DNA of 64,000 bases from Arcuatula senhousia. Its lineage: Eukaryota > Mollusca > Bivalvia > Mytilida > Mytilidae. Location: contig OZ020307.1 of assembly GCA_963971305.1 (NCBI GenBank), forward strand, positions 11,049,501 to 11,113,500, in the 5' to 3' direction. A model generated the notes under the pieces. That model worked only from the letters and a program-made list of their open reading frames with translations. It had not been told where the DNA came from and made no database searches. Positions 1 to 64,000 of the stretch are shown piece by piece. Made by a program: the position numbers and the translations under genes. Numbering within the stretch: position 1 is the first letter of the stretch; the number at the start of each line of letters is the position of its first letter.

Positions 1-229
1 TTATGACCATGATTACTATAAAACATCAAAGTTTTGCCCTTAGCTATATATATTTGGATTTCGTTTGGTTTCATGCATTTTGAATATCTTTTGAATTGTG
101 GATTTCCTTTATTTGGGTTCTAGTGCTGCTGATGAGGAATAATTTTCCGAAATGGCCATACAGCTCATAAAAAAATAATTGCAGTTGGAGTTAACATATG
201 TGTTGCTGTCTCATGTTCATTTACTCCAT
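1..229. other. AT-rich sequence, no gene seen
   Basis: Short AT-rich stretch without a convincing reading frame or RNA gene. It may be the decayed continuation of the Penelope-like fragment that begins just to its right on the minus strand. Confidence 0.4.
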
Positions 230-676
230 ATCCTTTCATAAATTAAAGATACGTTTATGTCTTTCATTAGTGTCCAACAGGTTCATAAACAGTAACTTTC
301 CATTCTTTTGATATTATCATTGCATTAATGAGGTATTGCAGTTTTCATCAAGCACAGCACTCGTTTTAAGGTAAGGTGTACTAATATTTGGGTTGTTGGT
401 GTCATGGTAAATATTTTTGATAATACGGACTTTAATGTTCAAGTAAGGGCCATGATAAGGTTGATCAAAGTAGTTATACAAAACCCGATAACCGTTCAAG
501 CAAGAACGCAAAGAGTGTTTGGTTTCACCGACACACAACAGTCCACACAAAGTACATCTTAACCACCGTAAATAGAATTTTACGGTAGAACAGTCCAGAG
601 AGTCGTAAGATATAGCTTGGTGTACTTCACCTGTGAAATTATCAGTATTTTCAAGAAATACATGTATAATAAGCAT
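230..676 (-). pseudogene. GIY-YIG endonuclease fragment of a Naiad-type Penelope-like element
   Basis: A minus-strand frame of 119 codons (676 to 317) carries a C-x2-C pair followed by a GLLCVGET core, which corresponds to the second half of a GIY-YIG nuclease motif, then a conserved stretch ending NNPNISTPY. After about residue 100 the frame breaks. A short downstream piece containing CNDNIK matches the start of the linker-reverse transcriptase frame at 17.2 kb. This order, nuclease before reverse transcriptase, is the permuted arrangement of Naiad-type Penelope-like elements, where the nuclease nicks target DNA for priming. Here the gene is a relic, with stops in the linker and no reverse transcriptase following. 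The family is assigned from recognised motifs and from continuity with the 17.2 kb copy. Confidence 0.65.
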
Positions 677-1309
677 ATCACAGGTTTTACAAGTTTATTT
701 GCTAACGGGCTTAGATCTACATAGTAGGTGAGATATTTGTTATGACACTTAGTTAGTTCAATAGAATATGATTTAATAATTTGAAATCAATCTAAAGATT
801 TTGAGTAGTAATTACCCTCTGACTAAACATTCGTTGATAGTTTCCTTTATGACATCCCTAGGAATAACACTGTCCTTTGCTGCTTTGTTTCAAAAGATGA
901 CCCGGCTAACGCCCTAACTGGTAAATAGTTCTCAATTTTTAACTCATCGTTAGAAAAAACTATCAGGGTCCAATGCCCTAGGGGCTAATTAACTTGACCA
1001 GCAATGACATTAGCTTGGTTGTGGTAATGAGTCGTGACTATTTCAGTTAGTTTTTGGTAGTTTTTTTATTGAGTTGATCGCCTCGTAATTTCTTTTGTGT
1101 CCCACAACCGTGTTGTGATTTGTGTTATCGGATCCTAAGATCCCAATGAAAAAGGAAGATTTGGCGCTACCAATTCTGGTTTTATTCACCATTTCTTTTT
1201 AAAATGCCTGTTCCAAATGAGGTCCATTGCAATTACCATTTCTGTGGTTAGTCTTAGCCTTGTTTTTCCCGTTCTTGGATAAACATGTATGAGATTGATC
1301 ATCCCAGCC
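677..1309. other. AT-rich sequence without recognisable gene
   Basis: No supported coding region, RNA gene or terminal repeat was found. The sequence just after it grades into the first copy of the ~5 kb dispersed repeat. Confidence 0.4.
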
Positions 1310-3085
1310 ATCGTCATGGACTGTAATTTGAGCATTAAAGCATTTTTGTCACGTAATATCAAGCTATGAAATGATTTTGTTATGATTCAAGAACTCAGTT
1401 TATCATTTCAATGCTTTATTCTTTCTTTCTTATATCATGCAATTTGAGTTGTCGTATTTGTCGGTCAAACAATGAGTTTGATTGTTAAAAGAGAAATCAT
1501 TCTAAGATAATTGTTCTCTTTGTTTGACATTTCGTTTGACATGAAACCAAAGAACAAAGATCATTAGGTACTGAAACTGTATAACACGCCTTCTTCGTTA
1601 TCATCCTTCATCAAATTTGAAAGCTTTGTCGAGTGCATTTAGTCTTTGTCAGAAAAGACACAATAATGTAAAGGGTTATAGATCAGACATTTAGTCCAAG
1701 AAACGTGTATTGCTGTTTGAGCAATATTTCTATTTTGACTTTTACTCTTCGGAAATATCACAATCGAAACGATCGAGTTTAAAAGGTTGAAATGCTTATT
1801 AACTTGTGTCTTGTCTCTGTTCTATTTGCATATTATCCGAAGTCAACGTTTAGAATGGCAAGCGCTTATGAAGTTTCTAAATAGTTATTTATTTTAATTC
1901 ATCAGAAACAATTTCGTGTTAAAAAAATGAGCGAAACAAATGAAGTAAGGACAAAACATGACAGACATACCATAGGAATTAAATATCGCCGTGTCTCTGA
2001 CTTGGTACAGTCATTTTAAAAGAAAATGGTGGAATGAACTAGATTTAACTGTAAGCCTCAACTTAAACTCAAGTCGAAACGAGGGGAAATACAGATGGTC
2101 TTTAAGAATAAGCATTCCCGGTTTCCACTTTTTTAATATTTTGCAAATCAATATTTAGCTCCTTTTATCGGTTTAACAGAAATTTGTGGCTGGAGACGGA
2201 CATCGGAATCATTATAAGACATACGTAAGCTGTTGATTTAAATGCATATAGGGCATTCCCCTTTCGTTTTTGATAACAACAATTTTTCTTTCCGATTTTT
2301 GTATGATTTGTTAAGTAAAATACATTTAGTTTTCTGTTGTGTTTCTCCGTTTTGAACAGCAGCCATATTGAATGTTTAAGCACAGTGTTATTGCCATAAA
2401 TAGTACATGTGAAAGCATTCCAAAAATAGCTGTGTTTGTGTAAAAAAATGGAAAAAGCCGGCAATGATTTAAATCGTATAGTGCTTAATTTAATCATGTT
2501 CGAAGTATTTTTGCGGGAAATTGCGTTCCACATGTTGGGTTTGATTAACAAATGCTATTTCTTATTAATGTTCATGCTCTATCGTAATCGGGCTTCGTTC
2601 TTATAGATTAAACTTCGCTTTGCAAGCGAAGGAAAATTGTTTTCTTGTAACCTGATTGTAATCTTTATTTTCTGTTAGATCGTTCAGATAGTTCATAAAG
2701 GTGATAACAAAATTACTGAAGTTGGAGAATCAATCTCAAATCTCCACACGGGAGACATACCGGAAAAAATGAAGACCGCAATGGTCCTGACTTTAAAAAA
2801 AATGTTGGGTTAAACCAGGTTTTAAAGCGCGCCAAATTCCACCTTCCATTTCGGTCTTTGGGTCCGGTAGTTACACAAAGCACAAAAAGGTTTATGAAGA
2901 CATATTAGGGATGCTAAGGTGATCATCTCAGTACAACAACCAGCCAAACACTAATCTAAGCTAGAACCAACCATTTCGTCTAAAATGATTATGATTTTTT
3001 CTGCCAGAGACTGATAAAGAAGAAAGATTTTTTTGGATCGTTTGAGACGTATTATCTTATCAACTTGGTCTAATAGTCTAATAGT
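1310..3085 (-). repeat. Copy 1 of a ~5 kb dispersed repeat, with a Penelope-like 3' end
   Basis: Blocks here recur in the same order and orientation at 5.1 and 12.7 kb, 22.2-23.6 kb and 28.5-29.1 kb. The block around 1,310-1,700 includes a catgaaaccaaagaa motif and a gaaagctttgtc motif. The part from about 2,680 to 3,085 matches the 3' untranslated region and the end of the reverse transcriptase frame of the copy at 14.5-17.2 kb (minus strand), but the coding part is truncated and decayed. A 128-codon open frame at 2,165-2,551 (-) shows no recognisable domain and is probably chance. Confidence 0.6.
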
Positions 3086-3580
3086 CGGTTAATGTGAGAC
3101 AAAACCAATTAACACGTCAATTAAAAATAAATGTATGACATTTTGTCAAAGAATAAGAATAATTAATTCAGTAACACAATAGTAATGCTGAAGAACTTGA
3201 CAAATTATAAATCAGAGATAAGCATTCATTCTCATATGTAGTAACATATTTTAGGGTTAGTGGTCCGACATTGAGCAATCATGGTCAAGACAATGGTTTA
3301 TATGGTGATTTTATATGATTCCAGTTAACCTTACTAGACATTCTGAAATGAACAATAAGTTTTCAATACCCTGTTGATTTATTTTGTTGTTACATGTATA
3401 TCATGTTTTATGTGTATATGCTTCTATCATCTTAGTTTGACTTTGGTAGTCTATAGAAACAATTTCTTGTAAATGTGATTGACTACTATCGATTTAATTG
3501 TTTCATGAAAAATCGGATAATTATGCAACAGTTTTACCAACTGTTTAAAGGCCATCTGCACATGTTATTTGTAATAATTG

Positions 3581-3975
3581 TTAAGTGCAGTTCTCTGTAA
3601 GAATCAGGCAAAATTTAAAAACTTTGAATCATGATTTTAAAAACACACGGTTTTGACAAAAAATTGTCATTCAAAATAGCCTTCTAATGAAGAAACAAAC
3701 ATTTGTTGTTGTGTCGAGTGTCAGAGGATGGAGAAAAAGTTCTGCTAAAATGATAGGAATTTAGTGTGACTAGATAGAGTTATCTCCCTTAGATTCTAAT
3801 TTTATATGCATTTCAACCAAAATATATCTCAAATTACTGACTGACTTTTAAAAAAAGTGCCATTGCATTTTTGTTACTTTTTAAGCATTTTGAACAGTAT
3901 TTTGAAGTCAAACTCCTGTGTTTTTTTTAATCATGATTCACCCATTGCCTGATTGTTACAGAGAATGGCACTTAA
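3581..3975. mobile_element. TTAA-flanked MITE (~387 bp)
   Basis: TTAA at 3,581-3,584 and 3,972-3,975 flanks imperfect terminal inverted repeats. The left end reads GTGCAGTTCTCTGTAAGAAT and the reverse complement of the right end reads GTGCCATTCTCTGTAACAAT; similarity continues inward to a shared AATCATGATT. There is no coding capacity, so this is a non-autonomous DNA transposon. TTAA target duplication is typical of piggyBac-type elements, but the end sequence alone does not prove the superfamily. Confidence 0.7.
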
Positions 3976-4860
3976 TCTTTATGAAAACAAATACATATTT
4001 CTGACCTATTTTTCCTTGACTTTTTATGTAATCGATAGGAAGATTTGATGTCAATGATCTTTTCAGGAAATTATTGTAATTGCTTTTTTATCCGCGATCA
4101 TTAAAGTAGTTGAGAAGCTAAAGCAATGTGATACTTGTTGATTTGAATAAGCAATGATTTCCTGAAGAAATTCAAATTATAGTTAAAGACATGAAATCAA
4201 TTTGATGAGAAAACTTCGTTTGATATCAAATGAAGCGAAAAGGAAATTATGTTTTAGATTTCCAGATTTTCATAAAATTATTATTATGATCGTACGTTGA
4301 AAAGCAAAATATCGAGAAGTGAATAGTAAGTGAGTATAATATTCCTTACAAGGGCATCAATTTTTGCGTAAGAAATGATTAAGAAATACAAAGCCTCACA
4401 TATGAAAAATTCAAGAATTTTATGAGAGAGAAGGGGAAAGAAGATTTTTCGAGGATATAGAAGGATGTTTTGCTGTATTTTGTTTTATCATAACGACTTC
4501 ATTTTTCATGTACCTGATACGATTATCTAATGATTGATATATCACAATTCAAGCACTGTATTATTGCAAAATATATTTACTAACATTATTTTCCGGATAT
4601 GGAGACAGAATAGCACCTTTGAAGAAATGGTCTACATACAAAAACAAAACAGAACATGAATAGAACATATCAAGGGAAAGTAATATTTAGTTTGGTCTTT
4701 TTAAATTGCCGCTTGTTTATATGGACTGTGTCGCGTACACTTTTTCCACATCTCATTATCTTCCATGAAAATATTTCAAGATATCGATATCATTTATTCT
4801 TGTTGTTCAAGCTTTGCTACATGTGTGTGATGTTGAGCTCATTTATACATTTCTGTTAAA
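3976..4860. other. AT-rich spacer, no gene seen
   Basis: A 67-codon open frame at 4,656-4,859 (+) is hydrophobic and AT-driven, with no recognisable domain. Nothing else is supported. Confidence 0.4.
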
Positions 4861-5396
4861 AATAAATGAAATTCGAATGTCTCATCCGTGTTTCTTGTTG
4901 AATTTATTCAGATTTTTATAATACTTTGCTCTTCCTGGAGCTAATAAAATCATATTTTTTAAATAACACTTTCTTTATCCAAATGTTCTCTGAAATCCCA
5001 GACAGAATTTTCAGACCAATTTAATAAGCAATTTTTTTTTGATAGGTTGACGGACCAAATCTATTTTTTTAAAGGAGAATGACATTAACAAACTTGATTT
5101 AATCTATTATACATGACAAATTGTCATGGACTATAATTTGGTCAGAAAACAAACACATTTGACACGTTATCTCCAGCTATGAAATTATTTTGTTATGATG
5201 CAAGGTAACAGTCACTCCATTACTTTCTTTTTCTTCTTTTTATATCATGCAATCTAAGTTTTTGTCGGTTAAGCGATGCGTTTTCTTGTAGTAAGAGATC
5301 TCTGCGCTTGACATTTTGTCTAGCATGAAACCAAAGAATGAAGATCATTGGGTTCTGACACTATATAAAATACTTTCTTCGTAATCATCGTTTATC
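4861..5396 (-). repeat. Copy 2 of the ~5 kb dispersed repeat, left part
   Basis: Matches the starts of copies at 18.8/22.2 kb and 28.0 kb (attcgaatgtctc, atgttct...cagacag and gacacgtta motifs). It is interrupted at the TATC at 5,393-5,396 and resumes after the TATC at 12,729-12,732. The two units between are therefore an insertion into this copy. Confidence 0.6.
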
Positions 5397-6698
5397 CAAG
5401 ATTCTTATGCTAACATACAACCAATAATATGTGACATCACTTGATTAATTTTCTGAAACTACATGTTTCCTTCCACTTGCCACAACAATCAGGTTCAACA
5501 TGCATATTTAAAAACCAAAAGTGTACTTTCCTAGAGGCAACAGATGCACATTTGCAGAACAACAATTTACTTTCAAGTATGTGACAGATGCACATTTATA
5601 TTTCATTGATGTGACAGATGCACATTTATATTTCAATGATGTGACAACTGCACATTTATATTCCACAAGTATTCTTTCAATGATGTGACAGATGCACATT
5701 TATATTTCATTGATTTGACAAATGCACATTTATATTCCACAAGTATTCTTTCAATGATGTGACAAATGCACATTTGTAGACCAAAAACTAGTCATCATTG
5801 ATATGATAGGTGCACATGTACAAGTTTCATGATTTTCAAGTTTTAGACTATTGCAAGGGGGCAATATTTATTGTGTAGACTTCCTAATTCATAAATAAAA
5901 CAAACTACTAATTGGTTTGGCGATAATTGGTCACAGCATTTTATATTAATAAATATATATAGATAGATTCACAAACAATGAACGCAGCTTGCGTTTTTAG
6001 ATGAACTGTCCGTATATTGCAGTTAGATGAGTGGAGCCGGCAGATTGCCTATTATGGCATCCACAGCTGGACAGTGTAGAAAAATTTAAATGCAATCAAT
6101 TTAGCACCACTGTGGGAACACAAGTGATGAAGGACCAAAACCCTTAACTTGACAAAAAGATGCAGCGATTATGCCAAAGCAGAGTCAATAATTCAACCAT
6201 AAATTCAAATTAAATAATTCGATCATAAATTCCATAATTAATGTCAATTAATAAATCCAAATTGAGTCAGCTCACTCCAATTGGCGATATTTTTCTTTTC
6301 CTCTTTAGCTACCATGATGTAAATTCCAAATTGATGGGACTGCGCCTGAAAAGAAAAGCAAACAACAACCCAAGCAGTATCTTGTTTATATTATATAAGC
6401 TCAAAACATTTCCTTATATTTTTCAGCACCTGAATGAAGGAACAAAGAAGCAAAGACACATTTAAATATTTTTCATGTTAATATTTAGGGAAGGGTAAGG
6501 GTGGGTTTTTACGTCTGTTCCATTCAGATTCTCGTCAAGAAAGACTCGATTTAAACAATTTGGCGCGAGCCAATCAAAACCCGTGAAAATACCTAATGAG
6601 GATTCATCCCATTACCGAACTCTTAACATAAGACAACAGGAAACCATAATGCACCATCACTTTGATAAATTAATTTAATCATAAGGCTTAAATTATAT
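5397..6698. mobile_element. Short unit of a tandem insertion (family Y), ~1.3 kb
   Basis: This unit begins CAAGATTCTTATGC and ends GGCTTAAATTATAT, with TATC on each side. Its first ~780 bp are repeated in the next unit at an offset of 1,306 bp, apparently without difference. Its last ~195 bp (6,505-6,698) recur at the end of the next unit, 6,030 bp further on. Only about 326 bp in the middle are private. It looks like an internally deleted derivative of the longer unit. No transposase is present. The element class is unknown; the head-to-tail arrangement recalls Helitron-like or circular-intermediate elements. Confidence 0.65.
5575..5790. repeat. Degenerate ~30 bp minisatellite in the short unit
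   Basis: About six or seven units built on gatgtgacagatgcacattt follow one another, with some spacer variants. The same array recurs at 6,881-7,096 because the surrounding block is duplicated. The small open frame across it is a by-product of the repeat. Confidence 0.75.
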
Positions 6699-6880
6699 TA
6701 TCCAAGATTCTTATGCTAACATACAACCAATAATATGTGACATCACTTGATTAATTTTCTGAAACTACATGTTTCCTTCCACTTGCCACAACAATCAGGT
6801 TCAACATGCATATTTAAAAACCAAAAGTGTACTTTCCTAGAGGCAACAGATGCACATTTGCAGAACAACAATTTACTTTC

Positions 6881-7096
6881 AAGTATGTGACAGATGCACA
6901 TTTATATTTCATTGATGTGACAGATGCACATTTATATTTCAATGATGTGACAACTGCACATTTATATTCCACAAGTATTCTTTCAATGATGTGACAGATG
7001 CACATTTATATTTCATTGATTTGACAAATGCACATTTATATTCCACAAGTATTCTTTCAATGATGTGACAAATGCACATTTGTAGACCAAAAACTA
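6881..7096. repeat. Second copy of the ~30 bp minisatellite
   Basis: Same array as at 5,575-5,790, carried within the duplicated ~780 bp block; the two arrays appear identical by eye. Confidence 0.75.
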
Positions 7097-9117
7097 GTCA
7101 TCATTGATATGATAGGTGCACATGTACAAGTTTCATGATTTTCAAGTTTTAGACTATTGCAAGGGGGCAATATTTATTGTGTAGACTTCCTAATTCATAA
7201 ATAAAACAAACTACTAATTGGTTTGGCGATAATTGGTCACAGCATTTTATATTAATAAATATATATAGATAGATTCACAAACAATGAACGCAGCTTGCGT
7301 TTTTAGATGAACTGTCCGTATATTGCAGTTAGATGAGTGGAGCCGGCAGATTGCCTATTATGGCATCCACAGCTGGACAGTGTAGAAAAATTTAAATGCA
7401 ATCAATTTAGCACCACTGTGGGAACACAAGTGATGAAGGACCAAAACCCTTAACTTGACAAAAAGATGCAGCGATTATGCCAAATTGGCAGGCAAAAATG
7501 TTCAACATTTTTGCCTGTCAACCGCCATCACAATGGGGGATCGCTGCATTACTGTGACCAAACCCAAACCCAAAATATATAACAGTAAATAACAATTTGC
7601 AATATTAAAGGTAGAAAAATGTATTACTGACTTTACTGAAAGTATGTAATATTATCTTGGGTGATTTATATCAAATGTCTATCTAGTGAAATCTTACAAA
7701 AAAGAAATGTTTCATTGATATACAAGTCGCAACACAATCAATCTTTTATTTCCATGGCATGTCAGAATCTAAGAACTTACCTTGAATAACTATTACAAAA
7801 AAATGTGCCTTATTTACTGGTGAATTTCAATTATTAAATATATAATGAACAGTCAAGAGAGATGGAAGAGAAAGCCTTAATAGTTGACCTTAACTGTATC
7901 AATTTTAGTAATGCATATATGTGTACTAAAGTGACATGATAACTCCTCACTTCGACATACATGTACATTTTTAATGGAAAATTCACTGCTTATGTGTATA
8001 TGCTTTATATGTGAACATGTTAAAGTTTGCTAAGTATGTGTGTTTAAATGTGTCTGATTAAGTAACGTACATACGACTTATTGACATGAATTATAAGGTG
8101 ATATATATGGTTTTCTCAAGTGACTTCTCATGCATGTTTGATGACAAAGTCCATGTACTTACTGTTTATGTTTTAGTGACCAGACAAGAATTAATTCTCA
8201 TCAATATTTGCTAAAGTTATCACTCAAGCATTCACCTGCCTGAATGTGTTTGTTAAAGTGAATACAATAACATACATGTAGTTGCATTCTTATAATGCCA
8301 TTTCAATTTAAAATGTAAGTGTTTAATGACATGAAAGTTTCTCTTGTATCGAAACATGTAGATATGTATTATGTACATGTATTTTATGCTGTCAACATTT
8401 TCACTAATATTACTTAAAATTTTCAATAAGAAAGTCATTCAATCCATTTGAGAAAAATAAAAAAATAAATAAAAAAACAGGAATTTTTCAATGACTGAAA
8501 CCCAGTTCCAACATGAACATGTAAAATAATGATCTTTATTACACAAATTGCACCTCAGAATGTTTTCCAATATTTCAGAGGTTAAAATGTACAAATGTGG
8601 GTCATTTTTCCAACATCTTAATGTTTATGTTCCTTAAAATTTTAAAAAGAAGATAATGACATTTTCTTATTCTTAAACAAAAACTAACTTGCAACTCCTC
8701 TTTGTATGTAAAATGAGAAGGTTATTGTCAGGTGAACTGAAAAGATGTGAGCACAAGCAGAAACTGTACCTGAGCAATGTGTATGTGTTTAACTGTGTAT
8801 TCATGCATGTAAATATATTGGTCATCATCATACATGTACACATAATCCATATATACCTTGAATGCCCAATGTAAAAGGTCCCTTGTGAGCATATGCAAGA
8901 AATTCATGTACATATCTCGTATATGTGCATTTTGTGTGTGTATGTTTGTTTTTGGGTAAAAAATCTTGTCAATGATATATCTGCCATTATAAGAAAATAA
9001 ACTGGTTGTGTATGTTTGACTGGTTGTAATATATAATTATGAGTTCAATATATAACTTATTCAAAAACCATAGATAAACAAAATCAGGACTTGATACATA
9101 GTAACAACAGAGTATGT

Positions 9118-9990
9118 CTCATCATAATTCATTACTTGAGTGCCCAATGTGACAAGTTTCATGTGAGCATATATGTATGCAATAAATTGTAAAAGAACAA
9201 TATGTATGTGTACAATAATGTGTGTGTAACTGTGAATGTTTAAACATAACCAATGCTTCAGAGCAAATTAGAGTGTAAGAAGTTTCATGTGAGCATACCG
9301 TATGTAGGAAATTGGGCATGAATAATTCATGCATTTGTGTGTATGTCTCATCATTATCCATTACTCCAAACTCAAGTGTAACAAGTAAATTCAAATGACC
9401 AAATGCAAGAAATTGTACATGAATGATCCAAGCATATGTGAGTTGTTTGTGTATGTCACATCATAATCCATTACTTGAAAGCAAGTAACAAGTAACAAAT
9501 TTCATGTCAGCATATTCAAGAAATATTACATGAATAATTCATGCATGTGTGAAAGTGTGTGTGCGTGTATGTCTCATCATAATCCATTACTTGAGAGCCC
9601 AGTGTAACAAGTTTCATGTGACCATATGCAAGAATTTGTAAATGGATACCTAATGCATGTGTGGGGATTGTGTGTGTGTGTGTTATCATAAACAATAACT
9701 TGGGAGCCAAGTGTACAAAGTTTCATGTGACCGTATGCAAGAAATTGTACATGAATGATTCATGCATGTGTGCGAGGTGTGTGTGTGTGTTTTATTATAA
9801 CCAAACTTGGGAGCCCAGTGTAACAAGTTTCATTTCATGTGAACATATGCAAGTAATTGTACAACACACTTCATGTATGTGTGTGAATGTCTCATTATAA
9901 TCCTTACTTGAGTGACAAGTGCAGCAAGTTTCAATCAAGCATTTCCAAGAAATTGTACATGAGTAATGTGCATTTTAAGTATGTATGCAT
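9118..9990. repeat. Minisatellite, ~110-118 bp unit, about eight copies
   Basis: Repeating landmarks in constant order are catcataatccattacttg, acaagtttcatgtgac, tgcaagaaattgtacatgaa and a (gt)n tail. They recur near 9,120, 9,350, 9,460, 9,575, 9,685, 9,795 and 9,895. Fainter copies extend back to about 8,780. Frames running through it are translations of the repeat. Confidence 0.8.
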
Positions 9991-12534
9991 GTTGCATCTA
10001 TAAAAAAAAAAAAAAAAAGTTTAATGCGTACAGATTTTTGGCCTAATGCCTTTATGACCAAGAAATATGTCCTATATCTAATTTGGTCACTGCCAATGCA
10101 AGAATAGTTTATGTGCATATTTATAAATGTGCGTGTTTAATTTCATTTTTTTGTAATGCTTCATACATGTATTTGTATTCCTATGGTATAGATATTCCTG
10201 ATAAAATGCCCCAAAAATAAAAAAAAATAATAATGGACTTATTTCTATAAAAGCTAGAAGTTTAATCATTACAGTATGCAAATGTGATGTGATTGTATCT
10301 GTGACTCATCATTCCATTGTTCAAGGATGACTGCTGTCAATTTGAAAAATTTAAATTAAAAAATAGACGGCATGCTGTGTATGCAAAATATACTAACTTG
10401 AAATATGTTTTTGATAATGTAACATTTGCTATTCAAATTAAAATTAGCATGTGTACAGCCTCATTTTTCCCCCTCTTTCGTATAAATTTCCTAATCTATG
10501 TCCTAGATAATTAATTCCTAATCCCTGTCCTAGATAATGATAATTTTTAAGTAAATTTAATTTGAAGATAAATCGAAGTTTCATTTAGACTTCTACCCTT
10601 AAGCTTGTTTTTTTTTGGTCTTATTTTCTAAGTAAACTGGTATTTTGAACCAATAACATTACCTTTTGCCCTTTTTAATATTGCTCAATGAGTTAGGATT
10701 ACTGACTGGTGCAACTTCTTCCTGTTAGGTCTTTCAATTACAGCTTTGGATGTGTGGCTGAAACTCAGAATCAAACAAATGAATGATGTGAAGGTCTTAT
10801 TTATTTCACTAAAAATTATTATTATTTATTTTTTTTTTTCTTTAATTAAATCTAAGTTTTGGCTTCAACCAACTATATTAACTGTGTGTGTTTATAATTG
10901 AATCGTGGCAAGCTGTAGGAATAAACGATAATTAATTTCTACATGTAGGTTAACTTTGTTATTGATTTAATAGAATAATAATAAAGGTGTTTTTTTTTTT
11001 TCCACTTAAACCACAGATCTCAAAGCAAATCTGTTAACAACCCTTGTGAAAATCTTGGTCTATTTATGAACAGAATATTTGATAGCCGAACCCTCAATAT
11101 GCTATACACAAAAACTATAAGTTAACAGACAGTGTACTAAGTAACTACTCTCTTAACGGACAGATGATTGATTATCCATACATACCTTCACAAAGAATTA
11201 TTTAATTAATAGACCCAACATGACCATTGCAAAGTAAAAATTATCATTAGATTAGTACTTTTCTTTGATAACAACCTTTTAAGTGATTGTAAAGATTGTT
11301 TATCTACATGAACATTTCTATGCCTACATGTTTTTTTCTTTGTGAATTAAACATTTTCATTGACATTTCATCTTAAAAGAAAATGTGATTTTAAAAGTTA
11401 ATCTTTCGTGCCTTTGAATGTCTATTAAACTGCATACTATTTAGTATTACTATATTTAAATTTCAATGTGTTAACTGAAATACATTTGAGTAAAATGCTT
11501 CTTACATGTATCAAATTTGCCTTGTCAAAATGTTATATAATATTTAGTTATGTTTTATACATAAAATAAACAGGATTTGATTCAAAACATTACCTTAAAA
11601 TCATTATTTTGTGTTCCCTGGTTAACAAGGAAACTGTCACTGATGTTGGACTTGTATAAGCCAGAGTACTCTTCTCAGTGAGATAAAATTAGATCCATAG
11701 GCATTCTCTGAATTTGGCAATGTCGAAATAAACTTGTGGTGGCCAGATTTGTGAAAATTCGTCAATCCTGCTCCATCCACCTGTTTCGACCATATAATCG
11801 ATCTGTCATCTTTCTTACCAACCTTCTAAACTGACAGGCCCTTGTGGAAATATTTATTCATAATTAGATCTGGATTAAATTTAAACAATTTAAAAATGTG
11901 TGCCTGTCATTTTGCACCTGGTAATAAATGCATTTCATCGCCTAAATGTATGTAAATGAACCGTGTACAAGCATTCATATTAAACATACATTTGTGTAAA
12001 TTAAAAGACACAACTCAAACAATCCCACTTATTGACCCCATTTTTGTTGGTATGCTGTGACCGATATTTCCCACACTAGTCTAACCTAACGTAGCATGAT
12101 AAACTGTAAAATCTTCGAGACAAAATTGTCTGTAAATTTATGTAATTGCTGATTATCGTTCAATGCTAGCATGTGCCACTGCTGACTGCACCCTGACACT
12201 GACAGGTGAAATGCCATGTTAATGTTTTACTTTAGTTTTGTTGTAACAAAATAGGGGGAGACTTGTACATTAATAACTAAATGTATATAAGCAAAAACAA
12301 TCAAGTTGTAAATTATGCATTGTTTATGAAACGGCTCGGTGTTTTTAAACACGTGGATGTCATACATGTACTTGTAACCTACGAGGGTGATTTTTCTTTT
12401 TTCATGTATTATTTCACAACGTTCAATTCAAAATTGTTGTTCGAGTAAAGTAGATCGTAGTATGTGATTTTAACTCTAAATTGACTCCCTGACAATGATA
12501 TTATATGTTATTTCATCCACCAATTCCTCTCATT

Positions 12535-12732
12535 GTTTTTACGTCTGTTCCATTCAGATTCTCGTCAAGAAAGACTCGATTTAAACAATTTGGCGCGAGC
12601 CAATCAAAACCCGTGAAAATACCTAATGAGGATTCATCCCATTACCGAACTCTTAACATAAGACAACAGGAAACCATAATGCACCATCACTTTGATAAAT
12701 TAATTTAATCATAAGGCTTAAATTATATTATC
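12535..12732. repeat. Second copy of the ~195 bp right-end block
   Basis: Identical by eye to 6,505-6,702, from gtttttacgtctgttccatt to aattatattatc. It marks the right end of the long family Y unit. Confidence 0.8.
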
Positions 12733-14509
12733 TTTTTTTGAAAGCTTTGTCAGAAAAGACACATTAAAGTAAAGGGCTATAGATCAGTCACAGAAACGTG
12801 TATTGCTGTTTAAGCTAATTTCTATTTCGACTTTTACGTTTAGAAAATATCAACATTAAATGAAAGGGTATAAAAGTTTTAGATGCTGGTAAAGGGCAAG
12901 ATATGATAAGTGCTAAATTTGGCCCCCTAATTTACCATTTTTAAAAAAAAATAATTGAACTGAGGTTAAACGATCCTAGATCAGTTCTAAGATGAACAAG
13001 GTATAGTTAAATAACATTAATTTTAACTTAATCTTGTTTATCACATTTCAGTGACGTCATCAAATTAGTTGAAAATGACATTTTTGTGAAAAAGTGTTAA
13101 AATCCTGCAAATTTTGAGTAGTTTTTGATAAATTTAATTATGAGCCACACGGAGTACCACAAAGATATTTTTGCGGTTTGTCCCTATGGCATGAATGATC
13201 ATTTACACAAATTATTGGTGTTGTGTTCTGAGGGCTCATAGTTAAATTTGCCTAAAACCACTCAGAATTTGCAGTTTTTACAGTTTTTTCAACAACTTAC
13301 AATATGTAGGCCACTTTAGGCCATTATTTTAACATCTCAATGGACGACATAAAGTTTTTATCGCATACTTTTAGCCCATTTTAATAACTTCGAAATTTGC
13401 GGGCAAAATTGAGCCCCTTATCATACCTTGTCCTTTGCGTTTTGTCTCATTTATGTTTCCATATCTTCCTTTCGTACAGAATCGCAAACGCTTGTGAAAT
13501 ATCTAAATACTTTTATATCTTATCAGAAACAATTTCAGATAAATAAACGACACAAGTTAAACCAAATACACACATAAAATGAAAACATAACCATCATTAT
13601 AAACAATCGAGCGCATAAACTATATTAACTGTATTTTTACTCATATGTTTTAAAACTACAATATTGGTAAATGTTATTACTTTTGACAAATTCAAAGTAT
13701 GTAGATACGACGATAATAATGACGTTTTTCCCCAGACAATAATGTAATAACATATTAAAGTAATAACAAAATAAAACTGGGATAGTGGTCAAAAAAGAAA
13801 AAAGTCAAAACATTTGACATACCTTAGAATTTGAAAACCGCTATGGGTCTTAACTTGGTACAGGTATTTCAAAAGAAATGTTGGGTTTAACCAGGTTTAT
13901 TTTGGCGCGTCAAACCTCCTTCTTCCATTGCGATCGTAGGGTTATGTAGATACACAAAACACAACACGCTTGTGGAGACATAAATTACAGAACCTGGACA
14001 ATAAATATCAAAGTCCTGGCGAAATATATTATTGGATTTCAAGACAAAAAACAAAAAGAAAACCAAAGAAGAAAAAAATAAAAACAGAATAGACAAAAAA
14101 GTCATAACAACTAAAAGATATGTTCATACCCCATTTGTAATACATTTTATTCCCCAAGCACGTCAAGGAGATACAATCCCGCGGTTTTGAATATCTTGAA
14201 TATTTTTTTCATATCCTCTATCTTTATCCATTAAAAAGCATGGGAATGGATTTACCCATTGACCCTCTATTTTCTTTTCATGATTTCTAATATCATGTCT
14301 AAATAATTACATATAACAAATTTCATTAATATTTAATTATCAGTTCCTTGCTTAATAGGTTAAAAACTATTTCAAAGTTATTCCAATAGAAAATCCAGAG
14401 AGGCCAATTTCCCGCCAATTTTTTAAACCCTTATGTTTTTGATACCAACTCATGTTCCTTTGATTTGTTTTTCTTTGATTTGAATTAATTTAAATTTTTA
14501 AAGGAACAT
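12733..14509 (-). repeat. Copy 2 of the ~5 kb dispersed repeat, middle part
   Basis: The repeat resumes here with the gaaagctttgtcag block also seen at 1,617, 22,580 and 28,775, so the empty site can be read across the family Y insertion. A segment at 13,865-13,990 resembles the Penelope-like 3' region found again at 14,650-14,790, suggesting a partial internal duplication. No intact coding region lies here. Confidence 0.55.
12889..13437. mobile_element. MITE-like element with ~45 bp inverted ends
   Basis: The left end GTAAAGGGCAAGATATGATA and the reverse complement of the right end GCAAAGGACAAGGTATGATA are inverted repeats, and similarity continues past a shared TTTG core. Comparison with the 1.7-1.85 kb repeat copy suggests that the flanks are contiguous without it. 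It is non-coding. A target duplication could not be assigned. Confidence 0.6.
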
Positions 14510-14827
14510 TTAATTACTTTTATTTTCAGGTGCGTATCTTTTAAATAAAGGTAATAACAAAACTACCGAACTTGAATGATCAATCTCATAGTCCAGAGAA
14601 AATGACAAAAACGAATCAGTCACACCGGAGAACTGGTGGATCGCAATGGTCCTGACTTGGTACAGGCATTTCAAACGAAATGGTGGGTTAAACCAGGTTT
14701 TAAGGCGCCAAACCTCCCTCTTCCATTGCGATCTTAGGATCCGGTAATGACCATAGAACACAACATTGTTGTGAGACACAATAGGGATATTGAGGTGATC
14801 ATCTCAGTACAGCAGACCAGTCAAACA
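14510..14827 (-). repeat. 3' untranslated region of the Penelope-like element
   Basis: Directly downstream of the reverse transcriptase stop codon. The same sequence, diverged, recurs at 2,690-2,960 and 23,225-23,480, each time beside the end of the reverse transcriptase frame, so it belongs to the element. A 89-codon frame in it is incidental. Confidence 0.6.
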
Positions 14828-17215
14828 CTAATTAAAACAATTAACTATCATATCTTTTAACTCAATTTTGAACTTTTCTACTAGTGGGTGATAACGAAGA
14901 AAGAATTTTTTAAGTGATCGTATGAGACGTATTTTCTTATAGCCCTGCTTCAAAAGTCGGTCACGAAGAAACCGGTGTCTGATAAAAAAATCTGTAAAAT
15001 GTGTGCAAGCTCTGGCATATCGAATAAGTTGAGAAATATAAACACCGTATGCAGGAGAAGTAGGTATATTGCTCTGTAGATTAGGAAAATTAATAATTTG
15101 AAAATTAAAATCGTCTCGTTTATCGTAAATTTTTGTACTGAGATGACCACCTGGGTCAAATTCGAGGTGCAAATCCAAGAAAGACGTGAAGCAATTGGAT
15201 TCGGTGGTCTCTTTAATCTCCAATTCCGGAGGATATATTGAAGGAATCCAACTACCAAATGAAGTGTTATTGACAGAAAGGACATCATCAATATATCTGA
15301 ATGTAAGATTAAATGACCTTGCCTCTTTCATCTTCTTGTTCTTTACGAGTCCCTGAAGAAATTCAGTCTCGTAAGAGTATAAAAACAAATCGGCGAGGAG
15401 AGGAGCACAGTTTGTGCCCATTGGAATGCCGATTTGTTGTTGAAAAATCTCTCCTCCGAAGGTGACAAATATGTTGTCAATGAGGAAATCAAGCATACTG
15501 CAAACTTGTTCCAGTGTGTAACAAATTTTATCTTTGAAAGATGTTTTGGAAAAGAATGTAGAATTATAACCCAAAACAACAAAATTCCTAGAGTTTGAAA
15601 AGGCTTTTTCGAGAAGTTTTTTCCAGGCGACATTTTAGTTTTTCGTGTGGCAAGGTAGTGTATAAAGTTGAAAAATCGAACGTTTTCAAAGAGTGAACCT
15701 CAGAAAATGATCTAGATTTAAAATTATCTAACAAATCTTTTGAGTTTTTCAAAATCCACATATGGTTAATTCCACTACGATTATAAATAGTGTCGCAGTA
15801 TGCTTGTTGACCTTCTTTGACAGCAGACAAGATTTTAGTTAAATGAACGGACAGCTCTGTAGTTGAACATGATGAAGATCCAGCTATATACCTTTCTTTG
15901 TATGGATTTTTGTGAAGTTTAGGTATCCAGTACAAATATGGTAACTCTTTATGTTCCTCTTTCATTGGAATATTGAAAGAGGACATAAAAGAGCTATGGT
16001 TGGCTATGATTTCATCTTTGTTAAATGTAGTCCGTGTGTATGTAGCACTAGCGGAAGCATTACCATCAATGCCTAGTTCTTTTATTAGACAATTGTAATA
16101 ATGTGCTTTACATACAAAAACTATATTATTGGAAGCCTTGTCTGCTGGCGTGACAACATACCTGTCATGTAAGGAAGAGAGACAATTGAGAGCTTCACGA
16201 TCTCTAAATACAGAAGAAGGCCGGGGGTTCACACATTTGCGAAGTTTGTCTATTCGGCTTCGTACAAGAGATCGGATAGTCCTTACCCAGTCCGACAGTG
16301 ATTCAAGCTCTGGTTCTTGGTCCTTTTCCCTCTTTATCCAGGCTCTAGCATAGTCCTCCACAGCGTCCATGATGATCTTAAAGTTTTGATTCCAATTTAT
16401 ACGTTGTGGTTCCCTGAATTTAGGTCCATGGGAAACCACATTACGTAATAAATCATTTTCAATTATCTTAAGATCACCCGTGATGACATGACCAGATGGA
16501 CCATAGACAAAGGGAGAAGCATAGCAATCACATGTCAGAGGGGACTTTAGATATTCTTCAATGTTTAGGTCCTGCAATGCCTTTTTATGGTTGAAAATTT
16601 TACTACTTATGGTTTTAGTGTAGCGGTAGGAAACAATTGGTGTTGACTGATTTTTGAAATATTGAGGAATTTGAGATGTAACTTCCTTACGATTTAAAAT
16701 ATTGCTAATGTTTATAGCATCTATCCCTTTGTTTTTAAATGGAATATGGAGAAATTTCCTATCCTCAGTAGTAAGAGGCTCACTTCTTACAAGCTTAAAA
16801 AGACGGAAAAGAGCAACGTCGCAAATAATGCTAGTAAGCCTGTAAGAAGGAGTAAATGGATCAGTACCTGCTTTTTCTAACCCAAGATCACGTAGGTCTT
16901 TGAGTTTCGTGACTCGTAGTGAGTAGAGAATGGTACGAACATGATGGACTCCCAATGGTTGTTGTAGACTTGTAACCAGATCATCAAACGTGTCTGAAAG
17001 AGATCTCTTGTCAGTTTGACTGGCACCAGATCTTGGTTTGTATCGTTTGTGACCATGACTACGTTTGTGTCTACCATTAGGGTCAAACAGTTTCATAACA
17101 TTCACCTCACTACATTGAGGGCTAGAAAGATTTCCTACTCCTTTGATGTTATCATTACATCCATAAGGCATTGCAGTACCTAAAGTTTTTATCCAGTGAA
17201 GCCGAGCGCTGTTGA
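14828..17215 (-). pseudogene. Naiad-type Penelope-like reverse transcriptase, frameshifted
   Basis: Two overlapping minus-strand frames (17,171-15,588, 527 codons; 15,574-14,828, 248 codons) form one gene broken by a single-base shift, best placed in the T6 run at 15,617-15,622 (A6 in sense). In order: a linker starting PYGCNDNIKGVGNL, a long N-terminal domain with a CDC motif, a Penelope-like LPYLYWIPKLHK block near residue 410, and motif A aspartate in TFDFSTLYTTLP near residue 500. The second frame carries motif B QQIGIPMGTNCAP, motif C YIDD, and thumb sequence. No GIY-YIG domain follows. The frame stays open upstream of the first ATG as far as ~17,215, so the element is 5'-truncated and has lost its N-terminal nuclease. 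It would copy element RNA into DNA at a nicked target. The homopolymer position means that a sequencing error is possible. Confidence 0.8.
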
Positions 17216-17760
17216 ATTCATTTCCCTCTGATTGTTGACCTGTTAAAAAAGCTAATCTTTGTCCTACATTCTCTTTTTAATAATACCAAGGTAAAAAATG
17301 ACATGTCAATATCTTTTATCAGATTGTGTGTAATTGGTATGTTATCAGCAGTCATTCCGCAATTTGTGAAACCAAAGCAATGCAATACATGCTCTTTTAT
17401 CAAATAGATTTCCTGGAGACATTTTCAAAGGATTCAGATTACTGCTGTAATCATAGCATTAAAATCTGTTGATACCAAGATGTGTCCTGAATTTGTTATT
17501 GTACTTTTAATCTGTTTAGTTGCGGTATTTCCAGGCAGGCAATTATTTGCATTCGAAATTACACGGAAATTTAATAAACCAAGGCAAATTCGGTGTTGTT
17601 TACTTTCATTTTACATAATTTATATCACAATTTATTTTAAAAGTTGCTCTAATAAACTTTTTAATGCCCATAGTTATTACGTAAACATTCCGAATAAAAT
17701 TCTACCTTATTTACTGAAGAGCGCATATTCTTTTGTCTCGTTCTGACCACCTTTCTGACT
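17216..17760 (-). repeat. Copy 2 of the dispersed repeat, right part
   Basis: Homologous to 23,650-24,130 and 29,550-29,890; shared landmarks are gttatcagcagtcatt, gctcttttatcaaat and cctggagacattttcaaa. The 88-codon frame at 17,480-17,746 (+) lacks recognisable domains. Confidence 0.55.
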
Positions 17761-18109
17761 GTTTTTTCTCCGTTTTTAAAAACACTCGATTTAAGGCTAA
17801 TATGACTTTCACATATATTTAAATGTAGGTAAAAAATTGATATTGGGATTTACACAAGATAGGAACATAAAAATAAGCTTCTATTCAGCATATCACTTTG
17901 AAGAACGAAATGAAGATATTCAACTGTTGAGTCACACTTTTTGTACTTTGAAAACTATTCTTAACTATATAAATTAAAATAGAAGTTAACACTTCATTAC
18001 AAGGAAAAAAATAAGGTCTAAACAGCGTCAGCTGAAATCAATTAAGTAGTCCAAAATGTTACCAGAAGAATTGTCTTTTTTATAAATTATCGACCAAAGG
18101 TCTAATGTA
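17761..18109. other. AT-rich spacer between repeat units
   Basis: No gene, RNA or terminal repeat is supported here. Confidence 0.4.
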
Positions 18110-18815
18110 CCTTACAGGAGAGGCAGATATTCGCATGTCAAAAGTCCGAAAGAGCAGAGAAAAAACCAGTAACCACCAAAGAGAGAGGACGAAAAAAAAA
18201 TCCCAAACAACATAAAATACAAAAACAACTGATTAACACGCAATCAACAACGCAAACTCAAGTTGTAAAGGGGGTGAATTCAAATGCTCCGGAAGAGAAA
18301 GCAGTTCATGCTTGCTATGATGCTTAGCGCAAGCTCTTGAATAACGTATCAATTGTGATAAGTTAACTTCATGAGCTGGAGCGGACGTAATGTTCCTATA
18401 CAAGAAGCGAAGTTGGCGATTAGAAAGCAGAAATCATGACGTGTGCCATAGATCTTTGTTGAAAAGTTTCCTTAAGACTATTTTGAGATGTAGATATAAA
18501 TTTGAAGCAGACTTCTTAGAGTTCGTTGCGTCCTTTGTCTCAAGTTCCTGAGGATATATGAGATGGAGAAAGTCACTAAATCGAAAATTGTTCAATGAAA
18601 GGACATCATCACTTTAACGGAACGTGAGGTTAAAAGTGAGAGCAAGTGTACGATCTTTTTTTTTTGTCTAGAAGAGATTGAAAAAGCCTACTTCATATGA
18701 ATGAAGAAACAAATCAGCAAGAAAAGATGCACAATAAGTGCCATTTGGAATCCTTATTGTTTGCTTAAAACACGTCCACCAAACTGAACAAATATGTTGT
18801 CGATAAGCCTCTTTT
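18110..18815 (-). pseudogene. Decayed Penelope-like reverse transcriptase 3' part
   Basis: Read on the minus strand, 18,815 to about 18,300 gives fragments resembling motif B (LIDNIFVQFGGRVF, then a degraded IPMGT) and a LADLFLHSYE piece, in several frames with stops. The stretch 18,110-18,290 matches the 3' untranslated sequence of a second Penelope-like subfamily seen at 24.4, 30.5, 43.6 and 45.1 kb. This is a relic, not a gene. Confidence 0.6.
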
Positions 18816-18819
18816 TTTA

Positions 18820-18930
18820 GTTTGATTTATTTTTAATTTAGAAATGAAGTGAACTTTTTTTAACGAACAAATGTTCTATAGAATCTCAGACAGATTTGTC
18901 GGAGCGATTCAAAAAGCATGTGTTAAATAT
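18820..18930 (-). repeat. Copy 3 of the dispersed repeat, left edge
   Basis: Shares acaaatgttct, cagacag and attcaaaaagc landmarks with 4,980 and 28,100. It is interrupted at 18,930 by a TIR transposon and resumes at 22,171. Confidence 0.55.
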
Positions 18931-21900
18931 CAATCCCTACAAAGTGCGACACGATAAATTTGTTTTTGCGTGACAACAGTAAGGTTTTTGATGATCTCCT
19001 AAATGCATTGTGGGAAAATTAAGACGATTTTGACTTTTTCAAGGTCAGTTTAGTTTATCGACTAATTGATTTGTAAAAAAATATGTCAAGTGTTTTTAAA
19101 AATGTACCGAACATATAACTAATGAATATTGACACAATTCAAATCATTTAATTGTCAAAATTATACATTGTTACCATTTTCAAAAATATCGTTATTTCGT
19201 CAAAAAACAATTGTAAAAATGAACAAAAAAAGTTTTTGTGACTCTTTTGTCAAATCTGAAACGTTTAGCATCTTTCTTACAAATAGTTATAAAGATACCT
19301 TGAAGTAATTTACATTTTCCTCGAAACACGTTACTGTTTTTTCGTGAATACTGTAAGGTTTGTTCGGGAACCTGTGACGGTTTTTGAGTGACACAGCCTA
19401 AGACTGCGACGGTTTCCTCCTTATAATTAAGTTTTTACCTTCGTCTCCGTATGAGAAAACATGTGTAGTAATTGGGTCACCCCGTCCGTCTTTACGTCAG
19501 TCCGCCTCCGTCCGTCCGTCCGTCGCACTGTAGGAGTGCCTGTCTTGTGTTATCAGAATCTCAAAGCTAAACACTGGATCTTTTTGAAATATTACACAGT
19601 GATTACTGATACATATTGAAGATGTGCACATTTCCTAATGGGTTATTTTATAATTCTGATTAGCAATAAGGGGCCCAAAATTGACCAAAACCCGATTTTT
19701 TAATTAGTTTCCACAATTACTTTTGTTGTGGTTGATCAAATGCTACGAAACTTTACAGTAATGTCACTTGCCATAAAAAAAGGGTAGGCTTGATTTTTTG
19801 TGTCCCCTCTTTAAAAATCAAATATGTCCCTTTCAAATATTTTCCCTTCGGAGAAAACGATTAAAAAAAACGAAAAATATACACCCACCGCTAGTATCTG
19901 TTGTATTACTGACCAAGAATTCAGTTGTTCTTAGTTTTTTTATATTAAGAACAACAATGACCTCAATGTAATTTTTACAAAAATCGAAAGTACGCCCTTT
20001 AACCTTTACACTAAAACAAAATCCATGAATGCTTTTGAAATTGTATTAATTTATGCTTAATATATACTTAAATATTATATTTCAGAATTTTAAACAATTT
20101 CAATCTTAAACCAATATTTTATCTCCCCCCTCCCGTGCGGGTTCCTGGTGGCGAATAGGCCTGTAGCAGCGCGGAAAAAAGTCCACTTATGAGCGCGCAG
20201 AGACCTGACATGTGGGAAGTCTACTTTGCCCTCGAAACGGCTGAGGTGTGTGCCTCAGGTGGTTGAATGGGGCAGCCCTGTCGTAATAAAAGCCGGGGTC
20301 CACATCGGGTCTCCCGATACAGCGACTATGGAGCGATACGATTTTCACGGAGCAATCTAACATTGTCAAAATAAAGGTAGATGTCAAACTTATCTTATAT
20401 CATTTATTCATAACAGTTTATAGTAGACATGTATATTGTTGTCAACTGAATATATATTGGGCTCCATGCCCAGCAAATTTGGGCTTTTTATGTAGTAAAA
20501 CAAAAAATCTGTGGACGATCACTTCCAAATAAACAAGTTGAAAAAGTCGTCCATAGATTTTTTTGTTTTACTAATAGCCCAAATTTGCTGACAATGAGGC
20601 CCAATATATATTCCGTTGACATCAACATACATGTTGTTTGATATCTAAATTCATGTTCGACAATTTTAGATTGCTCCGTGAAAATCATATCACTCCGTAC
20701 TCGCTGTATCGGGAGACCCGGGGTCGTCACGCCATAATCTAATGTGAAAAACCTGATCGCAATCTACATTCATACCGTGTTAAAGAACCCAGCTGCAGGT
20801 CCCGTTAAAAGAAAAACCCGTAGGATAGCCATGCAGGAGGTTAATTGTCCGGCCGCTCCTACTCATCTCTATACAGAGGCCGCCCAGGGATCCAGAAATT
20901 CTGAAAAGAGGGGGCCTACTGACTGGCCTAAGATGGGGCCGCTTTGGTCACGCTTCAATGATTTCCTATATATTCAACCAAATTTTTCCGCCAAAAGGGG
21001 GACCCGGGCCCCCAGCCCCCCCCCTGGATCCGCCTATGCTAAACCTTTTGAAGTAACAGAGAAAAGTCCCATCCCGAATAGTCTTCCCCCCCCCCCGGCA
21101 TTTCCGCGATCCTCCACTTCACTGTCCTTTTATGCCCATTTTATCACCGCGATTTGTGTTCATCTTCATGATAGCCGAAATTGTGTTGATTTGGGGTAAA
21201 GCAACTATTATTAGCGAATTAACTACATTCATTATGAAACTAACCTTATGTTTTATTCATAATTTTTAAATGTACCTACGTGTACCAATGTGACCCAACG
21301 TCAATACATTTATATTTAGGATACGGATTCCCCATTGGTACCTGTTCTTCTTTTATATTGTTGAATATGTAGATGCATGAGGTTGTGAAATGAAAATGTA
21401 AAATAACATTTCCTTTATAAAATTGTTCGGTATTTCCGCTTCTATTTTTATTACAGTAATTTCTAAAGTTTTATATAAATCGACGGTACAATATTTGAAT
21501 ACTATTCTTGTATAGATTTTTATATTTGTTGCACGCATTCGTTATAAAACTAACAATAAATACCCATTTATCAGTCTGTAGTTTATTTATTTTATAAAAA
21601 ACAACCAAAAGCTCTTTTATTGTATTTTCAAGTCCAATTTAAAACCGAAAAAAAAAACAACTTTAACCCGAAAAAACAGTTGCTTCATTCATCAAAAACC
21701 GTCGCCTACACACTAAAAAACCGTATATAGCAAAAGGTAACACACGAAAAAACCTTACCAAAATAAAATATTTTGGTTGGCATTTTTGTTCTTTTGCTTT
21801 GTGACAGAACACTGATTCCAAGTCATGAGTTTTGGCAAATAAGTAAAGTCTATATAGGTATAGATAAACTTACATTACGGTGAGGTTCCTTGTCATAAAT

Positions 21901-22170
21901 CGTCTGAAGGTATAAAAACAAGGCTTACAAGATGGAAATCTTATATTTTTTCTTCTTTATTAAACATTTTCATTTTAAAAAAATATACCTACTGATTCGT
22001 TAGAATACAGGGTTAAATGTGAATACTTTTTAAAGAACTATTTCGTTCATTAAGACACTGATAATTGATAGGTTTTCATTTTTGTCGTATGTAAAATTTA
22101 CCTATCACCGCAAAAACCTTACTGTTGTCACGCAAAAACATTTTTGTCGTGTCGCACTTTGTAGGGATTG
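18931..22170. mobile_element. TIR DNA transposon (~3.2 kb), non-autonomous
   Basis: The left end reads CAATCCCTACAAAGTGCGAC and the right end is its inverted copy. The match runs about 60 bp, through a shared TTTTTGCGTGACAACAGTAA block. AATAT flanks both sides (18,926-18,930; 22,171-22,175). The host repeat reads through this site in other copies. Subterminal sequences at 19,330-19,420 and 21,640-21,770 carry repeated ACGGTTT/AAACCGT motifs in opposite orientation, as expected for transposase-binding regions. Internally there is a large hairpin and GC-rich repetitive sequence. The longest frame (20,744-21,199, +, 151 codons) shows no transposase motif. The superfamily is not assigned. Confidence 0.8.
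20300..20735. repeat. ~200 bp arm inverted repeat inside the TIR transposon
   Basis: The sequence CGGGTCTCCCGATACAGCGA at 20,306-20,325 recurs inverted at 20,701-20,720. Near the axis TGGACGA (20,512-20,518) pairs with TCGTCCA (20,547-20,553). The arms differ by about 39 bp in length and leave a ~28 bp loop. This is a foldback structure, perhaps a nested hairpin element. Confidence 0.75.
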
Positions 22171-24160
22171 AATATGTTAAATAAGTTGATAGACCAAATA
22201 TATTTTATAAAGAAGAGCGAAATTTTTAAACGTGATTTGATCTATTATACATAACAGGAAAAAACAAATCGTCATGGACCATAATTTAGTCAGAAAACGA
22301 ATTCGTTTGACACGTTAACTCCAGCTATGAAATAATTTTGTTATGATGCAAGAAAACAGTCTATCACTTCAATGTTTAATCATTTCGTTCTTATATCATG
22401 CAATCTGAGTTGTCGCAAATTTTGTCGGTTAAAAGATTAATTTTATTGTAGTAGGAGAAACCATTCTAAAAATATTGTTTTCTTTGCTTGACATTTAGTC
22501 TAACATGAAACCAAAGAATGAAGATCATAGGGTACTCATACTGTATAAAACCCTTCTAAGTAATCATCATATTTTCTATTAGTTTTATCAAGTGTATTAA
22601 GTGCTCGTCAGAAAAGACATAATAATGAAAAGGATTTATAGATCAGGCAACAAGTCACAAAAACGTGTATTGCTATTTAAGGATTTATTTTTAGTTTATG
22701 ATAAAAAAATAACACAATTACAAGTAAGCTTTTGCGTTGCTGGTAATTTTTTGTCTATGTTATATTTGCATATCATCCCAAGTCAACGTTTAGAATCACT
22801 AACGCTTGTGAAGTAGTAGCTCAAGATGTATTTTATAATATCAGAAATCATTGCAGGTAAATAAACGGTACAAATGAAACTGATTGCGCATGTAAAATGA
22901 AACTGATTGGAAAACGTAACAATAATAAAACAATTGACCGTATGTACTCTTTAATGCCAATCTTTACTTTGTCTTTTAAATGTACACATTGGTATATGTA
23001 ATTTTATCAGACAAATTCAAGGTATCGAGAAGTAAAAATTTATTATCATTTGCCGTAATAATTATCGAGACGACGATATCAATCTTGTTGTATCCGAGAT
23101 CCTGAAATGGTTTATTATCCTTCAATATCCGTGTCACTTTGCTTCTGTTTCTATATTTTCTTTCAATATTCATCTTCACATTCAACATTACAATAAAAAA
23201 ACAAAGAAACAAAACATCAATAATAAATGCAATAACAAAATTACCGAACTTGGAGAATCAATCTCGATGTCCAAGAGAAAAGACAAATTATGGAAGACAC
23301 ACCGGAAAATATAGATCACAATGGTCTCGGACTATGTACTGGCGTTTCAAATGAAATGGTGGTTTAAGCCAGGTTTAATGGAGCACCCTTATCCATTTAG
23401 ATCTTAGAGTCCGATAGTAACACAAAACGCAACACATTTGTGAAGACATAATAGGGATAGTAAATTATCATCTCAGTACATCAATCAGCAAAACGCTAAT
23501 CAAAGCAATCACTTACCAGTACGTTCAACATAATTTTGAATTTTTCCACCAGTGGCTCATAACGAAGCGACCGTATGAGACGTGTTTTCTTGTAACCTTT
23601 GTGAACGTTTATTTCGTATTTTTAATTTATGTTATTCATTTTACCGGTGTGGTGATGAATTCGTTTCCCTGTTTTGTTGACCTATTTTACAAAAATACGA
23701 CACCGTGCTGCCTTAACTATTTGTCCTACATCCTCTTTGTGTATAATACCAAGATTAAGTATGACCTGTCAATATTTTTCTAACAGAATGAGTTTAATTG
23801 GTTTGTTATCAGCAGTCATTATACCACTGGAGAAACCAAAGCAATGCTATACTTGCTCTTTTATCAAATCGTTTTCCTGGAGACATTTTCAAAGAATTCA
23901 GATGACTGCTGTCATTACCACGACATATCATGTTGATACCAAGATATATCCTTAATGTAATTTTAATCTGATTAGGTGTGATATTTCCAGTGCAATGGTT
24001 GCTTGCTCAAAGCAATGATGATTGGGTTGACCTATTGTAAAAGACACCTTTATGTGCTAAATTCAATTGTGTTATAGAGAGAAAAACGCATCAAATCAAG
24101 CAATTATTTACATTTGAAATCATAGGAACGTCATAAATATGTAAAAGCAATCTTACAATT
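22171..24160 (-). repeat. Copy 3 of the dispersed repeat, main part
   Basis: Continues the copy broken by the 18.9-22.2 kb transposon, with the same block order as copies 1, 2 and 4. The segment 23,225-23,600 (-) corresponds to the 3' untranslated region and last codons of the Penelope-like reverse transcriptase. The rest of the coding region is missing, and 23,650-23,960 matches the region upstream of the gene at 17.2 kb. It is a deletion derivative. Confidence 0.55.
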
Positions 24161-24399
24161 AGATAATTTAGATACAAAATTGAGTATGACAAGGTTTGTA
24201 AGTAGGTAACAATAAAGTTTGTCTCGCCTGCCAGCACCATCAGAAACAATAATTCTTTTTCACTTACACTATAATTTAGATTAATAAGGACTTTCTTTGT
24301 CTGAGGTCAAAATGTGTTTATAGAACATAAACATTGCTATATGCAATAAAAAAATCAGAGTCTCTCAACCAGAAACTCAAGGTCTAGGTCAAAGAAGCA
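24161..24399. other. AT-rich spacer, no gene seen
   Basis: Nothing recognisable beyond AT-rich sequence. Confidence 0.35.
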
Positions 24400-24790
24400 G
24401 AGGTACCAATGGGGTATCCGAATGTCAAAAGTCCAATAGGGCAGAGACAAAACCAGTAAAGACCATCAAGAACGGGACAAAAACAGACAACATGTAAAAC
24501 ATGGAAATACAGAACAACTGAATATAAATCGAAACAAGAGTGAACTCATGTGCTCCGGAAGAGTAAGCAGTTCCTGCTTGCTATAGCACACCCGTCGCGT
24601 TGCCAATAGTCCATTCAGCGTGTCAAATCCGGTAAAGGAAGACAAAACAACACCCTATGACAAACCAACATCTGCACTCATCTGAGAGATTGAAATCCCA
24701 TATTTGTCTATAAGAGCATGATGTCTTCCGTAAAATGTCTTGAGTGAAGACAGAAACCGAGGAGCAACATAACCCTGTCATCAAAAGATG
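24400..24790 (-). pseudogene. 3' end of a second Penelope-like subfamily
   Basis: The minus strand reads the last part of a reverse transcriptase thumb region (degraded) followed by 3' untranslated sequence with the landmarks acgggtgtgctatagcaag and gaactgcttactc. The same tail is present at 30,500-30,790 (+), 43,540-43,740 (-) and 44,990-45,480 (-). It is 5'-truncated and non-functional. Confidence 0.6.
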
Positions 24791-25075
24791 GGGATGCAAC
24801 TTGGCTAAGGTATTACTAGGGTACATGCATACCAAGTTTCATCAACATAATACCAATAGTACTTGAAAAATTAAGGTGCTCATCAAACTTTTACACTGCC
24901 ATTATATGTATTGAAAATTTTCAAAGTCACTCTACAAATAAATCAAGGTAAAGGTCAACAGGTGGGGATGCAACTGTGCTAAGCCACTACTGGGGCTTTA
25001 GCATACCAAGTTTTAACAACATAGGACTTAAAGTTCTTGAGATATAAAGGTGCTCATAAGATCTTACCCAAAACG
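24791..25075. repeat. Two diverged direct repeats of ~100 bp
   Basis: The blocks at about 24,788-24,890 and 24,965-25,065 share gtggggatgcaact, gcataccaagtttca and aaggtgctcat in the same order and spacing of roughly 175 bp. There is no coding content. Confidence 0.55.
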
Positions 25076-25479
25076 TTAACGACGCCGCCGCTGGTAAAGT
25101 AACACTTATGTCCCGCTCTGCTTCGCAGGCGAAACAAAAATTAGCTTTCATTAGGCATGCCGATTTGTAGAACAAAATTAAGATATCTAAACGCTGAGCC
25201 ACATTCTTAGCCTCGTGAAAAACTTTCTTGACAATAAAGATTAGAATAAGAGCAAAATTAACCTTCCCAAAAAGGTAAAAATTAAGGTCGTAGTAACGTA
25301 TTTGTTATAACGTTAAATGTCAATAGCTATTTCGGTTACAGCTACAATGTAGCACAAATGGAGAGAAATGTCTTTTTTATGTAAATTATGCAAATAAATG
25401 TCACTCTTTTCTTGTATCAATACCCCTAGATAAATTTACTCCTTTGTTATTAAACACTGGTTAAATAATTCAATTTTAT

Positions 25480-25935
25480 TTAAGAGTGAGTGAGTGAGTG
25501 AGTGAGTTGGTGTTTTGCGCCCGTGCAACGCTATATAGGTTATTTATAGGCGATGAACATGAAAAGGGTGATAAAATGAACATGAAATGATGATAATAAA
25601 TGAAATATGGGGTGGGGTGGGACACAAAGGGCCGGTATATTTTGAAGAATCACAGGAAAAGGGGAGAGTGGGTAGGGGCGGAAAATTTAGCCTATGTGGT
25701 GCACTACTGGGCGGTCCACAAAGGGGTCTTTTACGTGCATGAAGCGTGACACTCTCCACACACGTTGGCCCACTATGGTCGGTGGTCAGGGTTTCTGTAT
25801 TATAGACCTGACAACCCCCGCGGACGAGGGCCACCCTATTCAGCCACCTAGGGTACACACTTGGTCGCTCTGTGGGCTGAGCACTGACCCGACGTCAGAA
25901 TCCCAAGACCCTTAGTCGCCTCTTACGACAAGCTA
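25480..25935. mobile_element. Molluscan gagtgagt-type short interspersed repeat
   Basis: It begins with a (gagt)n run at 25,485-25,506 leading into ttggtgttttgcgcc, and ends with tagtcgcctcttacgacaag. Ends of this kind are common in dispersed repeats of molluscs. This is recognition by pattern, not by search. Frames on both strands through it are incidental. Confidence 0.55.
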
Positions 25936-26075
25936 GGCTCTGCTGCCAAAGTGATAGTTTTTATTAGTGTTTGGCTTGTAATTGTAATGGTATGATCATC
26001 TCAATATTCCTATAATGTTGCACATTGTGATTATTTTGTGTTACTTTCGAATCCTTAGATTGCAATGGATATGGA

Positions 26076-27010
26076 CCTAAGTAAAGTGAGACTGATATTG
26101 GATGTTCGATATTCGATATTCAAATTTTTTAAACGTCAAACTGAATATCAAACGGTAAATTTGATATTCATTCGATATTCATTTATCGTTTTTTCTTAGT
26201 ACATTGTATGAACATATAATGAATATCAAACTAAATATCAAGCGGTAATTTTTTAGTTCGATAATTATTGAAATTCGATTCTGGTCTAGTTTTGTTTTGT
26301 GAATATCAAATGAATATCAAACCAAAGTTTCCTTCTTTTTGATATTCATTTGACATTCGTTTCCGGTGTAAATTTGTAATGTGAATATCAAATGATTATC
26401 AAACCAAAGATAAATTCCATTCTATATTCATTTGAGATTCGTTTCAAGTCTAGGTATGTTATGTGAATATGGAATGAATATCGAATGAATATCAAACCAA
26501 AGTTTATTTGTCATTCGATATTCATTTGACGTTCGTTTTAGGTCTAGTTTTGTTTTGTGAATATCAAATTAATATCAAGCCAAAGTTTCTTTCTGTTTGA
26601 TATTCATTTGACATTCGTTTTCGGTGTAAATTTGTAGTATGAATATCAAATGAATATCGAACCAAAGATTAATTCCATTCTATATTTATTTGAGATTCGT
26701 TTCGGGTCTACGTATGTTATGTTAATTTGAAATGAATATCGAATGATTATCAAACCAAAGTTTATTTGTCATTCGATATTCATTTGACGTTCGTTTTAGG
26801 TTTAGTTTTGTTTTGTGAATATTAAATGAATATCGAGCCAAAGTTTCCTTCTGTTTGATATTCATTACATGTTTATACCAAGAAAAAAACGATAAATGAA
26901 TAGCGAATGAATATCAAACGGTAAAATTAACCGTTTGATATTCAGTTTGATATTAAAAAAAAATGATTATCGAATATCGAACACCGAATATTAGTCTCAC
27001 TTTACTTAGG
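26076..27010. mobile_element. MITE with ~45 bp TIRs and an internal repeat array
   Basis: The left end CCTAAGTAAAGTGAGACT is inverted at the right end (27,010 backwards), and the match continues into a TTCGATATTCGAT core. Imperfect direct repeats TGGATATGGA / TGGATATGA flank it. The interior is a tandem array of GAATATCAAATGAATATC and its complement, so the whole 935 bp element can fold on itself in many registers. It is non-coding. Confidence 0.8.
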
Positions 27011-27299
27011 TTGGATATGATGGTTTGGTGCTATAAATATAAAGCCTGATTAAACCCACAATTTATCATAAAAAGTCAGAACCAATGCGATCTTAACATG
27101 CATTATAAATGTAAGTTGTTACTTTTATAAGCTCTTTTTAATTCAGAATAGTTTAACTTAAAATGGAATGAACTTTTTCGCAAAAAAGAACTTTTAATTC
27201 ACTTGACAACCAGGATAAACATTCTCATTCTATTGTTTAAACTACCGGTTTTCGGACTGACATCTTCAATAACAAACTAAAAGAGTTCATCAATTGCCT

Positions 27300-27620
27300 T
27301 GGCTTAGTTACAGTGCTTTGTAAATTCTGTCGAACTGCAGCAGAAACGTGACTAAGAAATACTTAATAGTCACCGACCAACTTATAATATCAAAATCTAG
27401 GTTTGTATGTCAAGCTTATTACTTTTCATGCGATTGACCAAACTGCCTTATACTTATGATTATCTTTTTAAGTATCCTGCTAATTTATCGTTTACTCACA
27501 TGATTTCCCTTGTCAACTTTTTGTAATGTTACCATAAGCGACATGATTAGTGAAAAGTATTTAAAAAAATTGATCTATTTGGCGGGATCTGATGATCAGA
27601 TATATCACTGCTAGCTAGAA
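27300..27620. repeat. Dispersed repeat, related to 42,200-42,600
   Basis: Shares tacagtgcttt, gtttgtatgtcaagc, gattatctttt and ctttttgtaatg landmarks in order with 42,210-42,425. Both copies are diverged and non-coding. The rest of 27,011-27,985 holds nothing else I recognise. Confidence 0.5.
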
Positions 27621-27989
27621 AGACGCGTATCGAGTTCGATAATTTTGTTTCTTATTTCGATATATATGATTAACATTTTCAATCAGGCAGCCGTGTTGAG
27701 CTAAATAAACAAATTCTGATCAATAAGAATTAGAATTGTAGTAGGGGACTTCGGTGAAGTTGAAAAAAACCAGGAGTTCAATAAACAGGAAATAAAGGGG
27801 AAGGATGGTGTTTTTTCCTGAAAAAATATAGAATAAATTTAGAGGAAATAAAAAATGCCGTTAGTAAAAATAGACATTTTTTTTTCAAAACTCCTAGATG
27901 ACCTATTCTTTATGTTCGAACGGAGGTTCAAGTTTGCCCTTTAAAGCAATGTTACATATCTTTTATATAAAGTGCATGTTTACATCCTT

Positions 27990-29884
27990 CAAAATTTTAA
28001 TTTGATATTCGAATGTCTCTTCTGTTGTTGAGTAAATTCCGATTTTTAACGGGACTTTGCTTTACCAGGAATTTAATTTTTCTATCGTAACTTCTAGGAA
28101 CATCATCCTTGTCAAAATATCAGACATATTTTAAGATCGATTCAAAAAGCGTTCAATAAGATAACAAACAATCTTTTTTATAAAGAAAAGCTGAGTAAAA
28201 CCTTTTGTTTATTGTATGAAAAAACAAATTATCCTGAACTATGATATGAATGATATTAAAAAAAAAATCAAAACGAGCAGTATACGGTTAATTTGGTAAT
28301 GCTGTATATCGATATTTCAAGGATTAACCTCTCATCAGCAGCATTTGAATCAAAACATTGGAAGGTCAAAAACAAAGTACTCAAAGCCAAAAGGTTCGTG
28401 CAGGGAAGCCAAAAACCAGCACCAAGGATATCGACCATGTGCAGTACAAGGAAAGAAACCTGGTGTTTTAACGATTTCGAATTTTTCACAATCGGGAATT
28501 TCAATAACAAAATATATATGTTAGAAATTAAATTGAATTTATAATTCAAAGAGTTGGTCTATCACTTAAATGCTTAATTTTTTTCTTATATCATGCAATC
28601 TGATTTTAGTATTTGTCGGTTAAATGAGATTAAATGAGTACTAAAAAAAAACCATTTTTAGTGCATAATTCCTTGGGCTTGACATTTTGTCTAACATAAA
28701 ACCAAAGAAGGAAGATCATTAGGTACTGATACTGTAAAAACACTTACTTCATAATCGTTCTTATTATTTTGATGAAAGCTTTGTCAAGTGCATTAAGTCC
28801 TCGTCAAGAACGACATAATATTGTAAAGAACTAGTCGAACAAATTGCTTATTCTGTTTGACTTAAATGCCTAGAAAAAATCATTCGTTGTCAACAATTGA
28901 GTATAAAAGATTAAAATATTGGTTAAATTTGTGTCTTGTCTATGCTATCTTTGCATATAATACTAACTTAGTATATATAATTTTTTTACTAATAATCAAT
29001 AACGTATAAAAGGTTCACAAGTTTGTACATAATTAAACTTTTGTCTTGCCTTTTTTGTGTCTTTGCAAACCATACTAGGTCAAAGATTGGATTCACTAGC
29101 GTTCGTGAAATATCTCAATACCAGAGGATTTTATCACAATAAAATTAAATATGAACATGAAATGAAAACCAATTGAATAATGTAACATAAATAATAAACA
29201 ACTGAGGGCCAAAGAAAAAGAAACGTATGTACCACATTATCTTAATTTCTTTCCATTTGTCGTTTTACCTCCTTTAACATGTACATGTAATTATATTCTA
29301 AGAATTCAATAATTATAATAAAGTGATATAGAGAACAAGGATTTCATTATCAATGTATGTTATATTGATCGAGAAAGCAATGACAATTCTGTTTTTTCTT
29401 AGACAATTTATCGGTCTTCTTGAAATTGTCAATTATATTTCAATTTCCTGATGATTTAGCTTCGGTTTTATGTGCTTTCGCCATTCCCTACAACACATGA
29501 AAATTTCACTCAAGAACTCAAAAAAGCTATATATTTTTTTATTGGTGATAAATGTCATTTAAGTAGTCATGATGAGTCAGTTTGCTTGTTTTGTTGGCCT
29601 ATTTTGAAAATGATACTACTTTCTGAACTAGTTTTCCAACATTTTCTTTGTAATTGATACCAAGTTTTAAAAAATGGCATGTCAATGTCTTTCTAACAAT
29701 GAGAATATTTGCTGTTATCATTTTCAGAATCTGATTCAATGCTATACTTCCTCGTTATCGAATCGTTTTTCCTTGACACTTTTTTTCAGAATTCAGATCA
29801 CTACTGAAATTTTAGTGATATCTCCTGTAGATACCAAGATAAATCCTTAATTTGCAATTACAATCTGATTAGGTACTATTAGGT
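27990..29884 (-). repeat. Copy 4 of the dispersed repeat
   Basis: Same block order as copies 1-3 (attcgaatgtctc at 28,008; aaccaaagaag at 28,702; gaaagctttgtcaagtgc at 28,776; cattttctttg...gatacc at 29,640). A private ~290 bp stretch at 28,262-28,550 is inserted between blocks. There is no Penelope-like coding region, so this is another deletion derivative. Confidence 0.5.
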
Positions 29885-30480
29885 TCGATTATGATAACAG
29901 CAATTATACTTATTTTGCCATCCAAGAGTCTAGCAAGAAAAACAAATTTACAGAAGATCAAATAAAAGAAATGCTCAACTTTCTAAACGACAACATACTT
30001 GTACTGTTTGGTGGACGTGTTTTTCAACAGACAATAGGTATCCCAATGGGCACAAATTGTTTCTTCATTCATATGAAGCGGACTTCTTACAACCACTTCT
30101 AGACAAAAAGGACCGCAAACTTGCTATATCCTTCAATCTCACATTTTGCTATATTGATGATGTTCTTTCACTAAACAATCCTCGATTTGGTGACTATTTA
30201 CATCTCATATATCCGAAGGAACTTGAGATAAAGGCCACTGCAGATGACTTCAACTTTCCAATAGTTAACTTTCCCTTTCTGTGTAGCAACATTCCGTCCA
30301 CTCCAGCATATGGAGTTTACGTATCTCAATTGATTCGTTATTCCAGAGCATGCGGGGAGTACAACGACTTGCTTGATAGAGCTACACGGCTGACAAGCCA
30401 ATTTTAAACACAGGGTTGTCATTTCTCAAGAAATTTTACGGAAGATATCATGTGCTTGTATACAAATACGGGATTTCTAT
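29885..30480 (+). pseudogene. Penelope-like reverse transcriptase fragment
   Basis: Plus strand, opposite to the other copies. It reads a motif B region (GGRVFQQTIGIPMGTNC), then loses about eight codons and shifts frame. It then continues from 30,057 as FLHSYEADFL, a YIDDVLS motif C, and a region in which ~27 codons are deleted in frame between KELEIKAT and FNFPIVNF. The thumb part follows and stops at 30,407. The gene is clearly dead: 5'-truncated, with one frame-shifting and one in-frame deletion. Confidence 0.8.
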
Positions 30481-30800
30481 CTCTCAGATGAGCACAGATG
30501 TTGGTTTGACATAGAATTTTGTAATGTCAACCTTTCCGGATTTGACCAACATTTAATCGATCTTTGGCAACGTGACGGGTGTGCTATAGCAAGCAGGAAC
30601 TGCTTACTCTTCAGGAGCACCTGGGTTCACTCTCGTGTCGACTTGAGTTCACGTTGCTGAATGCGGTTTTGTTGTTATGTATGTGTGTGTGAGTGTTTTA
30701 TGTTGTTGTGTGGTTTGTTATGTTATGATGATATTTTGTCTACCGGTTTCTCTCTTTGTCTTAACGGTTTTTTATGATATTAATTTCCCATTTGGTACAC
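30481..30800 (+). repeat. 3' untranslated tail of the plus-strand Penelope-like copy
   Basis: Contains gacgggtgtgctatagcaag and gaactgcttactcttc, the tail shared with 24.5, 43.6 and 45.2 kb. It lies directly behind the decayed thumb domain, as expected for this subfamily. Confidence 0.6.
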
Positions 30801-31010
30801 CTTTGCTTCTTTCGATATTTCCTTGCCAATGTAATAATTTATTGTTAAAAGCTATAAAGAACAAGTTGACTTCTTAGTAAAAAAAACCTTTATGTTCTAA
30901 ATTCTACCGAGTTACAGAGAGAAAAACGCGACAAATTAGGCAACTTATTTGCATTCAAAATTATACGAATGAAAGAGTTTAACCATACTTGCAAAACACT
31001 CCGTAGTATA

Positions 31011-32239
31011 TATACTCTCTCAAAAAAGAAACGCAACATGCAAAAATTTTGTAATAACATCGCATACAAAAGTCGAGTTTTATATCATCAGTTGTTGCAA
31101 TATCATTATGAAATTTTACTTCGCAATTGTAGAGGGGCCATTTTTTCTTTAATTGTTAAAATTTTTATACAATGTCGAGTGCGCATGCCAATATGAACTA
31201 TGTCATTCAGTTTGTTTCCAAGGCAGTACTCAAACTGCCATCCCCATATTAAAAAAGAACGTTCTGCACATGATTTCAATATCAGATTCTTATAACCCAC
31301 GAGTTTGTGTTTTTTCCGTGGTTTTTGATTGCGCAATTAGGCGTTGGCGCATGCACATACCCAATTTAATCAGTAGATGCACGATTTTTCATAAGATCAA
31401 AATTTTCAGAAGGTCTTTAAAAAGCAAAAATGTCTTGTGTTTTACGTTTGTTATGTGATTGGTAAGGATTCTCATGTACCAGTTTGACTCTTGATGCACT
31501 ACACTTCTCCCAATTTTTCAAAATCTCTGAACCGTCCTTCTCATACTGTTTGCCATTTGTTAGAATGTTTTGCAGAAGCTTTCTTTGTAAAAATTGGTAT
31601 TTTAGTTCACGACAATGTTTTGGTGGATAAATAATCAAAGGAGAATTCCCTTGTTCAAAACTCCTTCAACCGATATGTCGTGTGCGGGGGAAATTCACGC
31701 CTCATATTGAGCCTCATTTTAACCACTTAAGACAGGATTATCGTTATGATAATGATGGTATCAAAGAAAGGAAGATTTTTGCTTGGTTATGGAACCAAAA
31801 AGGTAATCGTTTCAAATAATGGTTACCAGAATTACTGGATGTTAGCTAAGACTATCAATTTCTATGATTTTTCAAAGTTGGAAAAGCGCAAGCACTAGCG
31901 CCACCCGATGTATTTAAAAACGTGGGTTATGGGAGCAAAGGCTTCAATATGTATGAAAATGGGAGCCAGAGGATCGTATGCAGCGTTTTTTTAGAAACCG
32001 AGAGAACACAAGTGAAGTCGTAATTTCATCATTTAGTCGGTATTTCTAAAGTTGGCGCTACGCCTTTGTTGGCTGGTAAATTTGAATTTTGTTTACATCA
32101 CACGTAAGATTAATCATTTCTAAATGATTCTGCAAAATTTCACATTCGTACGACAATTTTTAGTTGAAATTCAATAGTTTTTATTTCAATGGTATTTTAA
32201 ATATCTTTATTTGTTGCGTTACTTTTTTGAGAGAGTATA
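31011..32239. mobile_element. Tc1/mariner-like TIR element, ~1.2 kb, non-coding
   Basis: TATACTCTCTCAAAAAAG at 31,011 continues to GCAAC at 31,037 and is inverted at 32,213-32,239 with a single mismatch over 27 bp. TA-rich flanks fit a TA target. The interior has only short unrelated frames and no DDE transposase motif. Its right end abuts the broken LINE, so it either inserted into that LINE or marks its truncated 5' edge. Confidence 0.7.
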
Positions 32240-33082
32240 TATTGCAATGATAAGATCCAAAATAGACTATGGAAGTGAGGTCTATAATACTGCCTCTCAT
32301 TCAATAACAAAAAAGTTAGATCAAATTCAATATCAAGCCCTAAAACTATGCACTGGGTCAATGAAGGGTGCATCACTTGCATCAATACAGGTAGAAATGG
32401 GAGATCCCCCGCTTAACATTAGAAGACAAGGTCTAATATCAAAAATGTACTTGAATTTACTAAGTCATAATGACAATCATCCAGTAAAACGAGAAGTTCG
32501 TGATACAAATACATTTACTCTATTCAACAAAAGAGTAAAAAGAAAACCTTTCCATTCTGTTACAATAAATACAATTAAAAATTATAGTGATGTACATTTT
32601 GAAGATATATATAAATATCAAGAATCTGACATACCACCCTGGAAACTTAAAAAACCAGTAGTTAGTACGTACTTACACAAGCTTGTAAATAAAAAAAGAT
32701 CTCGATCATATCATCAAACGTGAAACCGATATCCTATTGACAGTAAATACAATAACTTTATAAAAGTCTTCACGGACGGATCTAAAGACACAAACAATGA
32801 AGTAAGCGGCTGTGCTTTTGTATGCCCACAGTTGAATTATTCAGAACAGACTCGTCTTCCTAAATTCACATCGGTGTTCATATGTGAACTATATGCTATA
32901 GTATTGTGTTTAACCTGGCTTAAAAACATTGAGCCAACTGACGTGGCTATATTTGTAGATTCATTGTCAGCACTTCAAGCTATTGAAGGGTCTGTTTTCA
33001 AAATTAAAAATGATATTACTCTTAGTATATACAAGCTTTCTTCAGATTTACAACAATTAGGCTTTAATATTATTTTAGAATG
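32240..33082 (+). pseudogene. I-type LINE ORF2, end of reverse transcriptase and start of RNase H
   Basis: The frame begins with a RSKIDYGSEVYNTAS block typical of the thumb region of non-LTR reverse transcriptases. An in-frame TGA at 32,721-32,723 interrupts the link. RNase H then follows in the same frame: FTDGSK (first aspartate), a glutamate in ICELYAIVL, and FVDSLSALQAI (third acidic residue). At 33,081-33,082 a TGG codon is split by an insertion. The rest of RNase H resumes in frame at 37,407. An RNase H domain after the reverse transcriptase points to the I superfamily of LINEs, which insert by target-primed reverse transcription. It is inactive: 5'-truncated, one nonsense codon, one 4.3 kb insertion. 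Confidence 0.8.
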
Positions 33083-33569
33083 ATATCGTATCCTCAGTGA
33101 TCAATATCTTTTGCGTTCAGTTCAAGTTTAGTTACGGGAAGCAAAACTCCAGAAGGGAACCAAACACAAAAGATACCGATCACTCTGATTGCCAAAATGT
33201 GTTTTCGTAAAAGATCTCGAGTTATGCCCCTTTGAACACCAGTATCTTTATCAAAATACACAAGTGTAACTCAATTAGCCAATGGCAGATATAGAACATT
33301 TATAAATTTACACGTATAATCACACCAAAATTGGCCTGAACCCCTTTAGTCCTCAGTATCCCCCCCAAAAATGTCTGTATCCGCTATTAGGAGCTAAACA
33401 CATTTTGGCACTTTGGGAGGGCTAGGGTGGGCAAATCAAAATAAATTTCCATCTATAAAATGACCGCGGAAACCTCCGCATATGTCCACATCAAACACCT
33501 TCTTAAGATAGCAAAAGAATGGGAAGGAGTCACGTGTACTTCCGCCCAAGGTATTAACCAATGAGGATA
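33083..33569. mobile_element. Short unit of a second tandem insertion (family X), 487 bp
   Basis: Begins atatcgtatcctcagtgatc and ends attaaccaatgaggata. The next unit starts at 33,570 with the same ~72 bp and ends at 37,406 with the same ~65 bp. The middle of this short unit is private or deleted. TATCCTCA near the left end is inverted at the right end. No target duplication is apparent, because the interrupted LINE codon TGG is restored exactly when both units are removed. Confidence 0.75.
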
Positions 33570-34211
33570 ATATCGTATCCTCAGTGATCAATATCTTTTG
33601 CGTTCAGTTCAAGTTAAGTTACGGGAAGCAAAACACCAGAATTCTCCCATTTGCAAAGTGAAAGCTATTGACCACACCATGTCATTAACAGTACTCTTCC
33701 CAAAAACTCAAAATAAATAAGCTTTTATTAGCAAAATTTAGAATTTGACAAAATTAATTTATAGATGAATAGAACATACATCTATTTCTTCAAAAATTCC
33801 TTAAGGTCGTGATAATCCGCTTTGTGCCTATACTCCTTTTCATACGATTCAGCCTCATCTACTGATTTTGCTAGATTTTCTGCAACCACGCCTGCATCCA
33901 CAAGGGTATGCAACCTACTATAATATTTCGCACGAGAGATAGTAGCGCAGCTTTAAAACAAATTCAAATATTTATCGTCGTGACATAGACGGGGCTTGCT
34001 TGGTTCAATTGTTTGTGGCATTTTAAACCTTCGGTGATACACAGGTACCAACCCTACCTAACAATTTTATAGACCCAGTTGCTATCCTGTCACAGAGTTC
34101 TTAGCATATAAAATCAACTAATTAGAAGCAATTGTCATAGAGTTAGCGAAATACTGTTTTAGTGGAAAAAAAAACAACGATCGAATCATATGCTCTACTA
34201 TGAAGTTACAC

Positions 34212-34586
34212 TTAAAGTTGGCCATCATCACACAGTATTTCTTGCCACTTTAGTAGATTGTTATGTATTTGACCACAAACAAAATTTTCTGGATCACGAA
34301 GAGGCACACGATTATCATTGATATTAAAGGCAGCACCATTTAAAACGTCTTCAGCAGAGGGAACATGAATTATCGACGAAGGGATCTCTCCCTGAAGTGT
34401 AACCCATGCTGGCTTTTCCCTTACAATAAAAGGCTCCGGATCAAATCGACTTTCCATTTCCCATTCCTGTAACTTTACAAATGATTTCTGTAACTTTACA
34501 AATGATGACTTGTAATTTGAAAAACTTACTTGACATCTACATTTTTTCTGAATTGAAATAAAAATGGAACAAAATTTAGAAAACAT
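34212..34586 (-). CDS. Unrecognised reading frame inside family X
   Basis: A 124-codon minus-strand frame. Its first ~40 residues include a duplicated SFVKLQ. The later part (from MESRFDPEPFIV) has a protein-like composition, ending IHNNLLKWQEILCDDGQL. The last segment loosely resembles the N-terminal side of tyrosine recombinases in molluscan mobile elements, but no catalytic Arg or Tyr is visible, so no function is assigned. A splice-acceptor-like sequence (gttacag) precedes GAATGGGAA at about 34,470. It may be an exon or a truncated element gene. Confidence 0.3.
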   Translation of the reverse strand: MFSKFCSIFISIQKKCRCQVSFSNYKSSFVKLQKSFVKLQEWEMESRFDPEPFIVREKPAWVTLQGEIPSSIIHVPSAEDVLNGAAFNINDNRVPLRDPENFVCGQIHNNLLKWQEILCDDGQL

Positions 34587-35869
34587 CTGTATTCCAAGCC
34601 AGCATCGGAACTCTTCAAGAAGAAATCCCCTCGCCTACAATTCACGTGGAAAACCACTAGGGCATCAGTGTCCCTCGAATTGTCGACGAAGAAATTTCAA
34701 CCATAAATCATAAAACCCAACAAGAAATGTGAACTTGATCTCAAAATAGCCACTTCGATATTAAACCAAGTTTTAGTGTCTCATAGGTGTAATAAGCTTC
34801 ATGATTCTAATCAACATGAATATACTTGATAGACAAATGTAACGAACCATAAAGAATGTAATCCATATGATCAGGCATAAAATAAAATACCAACAAACAT
34901 TTACCATCATTATTATTATCATTTATTTATCTATTTTCTTTTTCTTTTGTTTTAGTCTGTTAGAATTTATCTTTTAGATTCATTCTGTTTCGTCGCATTC
35001 ATCCCATCACAATCTTTTACGGTACTTTCACACCAAAGGCAAGCCCTGGAAGTACGAGGTCTGAATGCCCTCCGTCTTCCTCTAAATCCACTATTCTTTC
35101 CCCTATATACGACTAAAAATGGAACTGAGGTATGGCACCAAAAAGGGGGGCTGAAACTGGAATCCCGGATAAAGATAATATAAGTGAGAATCTTCAGTCT
35201 CGGTACACCTCTCTCCTCTGTACGTGTCTATAAAACAAAGTGATATACATATAATACAATTGACTTACTAGAGTAGCTAAATAGCACAATCATATTTACT
35301 GTGTATGTTTTATATAATATATACTTTTTGCACTGTGTTTAAATATATATGTTTGTATATCATATTAATTCTATTCAATTGTCAACTATACCCCAAAAGG
35401 GCCCATTTTATGGCTAATAAAGTATCTTCTTCTTCTTCTTCTATTGACAGAATAGAATCACAAAGTAATCAGTTTCCCTATTTTTCAATAAAATTAACTT
35501 AAATAATTAGCCTTTTTACGTGATGCCAAATGCAGTTAGAATTAGTACATTACAACTTATAAATATAGAATACAAATAAAAATGTAATGTTTATCCTCAA
35601 CGTGTCACAATATAATAGATATTCAACCGACATCTAAACTTAATGGCCTCCACGAATTTCTGAGGACCGTAATGTATAATAATAATAATGCTCAATTTAT
35701 TAAATTCTGTCAAGTACAATAGTTTATAAAATTTTCACAAGACAATGACTACGGACAAACTGACACACCAGTCACACAATTTAAGTATTCCTCTTGTTGC
35801 GTGGGATATAAAAAATATAACAGAATTCATGCTAATAGCACATGTTCTTAACAAAACATTCAAGCTTAC

Positions 35870-36155
35870 CCTGTCCCTTTGGCTGTCCAAACTCATATGC
35901 GTACAGGACAACGCAGTGAAGGTCCCAGCGACCATCTTCCACAGTTTCGTGTCTCCAAGCCATTTTCAGAATTTCATTTATGTCCTCACCAGTTAGTGTA
36001 TATGCGTGTTTATATCTTGAAGAGACATGGATTCCGTCTTTGTGTCCTTCTGAATACGGGCAAATTCCTAAATGCACCAGGTTTCCCTAATCTGATCCTT
36101 TTAGTCCATGTCTTTCAGGGAGTGCCGTTTTTTTCAAAACCGGTGGTAATACCAT
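35870..36155 (-). pseudogene. Exon-like segment captured in family X
   Basis: On the minus strand a good acceptor (tgttttcttgtag, ending at 36,156) is followed by 286 bp and a donor (CAGG then GTAAGC, GT at 35,869-35,868). One frame is open except for a TAG at codon 23. After that it reads HLGICPYSEGHKDGIHVSS and continues to CVVLYAYEFGQP, which has a coding-like composition. I do not recognise the protein. The pairing of acceptor, frame and donor suggests a host exon carried by the element and now decaying. Chance splice motifs remain possible. Confidence 0.4.
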
Positions 36156-37103
36156 CTACAAGAAAACATTAACAAGTAAATAACGGTCAATCAACATACA
36201 CAGGTAACCATGTCTATTCAATTCAATAAGTGAACCAAAACGTAAACCCGTCATACGTTCTAAAAGTACACGTGCCCGATAAATTATCATTTATGTGTGT
36301 TGAACATTCACACTAGGTCATTACAAATCATAATCAATACACTATCAAAGGTTACATTTATCTATACCAAAATTGCTGAACAAAGTAATGAATTTTATCA
36401 TTTTATTCATTTTAAAAAGAAATTTCCGACCAAAACCTGAATTATAAGAGTACATGCTCTATAATTTATAAATAAACAAATGCATTAATTTCATGATAGC
36501 ATGTACTCAACCAAAACATACATTCCACGGCCACGTGGCAGCCAGGTCAAATAAAATATCTCAGAATATGACCGGAAAGACTGAATTTACAGACATCACC
36601 AAATGATAAATAATTATTATCATGATATTATGAAAATGTCACAAGCATAATCTGTTTCAATCACATTTAACAAAACATGGCCATTCAAATAATGCAAAGA
36701 CGACTTTCATCATATAACAAGCTATTTGATATATATCAAAACATACAAATTTTCTAAGCTTTTAACCTTTAAAATCTAAACTTTGAACCAACTACATGAA
36801 GGTCCTTATATAATAATATTCATCACCGACCATCATGGTCTTCAAATTTCTAACATCTGACCCTCTACTGCTCTAGGTCCTTTTTTTTCATTTCTGACCC
36901 TCTAGGTCCTTTTAATTTCTGATCCTCTTGGTCTTAATAAAAAATTAAAAAGATTAAACTTTTACCTTTATCGTTAAAGTCCTCAGAATATAAAGTACGT
37001 CCACCCTCGTGCGAGGATGTTGAAATATTGTCCTTGAAAAACGTTAGCCACGTGCTCTTAGAAAAGCACAAATTTTATATTCTCATAAACCAGCCCCAAG
37101 GCT

Positions 37104-37288
37104 AAAAGCAAATCATGCTTTAGGCAACTCATGCCTGACCACCAAGGTCTAGTTGCAACTCATGCAACGTTGCACCTCATGCAACTTAAGTATTTATATT
37201 CTTATAAGCAAATCATGCTTTAGGCAACTCATGCCTGACCACCAAGGTCTAGTTGCAACTCATGCAACGTTGCACCTCATGCAACTTT
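37104..37288. repeat. Tandem ~81 bp repeat with ~20 bp linker, two copies
   Basis: gcaaatcatgctttaggcaa through cacctcatgcaact occurs at 37,107-37,186 and again at 37,208-37,287. It is near the right end of the family X long unit and internally rich in gcaactcatgc motifs. Confidence 0.8.
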
Positions 37289-37406
37289 ATAGAGTATTTA
37301 CCTTCTCCGGGAGCGTGTGAAAACACGTCTGCACTTGAGCGAAGATAGCAAAAGATTGGGAAGGAGTCACGTGTACTTCTGCCCAAGGTATTAACCAATG
37401 AGGATA

Positions 37407-37854
37407 GGTACCTAGCCATGTAGGGGTAAGTGGTAATGAGAAAGCGGACAAAGCTGCAAAATCGGCTCTGTCTCTCGCTACTACTACACAAGTTCCCATT
37501 TATAAAAACGACATCAAGACGTTTTCTAAACAAATTATTTTAAATGCATGGCAAAAACAGTGGAACGGTAATGATAGCAAAGACTTATATTCTTTAAAAC
37601 CAAAAGTAGACTTTAAAATGCCTATACATAATCTGAAAAGAAAACAGGAAAATGTGCTATATATGCTACGTAATGGCTATATAGGCCTTAATAAACATCT
37701 TATTAAAATTAACGTAGTAAGAAACCCATTGTGTATTTATTGCAAACAGTCAGAAACAGTATATCATTTTCTTTTCGAATGTAAACAGTTCACTGATGTC
37801 AGAAAATCCATGATCACAGAAATGAAAGAGAGAAACGTAGAATTTTCTCTGTAA
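37407..37854 (+). pseudogene. I-type LINE ORF2, end of RNase H and C-terminal zinc knuckle
   Basis: Continues the LINE frame broken at 33,082. G at 37,407 completes the TGG codon, then VPSHVGVSGNEKADKAAK supplies the RNase H histidine and last aspartate. The C-terminal region has a C-x2-C...H-x4-C motif (CIYCKQSETVYHFLFEC) as in many I-clade LINEs. The stop codon is at 37,852-37,854. Confidence 0.8.
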
Positions 37855-39735
37855 AGTATACTGCAAGGCCCAAACTTTATGCCTGTATATAAATATGTCA
37901 TTTCCACTGGAAGACTTCAATATTTTAGCTAAATACTAACAGAAGTTAATCTAAAGCCTTTGTACATTTTACTTATACTTTAAATTAATACTTGTCATAT
38001 TTGGTCTTCTTTTCTATCAAATTAGTTTTGCTGGTATTTATTTTGCTCTGTTTTTAGTTTAAATCCATTTATTTTTTTTTTCTCACAGCTTGAAGAATTG
38101 AACATATATATAGCACATGTATACATCCATGAATATATTATTCACTTGTTACCTCATGACATCATGACCTATTTCTATCCTGTAAACAATCATGTACTTT
38201 AATCACGAATAATTCGTGTTCACGGCTCATTGAGCAACCACAATACTAGTCCAATACTTCTGTGCTACGACCTGTGTACTTTTATACTGATGAACTTAAC
38301 GGGAACGAAAAGCCACTATGCGTGTAATTCTTACAGATTTGTAACTTTTAGGGAAATAATGCTTACCAACTACCTATACATTTGAAGTACCGAAAAGAAA
38401 TATTTATAATACACCATTATTTTCAGCTATGCATTACTGCACCATTTGATTTAAAATTAAGAATTCACTATTCTATCCCTAATGTATGGCTGATAGATGT
38501 TGTGTATATCTTTGGATCGAATCCTCTTACGAAGGAAAAAAAATACTGATATTATTATTTTTTTCTATTTTTATGTAGGTAGGGGTGACCTTTCCAATAT
38601 CACCTACAATGGAAGGGTCACAAATATCAGTATATAAAAATTTTAACTCTGATTTGGAGGGGGAGGCGGTACTTCAAGTATAGGACTTGTACACAAAATA
38701 TGATATATTGTTTTTAATATTACTTAACAATATATGATAACAGTCTGCCGAACCAAGTCATCTTTACAGGAAAAATAACTAACAAACAAACAAACAAACA
38801 AACAAAACAATAACATATTATATTCCATGTATATACTACACAAATAATTCCTTAGATAACTATACTTGTTATATGAACAAAATCAAACTCTTTACACTAG
38901 ATAACTTAGCTACTCAAAACTCACTTTAATATACAGAACATAGCAATAAATATACCAGAAAATAAATTATTTTCTACATATTTTCTTAATTTTGTATATA
39001 CAGTCTTTATGACATATATGCAATGTCTGCACATGGTAAGCAAACTTCTCTTCGAACCCGCTCGACCTTTCGATGGGACGGGAATTTCAGGTTCCTATGG
39101 GTAATTATTTATAAACAAATATATTCCTACCATATACCCAAACTCTCCGAACAAATCTACAAGAATGATCATGTTAGTCTTCAAGTAAGATACAAAATCA
39201 AATAAACTGGTGGGAATATTTCAAAATAAAGGATGTAAATCGAGGGTCGAATGGGAAACGTATCAACATTTTAAGACATAGTTGTCGAATGAATAAACTG
39301 GTCTTAGCACAGAAGCCAATTTTCACCCCATCTTTTCTCTATCGTACATATTTGACCTTTAATTGATACTTGGTATTTTCCTAGATCTAATTTTTCCATT
39401 ACCCAATAAAATCTCTAAACATTTATCATTTACAAATATAGGCATAAGGACTCTTGTCACACTCTTTTATTTTTTTTTTTGGGGGGAGGGGGTATTTATC
39501 ATTATGTTTTTTGTTTGTTTTTTTTTTATTATTATTATTTTTACTATTTACTTTTCTTTTTTGTTTCTTTATTTTTCTAAACTTTTATTTTTTTTCACAC
39601 ACTCCTACTCACCATGAGTTAATTCATATAATTTAGTCGTTAATTTGCAGACATAAAATGCAATAAGTAAAATGGCGCAATTACTCTTGTAGTAAGCCGC
39701 CTTCCAAAACAAAAAGAAGAAGAAGAAGTTTAACC
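37855..39735 (+). repeat. Probable LINE 3' untranslated region, with AT-rich interior
   Basis: No coding region. At 39,690-39,730 a gccgccttccaaaacaaaaa sequence is followed by (gaa)n, which looks like a LINE 3' tail. The distance (~1.9 kb) is long, so part may be unrelated sequence. Simple repeats: (caaa)n at about 38,787-38,810, T/G-rich tract at 39,465-39,560. Confidence 0.4.
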
Positions 39736-40261
39736 ATAGGGATATGTAAAAACAGTAGTAGAAACATTCTAAGGATTACGAATTCTAAGTTTAAAATTGA
39801 GATTGACATCTACTTAAGGAATTTAACTAAAAGTAAGCTATATACTAATTTGCCGATTTTTTGTAGAACGTAATCTAGATTTTTTAGCTACTCTGGTATC
39901 CAAATCTTGTTAGCCAAACCTTTATTTCTCTGAACAAAATGATCAATAATATAAAATTAGAATAGAAGAAACAAAGTCTAAGTTACGTATTTTCTTGCAC
40001 TTAAAATGTCGATAGGAATTTCAGTAACAGCTGGCATGAATGGAGAGTAATCCGATAAATTTTAGAGGAGATTTTTTTTTACCTAAATTATGTAGAAAAT
40101 GTCACTTCAAATGGGATCAACCAATGTCTAGTGCTTCTTACTGTACTTTTGCATTTAGTGAGCCATAAATAGCTAAGTTACGTATGCTTCCTTTTCTGAC
40201 GGTACAAATTTTACCTGAGTGAAAATTCGATTTTTACCACAAACAAAGGACTAGAGTTTGT
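39736..40261. other. AT-rich spacer, no gene seen
   Basis: No supported feature. Confidence 0.35.
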
Positions 40262-40269
40262 GTTTAAAG

Positions 40270-41104
40270 CAGGGTTGGCAAAGTATTGACCGCCCGGGTT
40301 TTCCCACCCGGGAAAACCCGGGTTTTCCCGGGCTGGGCAATACCCTTAAAATCATCAAAGTGGGCAATACTGGGTAATAAGAATTTATTCATGAAAAAAA
40401 TCCTATTTAATAGTATTATATGCTTCAAAATTTTTCCTCATCTACAAAATTCATAAATTATTTGTATTTGACATTACTTTTCATGCATTACTTCAATAAT
40501 TTGTATATTTGCACTACTTTTTTGCTATAATTTTTTTCACTGTCAATACAATTTTGACAATCATGACAATACATGTTGTTTAATCTATGCTAATTATTTA
40601 TTAAACCCCAGGCTATAAAACAAAACAGAATTGTGAAACCATATACATGAAAAGATTAAATAAGGATTAGTAATCAAAACATCATAATATTGTCTAGGTA
40701 GGGCTTGTGTATTTATAAGAATGAGACATACATGTATTAAAAAAACATTGAACTTGTATAAGGCCATATCAGGTTATTTATAGATCATTTTCAATTTGCA
40801 TTTCTATACATGGAAAATTTATCACATATACTACATGTACATGACTATCTTTTTAATAAAATTTTAATCTTTCACTCTTTAAATCTGTTTTTAATAGTGT
40901 TTTCGTTTAGATTTTACTAAAAAGTGTACATACACATCTTAATACTGATTGTTATGTAGGTATTTGATGATATTTTAATAAGAAAAAACTTATTACCCAG
41001 TAATGCCCAGTATTGCCCAATAAAACCCAGTAGAACCCGGGTTTTCCCAGTATTTCCCGCTGGGCTGGGAAATACTCTTAAAACCCGGGTTTTTGCCAAC
41101 CCTG
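40270..41104. mobile_element. hAT-type non-autonomous transposon, 835 bp
   Basis: It starts CAGGGTTGGCAAA and ends with the inverted TTTGCCAACCCTG. A perfect 8 bp target duplication GTTTAAAG lies at 40,262-40,269 and 41,105-41,112. Eight-base duplications with CAGG-type ends are the hallmark of the hAT superfamily. The ends carry repeated CCCGGGTTTTCCC and GGGCAATAC motifs in both orientations, likely binding sites or foldback. There is no transposase. Confidence 0.9.
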
Positions 41105-41110
41105 GTTTAA

Positions 41111-41780
41111 AGGCATATTGTCTACGGCAAACTCATTTTTTTTACCCCTCAATTTTTTGGTGTCAATTAGACCGAAATGCAATAAAATGAATATTGAAAA
41201 ACAAATTTGCTACAAATTTTGCCTCAAAAGTAGTTTATTTTGATCAAAATAGCTCGACAATATTGATTGATATTTTATTTACCTGCACTACGTCACATTG
41301 ACACAGATTTAGACTGAGTAGTTTTAACACGGACACTAAGCGGAATCTCGAGTCTTGTCCCCGAATACATTGATATGTTGAAAAAATACCGATATTTTTC
41401 GTGTTTACCTGTTAAAAAACATTCAAAAATTAATACAGGCAATAATTGTCAGTTTTATTCATTAAGTAGCTCTAATATTCGGTTGCCGTTCAAATTTTCT
41501 TCCGAGCTAAAACTTCGAGAAACAGATTATGCACCACGTGCAAGAACTATTGAAGTTTTCAATCAAAGAAAGTATAGTGCGCATGCTTACAGCTCATCTA
41601 CATCTCATGAATATGAATTTTTGTAAAGCTTTACAAATATTATTTATTTTTCAATTTTTGAAGTAATAAAGAACCCTAGTGGTATTTTGAAAGTTTGTAT
41701 CTTTCTAAATAAACAAAACGAATAGTCTGACGACAGATTTTTGGTTTTACAAAAAATATTTTTTCGTAGACAATATGCCT
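41111..41780. mobile_element. TTAA-flanked MITE, 670 bp
   Basis: A perfect 16 bp inverted repeat AGGCATATTGTCTACG at 41,111-41,126 and 41,765-41,780 is flanked by TTAA (41,107-41,110; 41,781-41,784). The hAT element to its left inserted across this end, so the true left TTAA was duplicated with the hAT target. An 83-codon frame at 41,375-41,626 (+) has no recognised domain. Confidence 0.85.
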
Positions 41781-41784
41781 TTAA

Positions 41785-43539
41785 TTTTTTTGTGTTTCTT
41801 GTATATATTATCTAATATAAGCTTGTATTTCACTTAAAAATGCCTTAAATCACTTTTAAACATTAATATTTAATTGGCAATAGACACAAAAAGAGTTGAA
41901 ATTGTTTTGTTGTTTAATGTGTTTATTATCAGATTTGGTTTTTTTCTTTATGGTGTTTTGTGTAACCTGCTTTTATCGTGACCCTCCTGAACTTCGGACA
42001 TTTGAATGCACCATTGGTATTAATTGCATATTTTCAAATAGACTATAGATAACAACTTTCGAATGACTCTTTTTTTAAACAAGTCTTTTAAGTACTTTAA
42101 GCTGAATGTCGCACATGTTTCAGATGACCATTTAAGTTACATATCTGTGTCAAGTCGATCGTTACAAAAATGAAAAGGTTGTAAACTATGAAATAAACGT
42201 TTTGATACAGTGCTTTATTAATCCTGTCATGCTTAAGTATATATAATTGTTACTAAGTAAAGCTGATCTACTTAAATAAAAAATGGCGGTTTGTATGTCA
42301 AGCAAATTACACTTCAGACGATTGGCCAGACTTCCTTATAATAACAATTATCTTTTAAAAAATCCTGGTGATTTATCTTCTGCTTGTATGATTTCCTTAT
42401 TATCGTTCTGACTTTTTGTAATGATAAGAAATTTATTCTTCCAAAGAGTTAATTGACCATTAACGACTCGATTTGTGAAAAGTATTAACAAAGGAAACGT
42501 AGTCTTATGTATTCCACAAACACAAGATTTTTGCACTTTTCCTAGACTGAAATTATTGTCACACTAATGAATTGTAATGTTCGTTGCGTTGACCTAATTG
42601 GCGGAATATATTTGATTGCATTTGATGAGGAAACATATCACTACTATCAATATTTTTTCTGTGTTTTCTACCAGGTAGACGTATATGAAGGAGTTTTTTA
42701 TCTGAGCAATAGGGCTGACGCATATAAGAACGAGTATAACAAATATCTCTGAACATAAGACTGCTATCTTTAGTAGTTGAAAAAAATGTTGTTTTATGGT
42801 GATTATTGAATTCGTGCACTAGTATTAAAAATGTTGGGAGGAATCATGACAATGTTTGTAATATCATTGAAATCGATCGAAATACTTTTTTAGGTTCAAA
42901 AAGCCTTGGGTTGTTAACAACAAATGCTTCACCGAGATTTCTTGTTTGGGGAAAGCGTTATTCCGTACGTTTCATGACATAAACATGTACATATTATATG
43001 AGACAAAATATTTTCAAAGAATGGTGAGACACATGAACAGTAGATTGAAAGAGTAGGTAATAACAGAATAAATTGAAAAACCAGACGCCATAATCTTTAT
43101 CATGAAATAAATTTCATAGATGCAAACTACGACAACACAAAGAAGTCAACGTCTAACTTGATCGATAATTAATTAATTAATTAATTAATTAATAACAGTT
43201 ACAACAAAGTTCCAGACAATAAATTTTGCTACGGCTATTGTCATTTATAGGAATTGTAATAACTGAAAATATTTTATATACAAATTCATAAGATGACAAT
43301 AGAATTGAAAAAAAGACAAGAAGAGGGATCTTTTTCATGTTATGAAATGTCACACTTGTGAAGCAGGGTCTTACATGCATTCGACATATGTGAAACAAGT
43401 ATCCTTTATAATGAGACGCTAATAACTTTCTCAGTAGCACGGTCGAAACAAATAACATCACGAAAGTACAGACCACACAAAAACCCAACTGAATGGCAAT
43501 CAACATTTGCAAACTCACGTAACGAGAATTAACAGAGTA
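41785..43539. other. AT-rich intergenic sequence with dispersed repeat
   Basis: The part 42,200-42,600 is the partner of the repeat at 27,300-27,620. A (ttaa)n microsatellite lies at 43,166-43,192. The 109-codon frame at 43,189-43,518 (-) has hydrophobic stretches but nothing I can assign. Confidence 0.4.
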
Positions 43540-43740
43540 AGCGGTATCACACCTGTCGCGTTGTTAATGGTTAATTCTGCGTGTCTTATCCGGTAAAGGA
43601 GGACACTACAAAGCCCCATGACAAATGAACATCTGCATTATTCGAGAAATAGAATCCCCATTTGTGTCCATGAGTAACGAGGAAGTGTGAGCTACTGCTA
43701 ACTAATTAACCACTGCTTCTCCCTCCTATAAAATGTCGGT
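43540..43740 (-). repeat. Penelope-like 3' tail fragment
   Basis: Contains the complement of the tail also seen at 24.5 and 45.2 kb (cacacctgtcgcgttgt, tccggtaaaggaggac, acatctgcat). There is no coding part. Confidence 0.5.
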
Positions 43741-44935
43741 AAACAGGAAGCGGATATCTGTCAGACTTAACTTTTGAACTATTAATATAAGACATCATAC
43801 TGAATAGAAGAATGAGATGTGATATAAGTATATACGCAACACAACTTAAATAAAAAAAGTAATTTGAAAAAAAATCAGAAATGGAATACAGCCAGTAGCC
43901 TTCATTATGGCCATTGCATGGTTGCTGCTCGTTGTTTGGTATTGACCATTTAAAATATATTGCAAATGGTTCAAAACCAATTCTAAAATGTCAAATAAAA
44001 CCCGTTTTTTTACAAATAATGATTCACAGAAAGTTGATGTTGAAAATGACTTAATCGGTTAACAGGAATTAATACCCAAGAGACCCTTTTTGGTTTTTGC
44101 GGTTAAAGACCTCATATACTGAAGCCATATATCAAATATCAAGTCCTCGTGATATGAAGATGCTGAGATTACCGCTACAAAAGCTATGCTGTGGACAGGC
44201 ACACGAACAGAAAGAGCTGATCGGGAGTATAAAAAGCCTTTACAAAATGCAGAGCTTTGGATAAGACATGATGTATAGTGTTAAAAGTAAAAGATTTAAT
44301 TTCCCTGAGTATTTTACTATTTTATAGCCATTTATAAAATATTTCATTTTGTTTTTAACCACAATGACCTCTTTCAATCAATACTCTTTTCTATTTTTTA
44401 ACTTTTATTTAGTCCACCTTTGGTATTTCACTAAACCACAATAACACAAAAGGCAAAATTATTTGTTGTAATTTCCTTATGATTAATTGATTGTTGAGGA
44501 CATTTGACAACAAAGAGATTCGGATATGATTCGTAGGTCTAGTAGAGAATAAATACCAAGCAGCTGGAACTAGAGCAAATAGTCAAATTTTCAGCGAAAT
44601 GACTCGATCACCGAGACAACTAGAATTATATATTTACTTGCAAAGAAGCCAGCAAATCACATATAATATATAGCTATGGTAGCAGCAGGGTTTAAAAGCC
44701 TGGTTTAAAATTTTAAGACTGGTAACATATTTTCGCAAAAATATCAATGTCCCTCTTATTCTGGTCAGTTTTCAGGATATTTAAGAAATGGGAATAGCTT
44801 TATTTATCTTGTATTTTATTTCGAAATGTATTGCTTTTGTATTTGATAGTTTAAGCATATTTATTGATAGGTAGTTGACATGTGCATTGCTTTCACGGTT
44901 ATCAAGTTGCTCCTCGGTTGCTGTTTTCACTCGAG
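43741..44935. other. AT-rich spacer, no gene seen
   Basis: No supported coding region, RNA gene or terminal repeat was found. Confidence 0.35.
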
Positions 44936-44989
44936 AAATTTTACGGAAGACATCATGCGCTCATAAAAAATTGGATTTAAATCTCTAAG

Positions 44990-45600
44990 AAGCAGAGGTA
45001 CCAATTAGGGTATCCAAATGTCAAAAGTCCGAAAGGGCAGAGACTAAACCAATAAACACCAACAATAACGGGACAAAAACAGACAACATGCAAAACATGG
45101 AAACACAAAATACTGATTATCAATCAACAACGCGAACTCCAGGCGAAACAAGAGTGAACTCAGGTGCCCCGGAAGAGTAAGCAGTTCCTGCTTGCTATAG
45201 CACACCCGTCGCGTTGCCAATAGTCCATTCAGCGTGTCAAATCCGGTAAAGGAAGACAAAACAAAACCCTATGACACACCAACATCTGCACTCATCTGAG
45301 AGATCGAAATCCCATATTTGTCTCCAAGTGCATGATGTCTTCCGAAAAAAAATTCTTGAGTGAAGACAGCAACCGAGGAGCAACATAACCCTGTGTGAGC
45401 AATTTTTGCATCAGACGTGTCGCTCTGCTAAGGAAATCGATATAAGTCCCGTATGCTCTGGAGTAACGAACCAATTAAGATACGAAGACTCCATAAGCTG
45501 GAGCGGACGGAATGTTGCTTCACAAGAAGGGAAAATTGACGATTAGAAAGTTGAAGTAATCACGTTTGTCATAGAGAGTGCAAATGTTTGTTTGTCATAG
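44990..45600 (-). pseudogene. Penelope-like reverse transcriptase C-terminus and tail
   Basis: On the minus strand, 45,590-45,475 reads a decayed piece equivalent to YDKRDDFNF...NFPFL. A 60-codon frame (45,474-45,292) follows that begins VRYSRAYGTYIDFL and ends with a KNFFSEDIMH thumb segment. The 3' untranslated tail runs to about 44,990. It is 5'-truncated, with several stops. Confidence 0.65.
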
Positions 45601-45860
45601 ACTTTTGTTTTGTCTTCCTTTACCGGATTTGACACACCGGTTGGCAGCGCAAAGGGTGTGCTATAACAAACAGGAACTGCATACATGTACTCTTTCAGAG
45701 CACAATTAAATAGTTAACTATCGTGACGACTGGAGTATTCAGTTGTTTTTTTGTGTTTTATGTTGTCTAGTTTTTCTCCTTGAGTTCTCGTTGGTGTTTA
45801 CTTGTTTGGTCTCTGACCTTTCGGTTTTTTGACATTCGGATGTCCCATGTATAAGTATTA
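45601..45860 (+). repeat. Inverted Penelope-like 3' tail
   Basis: Plus-strand copy of the same tail (tttaccggatttgacacacc, gtgtgctataacaaacagga), abutting the minus-strand copy, so two truncated elements lie 5' to 5'. It ends with tttgacattcggatgtccc. Confidence 0.55.
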
Positions 45861-46077
45861 GAATTAGAGCATATACTACATACTAGTGAAGCTTTTTGCA
45901 TTAAAACACTACAAGTATACTCTTTGATTCAATAAAGAAGAAATTCTTCAAAATAGAAAATACAGAGCTATTCCTTCTGAAATCACGCCCATAAAAAGAA
46001 TGCATTAGATTCCGATCAATCGGATTTCTAGATTGACTGTGATTACAGATAATGAGGGCATACAAATGATCTGCTAG

Positions 46078-46139
46078 GATATAAATACTCTATTCTACAG
46101 CAATAATATCAGACATCGATTAGCAGCTCTCTTTATAAG
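46078..46139 (+). promoter_or_regulatory. Possible TATA promoter and non-coding first exon of the Ras-family gene
   Basis: GATATAAATACTC at about 46,079 is a good TATA box. About 60 bp downstream a strong splice donor occurs (TATAAG then GTAAGTTC, GT at 46,140-46,141). The next strong acceptor with a coding exon on this strand is at 50,753, just before the Ras-family start codon. A short untranslated first exon at roughly 46,110-46,139 is therefore plausible. The link is inferred from motifs alone. Confidence 0.4.
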
Positions 46140-49100
46140 GTAAGTTCTTTATTTGCTTAGCATTAACTTTACATCATTAAGTTGTTATTTCCACATGCAA
46201 TAGAATGAAAATTGTCAAAGCTTGTTTAAAATTTGTGTATGATTTTAGAATGTTACTAACTGTCTGAAAATACAGATTACGCAAGGACAATTTGTATATT
46301 TTAAATTAGAAAGGTTCAAATTTTTCCTATCAAAATTAAGACGAAAATACAACATTTTCCAGAGCCAACTTCTACATATCATTATTGTCGGTGAAATGTT
46401 GTAGTGATTTTGTTTATCATTATATTTTTTAAATAATTTATTTGTAAGAATACATTAGAACATCTGGTCGAAATGGACCCATTTTTATGTAATTAAAACT
46501 ATATATATATATAAGATATCTTAATGAAAATAAAAAAGGTTAATCTCATTGACGGTTTTTCGTTTATATAATCCACTTCCTGTGTAACATTTTTATTTTG
46601 AAAACAGGTGTAAATCTTATCTATTAGTTATTCTATTCACAAGGTTGCGCAGAGCTTTAGTTTATCGGAACAAGGTATCGAGCGCATTACTTTTTTTCAT
46701 CCCTTTTTCTAACGTTAAGTACAATTGTTTTTTTTCAATTCAATCAATATTATCTAAAATTGAAACCAGAAGTTTTTTTTGCAAAGTAAAAACAAAAGGT
46801 GGATATTTCCGCATTGTTAAAATTTAGGATCTTCTAGTTAGTTTCGTTTATAATCAATTTTTGCGTAGGTCATGTTCGCAATTTAATCAACTTTGCAAAA
46901 ATTGTCTTTTTTACATTACCCTGAAACACCATCTTGTAACATACTTAACTAACTTCTATTCGGACCTTTAACAGTGGACTGTAACGGTTTCTCATCGCAA
47001 CTCATCCTTTTCTATTTAATGCATGTACTTTTCTTGCTTGCCATGACTGATTTAATAAAGAAGGCTTTCTTAATGTGTACAAAAATTACAAGAAAATTTG
47101 AAAAAAGGGATATATATCATCACTCCAATGAAAACGCGAATCGAGCCAGGTAATTTTTACTAACACTTTGTATAGGCGAATGGAGTCTAACGATTTTTAC
47201 TAACATGTTTAGGATTTTTCATAACCCTAATTTTATGTCGTATGGAAAGCCGTAGTGGATCTCCGCATTAACTATTTATTTACAATTGGTGTCAATGTGG
47301 AAAAGTTTAAGTTCCATGAGTTCGACAATTCAATAATTTGACGAACGTACAATTTATATTCGAACGAGCGCAGCCTTAATGATTTTTAAGAAGAGTTATT
47401 TCATTCGATTTACTTTGATAAGTATAAAGTTAATGCAGCTGATTATAAGAGAAATCTTTTGTGGAGTTTAGTAAAAAATACCTGGATCGATTCGCGTGTT
47501 CCTAGGAGTAATCATTATATCGTTGTAGATCAATTCGGGTTTATAGGGTTAAGGACAGATATTTTTCGAAAGAGGTTTAACATTATCGGCATTAAGTTTC
47601 TCTCCTGCAAACAATGGCTCAAATATCAGAAAACTACAAAACAATAAAATCAAAATAACGTTCATGAATAATATATTTACTTTTAATGAATACGAATTTA
47701 GTTTTAAATGAAACATAATTTAGATTATTTCAATGTTGGTTTCGTTTACAATGTATGGAAGGTGCGCTGTGTAAAAACGATTGAGAAGTACATACGTCAT
47801 AGTTGACTTGTGCAACCTAGAAAACCGTCTGCATATTTTTTGGCTTTTTCCATAAAAAAGACTTGTACGCAGTCATTCCTTTGAATTTAATTGGCACCTT
47901 TTTTTACTATACTTTACATTGTCCTATGAAATGACATTCGTTTTTAACTAAAATCAATGGCCGTCAAGGAAGAATAAAAAAGTCGAACATTTTGTTCATT
48001 TTTTGAAATAAAGTAGCCGCTGCATGAAAATGGGCCAACAAACAAAATAAAACATGTAAATATTGTATACTTTAAACGATTTCCTCAATAAACATATAAT
48101 AAAATAGATGAAATAAAGGTATTAAGCAATGCTACAAATCTATCTTTCAAAGCAAGTAAAATATTTCATGTTATAGTTGTGAAGTACAACTTTTTTGAGA
48201 GTGCACTAGTTGAATAGTACAAAAGCACATGTTGAATAGTACATAAGCTAAAGTTTATCAGTGCAACAGTGTACTATGTTTATACACATTTGAACACGAA
48301 AAATACTAAATTTAAATAAAAATCGGCAATCACATTAAACAAGAAATTTACTTAAGGATGTATTCTTTAAAAGGGTCATATCCATACTCAATATTTCCCG
48401 ACCCGACAATACAGAGCGCTGCGAGAACTTTGCATACAACGCGATTGAAAACAGATATTTTGCGAGAGCGCCTCTGATAAGTTATGAATAAAGGAAACGC
48501 GTGTCAGGCGTAGCAAGGTCACTTACCTTGTTTTCCCAGTATCTGGTTTCAAAGTGTGCCTAATTTATACAAGAACGGTCAAAATATTTGCATAAAATAT
48601 GTTCTCAAGAAAAATTCTATCAATATGACATTTTTTCAACATGTTCTGAAATAAAACTATAAAAAGTGGGTCACTTGTTTAAAATTTTGCCAACATTATA
48701 ATCCTTTGAAATTTTTGCCAGTTTTTGTATGAATTATTTGAAAAATTAAAAAAAATGCATTTACATGTATATACGTTTGATTGAAGAGTTTGATAATCCT
48801 AAACTTTTAATATAAAAAAAAATGTTTAGCCTTAATTTTATTCATATTTAATGACATTTGCACATATTGTTGCACTTTTTGCTTTTCGCGGTCACATGAC
48901 CAGTGTCAGGCTCCATCTTAAAATATATGAATTCGAAATTTTGTTGAAAATGACAACGATTTTAGATATAAAAAAAGATAAAGAAAGAATGTGTCCATGG
49001 AACGCGGATGCCCCCGTTGGTCCCAAATAAAAAGTTGAAAGTCCTACAGATCTGAGAGTCGCTTATGGCTTAGGATGCATTGTTTGTCATACTGAACCCT

Positions 49101-50753
49101 CCTACCAAGTACCAACTCATTTCCATAAACGGTTTCTTAGAAACGCATTGCGGAATTATACATATACGTACGGACGTACGAGCATAAGCAAAACCTAGTG
49201 CCCCCGACATGGCGTCGCGGGTGGCATAAAAAGACAATTTTCGCATTTTTGGGACCATAAAAATCACTATATTTCACAAATACATGTAACTTGAAAACCG
49301 TATATATCGCTACAAAATTTTGTCTTGTAGTTTGCGAGCGTGAACGTTGTAGCGGCATAATTGAGCCTCCTCTTATCGAACTATACAAGAAGACAAGAGA
49401 CACCAATCGGGCAGTCCGAAGCCAAAAGTCAAAAAGAGCGAAGGCAAAATCGGTCATTTGTTGTCATTTGTATTTCATTACATAACAAAACAAGCACAAA
49501 CAAACAAGAGAGGACTTTTAAGTTTTAAAGAACTTTTAAAGCGAACATAAGATATTCCTATCAAAAAAGGACATCTTTTTGACAATTTCGAAGGACTGGG
49601 CATCGTTCCTCGAAACCACTCTCACAAATGATGTTGAGAAGAGAGTCGGAAAATTGGTTCATGAAATTTTCACCTCAGACGAGGATGGAACCACGAGAAT
49701 CGGTGTTAGTAGCCCGACACGTTAAGAACTTTACCGCCGACTCCTTTTTATTTGATCAATGATCAAACCATATGGTCCAAACATGAAAAAGCTAATGATT
49801 TTTTTTGAAAATTGACTATTTCATTTCGATTTCGTCTGGAAATATTATTATTAAAACAAAAAGTCGCATTTGCAGATGTAAAATTGGGTAACTCAGAACG
49901 ATCAAAGACGAATCTAGCAAACATAATGGGATAACAGAAAACAAAACACACTTACAAAACTGAACCGTGAGAAATTGAAAATCCACCAATGTGACTTAAA
50001 TCGTAACGAGGTAAAGCAAAAAATAATATCTACCTATTGGTACTTTCAACTCTTCGTTGTACTTCTCAACTAAAGCAGTTGTGCATCTCAACTGTCGCAT
50101 TTGCACATCTCAACTTTCGCCAATCGTTAAAAGATGTACAATTCAACTTGTGCGGATGTACTAAAAAACTTTCGCATATGTACTTCACAACTTGTGCACC
50201 GATGTCGTGTTTTATCATTAAAGGGCACAATAAAACGACTCTCTACCCTTCAATATATTGTTATTTAGGTAGCTTATCTTTAGAATAAAAAATAATGTTT
50301 TAAATACTTATGATGTTTTATATACGTGATTTTCGGAATATTTATGTATAAAAGTATTTAATTTGTATTTTTAAGAACTAAATTAAAGTCAATTTTAAGT
50401 CATTAGTAACATAAATGCCTTAATAATAGTTTCCAGTTAAAAAACATTACTATTAGGCATATTTCTGGCATTTTAGATGTAAATTCCTAATTTCGGGTGT
50501 CTTTTTCGTCTGATTTACCCACAAGCCACTATAAAAGCACTAATCAATTATAGCGGGTGTACTTCTCAATCGTTTTTACGCAGCGCACCTTCCATACATT
50601 GGTTTACACCTCTTAATTTATCCACTGTTCAGTACTAGAAAAGATTGAATGATATATATTGTACACTTCGATAGCATGTGGAATTTAAAACTAGAAATTC
50701 CATTTGACTATCTTTCCACTTGGATACACTTCTATCTATCGTTGTCTTTTCAG
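46140..50753 (+). other. Putative 5' UTR intron of the Ras-family gene
   Basis: Bounded by the GTAAGT donor at 46,140 and the polypyrimidine acceptor gttgtcttttcag ending at 50,753. It contains a TIR transposon (47,749-50,601) and AT-rich sequence. No other gene is recognised inside. Confidence 0.4.
47749..50601. mobile_element. TIR transposon (2.85 kb) with subterminal motif arrays
   Basis: The left end CAATGTATGGAAGGTGCGCT is inverted at the right end (50,601 backwards). The match runs about 45 bp, through AAAAACGATTGAGAAGTAC. GTTTA flanks both sides (47,744-47,748; 50,602-50,606). Subterminal arrays of related motifs face each other: TGTACTTCTCAAC, TGTGCATCTCAAC, GCACATCTCAAC and TGTACTTCACAAC at 50,059-50,190, and complementary forms (TGAAGTACAAC, TTGAATAGTACA) at 48,180-48,250. 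These look like clustered transposase-binding sites. No transposase frame is found, so it is non-autonomous. Superfamily unassigned. Confidence 0.8.
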
Positions 50754-50754
50754 A

Positions 50755-51405
50755 ATGCCGAGAAACAGAATATTTAGTGATGGAGTTGAGGAAAAAGAGG
50801 TCAGCTACAGAATAGCAGTATTAGGTGCCCCAGGGGTGGGCAAATCGTCCATCATATCACAATTTCTGTATGAACAGTTTAACAGTGAATATAAAGAAAC
50901 AATCGAGGAACTACACCGAGGAGAATATGACATAGAGGGGAGACAATTAACATTAGATATATTGGACACCGCTGGTCATAACGAATTTACAGGAATGAGA
51001 AAGTTGGCTTTAAGCTCAAGTGATGCCTTTATATTAGTTTATTCTATGACAGACACTAGCTCATTTGAGGAGGTTAAAAAGCTCCGAGAAGATATTGTGA
51101 CCGAACGAGGTCAAAAAGTGCCTATTGTGATAGTTGGTAACAAATCAGACATCAGTTCAAACTTATCACCAGTTGACAAAGAGACGGCGGCTTCTATAGC
51201 TTGCTGTGACTGGGAAACAGGGTTTGTTCAAGCCTCTGCCAAGGAGAATATTAATATAGTTGGAATATTCAAAGAACTTTTAAGACTTTCACACTTTCCA
51301 CAGCCTCTTAGTCCTGCAGTCAGAAAGAGGCGCATGTCAATACCTAATACAACGACATCTAAATCTGTCCATAGACATTCAAGGCAGAGTTGTGTAATAA
51401 GTTGA
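50755..51405 (+). CDS. Ras-family small GTPase, Ras-dva/RASD-like
   Basis: A 216-residue protein starting at ATG 50,755, two bases after a splice acceptor (tcttttcag). All five G motifs are present: G1 GAPGVGKSS (24-32), switch I with EELHRGEY (51-58), G3 DTAGHNEF (71-78), G4 NKSD (129-132) and G5 ASAK (160-163). The C-terminus is basic and ends CVIS, a CaaX box for prenylation, so the protein should sit on membranes and act as a GTP-controlled signalling switch. The EELHR block and a C-terminal extension of ~35 residues resemble Ras-dva and RASD proteins rather than classical Ras. Two switch positions are unusual: proline at the Ras Gly12 site (P26) and histidine at the Gln61 site (H75). The coding sequence is a single exon. 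An ATTAAA lies about 60 bases after the stop. The exact subfamily is uncertain. Confidence 0.9.
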   Translation: MPRNRIFSDGVEEKEVSYRIAVLGAPGVGKSSIISQFLYEQFNSEYKETIEELHRGEYDIEGRQLTLDILDTAGHNEFTGMRKLALSSSDAFILVYSMTDTSSFEEVKKLREDIVTERGQKVPIVIVGNKSDISSNLSPVDKETAASIACCDWETGFVQASAKENINIVGIFKELLRLSHFPQPLSPAVRKRRMSIPNTTTSKSVHRHSRQSCVIS

Positions 51406-52890
51406 CGAAGATATATAAAATATCTTTTTTATATGTTTGTTTATTTTTGTAAAATGTTTGTATTAAAAGTTGTATAAACTGGATATTTATTTGCCTAGAT
51501 GAATTAACTCTGATAAAAAATGACATTTTAGACTAACCCAGAGTGTCCCGTTGCTTTTATCTTAAGAAATATAATATCGGACATTGATAAAAAAAAATCA
51601 CAATAAGAACAGATTTAAGTTCTTATATAATTCGCAGTATTCAAAATATTTTATTGTTCTTTATTGTCTTGACTAAACGAGTTGAATGGAATCAGTCCTA
51701 GTTTTGAATTGAAAAGACCAATTTTCAAAATATTTCAAACAAACTCTCTAGGAATACTAAATAGTAGTCCTGTATTTGTTGTATATTCTCGTTTTGAATT
51801 GCCCTTTCCGGCCTATAAAGTATTGCAACATTTGGTTCCACTGAAGATGGTCATTATTTTAATCACAATTACACAAAAATTTGTCTGAAAGGTGTCATAT
51901 TTTATATAATAGAAAAGTCCAAGATTCAATTGTGATTGTTATGATGCTTTATATGGTTTAAACTATTGGAGGCTTCAATTATCTTATTATGAACTATATG
52001 ACATCTCAAATACAATTAGTTGTACAAAAAGGTCAATACATTGAGATAATGCTATAAAAGCAGAAATCAGTTGGCTTAAAATTACTCAATTAAGACTAGA
52101 AGACTTTCAAAATATTACTGATACTTTGAATCGTGAAGGATGACCATTATATTGAACAAAATGTACGTAGAAAAGCAAAGAGGCACCACTGGGGCATCCG
52201 AGTGTTAAGAAATCTGAAACGGCAAAACAAGATTTAGGTTATTCTGTTTCGTCTTTCAATATCCAAACAAATAAACAATCGATTGTCAAAATCCAAAAGC
52301 TTGTTCCTGTCCCAGACATAGGTTGATCTTAGTCATAATTTGGTTTCCAGTTCGGCATTTTTGGTTAATTGTTCTATACTCTTCTTTTTTTTAATTTCCA
52401 TGTTGCCTATGATTAGTTTAATAGACGAAACGTGCGTCAGGCGTAGCTAAGATTAATGTCTGTAACTGTGTTGTAACTTTATTTGTACGTTAAATGAAAA
52501 ATATACAAACACTGTAAGTATATAAGTTGGCTTAAGAAACTATGAAACTCTTTGCAATTATTAGAGCTCTATTCATTGTCATTATCTAGCATACTCTTTT
52601 CTAACAAGCTAATTAATTTCTTAACAAAAAGCTATCTCAAGGATATAAATACGAAGGGTACTTTTCCATTAGGATTATTTTTACAGCAAACAAAAGTCAG
52701 AACAAAATGAATTGTAATATATTAGAAAGCCTTCCGCATGGCAGAACAAAACGTCTGACATTATCACGCTGTCATTACCATATAGTAATTTCTCCAGAAT
52801 GTTGAAAGATCTACAGAATCTTTCTTCGTGTTCTTTCATGGACATATTTTTAAGCCGATTTTACAGAAACTTTGTACTATAAGGAAAAGC
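51406..52890. other. Ras gene 3' region and AT-rich intergenic sequence
   Basis: The 3' untranslated region probably ends within ~100 bp of the stop codon. A repeat-like tail (cgaaacgtgcgtcaggcgta) at 52,426-52,445 resembles one at about 48,496 and is likely dispersed. A second TATAAATAC motif occurs at about 52,642, with no coding exon recognised behind it. Confidence 0.4.
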
Positions 52891-52895
52891 GTAAG

Positions 52896-53125
52896 TAGTA
52901 GTATACTGGGTCACTCTAGACCACTTTGACCCCGATGACCCCGAGTTCATTCCCATAGGCTCCATGTTAAATCGTTGCTATTTTTGGTACTGAAATACCC
53001 ACCCAAGATCTCTAGCAGTAAAGTCGTGTGCAGTCATGCGGAACGGCGACTCGCCCCTTTCTTTCGCCCCATTTTAGTTCGTCACCAATTTCTATTATGT
53101 ATTATTATCTCTTATCTTTAACGTA
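52896..53125. other. Possible outer end of the polymerase element
   Basis: TAGTAGTATAC at 52,896-52,906 is followed by gggtcact and tgaccccgatgacccc (to 52,943). Both echo the sequence at the inner end of the palindrome arm (tagtagtata at 59,283-59,292; gggtcacttt at 59,012). This may be the outer terminus of the element. The right-hand partner lies beyond the window, so it cannot be confirmed. Confidence 0.3.
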
Positions 53126-53199
53126 CCCTAGCCCTAACCCTAATCCTAATCCTAACCCTAGCCCTAACCCTAATCCTAATCCTAACCCTAATCCTAACC
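53126..53199 (-). repeat. Telomere-like (TTAGGG)n variant array, outer end
   Basis: Twelve hexamers of CCCTAA, CCCTAG and TCCTAA on the plus strand, arranged as a ~30 bp higher-order unit of five hexamers repeated twice plus a remainder. In the sense of the adjacent polymerase gene it reads TTAGGG, TTAGGA and CTAGGG. The variants and short length argue against a live telomere. A (cct)n run follows at about 53,263-53,281. Confidence 0.9.
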
Positions 53200-53564
53200 A
53201 TTTGTTTTGTTAGTGTCGTTCTGTCATTTCTATGTGTTATATAGTTTTACTGCCCCTCCCCCTCCTCCTCCTCCTCCTCCTCTTTCCCTCATTTCCCCTC
53301 ATTCTCATCCTCATTGTCCCTAATTTTCCTCATTTCCCTCCTCATTTTCTCTTGTATTTTTCGTCTTTTGATCTTGTTTTGTTCATGTATGGCTCAACTC
53401 TAATTGGTTCTTTTCGTTTATTGTTTGGTTCGCCCTTTATGGGCTCTTTGTTTGTCTTTGTTATTGTATTGATAGCTGTTTCCTTTAAGTTTTCAATAAA
53501 AACTCAAAATCAGGTACAACTTTTATTAACATTCTACGTTTTATTTACATTCTATTTTACAAAT

Positions 53565-56500
53565 TTAATATCCATAAGGTCTGGTGGTTAAATCGTTCAT
53601 GATCACTCTTTTGTCAAATACAATTCTATAATCTTTCTTTTGTGAAACGGTTAACAGTTTTTGATTGCTTCTTTGGATCTTGTAATCGTCTCTCACTGTC
53701 CTGATATCGTTTCTGTTAACGGTTACCATCTCCTTGATGGTGTCGTAGTTGATGTCTAAAGCGTTCTTGAAGTTGAGTGTTATTCCACGAACTTTGCACA
53801 TAGTTCTGTTTCCTCCTTTCTCGGGAATGGCTAGTTTGTATGCATAGTTCTTTGGTCCTCCCGTAACAAACTCTGTAATAGTATTTCCTGGTACTTCATC
53901 TGTTAAATCCCCTAAGTAGTCTCCCAGTTTAGGACTCCATTCTCCTGGTTTCGATGTAAATACGATGGAGTCCGTGTCGCAGTACAGTGTTCTTGGTCCC
54001 AAATTCTCCAGATAAGAATACAGTTTGAGTCTGGCCTGGGCGGTAGTATAGGCTGCTATGACGACATTCGTTTTCTTTGAGGTTTCGATGAACTCTTCTT
54101 TATATTTCCATCGTAATTCCACCATTTCATCGTTAACAAACTGGATCCCGGTGACTTCAATTTTATCGCTGGTTAATATGTCGAAGTATTTCTTTTGTTC
54201 TGTAATGTAGGTGGTCTGTTGCATGTTGTTTCTTTGTCCAAACTTGCCCCAAAAGCTGTTCAACATCAGTTTGGCTAAAGACCTGATGCCGGGGTTCTTT
54301 TCTATTTTGTTATAGTCTAACTGTATCCCTTCCCTAAAGTTTTCCGTAATGATGATGGGATGTCCTTTGGGTACTTTTCCGGTCTTGTTTACAAATGGAT
54401 AGAGTGATGTCACGTCATAGTAGTTGATACTGTTTTCTTCCGCCTCTTTGTATAGAGTGAGGGCCTCTGTTCGTCCACCATAAAAGGCTTCTCGTGGTTC
54501 CAAAGCAGGAATCATCTCTAAGGAGTTGACAAAGTCGCAAAATGTCGTATCATTTTTCAGCTCTCTCTCAAAGTCGCATTCCCATTTCTCTATATAGTCA
54601 TATCCCTCTTGCTGCAGATAAGTCTTCTTCTCTAAGGTCCGTTGATGTAGTTAGTACATGGACATGTTATTGACGGTATTGGTGGTCTCTCTTGGGTAAC
54701 ATCTGGGACACCCGTGCCAGTAACAGCCGTGAAATTCATACACGGTTCCATCATGATATCCATCTACCCTATAGGGACCAATCTGTTTCTCTCCTTCGTT
54801 CTTGGCGTGTTGGATCTGTATGTCTTTTATTGCGGATACGTATTTTAACCATTTCATGGCTTTAATAGAGTGCTTGTGTTCTGGTCGATAGCCTTGCGCC
54901 GGGATGAGGCCAATAGTATTCAACCGTAGAAACTTGGATCGAAAGACCAGGTTGCAGGCAGAGGCAATGGTGATACTGTTTTGGAAGGGGTCGATTGGAG
55001 TACCCTCTAAAGTGTCCATGAACAGTTGTCTAAAGGTTAAACAGGCTTTTCTCAGTATGTCTACGTCAGTGATGCAGTACTTCAAGAGTTCCTTTTGGAC
55101 GTCAAAAGGCTCGTTTCTGTGGTCTTCGTACCATTTCATGAATGTTATTCGGTCTTCCGTCTTCATTCCATCGGGGTTGTAGTAACGAATCTCTGGAAGA
55201 GTTTCTAATCTAACGTTCTGGTTTTCCTTTGTATTAAAAAGGTGTGGGAAGTATCCTTTGTGGAGTTCGTCGAATCCAAACATTTTTGGGAGTTTGGCTA
55301 TCTATTGAGAATCTATCATCCGTATGCTGCAGCTTGGAATCGTTACAGACATGTTCTTGGCGCCGTTGGGGATTATCTTGGGTTGAATTCCATGATGAAA
55401 CAGGTATTGTAGAACGGGGATAGAGTCGTATCCTTTAAAGTTGTGGCAAATAACGGTGGAGTTGTTGTTGTTTCCGGAAAATAACCAGTTGCAAAAGTCG
55501 TTGTTGGCGTTGTGTCCCCTAAAAATGAGTTGATTCTGTCCACAGATCTTGCAGGTACTCTCTTCAGTTACTTCCTCCTCCAGGCATACGGTGCACACCT
55601 TATGGACCACGCATAAGTTAGGTCGGTGTTCCATGGCTCCGCAGGTACTGGCTTTGCAATGTAAACAAGTTCCATTAGAATCCGGTTGGTATCCCGTATC
55701 GCACTCTACGAGGTCGTCTTGTGTGCATTCAAAATCAAAGAAGATGTAAGTTTGCTCTTCGGGAGGTTTTTTTATTACTATAGGCATCATGTAACACTGG
55801 TGGCTTGGATCGCAGTACTGTTTACAGGATGGACAATACATCTCGCCACACTCATGGTCTGTTTCCCTTTTCTCCATGTTGACGGCGTGGCCACAGTCTT
55901 TACACTTGTAGTACCATTTACATGTTGAGTTGCCCTTTTTTGTTTGCTCCAAATGAAGTTGGAAGCACTCTTTTCCCTTAAAGTTTCTATCACATAGGCT
56001 ACAGTTGATCCAATTGTCTTCACAGGGTTCGTGTATCTTTTTACAAAGGATGCATGGGTTGTTGCATGCATGTGTTTCCTTTGTATTATATCCCTTTTTA
56101 CACTTGTTGCAGTAATAGACCCTGGTCAAGAATCCTGTTATAGTGGTGATGACATCGTAATGGTCTTCGTGGTGGTAAAGGTAAATTTTCTTATCAGTTT
56201 CCGGACCTTCGTAGATGATTCCTTTGAAAAAGTCTTTGGAGAAAACGGTGATTTGGTATTCCGGCAGTACAGCTTGGAATTGTTTCAGTTCCTCGATGCC
56301 GCAGGGTCCATTTGGTACATTGGCTTTCTCGTGGAGTTGAAGGGCCAAGTATTCCTGTATGCGTCTTCCTTGACGAATGGACTTCCATTGAGGATGGTTA
56401 TCTATCCTTGCTTTCGCAGTAACAATGGCTCTAGCGCAGCATAATTCGTCTCGGTTTCGGATCCTGACGAAACTTTGTTTGTCTTTAAGCATTCTGTCGA

Positions 56501-57188
56501 GATCAACGAAGTTGCATCTCTTGCGCCCTGATCCTTCGGGAATAGATACGTGAAGGATATCTAATTCCAGGCTTCCGTCCAATACAAACTCTTCATGAGA
56601 TTGTAAAACTCTTTCTATTTCCTTTAATAGTAGTTCCGTAGTCAAGTCCTTGAGTTGTAATACCGGAAGGGCAATCGGGAAGTCAAGGGAGTTGGTTTCA
56701 ATTGTTAGTTTAACAAGGTCGTGTTCTTTCATCTCTTTTCCAATGGTTTGCAGGATGGAGTCGAATAACCGATGTAGTGTTCTTGTGATGGAAGGCAGGT
56801 CCGTGACTTCAAATTCCTTAAAGGTGACTGTATAATGATTTCTTGAAGTTCCAAACTTGAGTATTCTTTTCTTCTCCTGCCGTTTGATGGTGTAATAGGA
56901 TTTCGGATCATCCATGTGGAACGGCTGCCCTGCTCCTCTTTGTCCATGTCTTTGCTGATGTAACTCTAAATGGCGTTGGGTGGCAAAGGCCTGGTTGCAT
57001 TGGGTACATTCGTAGCCCATTTGGTAGCGGGTCATGTGAGCTTGTAGATTCTCCCGTCTCGTAAAGGTCTTAGTGCATCTCGTACACGAGTAAGTCTCTC
57101 TGTGATTGGTCAATCGTCTATGACGATAGAGTTGACTCATCCTCTCAAAACTCGCTTCACATTGGTTGCAGGTAAATTGCTTAGGCAT
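53565..57188 (-). pseudogene. Polinton-type protein-primed DNA polymerase B, left arm, broken
   Basis: About 1,207 codons from ATG 57,188. Three N-terminal C2H2 fingers (residues 5-29, 33-55, 59-81) and a Cys/His-rich central region precede an exonuclease domain with DFE (485-487), HNFKGYD (582-588) and YCITD (~704-708). Then come a VDGYHDGTVYEFHGCYWHGC block characteristic of Maverick/Polinton polymerases and the polymerase motifs DVTSLYP (~925), KLMLNSFWG (~973), YCDTDS (~1071) and KNYAYK (~1113). Breaks: an in-frame TAG at 55,302-55,304 inside a small deletion/replacement, an in-frame TAA at 54,651-54,653, and a His-to-Tyr change at finger 2 (residue 55). Reading frame is otherwise kept, so decay is recent. 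AATAAA in sense at 53,540-53,545 may end the transcript. The family replicates linear DNA from a protein primer. Confidence 0.9.
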
Positions 57189-57269
57189 CTGAAACAAAAG
57201 AACACAGGTAAGTATTCATGTATGACTCATAGGTTTGCTTAAATATGTATTGCTCTTACTTGTGACCTT

Positions 57270-57450
57270 TAATAACCTAATGTTACTGTTTAATATTATA
57301 ACGCTTAGCTTCTCTCTTAGTCTGATCTCTTTGGCATCTAATCGTTAAATGGTTTTTTAAATAACCTTATGTTTAATATTATACCGCTTACCTTCTCTCT
57401 TTGTTAAAACACGTCTGATCTCTTTGGCGTCTAATCGTTAAATGATCTGA
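57270..57450 (-). repeat. Direct repeat in the polymerase leader, left arm
   Basis: Two ~85 bp imperfect copies containing (in sense) atttaacgattaga, gccaaagagatcaga and a taagcg..tataatattaaa block. They lie upstream of the polymerase start, mirrored at 61,346-61,525. Confidence 0.75.
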
Positions 57451-58115
57451 TTTCAAATAGTTTACCTGTATATTGTATTGTATCACGTGATCATGTCACG
57501 TGACTTTCTGGATCGAACCGGTTAGAACCGGTTTTTGAAACGCTTCAATAAAATTTTCCATTAGATGTTTTTCTTCAGTATGGTTTTGTGGAAAAGTTTT
57601 CAAAGTTTCATAATTTTATTAAAAAGTTTTTAATTTTGTTTGGATTTTATAAAAAGGTTTTAAGATTTTATTAAAAAGATTTTGATTTTGTTTAGATTTT
57701 GTGAAAAAGTTTTAAAATTTTTATATTTTTATTAAAAAGATTTTGATTTTGTTCGGATTTTGTGAAAATGTTTTCAAAGTTTTAGGATTTTCATCGAAAT
57801 ATTTTGATTTTGTTTAGATTTTATGTACATGTTTTCATATTAAAGTTTAGTTTCATCAAAACAGCTTAAGTATACATTTTAATTGGAGGAATTGTGGTGG
57901 AAAATGTGGAATTGTGGTGGAAAATGTGGAAATGTGGAGGAATTGTGGGGGGAAATGTGGAAATGTGGGGGGAAATGGGGTGAAACCCCCCCCAAAATTC
58001 GGGGGGGTGAAATGGGTAATATTGGGGTGAAATGGGGGTTTTTATGGTAAAATGGGGGGGGGGGAAATCCCCCCCAATTTCGGGGGGGAATGTGGAAATG
58101 GGGGGGGGGGGGGGG
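57451..58115 (-). repeat. AT-rich tandem repeat and G-tract region, left arm
   Basis: 57,560-57,850 holds about five ~55 bp units (on the plus strand ttttgtttagattttgtgaa and relatives). 57,890-58,115 is G-rich on the plus strand, with runs of 7 to 17 G separated by short spacers, capable of quadruplex formation. A pair of ccggtt motifs (gaaccggttagaaccggttt) lies at 57,515-57,534. The mirror is at 60,670-61,290. Confidence 0.8.
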
Positions 58116-58251
58116 GTAATTGGGGTTGTTTCCAGCTAAATCAGCTGTTGTTGCTGCGTAAAAGGCTCACTCTATGGAGTAATCAAACAAAACGCGTGTA
58201 CAAGTTCGAATACTTTATTGAGTAAATACAGTCTTCTTTATAGTTCCATCA

Positions 58252-58719
58252 TTATTTGGTCTTTTCTAGGTTTGACTTGGGCTTTCTTCCTCTTGGACTC
58301 TTTACTTCCTTGGACTTTACAATTCGTTCGTTAAGGCTCTTTACTTCCTTGGACTTTGCAATTCGTTCCTTAAGGTTCTTTACTTCCTTGGACTTTTCAC
58401 CTCTGGACTTCTTCGATTTTATGGACGTCTTTGCATTCTTGATTGGTTGTCTCTTCATGACATCTTTAGAGGTTTCCTTTGTCTTTAACTTTGACTCTTG
58501 TAGCTTCGCCAAGTGTCTTATCTCCTTGTATATGGCCTTTCCTAAACTTTCAAGTCTCTGTTGCACAGCCTTCGGGCGTCTTGTCAGTTTTTCTGGTGGT
58601 CCGGCTTTAATCTTGGGTACTCTTTTCTCTTTGGAGTCTACATGTTTCACTTTCTTATGGCGTGTAACATCACTTGGCCATGCAAACCGTCTCTTGCATA
58701 CGGAGCACTGATAAACCAT
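58252..58719 (-). CDS. C2H2 zinc-finger, lysine-rich small protein, left arm
   Basis: A 155-residue protein read from ATG 58,719, which has a favourable context (AACATGG). One C2H2 finger (C5, C8, H21, H26) is followed by a very basic tail with a 13-residue repeat built on KSKEVK-x-L-x-ERI, three times (about 109-140). The tail ends with PRGRKPKS, which resembles an AT-hook. No catalytic domain. Likely a nuclear DNA-binding or DNA-packaging protein; a terminal-protein or accessory replication role is possible but unsupported. It lies between the palindrome centre and the polymerase, pointing the same way as the polymerase. AATAAA in sense 30-40 bases after the stop fits a compact, separately polyadenylated gene. 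The protein is identical to the right-arm copy. Confidence 0.7.
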   Translation of the reverse strand: MVYQCSVCKRRFAWPSDVTRHKKVKHVDSKEKRVPKIKAGPPEKLTRRPKAVQQRLESLGKAIYKEIRHLAKLQESKLKTKETSKDVMKRQPIKNAKTSIKSKKSRGEKSKEVKNLKERIAKSKEVKSLNERIVKSKEVKSPRGRKPKSNLEKTK

Positions 58720-58784
58720 GTTTCCTCTTCGGTGTCTAACGTAAGACTGACTCAAACTCTACCTGTCATTTCCTATATCTTTCT

Positions 58785-58917
58785 GTAACCCTAACTCTCT
58801 TCTGTTCTATTTTTAACCCTAACCCTAACTTTCCTTTGTTCTATTTTTAACCCTGGCCTCATTCTAACCCTAACTCTCTTCTGTCTTTAACCCTAACCCC
58901 TAACCCTTTAGTATGTT
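58785..58917 (-). repeat. Telomere-like repeats interspersed with AG-rich units, left arm
   Basis: Single or double CCCTAA hexamers alternate with ~25 bp spacers (ctctcttctgttctattttt). In the sense of the neighbouring gene they read TTAGGG. They lie directly upstream of the zinc-finger gene; mirrored at 59,874-60,006. Confidence 0.85.
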
Positions 58918-59010
58918 TCTTTATGGGCTCTTTATGGTGTCTCGTACTTAGTTCTTCTTATATTCCTTATGTATTGGTCCTTGGCTCTTTAACACCCTTA
59001 GTTTTTGGAA

Positions 59011-59180
59011 TGGGTCACTTTGGGGTCAAGTCCTGACTGACCACTGACCATAACCACCCTTAAACCCCCAGAATCAACCTCTAGACCTTAAAAGCTGTCT
59101 AATGATATACAACAACCCTATATTGGACCTAATTTAGGTATTGGTCATTTTGTGGTCAAGCCCCTAATGACCACTGACCA
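59011..59180. repeat. Paired GGTCA/TGACC modules, left arm
   Basis: Two modules 130 bp apart (59,011-59,050 and 59,141-59,180) each carry GGTCAYTTTGKGGTCAAG followed by TGACCACTGACC. Repeated half-sites in both orientations look like iterons or nuclear-receptor half-sites. Mirrored at 59,611-59,780. Confidence 0.6.
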
Positions 59181-59293
59181 ACACAACGGACATCATCGGA
59201 AAGACATTGTCTTACCCAAGACAATGCAACAAACCGGAAGGAAATCGGACAAGGAATAACAAAGTTATGACTTATTAAAAAATAGTAGTATAT

Positions 59294-59497
59294 GATTGGT
59301 GAACAGCTCGAATTTCTCGGATATCTCGAATTTTCGCGCGAAAATGAGTTTCCAAAACTGGAAACTGCGTCATGGGGCGGAACCGGAAGTCACGTGATCC
59401 AAGATGGCCGACCAGAACCGGATGTGACGTCATACGCCTGCACAAAAGGCCGCTCCACCTCTGCTCCACCTGAGAAATGCGACTCGTGAACAACATG
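59294..59497. promoter_or_regulatory. Central spacer: dense host-type transcription motif cluster
   Basis: The only unpaired part of the palindrome. In order: inverted CCAAT (tgattggt, 59,293-59,300), a palindromic E2F-like TTTTCGCGCGAAAA (59,331-59,344), a TTTCCAAAACTGGAAA palindrome (59,350-59,365), ETS-like ACCGGAAGT (59,382-59,390), E-box TCACGTGA (59,390-59,397), YY1-like AAGATGGCC (59,401-59,409), ETS-like ACCGGATGT (59,418-59,426) and CRE TGACGTCA (59,425-59,432). AACCGGAWGTSACGTSA occurs twice as a direct repeat 36 bp apart. Divergent genes leave on both sides, so a shared bidirectional promoter/enhancer is the natural reading. Its ends are weakly inverted too. Confidence 0.6.
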
Positions 59498-59610
59498 ATA
59501 CACTACTATTTTTTAATAAGTCATAACTTTGTTATTCCTTGTCCGATTTCCTTCCGGTTTGTTGCATTGTCTTGGGTAAGACAATGTCTTTCCGATGATG
59601 TCCGTTGTGT

Positions 59611-59780
59611 TGGTCAGTGGTCATTAGGGGCTTGACCACAAAATGACCAATACCTAAATTAGGTCCAATATAGGGTTGTTGTATATCATTAGACAGCTTT
59701 TAAGGTCTAGAGGTTGATTCTGGGGGTTTAAGGGTGGTTATGGTCAGTGGTCAGTCAGGACTTGACCCCAAAGTGACCCA
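59611..59780. repeat. Paired GGTCA/TGACC modules, right arm
   Basis: Mirror of the modules at 59,011-59,180, with the same 130 bp spacing. No coding region lies between the spacer and the telomere-like repeats. Confidence 0.6.
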
Positions 59781-59873
59781 TTCCAAAAACTAAGGGTGTT
59801 AAAGAGCCAAGGACCAATACATAAGGAATATAAGAAGAACTAAGTACGAGACACCATAAAGAGCCCATAAAGA

Positions 59874-60006
59874 AACATACTAAAGGGTTAGGGGTTAGGG
59901 TTAAAGACAGAAGAGAGTTAGGGTTAGAATGAGGCCAGGGTTAAAAATAGAACAAAGGAAAGTTAGGGTTAGGGTTAAAAATAGAACAGAAGAGAGTTAG
60001 GGTTAC
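59874..60006 (+). repeat. Telomere-like repeats, right arm
   Basis: GGGTTAGGGGTTAGGGTTAA and further TTAGGG hexamers alternate with AG-rich spacers immediately upstream of the zinc-finger gene. Mirror of 58,785-58,917. Confidence 0.85.
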
Positions 60007-60071
60007 AGAAAGATATAGGAAATGACAGGTAGAGTTTGAGTCAGTCTTACGTTAGACACCGAAGAGGAAAC

Positions 60072-60539
60072 ATGGTTTATCAGTGCTCCGTATGCAAGAG
60101 ACGGTTTGCATGGCCAAGTGATGTTACACGCCATAAGAAAGTGAAACATGTAGACTCCAAAGAGAAAAGAGTACCCAAGATTAAAGCCGGACCACCAGAA
60201 AAACTGACAAGACGCCCGAAGGCTGTGCAACAGAGACTTGAAAGTTTAGGAAAGGCCATATACAAGGAGATAAGACACTTGGCGAAGCTACAAGAGTCAA
60301 AGTTAAAGACAAAGGAAACCTCTAAAGATGTCATGAAGAGACAACCAATCAAGAATGCAAAGACGTCCATAAAATCGAAGAAGTCCAGAGGTGAAAAGTC
60401 CAAGGAAGTAAAGAACCTTAAGGAACGAATTGCAAAGTCCAAGGAAGTAAAGAGCCTTAACGAACGAATTGTAAAGTCCAAGGAAGTAAAGAGTCCAAGA
60501 GGAAGAAAGCCCAAGTCAAACCTAGAAAAGACCAAATAA
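60072..60539 (+). CDS. C2H2 zinc-finger, lysine-rich small protein, right arm
   Basis: Identical to the left-arm protein (155 residues, ATG at 60,072, stop at 60,537-60,539). AATAAA at 60,572-60,577 gives a 3' end about 50-60 bases past the stop. The absence of any amino-acid difference between arms, while the polymerases differ, suggests either recent duplication or selection/gene conversion near the centre. The frame can be read upstream to a TTG at 60,036, but the ATG in good context is preferred. See the left copy for domains. Function unknown; DNA binding is inferred. Confidence 0.7.
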   Translation: MVYQCSVCKRRFAWPSDVTRHKKVKHVDSKEKRVPKIKAGPPEKLTRRPKAVQQRLESLGKAIYKEIRHLAKLQESKLKTKETSKDVMKRQPIKNAKTSIKSKKSRGEKSKEVKNLKERIAKSKEVKSLNERIVKSKEVKSPRGRKPKSNLEKTK

Positions 60540-60669
60540 TGATGGAACTATAAAGAAGACTGTATTTACTCAATAAAGTATTCGAACTTGTACACGCGTT
60601 TTGTTTGATTACTCCATAGAGTGAGCCTTTTACGCAGCAACAACAGCTGATTTAGCTGGAAACAACCCC

Positions 60670-61290
60670 AATTACCCCCCCCCCCCATTTCCACATTCCC
60701 CCCCGAAATTGGGGGGGATTTCCCCCCCCCCCATTTTACCATAAAAACCCCCATTTCACCCCAATATTACCCATTTCACCCACCCCCCCCCCCGAATTTG
60801 GGGGGGGGGGTTTCACCCCATTTCCCCCCACATTTCCACATTTCCCCCCACAATTCCTCCACATTTCCACATTTTCCACCACAATTCCACATTTTCCACC
60901 ACAATTCCTCCAATTAAAATGTATACTTAAGCTGTTTTGATGAAACTAAACTTTAATATGAAAACATGTACATAAAATCTAAACAAAATCAAAATATTTC
61001 GATGAAAATCCTAAAACTTTGAAAACATTTTCACAAAATCCGAACAAAATCAAAATCTTTTTAATAAAAATATAAAAATTTTAAAACTTTTTCACAAAAT
61101 CTAAACAAAATCAAAATCTTTTTGATAAAATCTTAAAACTTTTTTATAAAATCCAAACAAAATTAAAAACTTTTTAATAAAATTATGAAACTTTGAAAAC
61201 TTTTCCACAAAACCATACTGAAGAAAAACATCTAATGGAAAATTTTATTGAAGCGTTTCAAAAACCGGTTCTAACCGGTTCGATCCAGAA
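60670..61290 (+). repeat. C-tract and AT-rich tandem repeat region, right arm
   Basis: Mirror of 57,500-58,115: C-rich runs with short spacers (60,670-60,910), then ~55 bp AT-rich units (aaaatctaaacaaaatcaaa type) to about 61,210. It separates the zinc-finger gene from the polymerase leader. Homopolymer lengths differ from the left arm (for example 12 versus 17). Confidence 0.8.
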
Positions 61291-61345
61291 AGTCACGTGA
61301 CATGATCACGTGATACAATACAATATACAGGTAAACTATTTGAAA

Positions 61346-61525
61346 TCAGATCATTTAACGATTAGACGCCAAAGAGATCAGACGTGTTTTAACAAAGAGA
61401 GAAGGTAAGCGGTATAATATTAAACATAAGGTTATTTAAAAAACCATTTAACGATTAGATGCCAAAGAGATCAGACTAAGAGAGAAGCTAAGCGTTATAA
61501 TATTAAACAGTAACATTAGGTTATT
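61346..61525 (+). repeat. Direct repeat in the polymerase leader, right arm
   Basis: Two ~85 bp imperfect copies: catttaacgattaga, gccaaagagatcaga and agagagaaggtaagcggtat in the first, with agagagaagctaagcgttat in the second. The first copy holds the GTAAGC donor-like sequence used in the proposed leader intron. Confidence 0.75.
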
Positions 61526-61607
61526 AAAGGTCACAAGTAAGAGCAATACATATTAAAGCAAACCTATGAGTCATACATGAATACTTACCTGTGTTCTTTT
61601 GTTTCAG
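61405..61607 (+). other. Possible leader intron of the polymerase gene
   Basis: AAG then GTAAGC (GT at 61,405-61,406) and a strong polypyrimidine acceptor, tgttcttttgtttcag, end immediately before the ATG at 61,608. This gives a 203 bp intron with a typical animal layout. Inference from splice motifs only; the same motifs are mirrored in the left arm. Confidence 0.45.
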
Positions 61608-64000
61608 ATGCCTAAGCAATTTACCTGCAACCAATGTGAAGCGAGTTTTGAGAGGATGAGTCAACTCTATCGTCATAGACGATTGACCAATCACAGAGAG
61701 ACTTACTCGTGTACGAGATGCACTAAGACCTTTACGAGACGGGAGAATCTACAAGCTCACATGACCCGCCACCAAATGGGCTACGAATGTACCCAATGCA
61801 ACCAGGCCTTTGCCACCCAACGCCATTTAGAGTTACATCAGCAAAGACATGGACAAAGAGGAGCAGGGCAGCCGTTCCACATGGATGATCCGAAATCCTA
61901 TTACACCATCAAACGGCAGGAGAAGAAAAGAATACTCAAGTTTGGAACTTCAAGAAATCATTATACAGTCACCTTTAAGGAATTTGAAGTCACGGACCTG
62001 CCTTCCATCACAAGAACACTACATCGGTTATTCGACTCCATCCTGCAAACCATTGGAAAAGAGATGAAAGAACACGACCTTGTTAAACTAACAATTGAAA
62101 CCAACTCCCTTGACTTCCCGATTGCCCTTCCGGTACTACAACTCAAGGACTTGACTACGGAACTACTATTAAAGGAAATAGAAAGAGTTTTACAATCTCA
62201 TGAAGAGTTTGTATTGGACGGAAGCCTGGAATTAGATATCCTTCACGTATCTATTCCCGAAGGATCAGGGCGCAAGAGATGCAACTTCGTTGATCTCGAC
62301 AGAATGCTTAAAGACAAACAAAGTTTCGTCAGGATCCGAAACCGAGACGAATTATGCTGCGCTAGAGCCATTGTTACTGCGAAAGCAAGGATAGATAACC
62401 ATCCTCAATGGAATTCCATTCGTCAAGGAAGACGCATACAGGAATACTTGGCCCTTCAACTCCACGAGAAAGCCAATGTACCAAATGGACCCTGCGGCAT
62501 CGAGGAACTGAAACAATTCCAAGCTGTACTGCCGGAATACCAAATCACCGTTTTCTCCAAAGACTTTTTCAAAGGAATCATCTACGAAGGTCCGGAAACT
62601 GATAAGAAAATTTACCTTTACCACCACGAAGACCATTACGATGTCATCACCACTATAACAGGATTCTTGACCAGGGTATATTACTGCAACAAGTGTAAAA
62701 AGGGATATAATACAAAGGAAACACATGCATGCAACAACCCATGCATCCTTTGTAAAAAGATACACGAACCCTGTGAAGACAATTGGATCAACTGTAGCCT
62801 ATGTGATAGAAACTTTAAGGGAAAAGAGTGCTTCCAACTTCATTTGGAGCAAACAAAAAAGGGCAACTCAACATGTAAATGGTACTACAAGTGTAAAGAC
62901 TGTGGCCACGCCGTCAACATGGAGAAAAGGGAAACAGACCATGAGTGTGGCGAGATGTATTGTCCATCCTGTAAACAGTACTGCGATCCAAGCCACCAGT
63001 GTTACATGATGCCTATAGTAATAAAAAAACCTCCCGAAGAGCAAACTTACATCTTCTTTGATTTTGAATGCACACAAGACGACCTCGTAGAGTGCGATAC
63101 GGGATACCAACCGGATTCTAATGGAACTTGTTTACATTGCAAAGCCAGTACCTGCGGAGCCATGGAACACCGACCTAACTTATGCGTGGTCCATAAGGTG
63201 TGCACCGTATGCCTGGAGGAGGAAGTAACTGAAGAGAGTACCTGCAAGATCTGTGGACAGAATCAACTCATTTTTAGGGGACACAACGCCAACAACGACT
63301 TTTGCAACTGGTTATTTTCCGGAAACAACAACAACTCCACCGTTATTTGCCACAACTTTAAAGGATACGACTCTATCCCCGTTCTACAATACCTGTTTCA
63401 TCATGGAATTCAACCCAAGATAATCCCCAACGGCGCCAAGAACATGTCTGTAACGATTCCAAGCTGCAGCATACGGATGATAGATTCTCTCAACTTCCTT
63501 CCAACGGCCTTAGCCAAACTCCCGAAAATGTTTGGATTCGACGAACTCCACAAAGGATACTTCCCAAACCTTTTTAATACAAAGGAAAACCAGAACGTTA
63601 GATTAGAAACTCTTCCAGAGATTCGTTACTACAACCCCGATGGAATGAAGACGGAAGACCGAATAACATTCATGAAATGGTACGAAGACCACAGAAACGA
63701 GCCTTTTGACGTCCAAAAGGAACTCTTGAAGTACTGCATCACTGACGTAGACATACTGAGAAAAGCCTGTTTAACCTTTAGACAACTGTTCATGGACACT
63801 TTAGAGGGTACTCCAATCGACCCCTTCCAAAACAGTATCACCATTGCCTCTGTCTGCAACCTGGTCTTTAGATCCAAGTTTCTACGGTTGAATACTATTG
63901 GCCTCATCCCGGCGCAAGGCTATCGACCAGAACACAAGCACTCTATTAAAGCCATGAAATGGTTAAAATACGTATCCGCAATAAAAGACATACAGATCCA
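61608..64000 (+). CDS. Polinton-type protein-primed DNA polymerase B, right arm, partial
   Basis: Open from ATG 61,608 to the window edge: 797 codons and 2 bases with no stop. Three intact C2H2 fingers are present at the N-terminus; His55 of finger 2 is kept here, unlike the left copy. The Cys/His-rich middle region and all three exonuclease motifs are present: DFE, HNFKGYD and YCITD. The region corresponding to the left-arm TAG and microdeletion is intact here. The polymerase motifs lie beyond 64,000. Such enzymes copy linear DNA from a terminal protein and are found in Polintons/Mavericks, adintoviruses and related elements; the added zinc fingers may tether the enzyme to element DNA. Whether the full gene is intact cannot be seen. 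Confidence 0.9.
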   Translation, partial: MPKQFTCNQCEASFERMSQLYRHRRLTNHRETYSCTRCTKTFTRRENLQAHMTRHQMGYECTQCNQAFATQRHLELHQQRHGQRGAGQPFHMDDPKSYYTIKRQEKKRILKFGTSRNHYTVTFKEFEVTDLPSITRTLHRLFDSILQTIGKEMKEHDLVKLTIETNSLDFPIALPVLQLKDLTTELLLKEIERVLQSHEEFVLDGSLELDILHVSIPEGSGRKRCNFVDLDRMLKDKQSFVRIRNRDELCCARAIVTAKARIDNHPQWNSIRQGRRIQEYLALQLHEKANVPNGPCGIEELKQFQAVLPEYQITVFSKDFFKGIIYEGPETDKKIYLYHHEDHYDVITTITGFLTRVYYCNKCKKGYNTKETHACNNPCILCKKIHEPCEDNWINCSLCDRNFKGKECFQLHLEQTKKGNSTCKWYYKCKDCGHAVNMEKRETDHECGEMYCPSCKQYCDPSHQCYMMPIVIKKPPEEQTYIFFDFECTQDDLVECDTGYQPDSNGTCLHCKASTCGAMEHRPNLCVVHKVCTVCLEEEVTEESTCKICGQNQLIFRGHNANNDFCNWLFSGNNNNSTVICHNFKGYDSIPVLQYLFHHGIQPKIIPNGAKNMSVTIPSCSIRMIDSLNFLPTALAKLPKMFGFDELHKGYFPNLFNTKENQNVRLETLPEIRYYNPDGMKTEDRITFMKWYEDHRNEPFDVQKELLKYCITDVDILRKACLTFRQLFMDTLEGTPIDPFQNSITIASVCNLVFRSKFLRLNTIGLIPAQGYRPEHKHSIKAMKWLKYVSAIKDIQI

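What the first reader, a model, noticed from the sequence alone, without database searches (positions are those of the whole stretch)
52896..64000. A palindromic element carrying two divergent protein-primed DNA polymerases
Two nearly identical arms (at least 4.5 kb) point outward from a ~204 bp unique spacer, each with a zinc-finger gene and a Polinton-type polymerase B. Known Polintons are single linear units with short TIRs, integrase, ATPase and capsid genes; none of those is visible here. Possible explanations are a stable head-to-head dimer, an inverted replication intermediate trapped in the genome, or a minimal self-replicating palindromic element.
Basis: partly seen in the sequence, partly recalled or inferred. 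Interest (0 to 1): 0.92.

Follow-up and report, generated by a model that had tools for sequence, protein, structure and literature searches.

The report
Mirror-image Polinton-like mobile element
An animal genome, probably that of a mussel relative, carries many copies of a virus-like mobile element built as a mirror image, with its own DNA-polymerase gene on each side of a short cap, and the element is likely made by folding back and copying itself.

Summary
The palindrome is real and not a one-off. It belongs to a multi-copy family of Polinton-type elements in a 1.04-Gb genome, probably of a mussel relative. The window copy runs from 52894 to 66199 (13.3 kb): two arms of 6.4 and 6.7 kb, each with a C2H2/PolB gene and a small zinc-finger gene, around a 224-bp cap. 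Its complete centre matches at 22 loci. Both outer ends begin AGTAGT; 10 of 12 palindromes tested have perfect 6-bp target duplications (window: 5 of 6 bases). Arms of one copy differ by 0.0-0.5%, copies by 1.6-19.8%, so each palindrome is born with near-identical arms. PolB is under strong purifying selection (dN/dS about 0.1). Monomers (one arm plus cap) also exist, 5 of 5 testable ones with perfect duplications, and the palindrome junction lies exactly at the monomer's terminus. Likely mechanism: the cap's 3' end folds back on an internal copy of the terminus and primes synthesis of the second arm. No integrase, ATPase or capsid gene was found in the element, so integration probably comes from another element; capsid genes of separate elements are abundant in the genome. 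One palindrome has arms of two lineages, so joining between molecules also happens.

The parts
52888..52893 (.). left copy of the 6-bp target-site duplication, AGCGTA (right copy AGCATA lies at 66200-66205, outside the window)
   Evidence: 5 of 6 bases match
52894..53124 (+). outer left end, (AGT)3 then ATACTGGGTCACTCTAGACC; the end type shared by the family
   Evidence: census
52894..59283 (-). left arm (6.4 kb)
   Evidence: inverted copy of the right arm
53565..57188 (-). left C2H2/PolB gene, broken: two stops and about 139 codons missing
   Evidence: frames, PF03175, stops and gap
58252..58719 (-). left small zinc-finger gene (155 aa)
   Evidence: (the identical right copy)
59284..59507 (.). 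cap: X end (59284-59292, AGTAGTATA), core with TTTTCGCGCGAAAA (59331-59344), tandem repeat (59448-59471), Y end (59499-59507)
   Evidence: the Y end is the terminus of monomers
59508..64000 (+). right arm, continuing to 66199 (L009)
60072..60539 (+). right small zinc-finger gene (155 aa)
61608..64000 (+). right C2H2/PolB gene, open to the window end, disrupted beyond it

Best explanation
This is one insertion of a multi-copy Polinton-type mobile element that sits in the genome as a head-to-head palindromic dimer, likely made when the end of a one-armed monomer folds back onto an internal copy of that end and primes synthesis of the second arm. Shown: monomers (arm + cap) and dimers (arm + cap + arm) are both found as insertions with 6-bp duplications; the dimer junction coincides with the monomer's terminus; arms are near-identical within a copy and diverged between copies; PolB is conserved. 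Inferred: a displaced strand ending ...ATACTACT-3' pairs with the internal AGTAGTAT about 200 nt upstream, is extended back through the arm to the outer end, and the hairpin becomes a linear duplex by predicted protein-primed initiation at the outer AGTAGT end. The product would then be integrated by an rve-type integrase supplied by another element.
For: Ends (AGT)n/(ACT)n, as reported for Mavericks (PMC8097293 passages). Perfect 6-bp duplications at 10 of 12 palindromes and 5 of 5 testable monomers. Arms differ 0.0-0.5% within and 1.6-19.8% between copies; arms of 7 of 7 copies are sisters; one copy has 0 differences in 6,888 aligned bases. PolB damage mostly private to one arm. In 10 of 10 palindromes besides the window the arms stop at AGTAGTAT on both sides. 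11 of 17 partial matches read end cleanly at the Y end, all with the arm on the X side. Monomer L052 and dimer L026/L027 have almost the same PolB, dN 0.001 and dS 0.002. dN/dS 0.08-0.12 in 14 of 15 pairs of six open PolB frames. Palindromic derivative L059 lacks the same PolB stretch in both arms.
Against: No integrase was found in the element and no helper was identified. Protein priming was not tested. One of 19 PolB pairs (C14:15.67-15.68 Mb) has arms of two lineages but a perfect duplication, so a strictly intramolecular rule fails there. L016/L017 share a stop in both arms, which could mean gene conversion in place or a defective parent. The partial matches were found with a query holding both arms, and only 40 of 855 candidates were scored, so the X-side rule rests on a part. 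One 1.6-kb remnant has no duplication. L052 and L026/L027 carry different caps, which simple fold-back does not explain.
Confidence: 0.7

Rival explanations
1. The dimer is itself the self-propagating form. Its displaced single strand snaps back along ~7 kb, mismatch repair evens out the arms in the hairpin, and the dimer is copied as a dimer; monomers are by-products that start at the cap's Y end.
For: Palindromes are at least as common as monomers (22 complete-centre and 18 partial matches among 40 scored); 11 of 19 PolB pairs have both frames open for at least 1349 codons; within-copy arms are near-identical.
Against: Clean monomers always have the arm on the X side (11 of 11), so by-products would have to start at Y only; the junction is exactly the monomer terminus.
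Confidence: 0.2
2. Ordinary arm-to-arm gene conversion in the chromosome keeps the arms alike, as in other large palindromes; the dimer arose once and its age is hidden.
For: Arms are alike within copies; one stop is shared by both arms of L016/L017.
Against: Damage is mostly private to one arm, including large gaps; one palindrome keeps arms of two lineages.
Confidence: 0.06
3. Assembly or library fold-back artefact, or a chromosomal inverted duplication of a normal element.
For: Perfect-looking palindromes are a known artefact of fold-back reads; no reads could be examined.
Against: Flanks on the two sides differ apart from the 6-bp duplication; arms carry private mutations; the centre recurs at 22 loci.
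Confidence: 0.02
4. A pair or remnant of ordinary Polintons whose integrase and capsid genes were lost or lie nearby.
For: Maverick-type ends and a DNA_pol_B_2 polymerase; capsid genes are abundant in the genome.
Against: The monomer is complete at 7.5 kb with its own duplication and only PolB and the zinc-finger gene recognisable; 0 of 98 capsid matches lie within 25 kb of the 57 scored PolB matches; the duplication surrounds the whole palindrome, not each arm.
Confidence: 0.02

Closest known systems
Polinton/Maverick self-synthesizing transposons (PMC8097293 and PMC4028283, passages read)
   Same: (AGT)2//(ACT)2 end motif, 6-bp target duplications, type-B DNA polymerase of the DNA_pol_B_2 family
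   Different: Here no integrase, ATPase or capsid gene was found; monomer 7.5 kb; palindromic dimers with arms of about 7 kb where intact vertebrate Mavericks have terminal repeats of 46-1447 bp
Parvovirus-type rolling-hairpin replicons such as AAV (PMC11575299, passages read)
   Same: Monomer and dimer forms and a terminus whose 3' end would prime by folding back (inferred here)
   Different: No Rep/NS1-like gene recognised; the outer end is Polinton-type; insertions carry 6-bp duplications
Bidnaviruses (PMC4061559, passages read)
   Same: Small genome with a Polinton-derived polymerase
   Different: They have capsid and helicase genes and repeats that are said not to form hairpins; no palindromic integrated form
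Symmetric left-end recombinants of adenoviruses (recalled, not read; search found no paper on them)
   Same: Palindromes of a protein-primed linear DNA with one genome end at both ends
   Different: Recalled as sporadic defective genomes, not a conserved integrated multi-lineage family

Membership tests
Polinton/Maverick | end motif (AGT)2//(ACT)2 | tested here: met
   motif from PMC8097293
Polinton/Maverick | 6-bp target-site duplication | tested here: met
   10 of 12 palindromes perfect, window 5 of 6 bases, one remnant none; 5 of 5 testable monomers
Polinton/Maverick | type-B polymerase of the protein-primed kind | tested here: met
   PF03175 by sequence; priming itself not tested
Polinton/Maverick | RVE integrase | tested here: not met
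   no such frame among the frames of at least 100 aa in the 7.5-kb monomer L052 or in the window element
Polinton/Maverick | FtsK-like ATPase, protease and capsid genes | tested here: not met
Polinton/Maverick | single unit with terminal repeats of 46-1447 bp (intact vertebrate Mavericks) | tested here: not met
   dimers: arms of about 6.4-7.6 kb; monomers: ends share about 9 bases, AGTAGTATA; range from PMC8097293
Rolling-hairpin replicon (parvovirus type) | fold-back 3' terminus giving monomer and palindromic dimer | tested here: inconclusive
   anatomy fits; replication not observed
Rolling-hairpin replicon (parvovirus type) | Rep/NS1 nickase-helicase | tested here: not met
   only PolB and zinc-finger matches among monomer frames

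The most novel reading that the evidence does not exclude
A new kind of animal mobile element that joins Polinton-type ends and polymerase to a parvovirus-like fold-back cycle: it alternates between a capped monomer and a palindromic dimer, carries a swappable cap with its own repeat signature, and parasitises the integrase (and perhaps the capsids) of co-resident Polintons.
Probability: 0.45. Interest if true: 0.93.

Novelty: new variant of a known kind. Interest (0 to 1): 0.88.

Why it matters
Palindromes of linear DNA replicons are usually seen as defective by-products. Here the palindrome is a recurrent, integrated form whose polymerase is under selection, with its monomer partner in the same genome. 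The replication cycle of Polinton-type elements, proposed but to my knowledge not observed, could then be read from genome sequence. Arm divergence gives each insertion its own clock, as LTRs do. It would also be a polymerase-carrying satellite that depends on others for integration, in a genome with about a hundred capsid genes of separate elements.

Tried and rejected
Rejected: assembly fold-back, chromosomal inverted duplication and a pair of ordinary Polintons (see rivals). My first idea, a single accidental symmetric recombinant, was dropped. Led nowhere: viral-contig scans with PolB, P0001, the zinc-finger protein and the PolB alignment confirmed no relative; phage records gave no match; the solved-structure searches showed zinc-finger chains in the 60 rows listed (of 80 and 189); the rve search scored 150 of 1963 candidates, many in long retroelement-like frames, and named no helper; PHROGs gave polymerase families and a weak zinc-finger match; the bacterial promoter scan and the single-strand fold of the centre (its palindromic edges pair by construction) decide nothing. 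Ten paper searches listed no palindromic Polinton in the rows shown; the library is open-access only and I read passages of five papers.

Full report
What is there. The window is G000:C5:11049501-11113500 of a 1.04-Gb genome in 1803 contigs. A Ras-like gene beside the element (50755-51405) has its best named match in Mytilus coruscus at 76% identity, and the best-scoring polymerase relative is a Mytilus galloprovincialis protein at 55%. The host is therefore probably a mussel relative; the species is not known. The element runs from 52894 to 66199, the last part in locus L009. Two arms point outward from a 224-bp cap. Each has a C2H2/PolB gene (PF03175 and C2H2 fingers) and a 155-aa protein with one weak C2H2 match; a search with the latter found 3 relatives, 85-93% identical, none named. 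At this locus the left PolB has two stops and lacks about 139 codons and the right one is disrupted beyond the window. Copies with open frames exist elsewhere.

It is a family. The palindrome centre (801 bp) was searched in the genome: 40 of 855 candidates were scored, 22 of them matching the complete centre (window included) and 18 only a part (counted and by eye). A 24-base outer-end pattern occurs 66 times forward and 77 times reverse, the reversed control 0 times. Of the first 100 listed ends, 60 form 30 inward-facing pairs: 19 are 13.1-16.2 kb apart, 10 are 1.6-11.0 kb, one is 29.8 kb; 40 ends are unpaired. A PolB search scored 57 of 1626 candidates; they hold 19 close pairs, 19 of 19 divergent, and 19 singles. 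Full-size end pairs and PolB pairs together mark 30 distinct loci, and 41 with the complete-centre matches added. Seven full-size palindromes were read (window, L010/11, L012/13, L016/17, L018/19, L024/25, L026/27); the others are inferred from these paired signals. In 11 of the 19 PolB pairs both frames are open for at least 1349 codons (my count).

It inserts as a unit. Twelve palindromes were examined at both outer ends. Ten have perfect 6-bp duplications: ACGTGT, ACTATT, ATTATT, CTCGTG, ATTGAC, TACAAC and AATTGG, AAAATG, ACTGCA and GTCATG; a chance match is about 0.0004 each. The window has AGCGTA against AGCATA and an extra AGT on the left. One 1.6-kb remnant (L060) has none. L014/L015 and L022/L023 lack an end and were not testable. 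Beyond the duplication the flanks differ. PMC8097293 (passages) gives 5'-(AGT)2//(ACT)2-3' ends and 6-bp duplications for vertebrate Mavericks.

The arms of a copy are born alike. Over a 2.4-2.9-kb PolB stretch arms of one copy differ by 0.0-0.5% and different copies by 1.6-19.8%; in 7 of 7 copies the two arms are sisters. Long arm alignments of these copies are 97.5-99.9% identical with gaps counted. L018/L019 shows no difference in 6,888 aligned bases in one alignment; a slightly longer one has 3 mismatches and 3 gaps. Damage to PolB is mostly private to one arm; the exception is a stop at residue 205 in both arms of L016/L017. dN/dS among six open PolB frames is 0.08-0.12 in 14 of 15 pairs, with dS up to 1.18; the fifteenth pair, monomer L052 and dimer copy L026, has almost no changes. 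The lineages have diverged under selection while their arms stayed matched.

A result against strict fold-back. One of the 19 PolB pairs (C14:15.67-15.68 Mb) has unlike arms: 92% and 99% identical to the window protein, 16 differences in 457 bases, and outer ends of different types, yet a perfect duplication GTCATG. It was most likely joined from two parent molecules before insertion. End-to-internal-end priming between two molecules would do that; so would recombination.

Monomers. Of the 18 partial matches, 17 were read on the far side of the cap. Eleven end at the Y end of the cap ((ACT)2, one of them GCTACT) and go on into unrelated DNA; six are truncated, altered or part of palindromic derivatives. 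Six outer ends were fetched: 5 of 5 testable have perfect duplications, AACATC, CATATC, GCGGTC, CCCACC and TATAAA; the sixth has no Y end. L052 is a 7.5-kb monomer with an open 1351-codon PolB and a 157-aa zinc-finger protein; its other frames of at least 100 aa gave no Pfam match above a curated cut-off. In 11 of 11 clean monomers the arm is on the X side of the cap, and no row shows a Y-side-only copy; the query held both arms, but only part of the candidates was scored. In 10 of 10 palindromes besides the window the arms stop at AGTAGTAT on both sides. A monomer thus carries its own terminus, AGTAGTATA, a second time about 200 nt inside, and the palindrome is what results if the 3' end folds onto that inner copy and is extended. 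In the window the one arm difference in the innermost 1.2 kb falls inside this motif, where a primer would keep its own base; most other copies lack it, so it may be a later mutation.

Derivatives are palindromic too. L020/L021 (5.25 kb, another zinc-finger gene, no PolB) and L059 (5.4 kb, both arms lacking the same PolB stretch) have perfect duplications. A deletion found in both arms again says that one arm is copied from the other or both from one template.

The cap. It is asymmetric: X end, CpG-containing core with TTTTCGCGCGAAAA, a tandem repeat of 6-10 bases, Y end. I count at least seven tandem types and five Y types in many combinations. Monomer L052 and dimer L026/L027, alike in PolB, have different caps. 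I read this as swapping of caps during replication; a role in origin specificity, perhaps through the zinc-finger protein, is a guess.

Integration. No rve integrase, ATPase or capsid gene was recognised in the element. The genome has 126 matches to the double-jelly-roll capsid family, 98 of them near full length, mostly in open 451- or 472-codon frames. None of the 98 lies within 25 kb of the 57 scored PolB matches, so they appear to belong to other elements, possibly the helper.

Filing. It works like a Polinton at its ends and polymerase and, by anatomy, like a rolling-hairpin replicon at its cap. It fails tested features of Polintons (integrase, ATPase, capsid, short terminal repeats), so I call it a new variant related to Polintons, not a Polinton. 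Ten paper searches listed nothing on palindromic Polintons in the rows shown; passages were read in PMC8097293, PMC10294476, PMC4028283, PMC4061559 and PMC11575299.

Noticed in passing
own genome G000, e.g. L061-L066: 126 double-jelly-roll capsid matches, 98 near full length and mostly in open 451/472-codon frames: an abundant, probably recently active capsid-encoding Polinton-like population in the same genome.
   Followed up: partly
window 59448-59471 and caps of other copies: The cap holds a tandem repeat that differs between copies and is combined freely with several Y-end types, like exchangeable origin signatures. Unexplained.
   Followed up: partly
G000:C14:15674816-15686171 (L069-L072): A palindrome with arms and outer ends of two lineages but a perfect target duplication GTCATG.
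   Followed up: yes
L020/L021, L059, C9:19009244-19013702: Small palindromic derivatives without intact PolB, also with perfect 6-bp duplications; L020/L021 carries a different 164-aa zinc-finger gene.
   Followed up: partly
window 53125-53199 and 58786-58904 (and the mirror copy): Telomere-like ACCCTA repeats near both the outer and inner ends of the arm, with TGACC/GGTCA motifs nearby.
   Followed up: no
window 61588-61608: The PolB ATG directly follows a polypyrimidine-CAG stretch that looks like a splice acceptor, suggesting an upstream non-coding exon (sequence; not tested).
   Followed up: no
window 14828-17276, 29934-30407, 37408-37854: Frames that look like retroelement remnants; only 37408-37854 has a (sub-threshold) Pfam match, zf-RVT.
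   Followed up: partly
window 26257-26866 and 5571-7081: A complex 82/258-bp tandem array, and a 30/74-bp array present twice about 1.3 kb apart.
   Followed up: no
G000:C11:50281216-50292128: Three outer ends in the same orientation spaced 5456 bp apart, a possible tandem array of the element.
   Followed up: no
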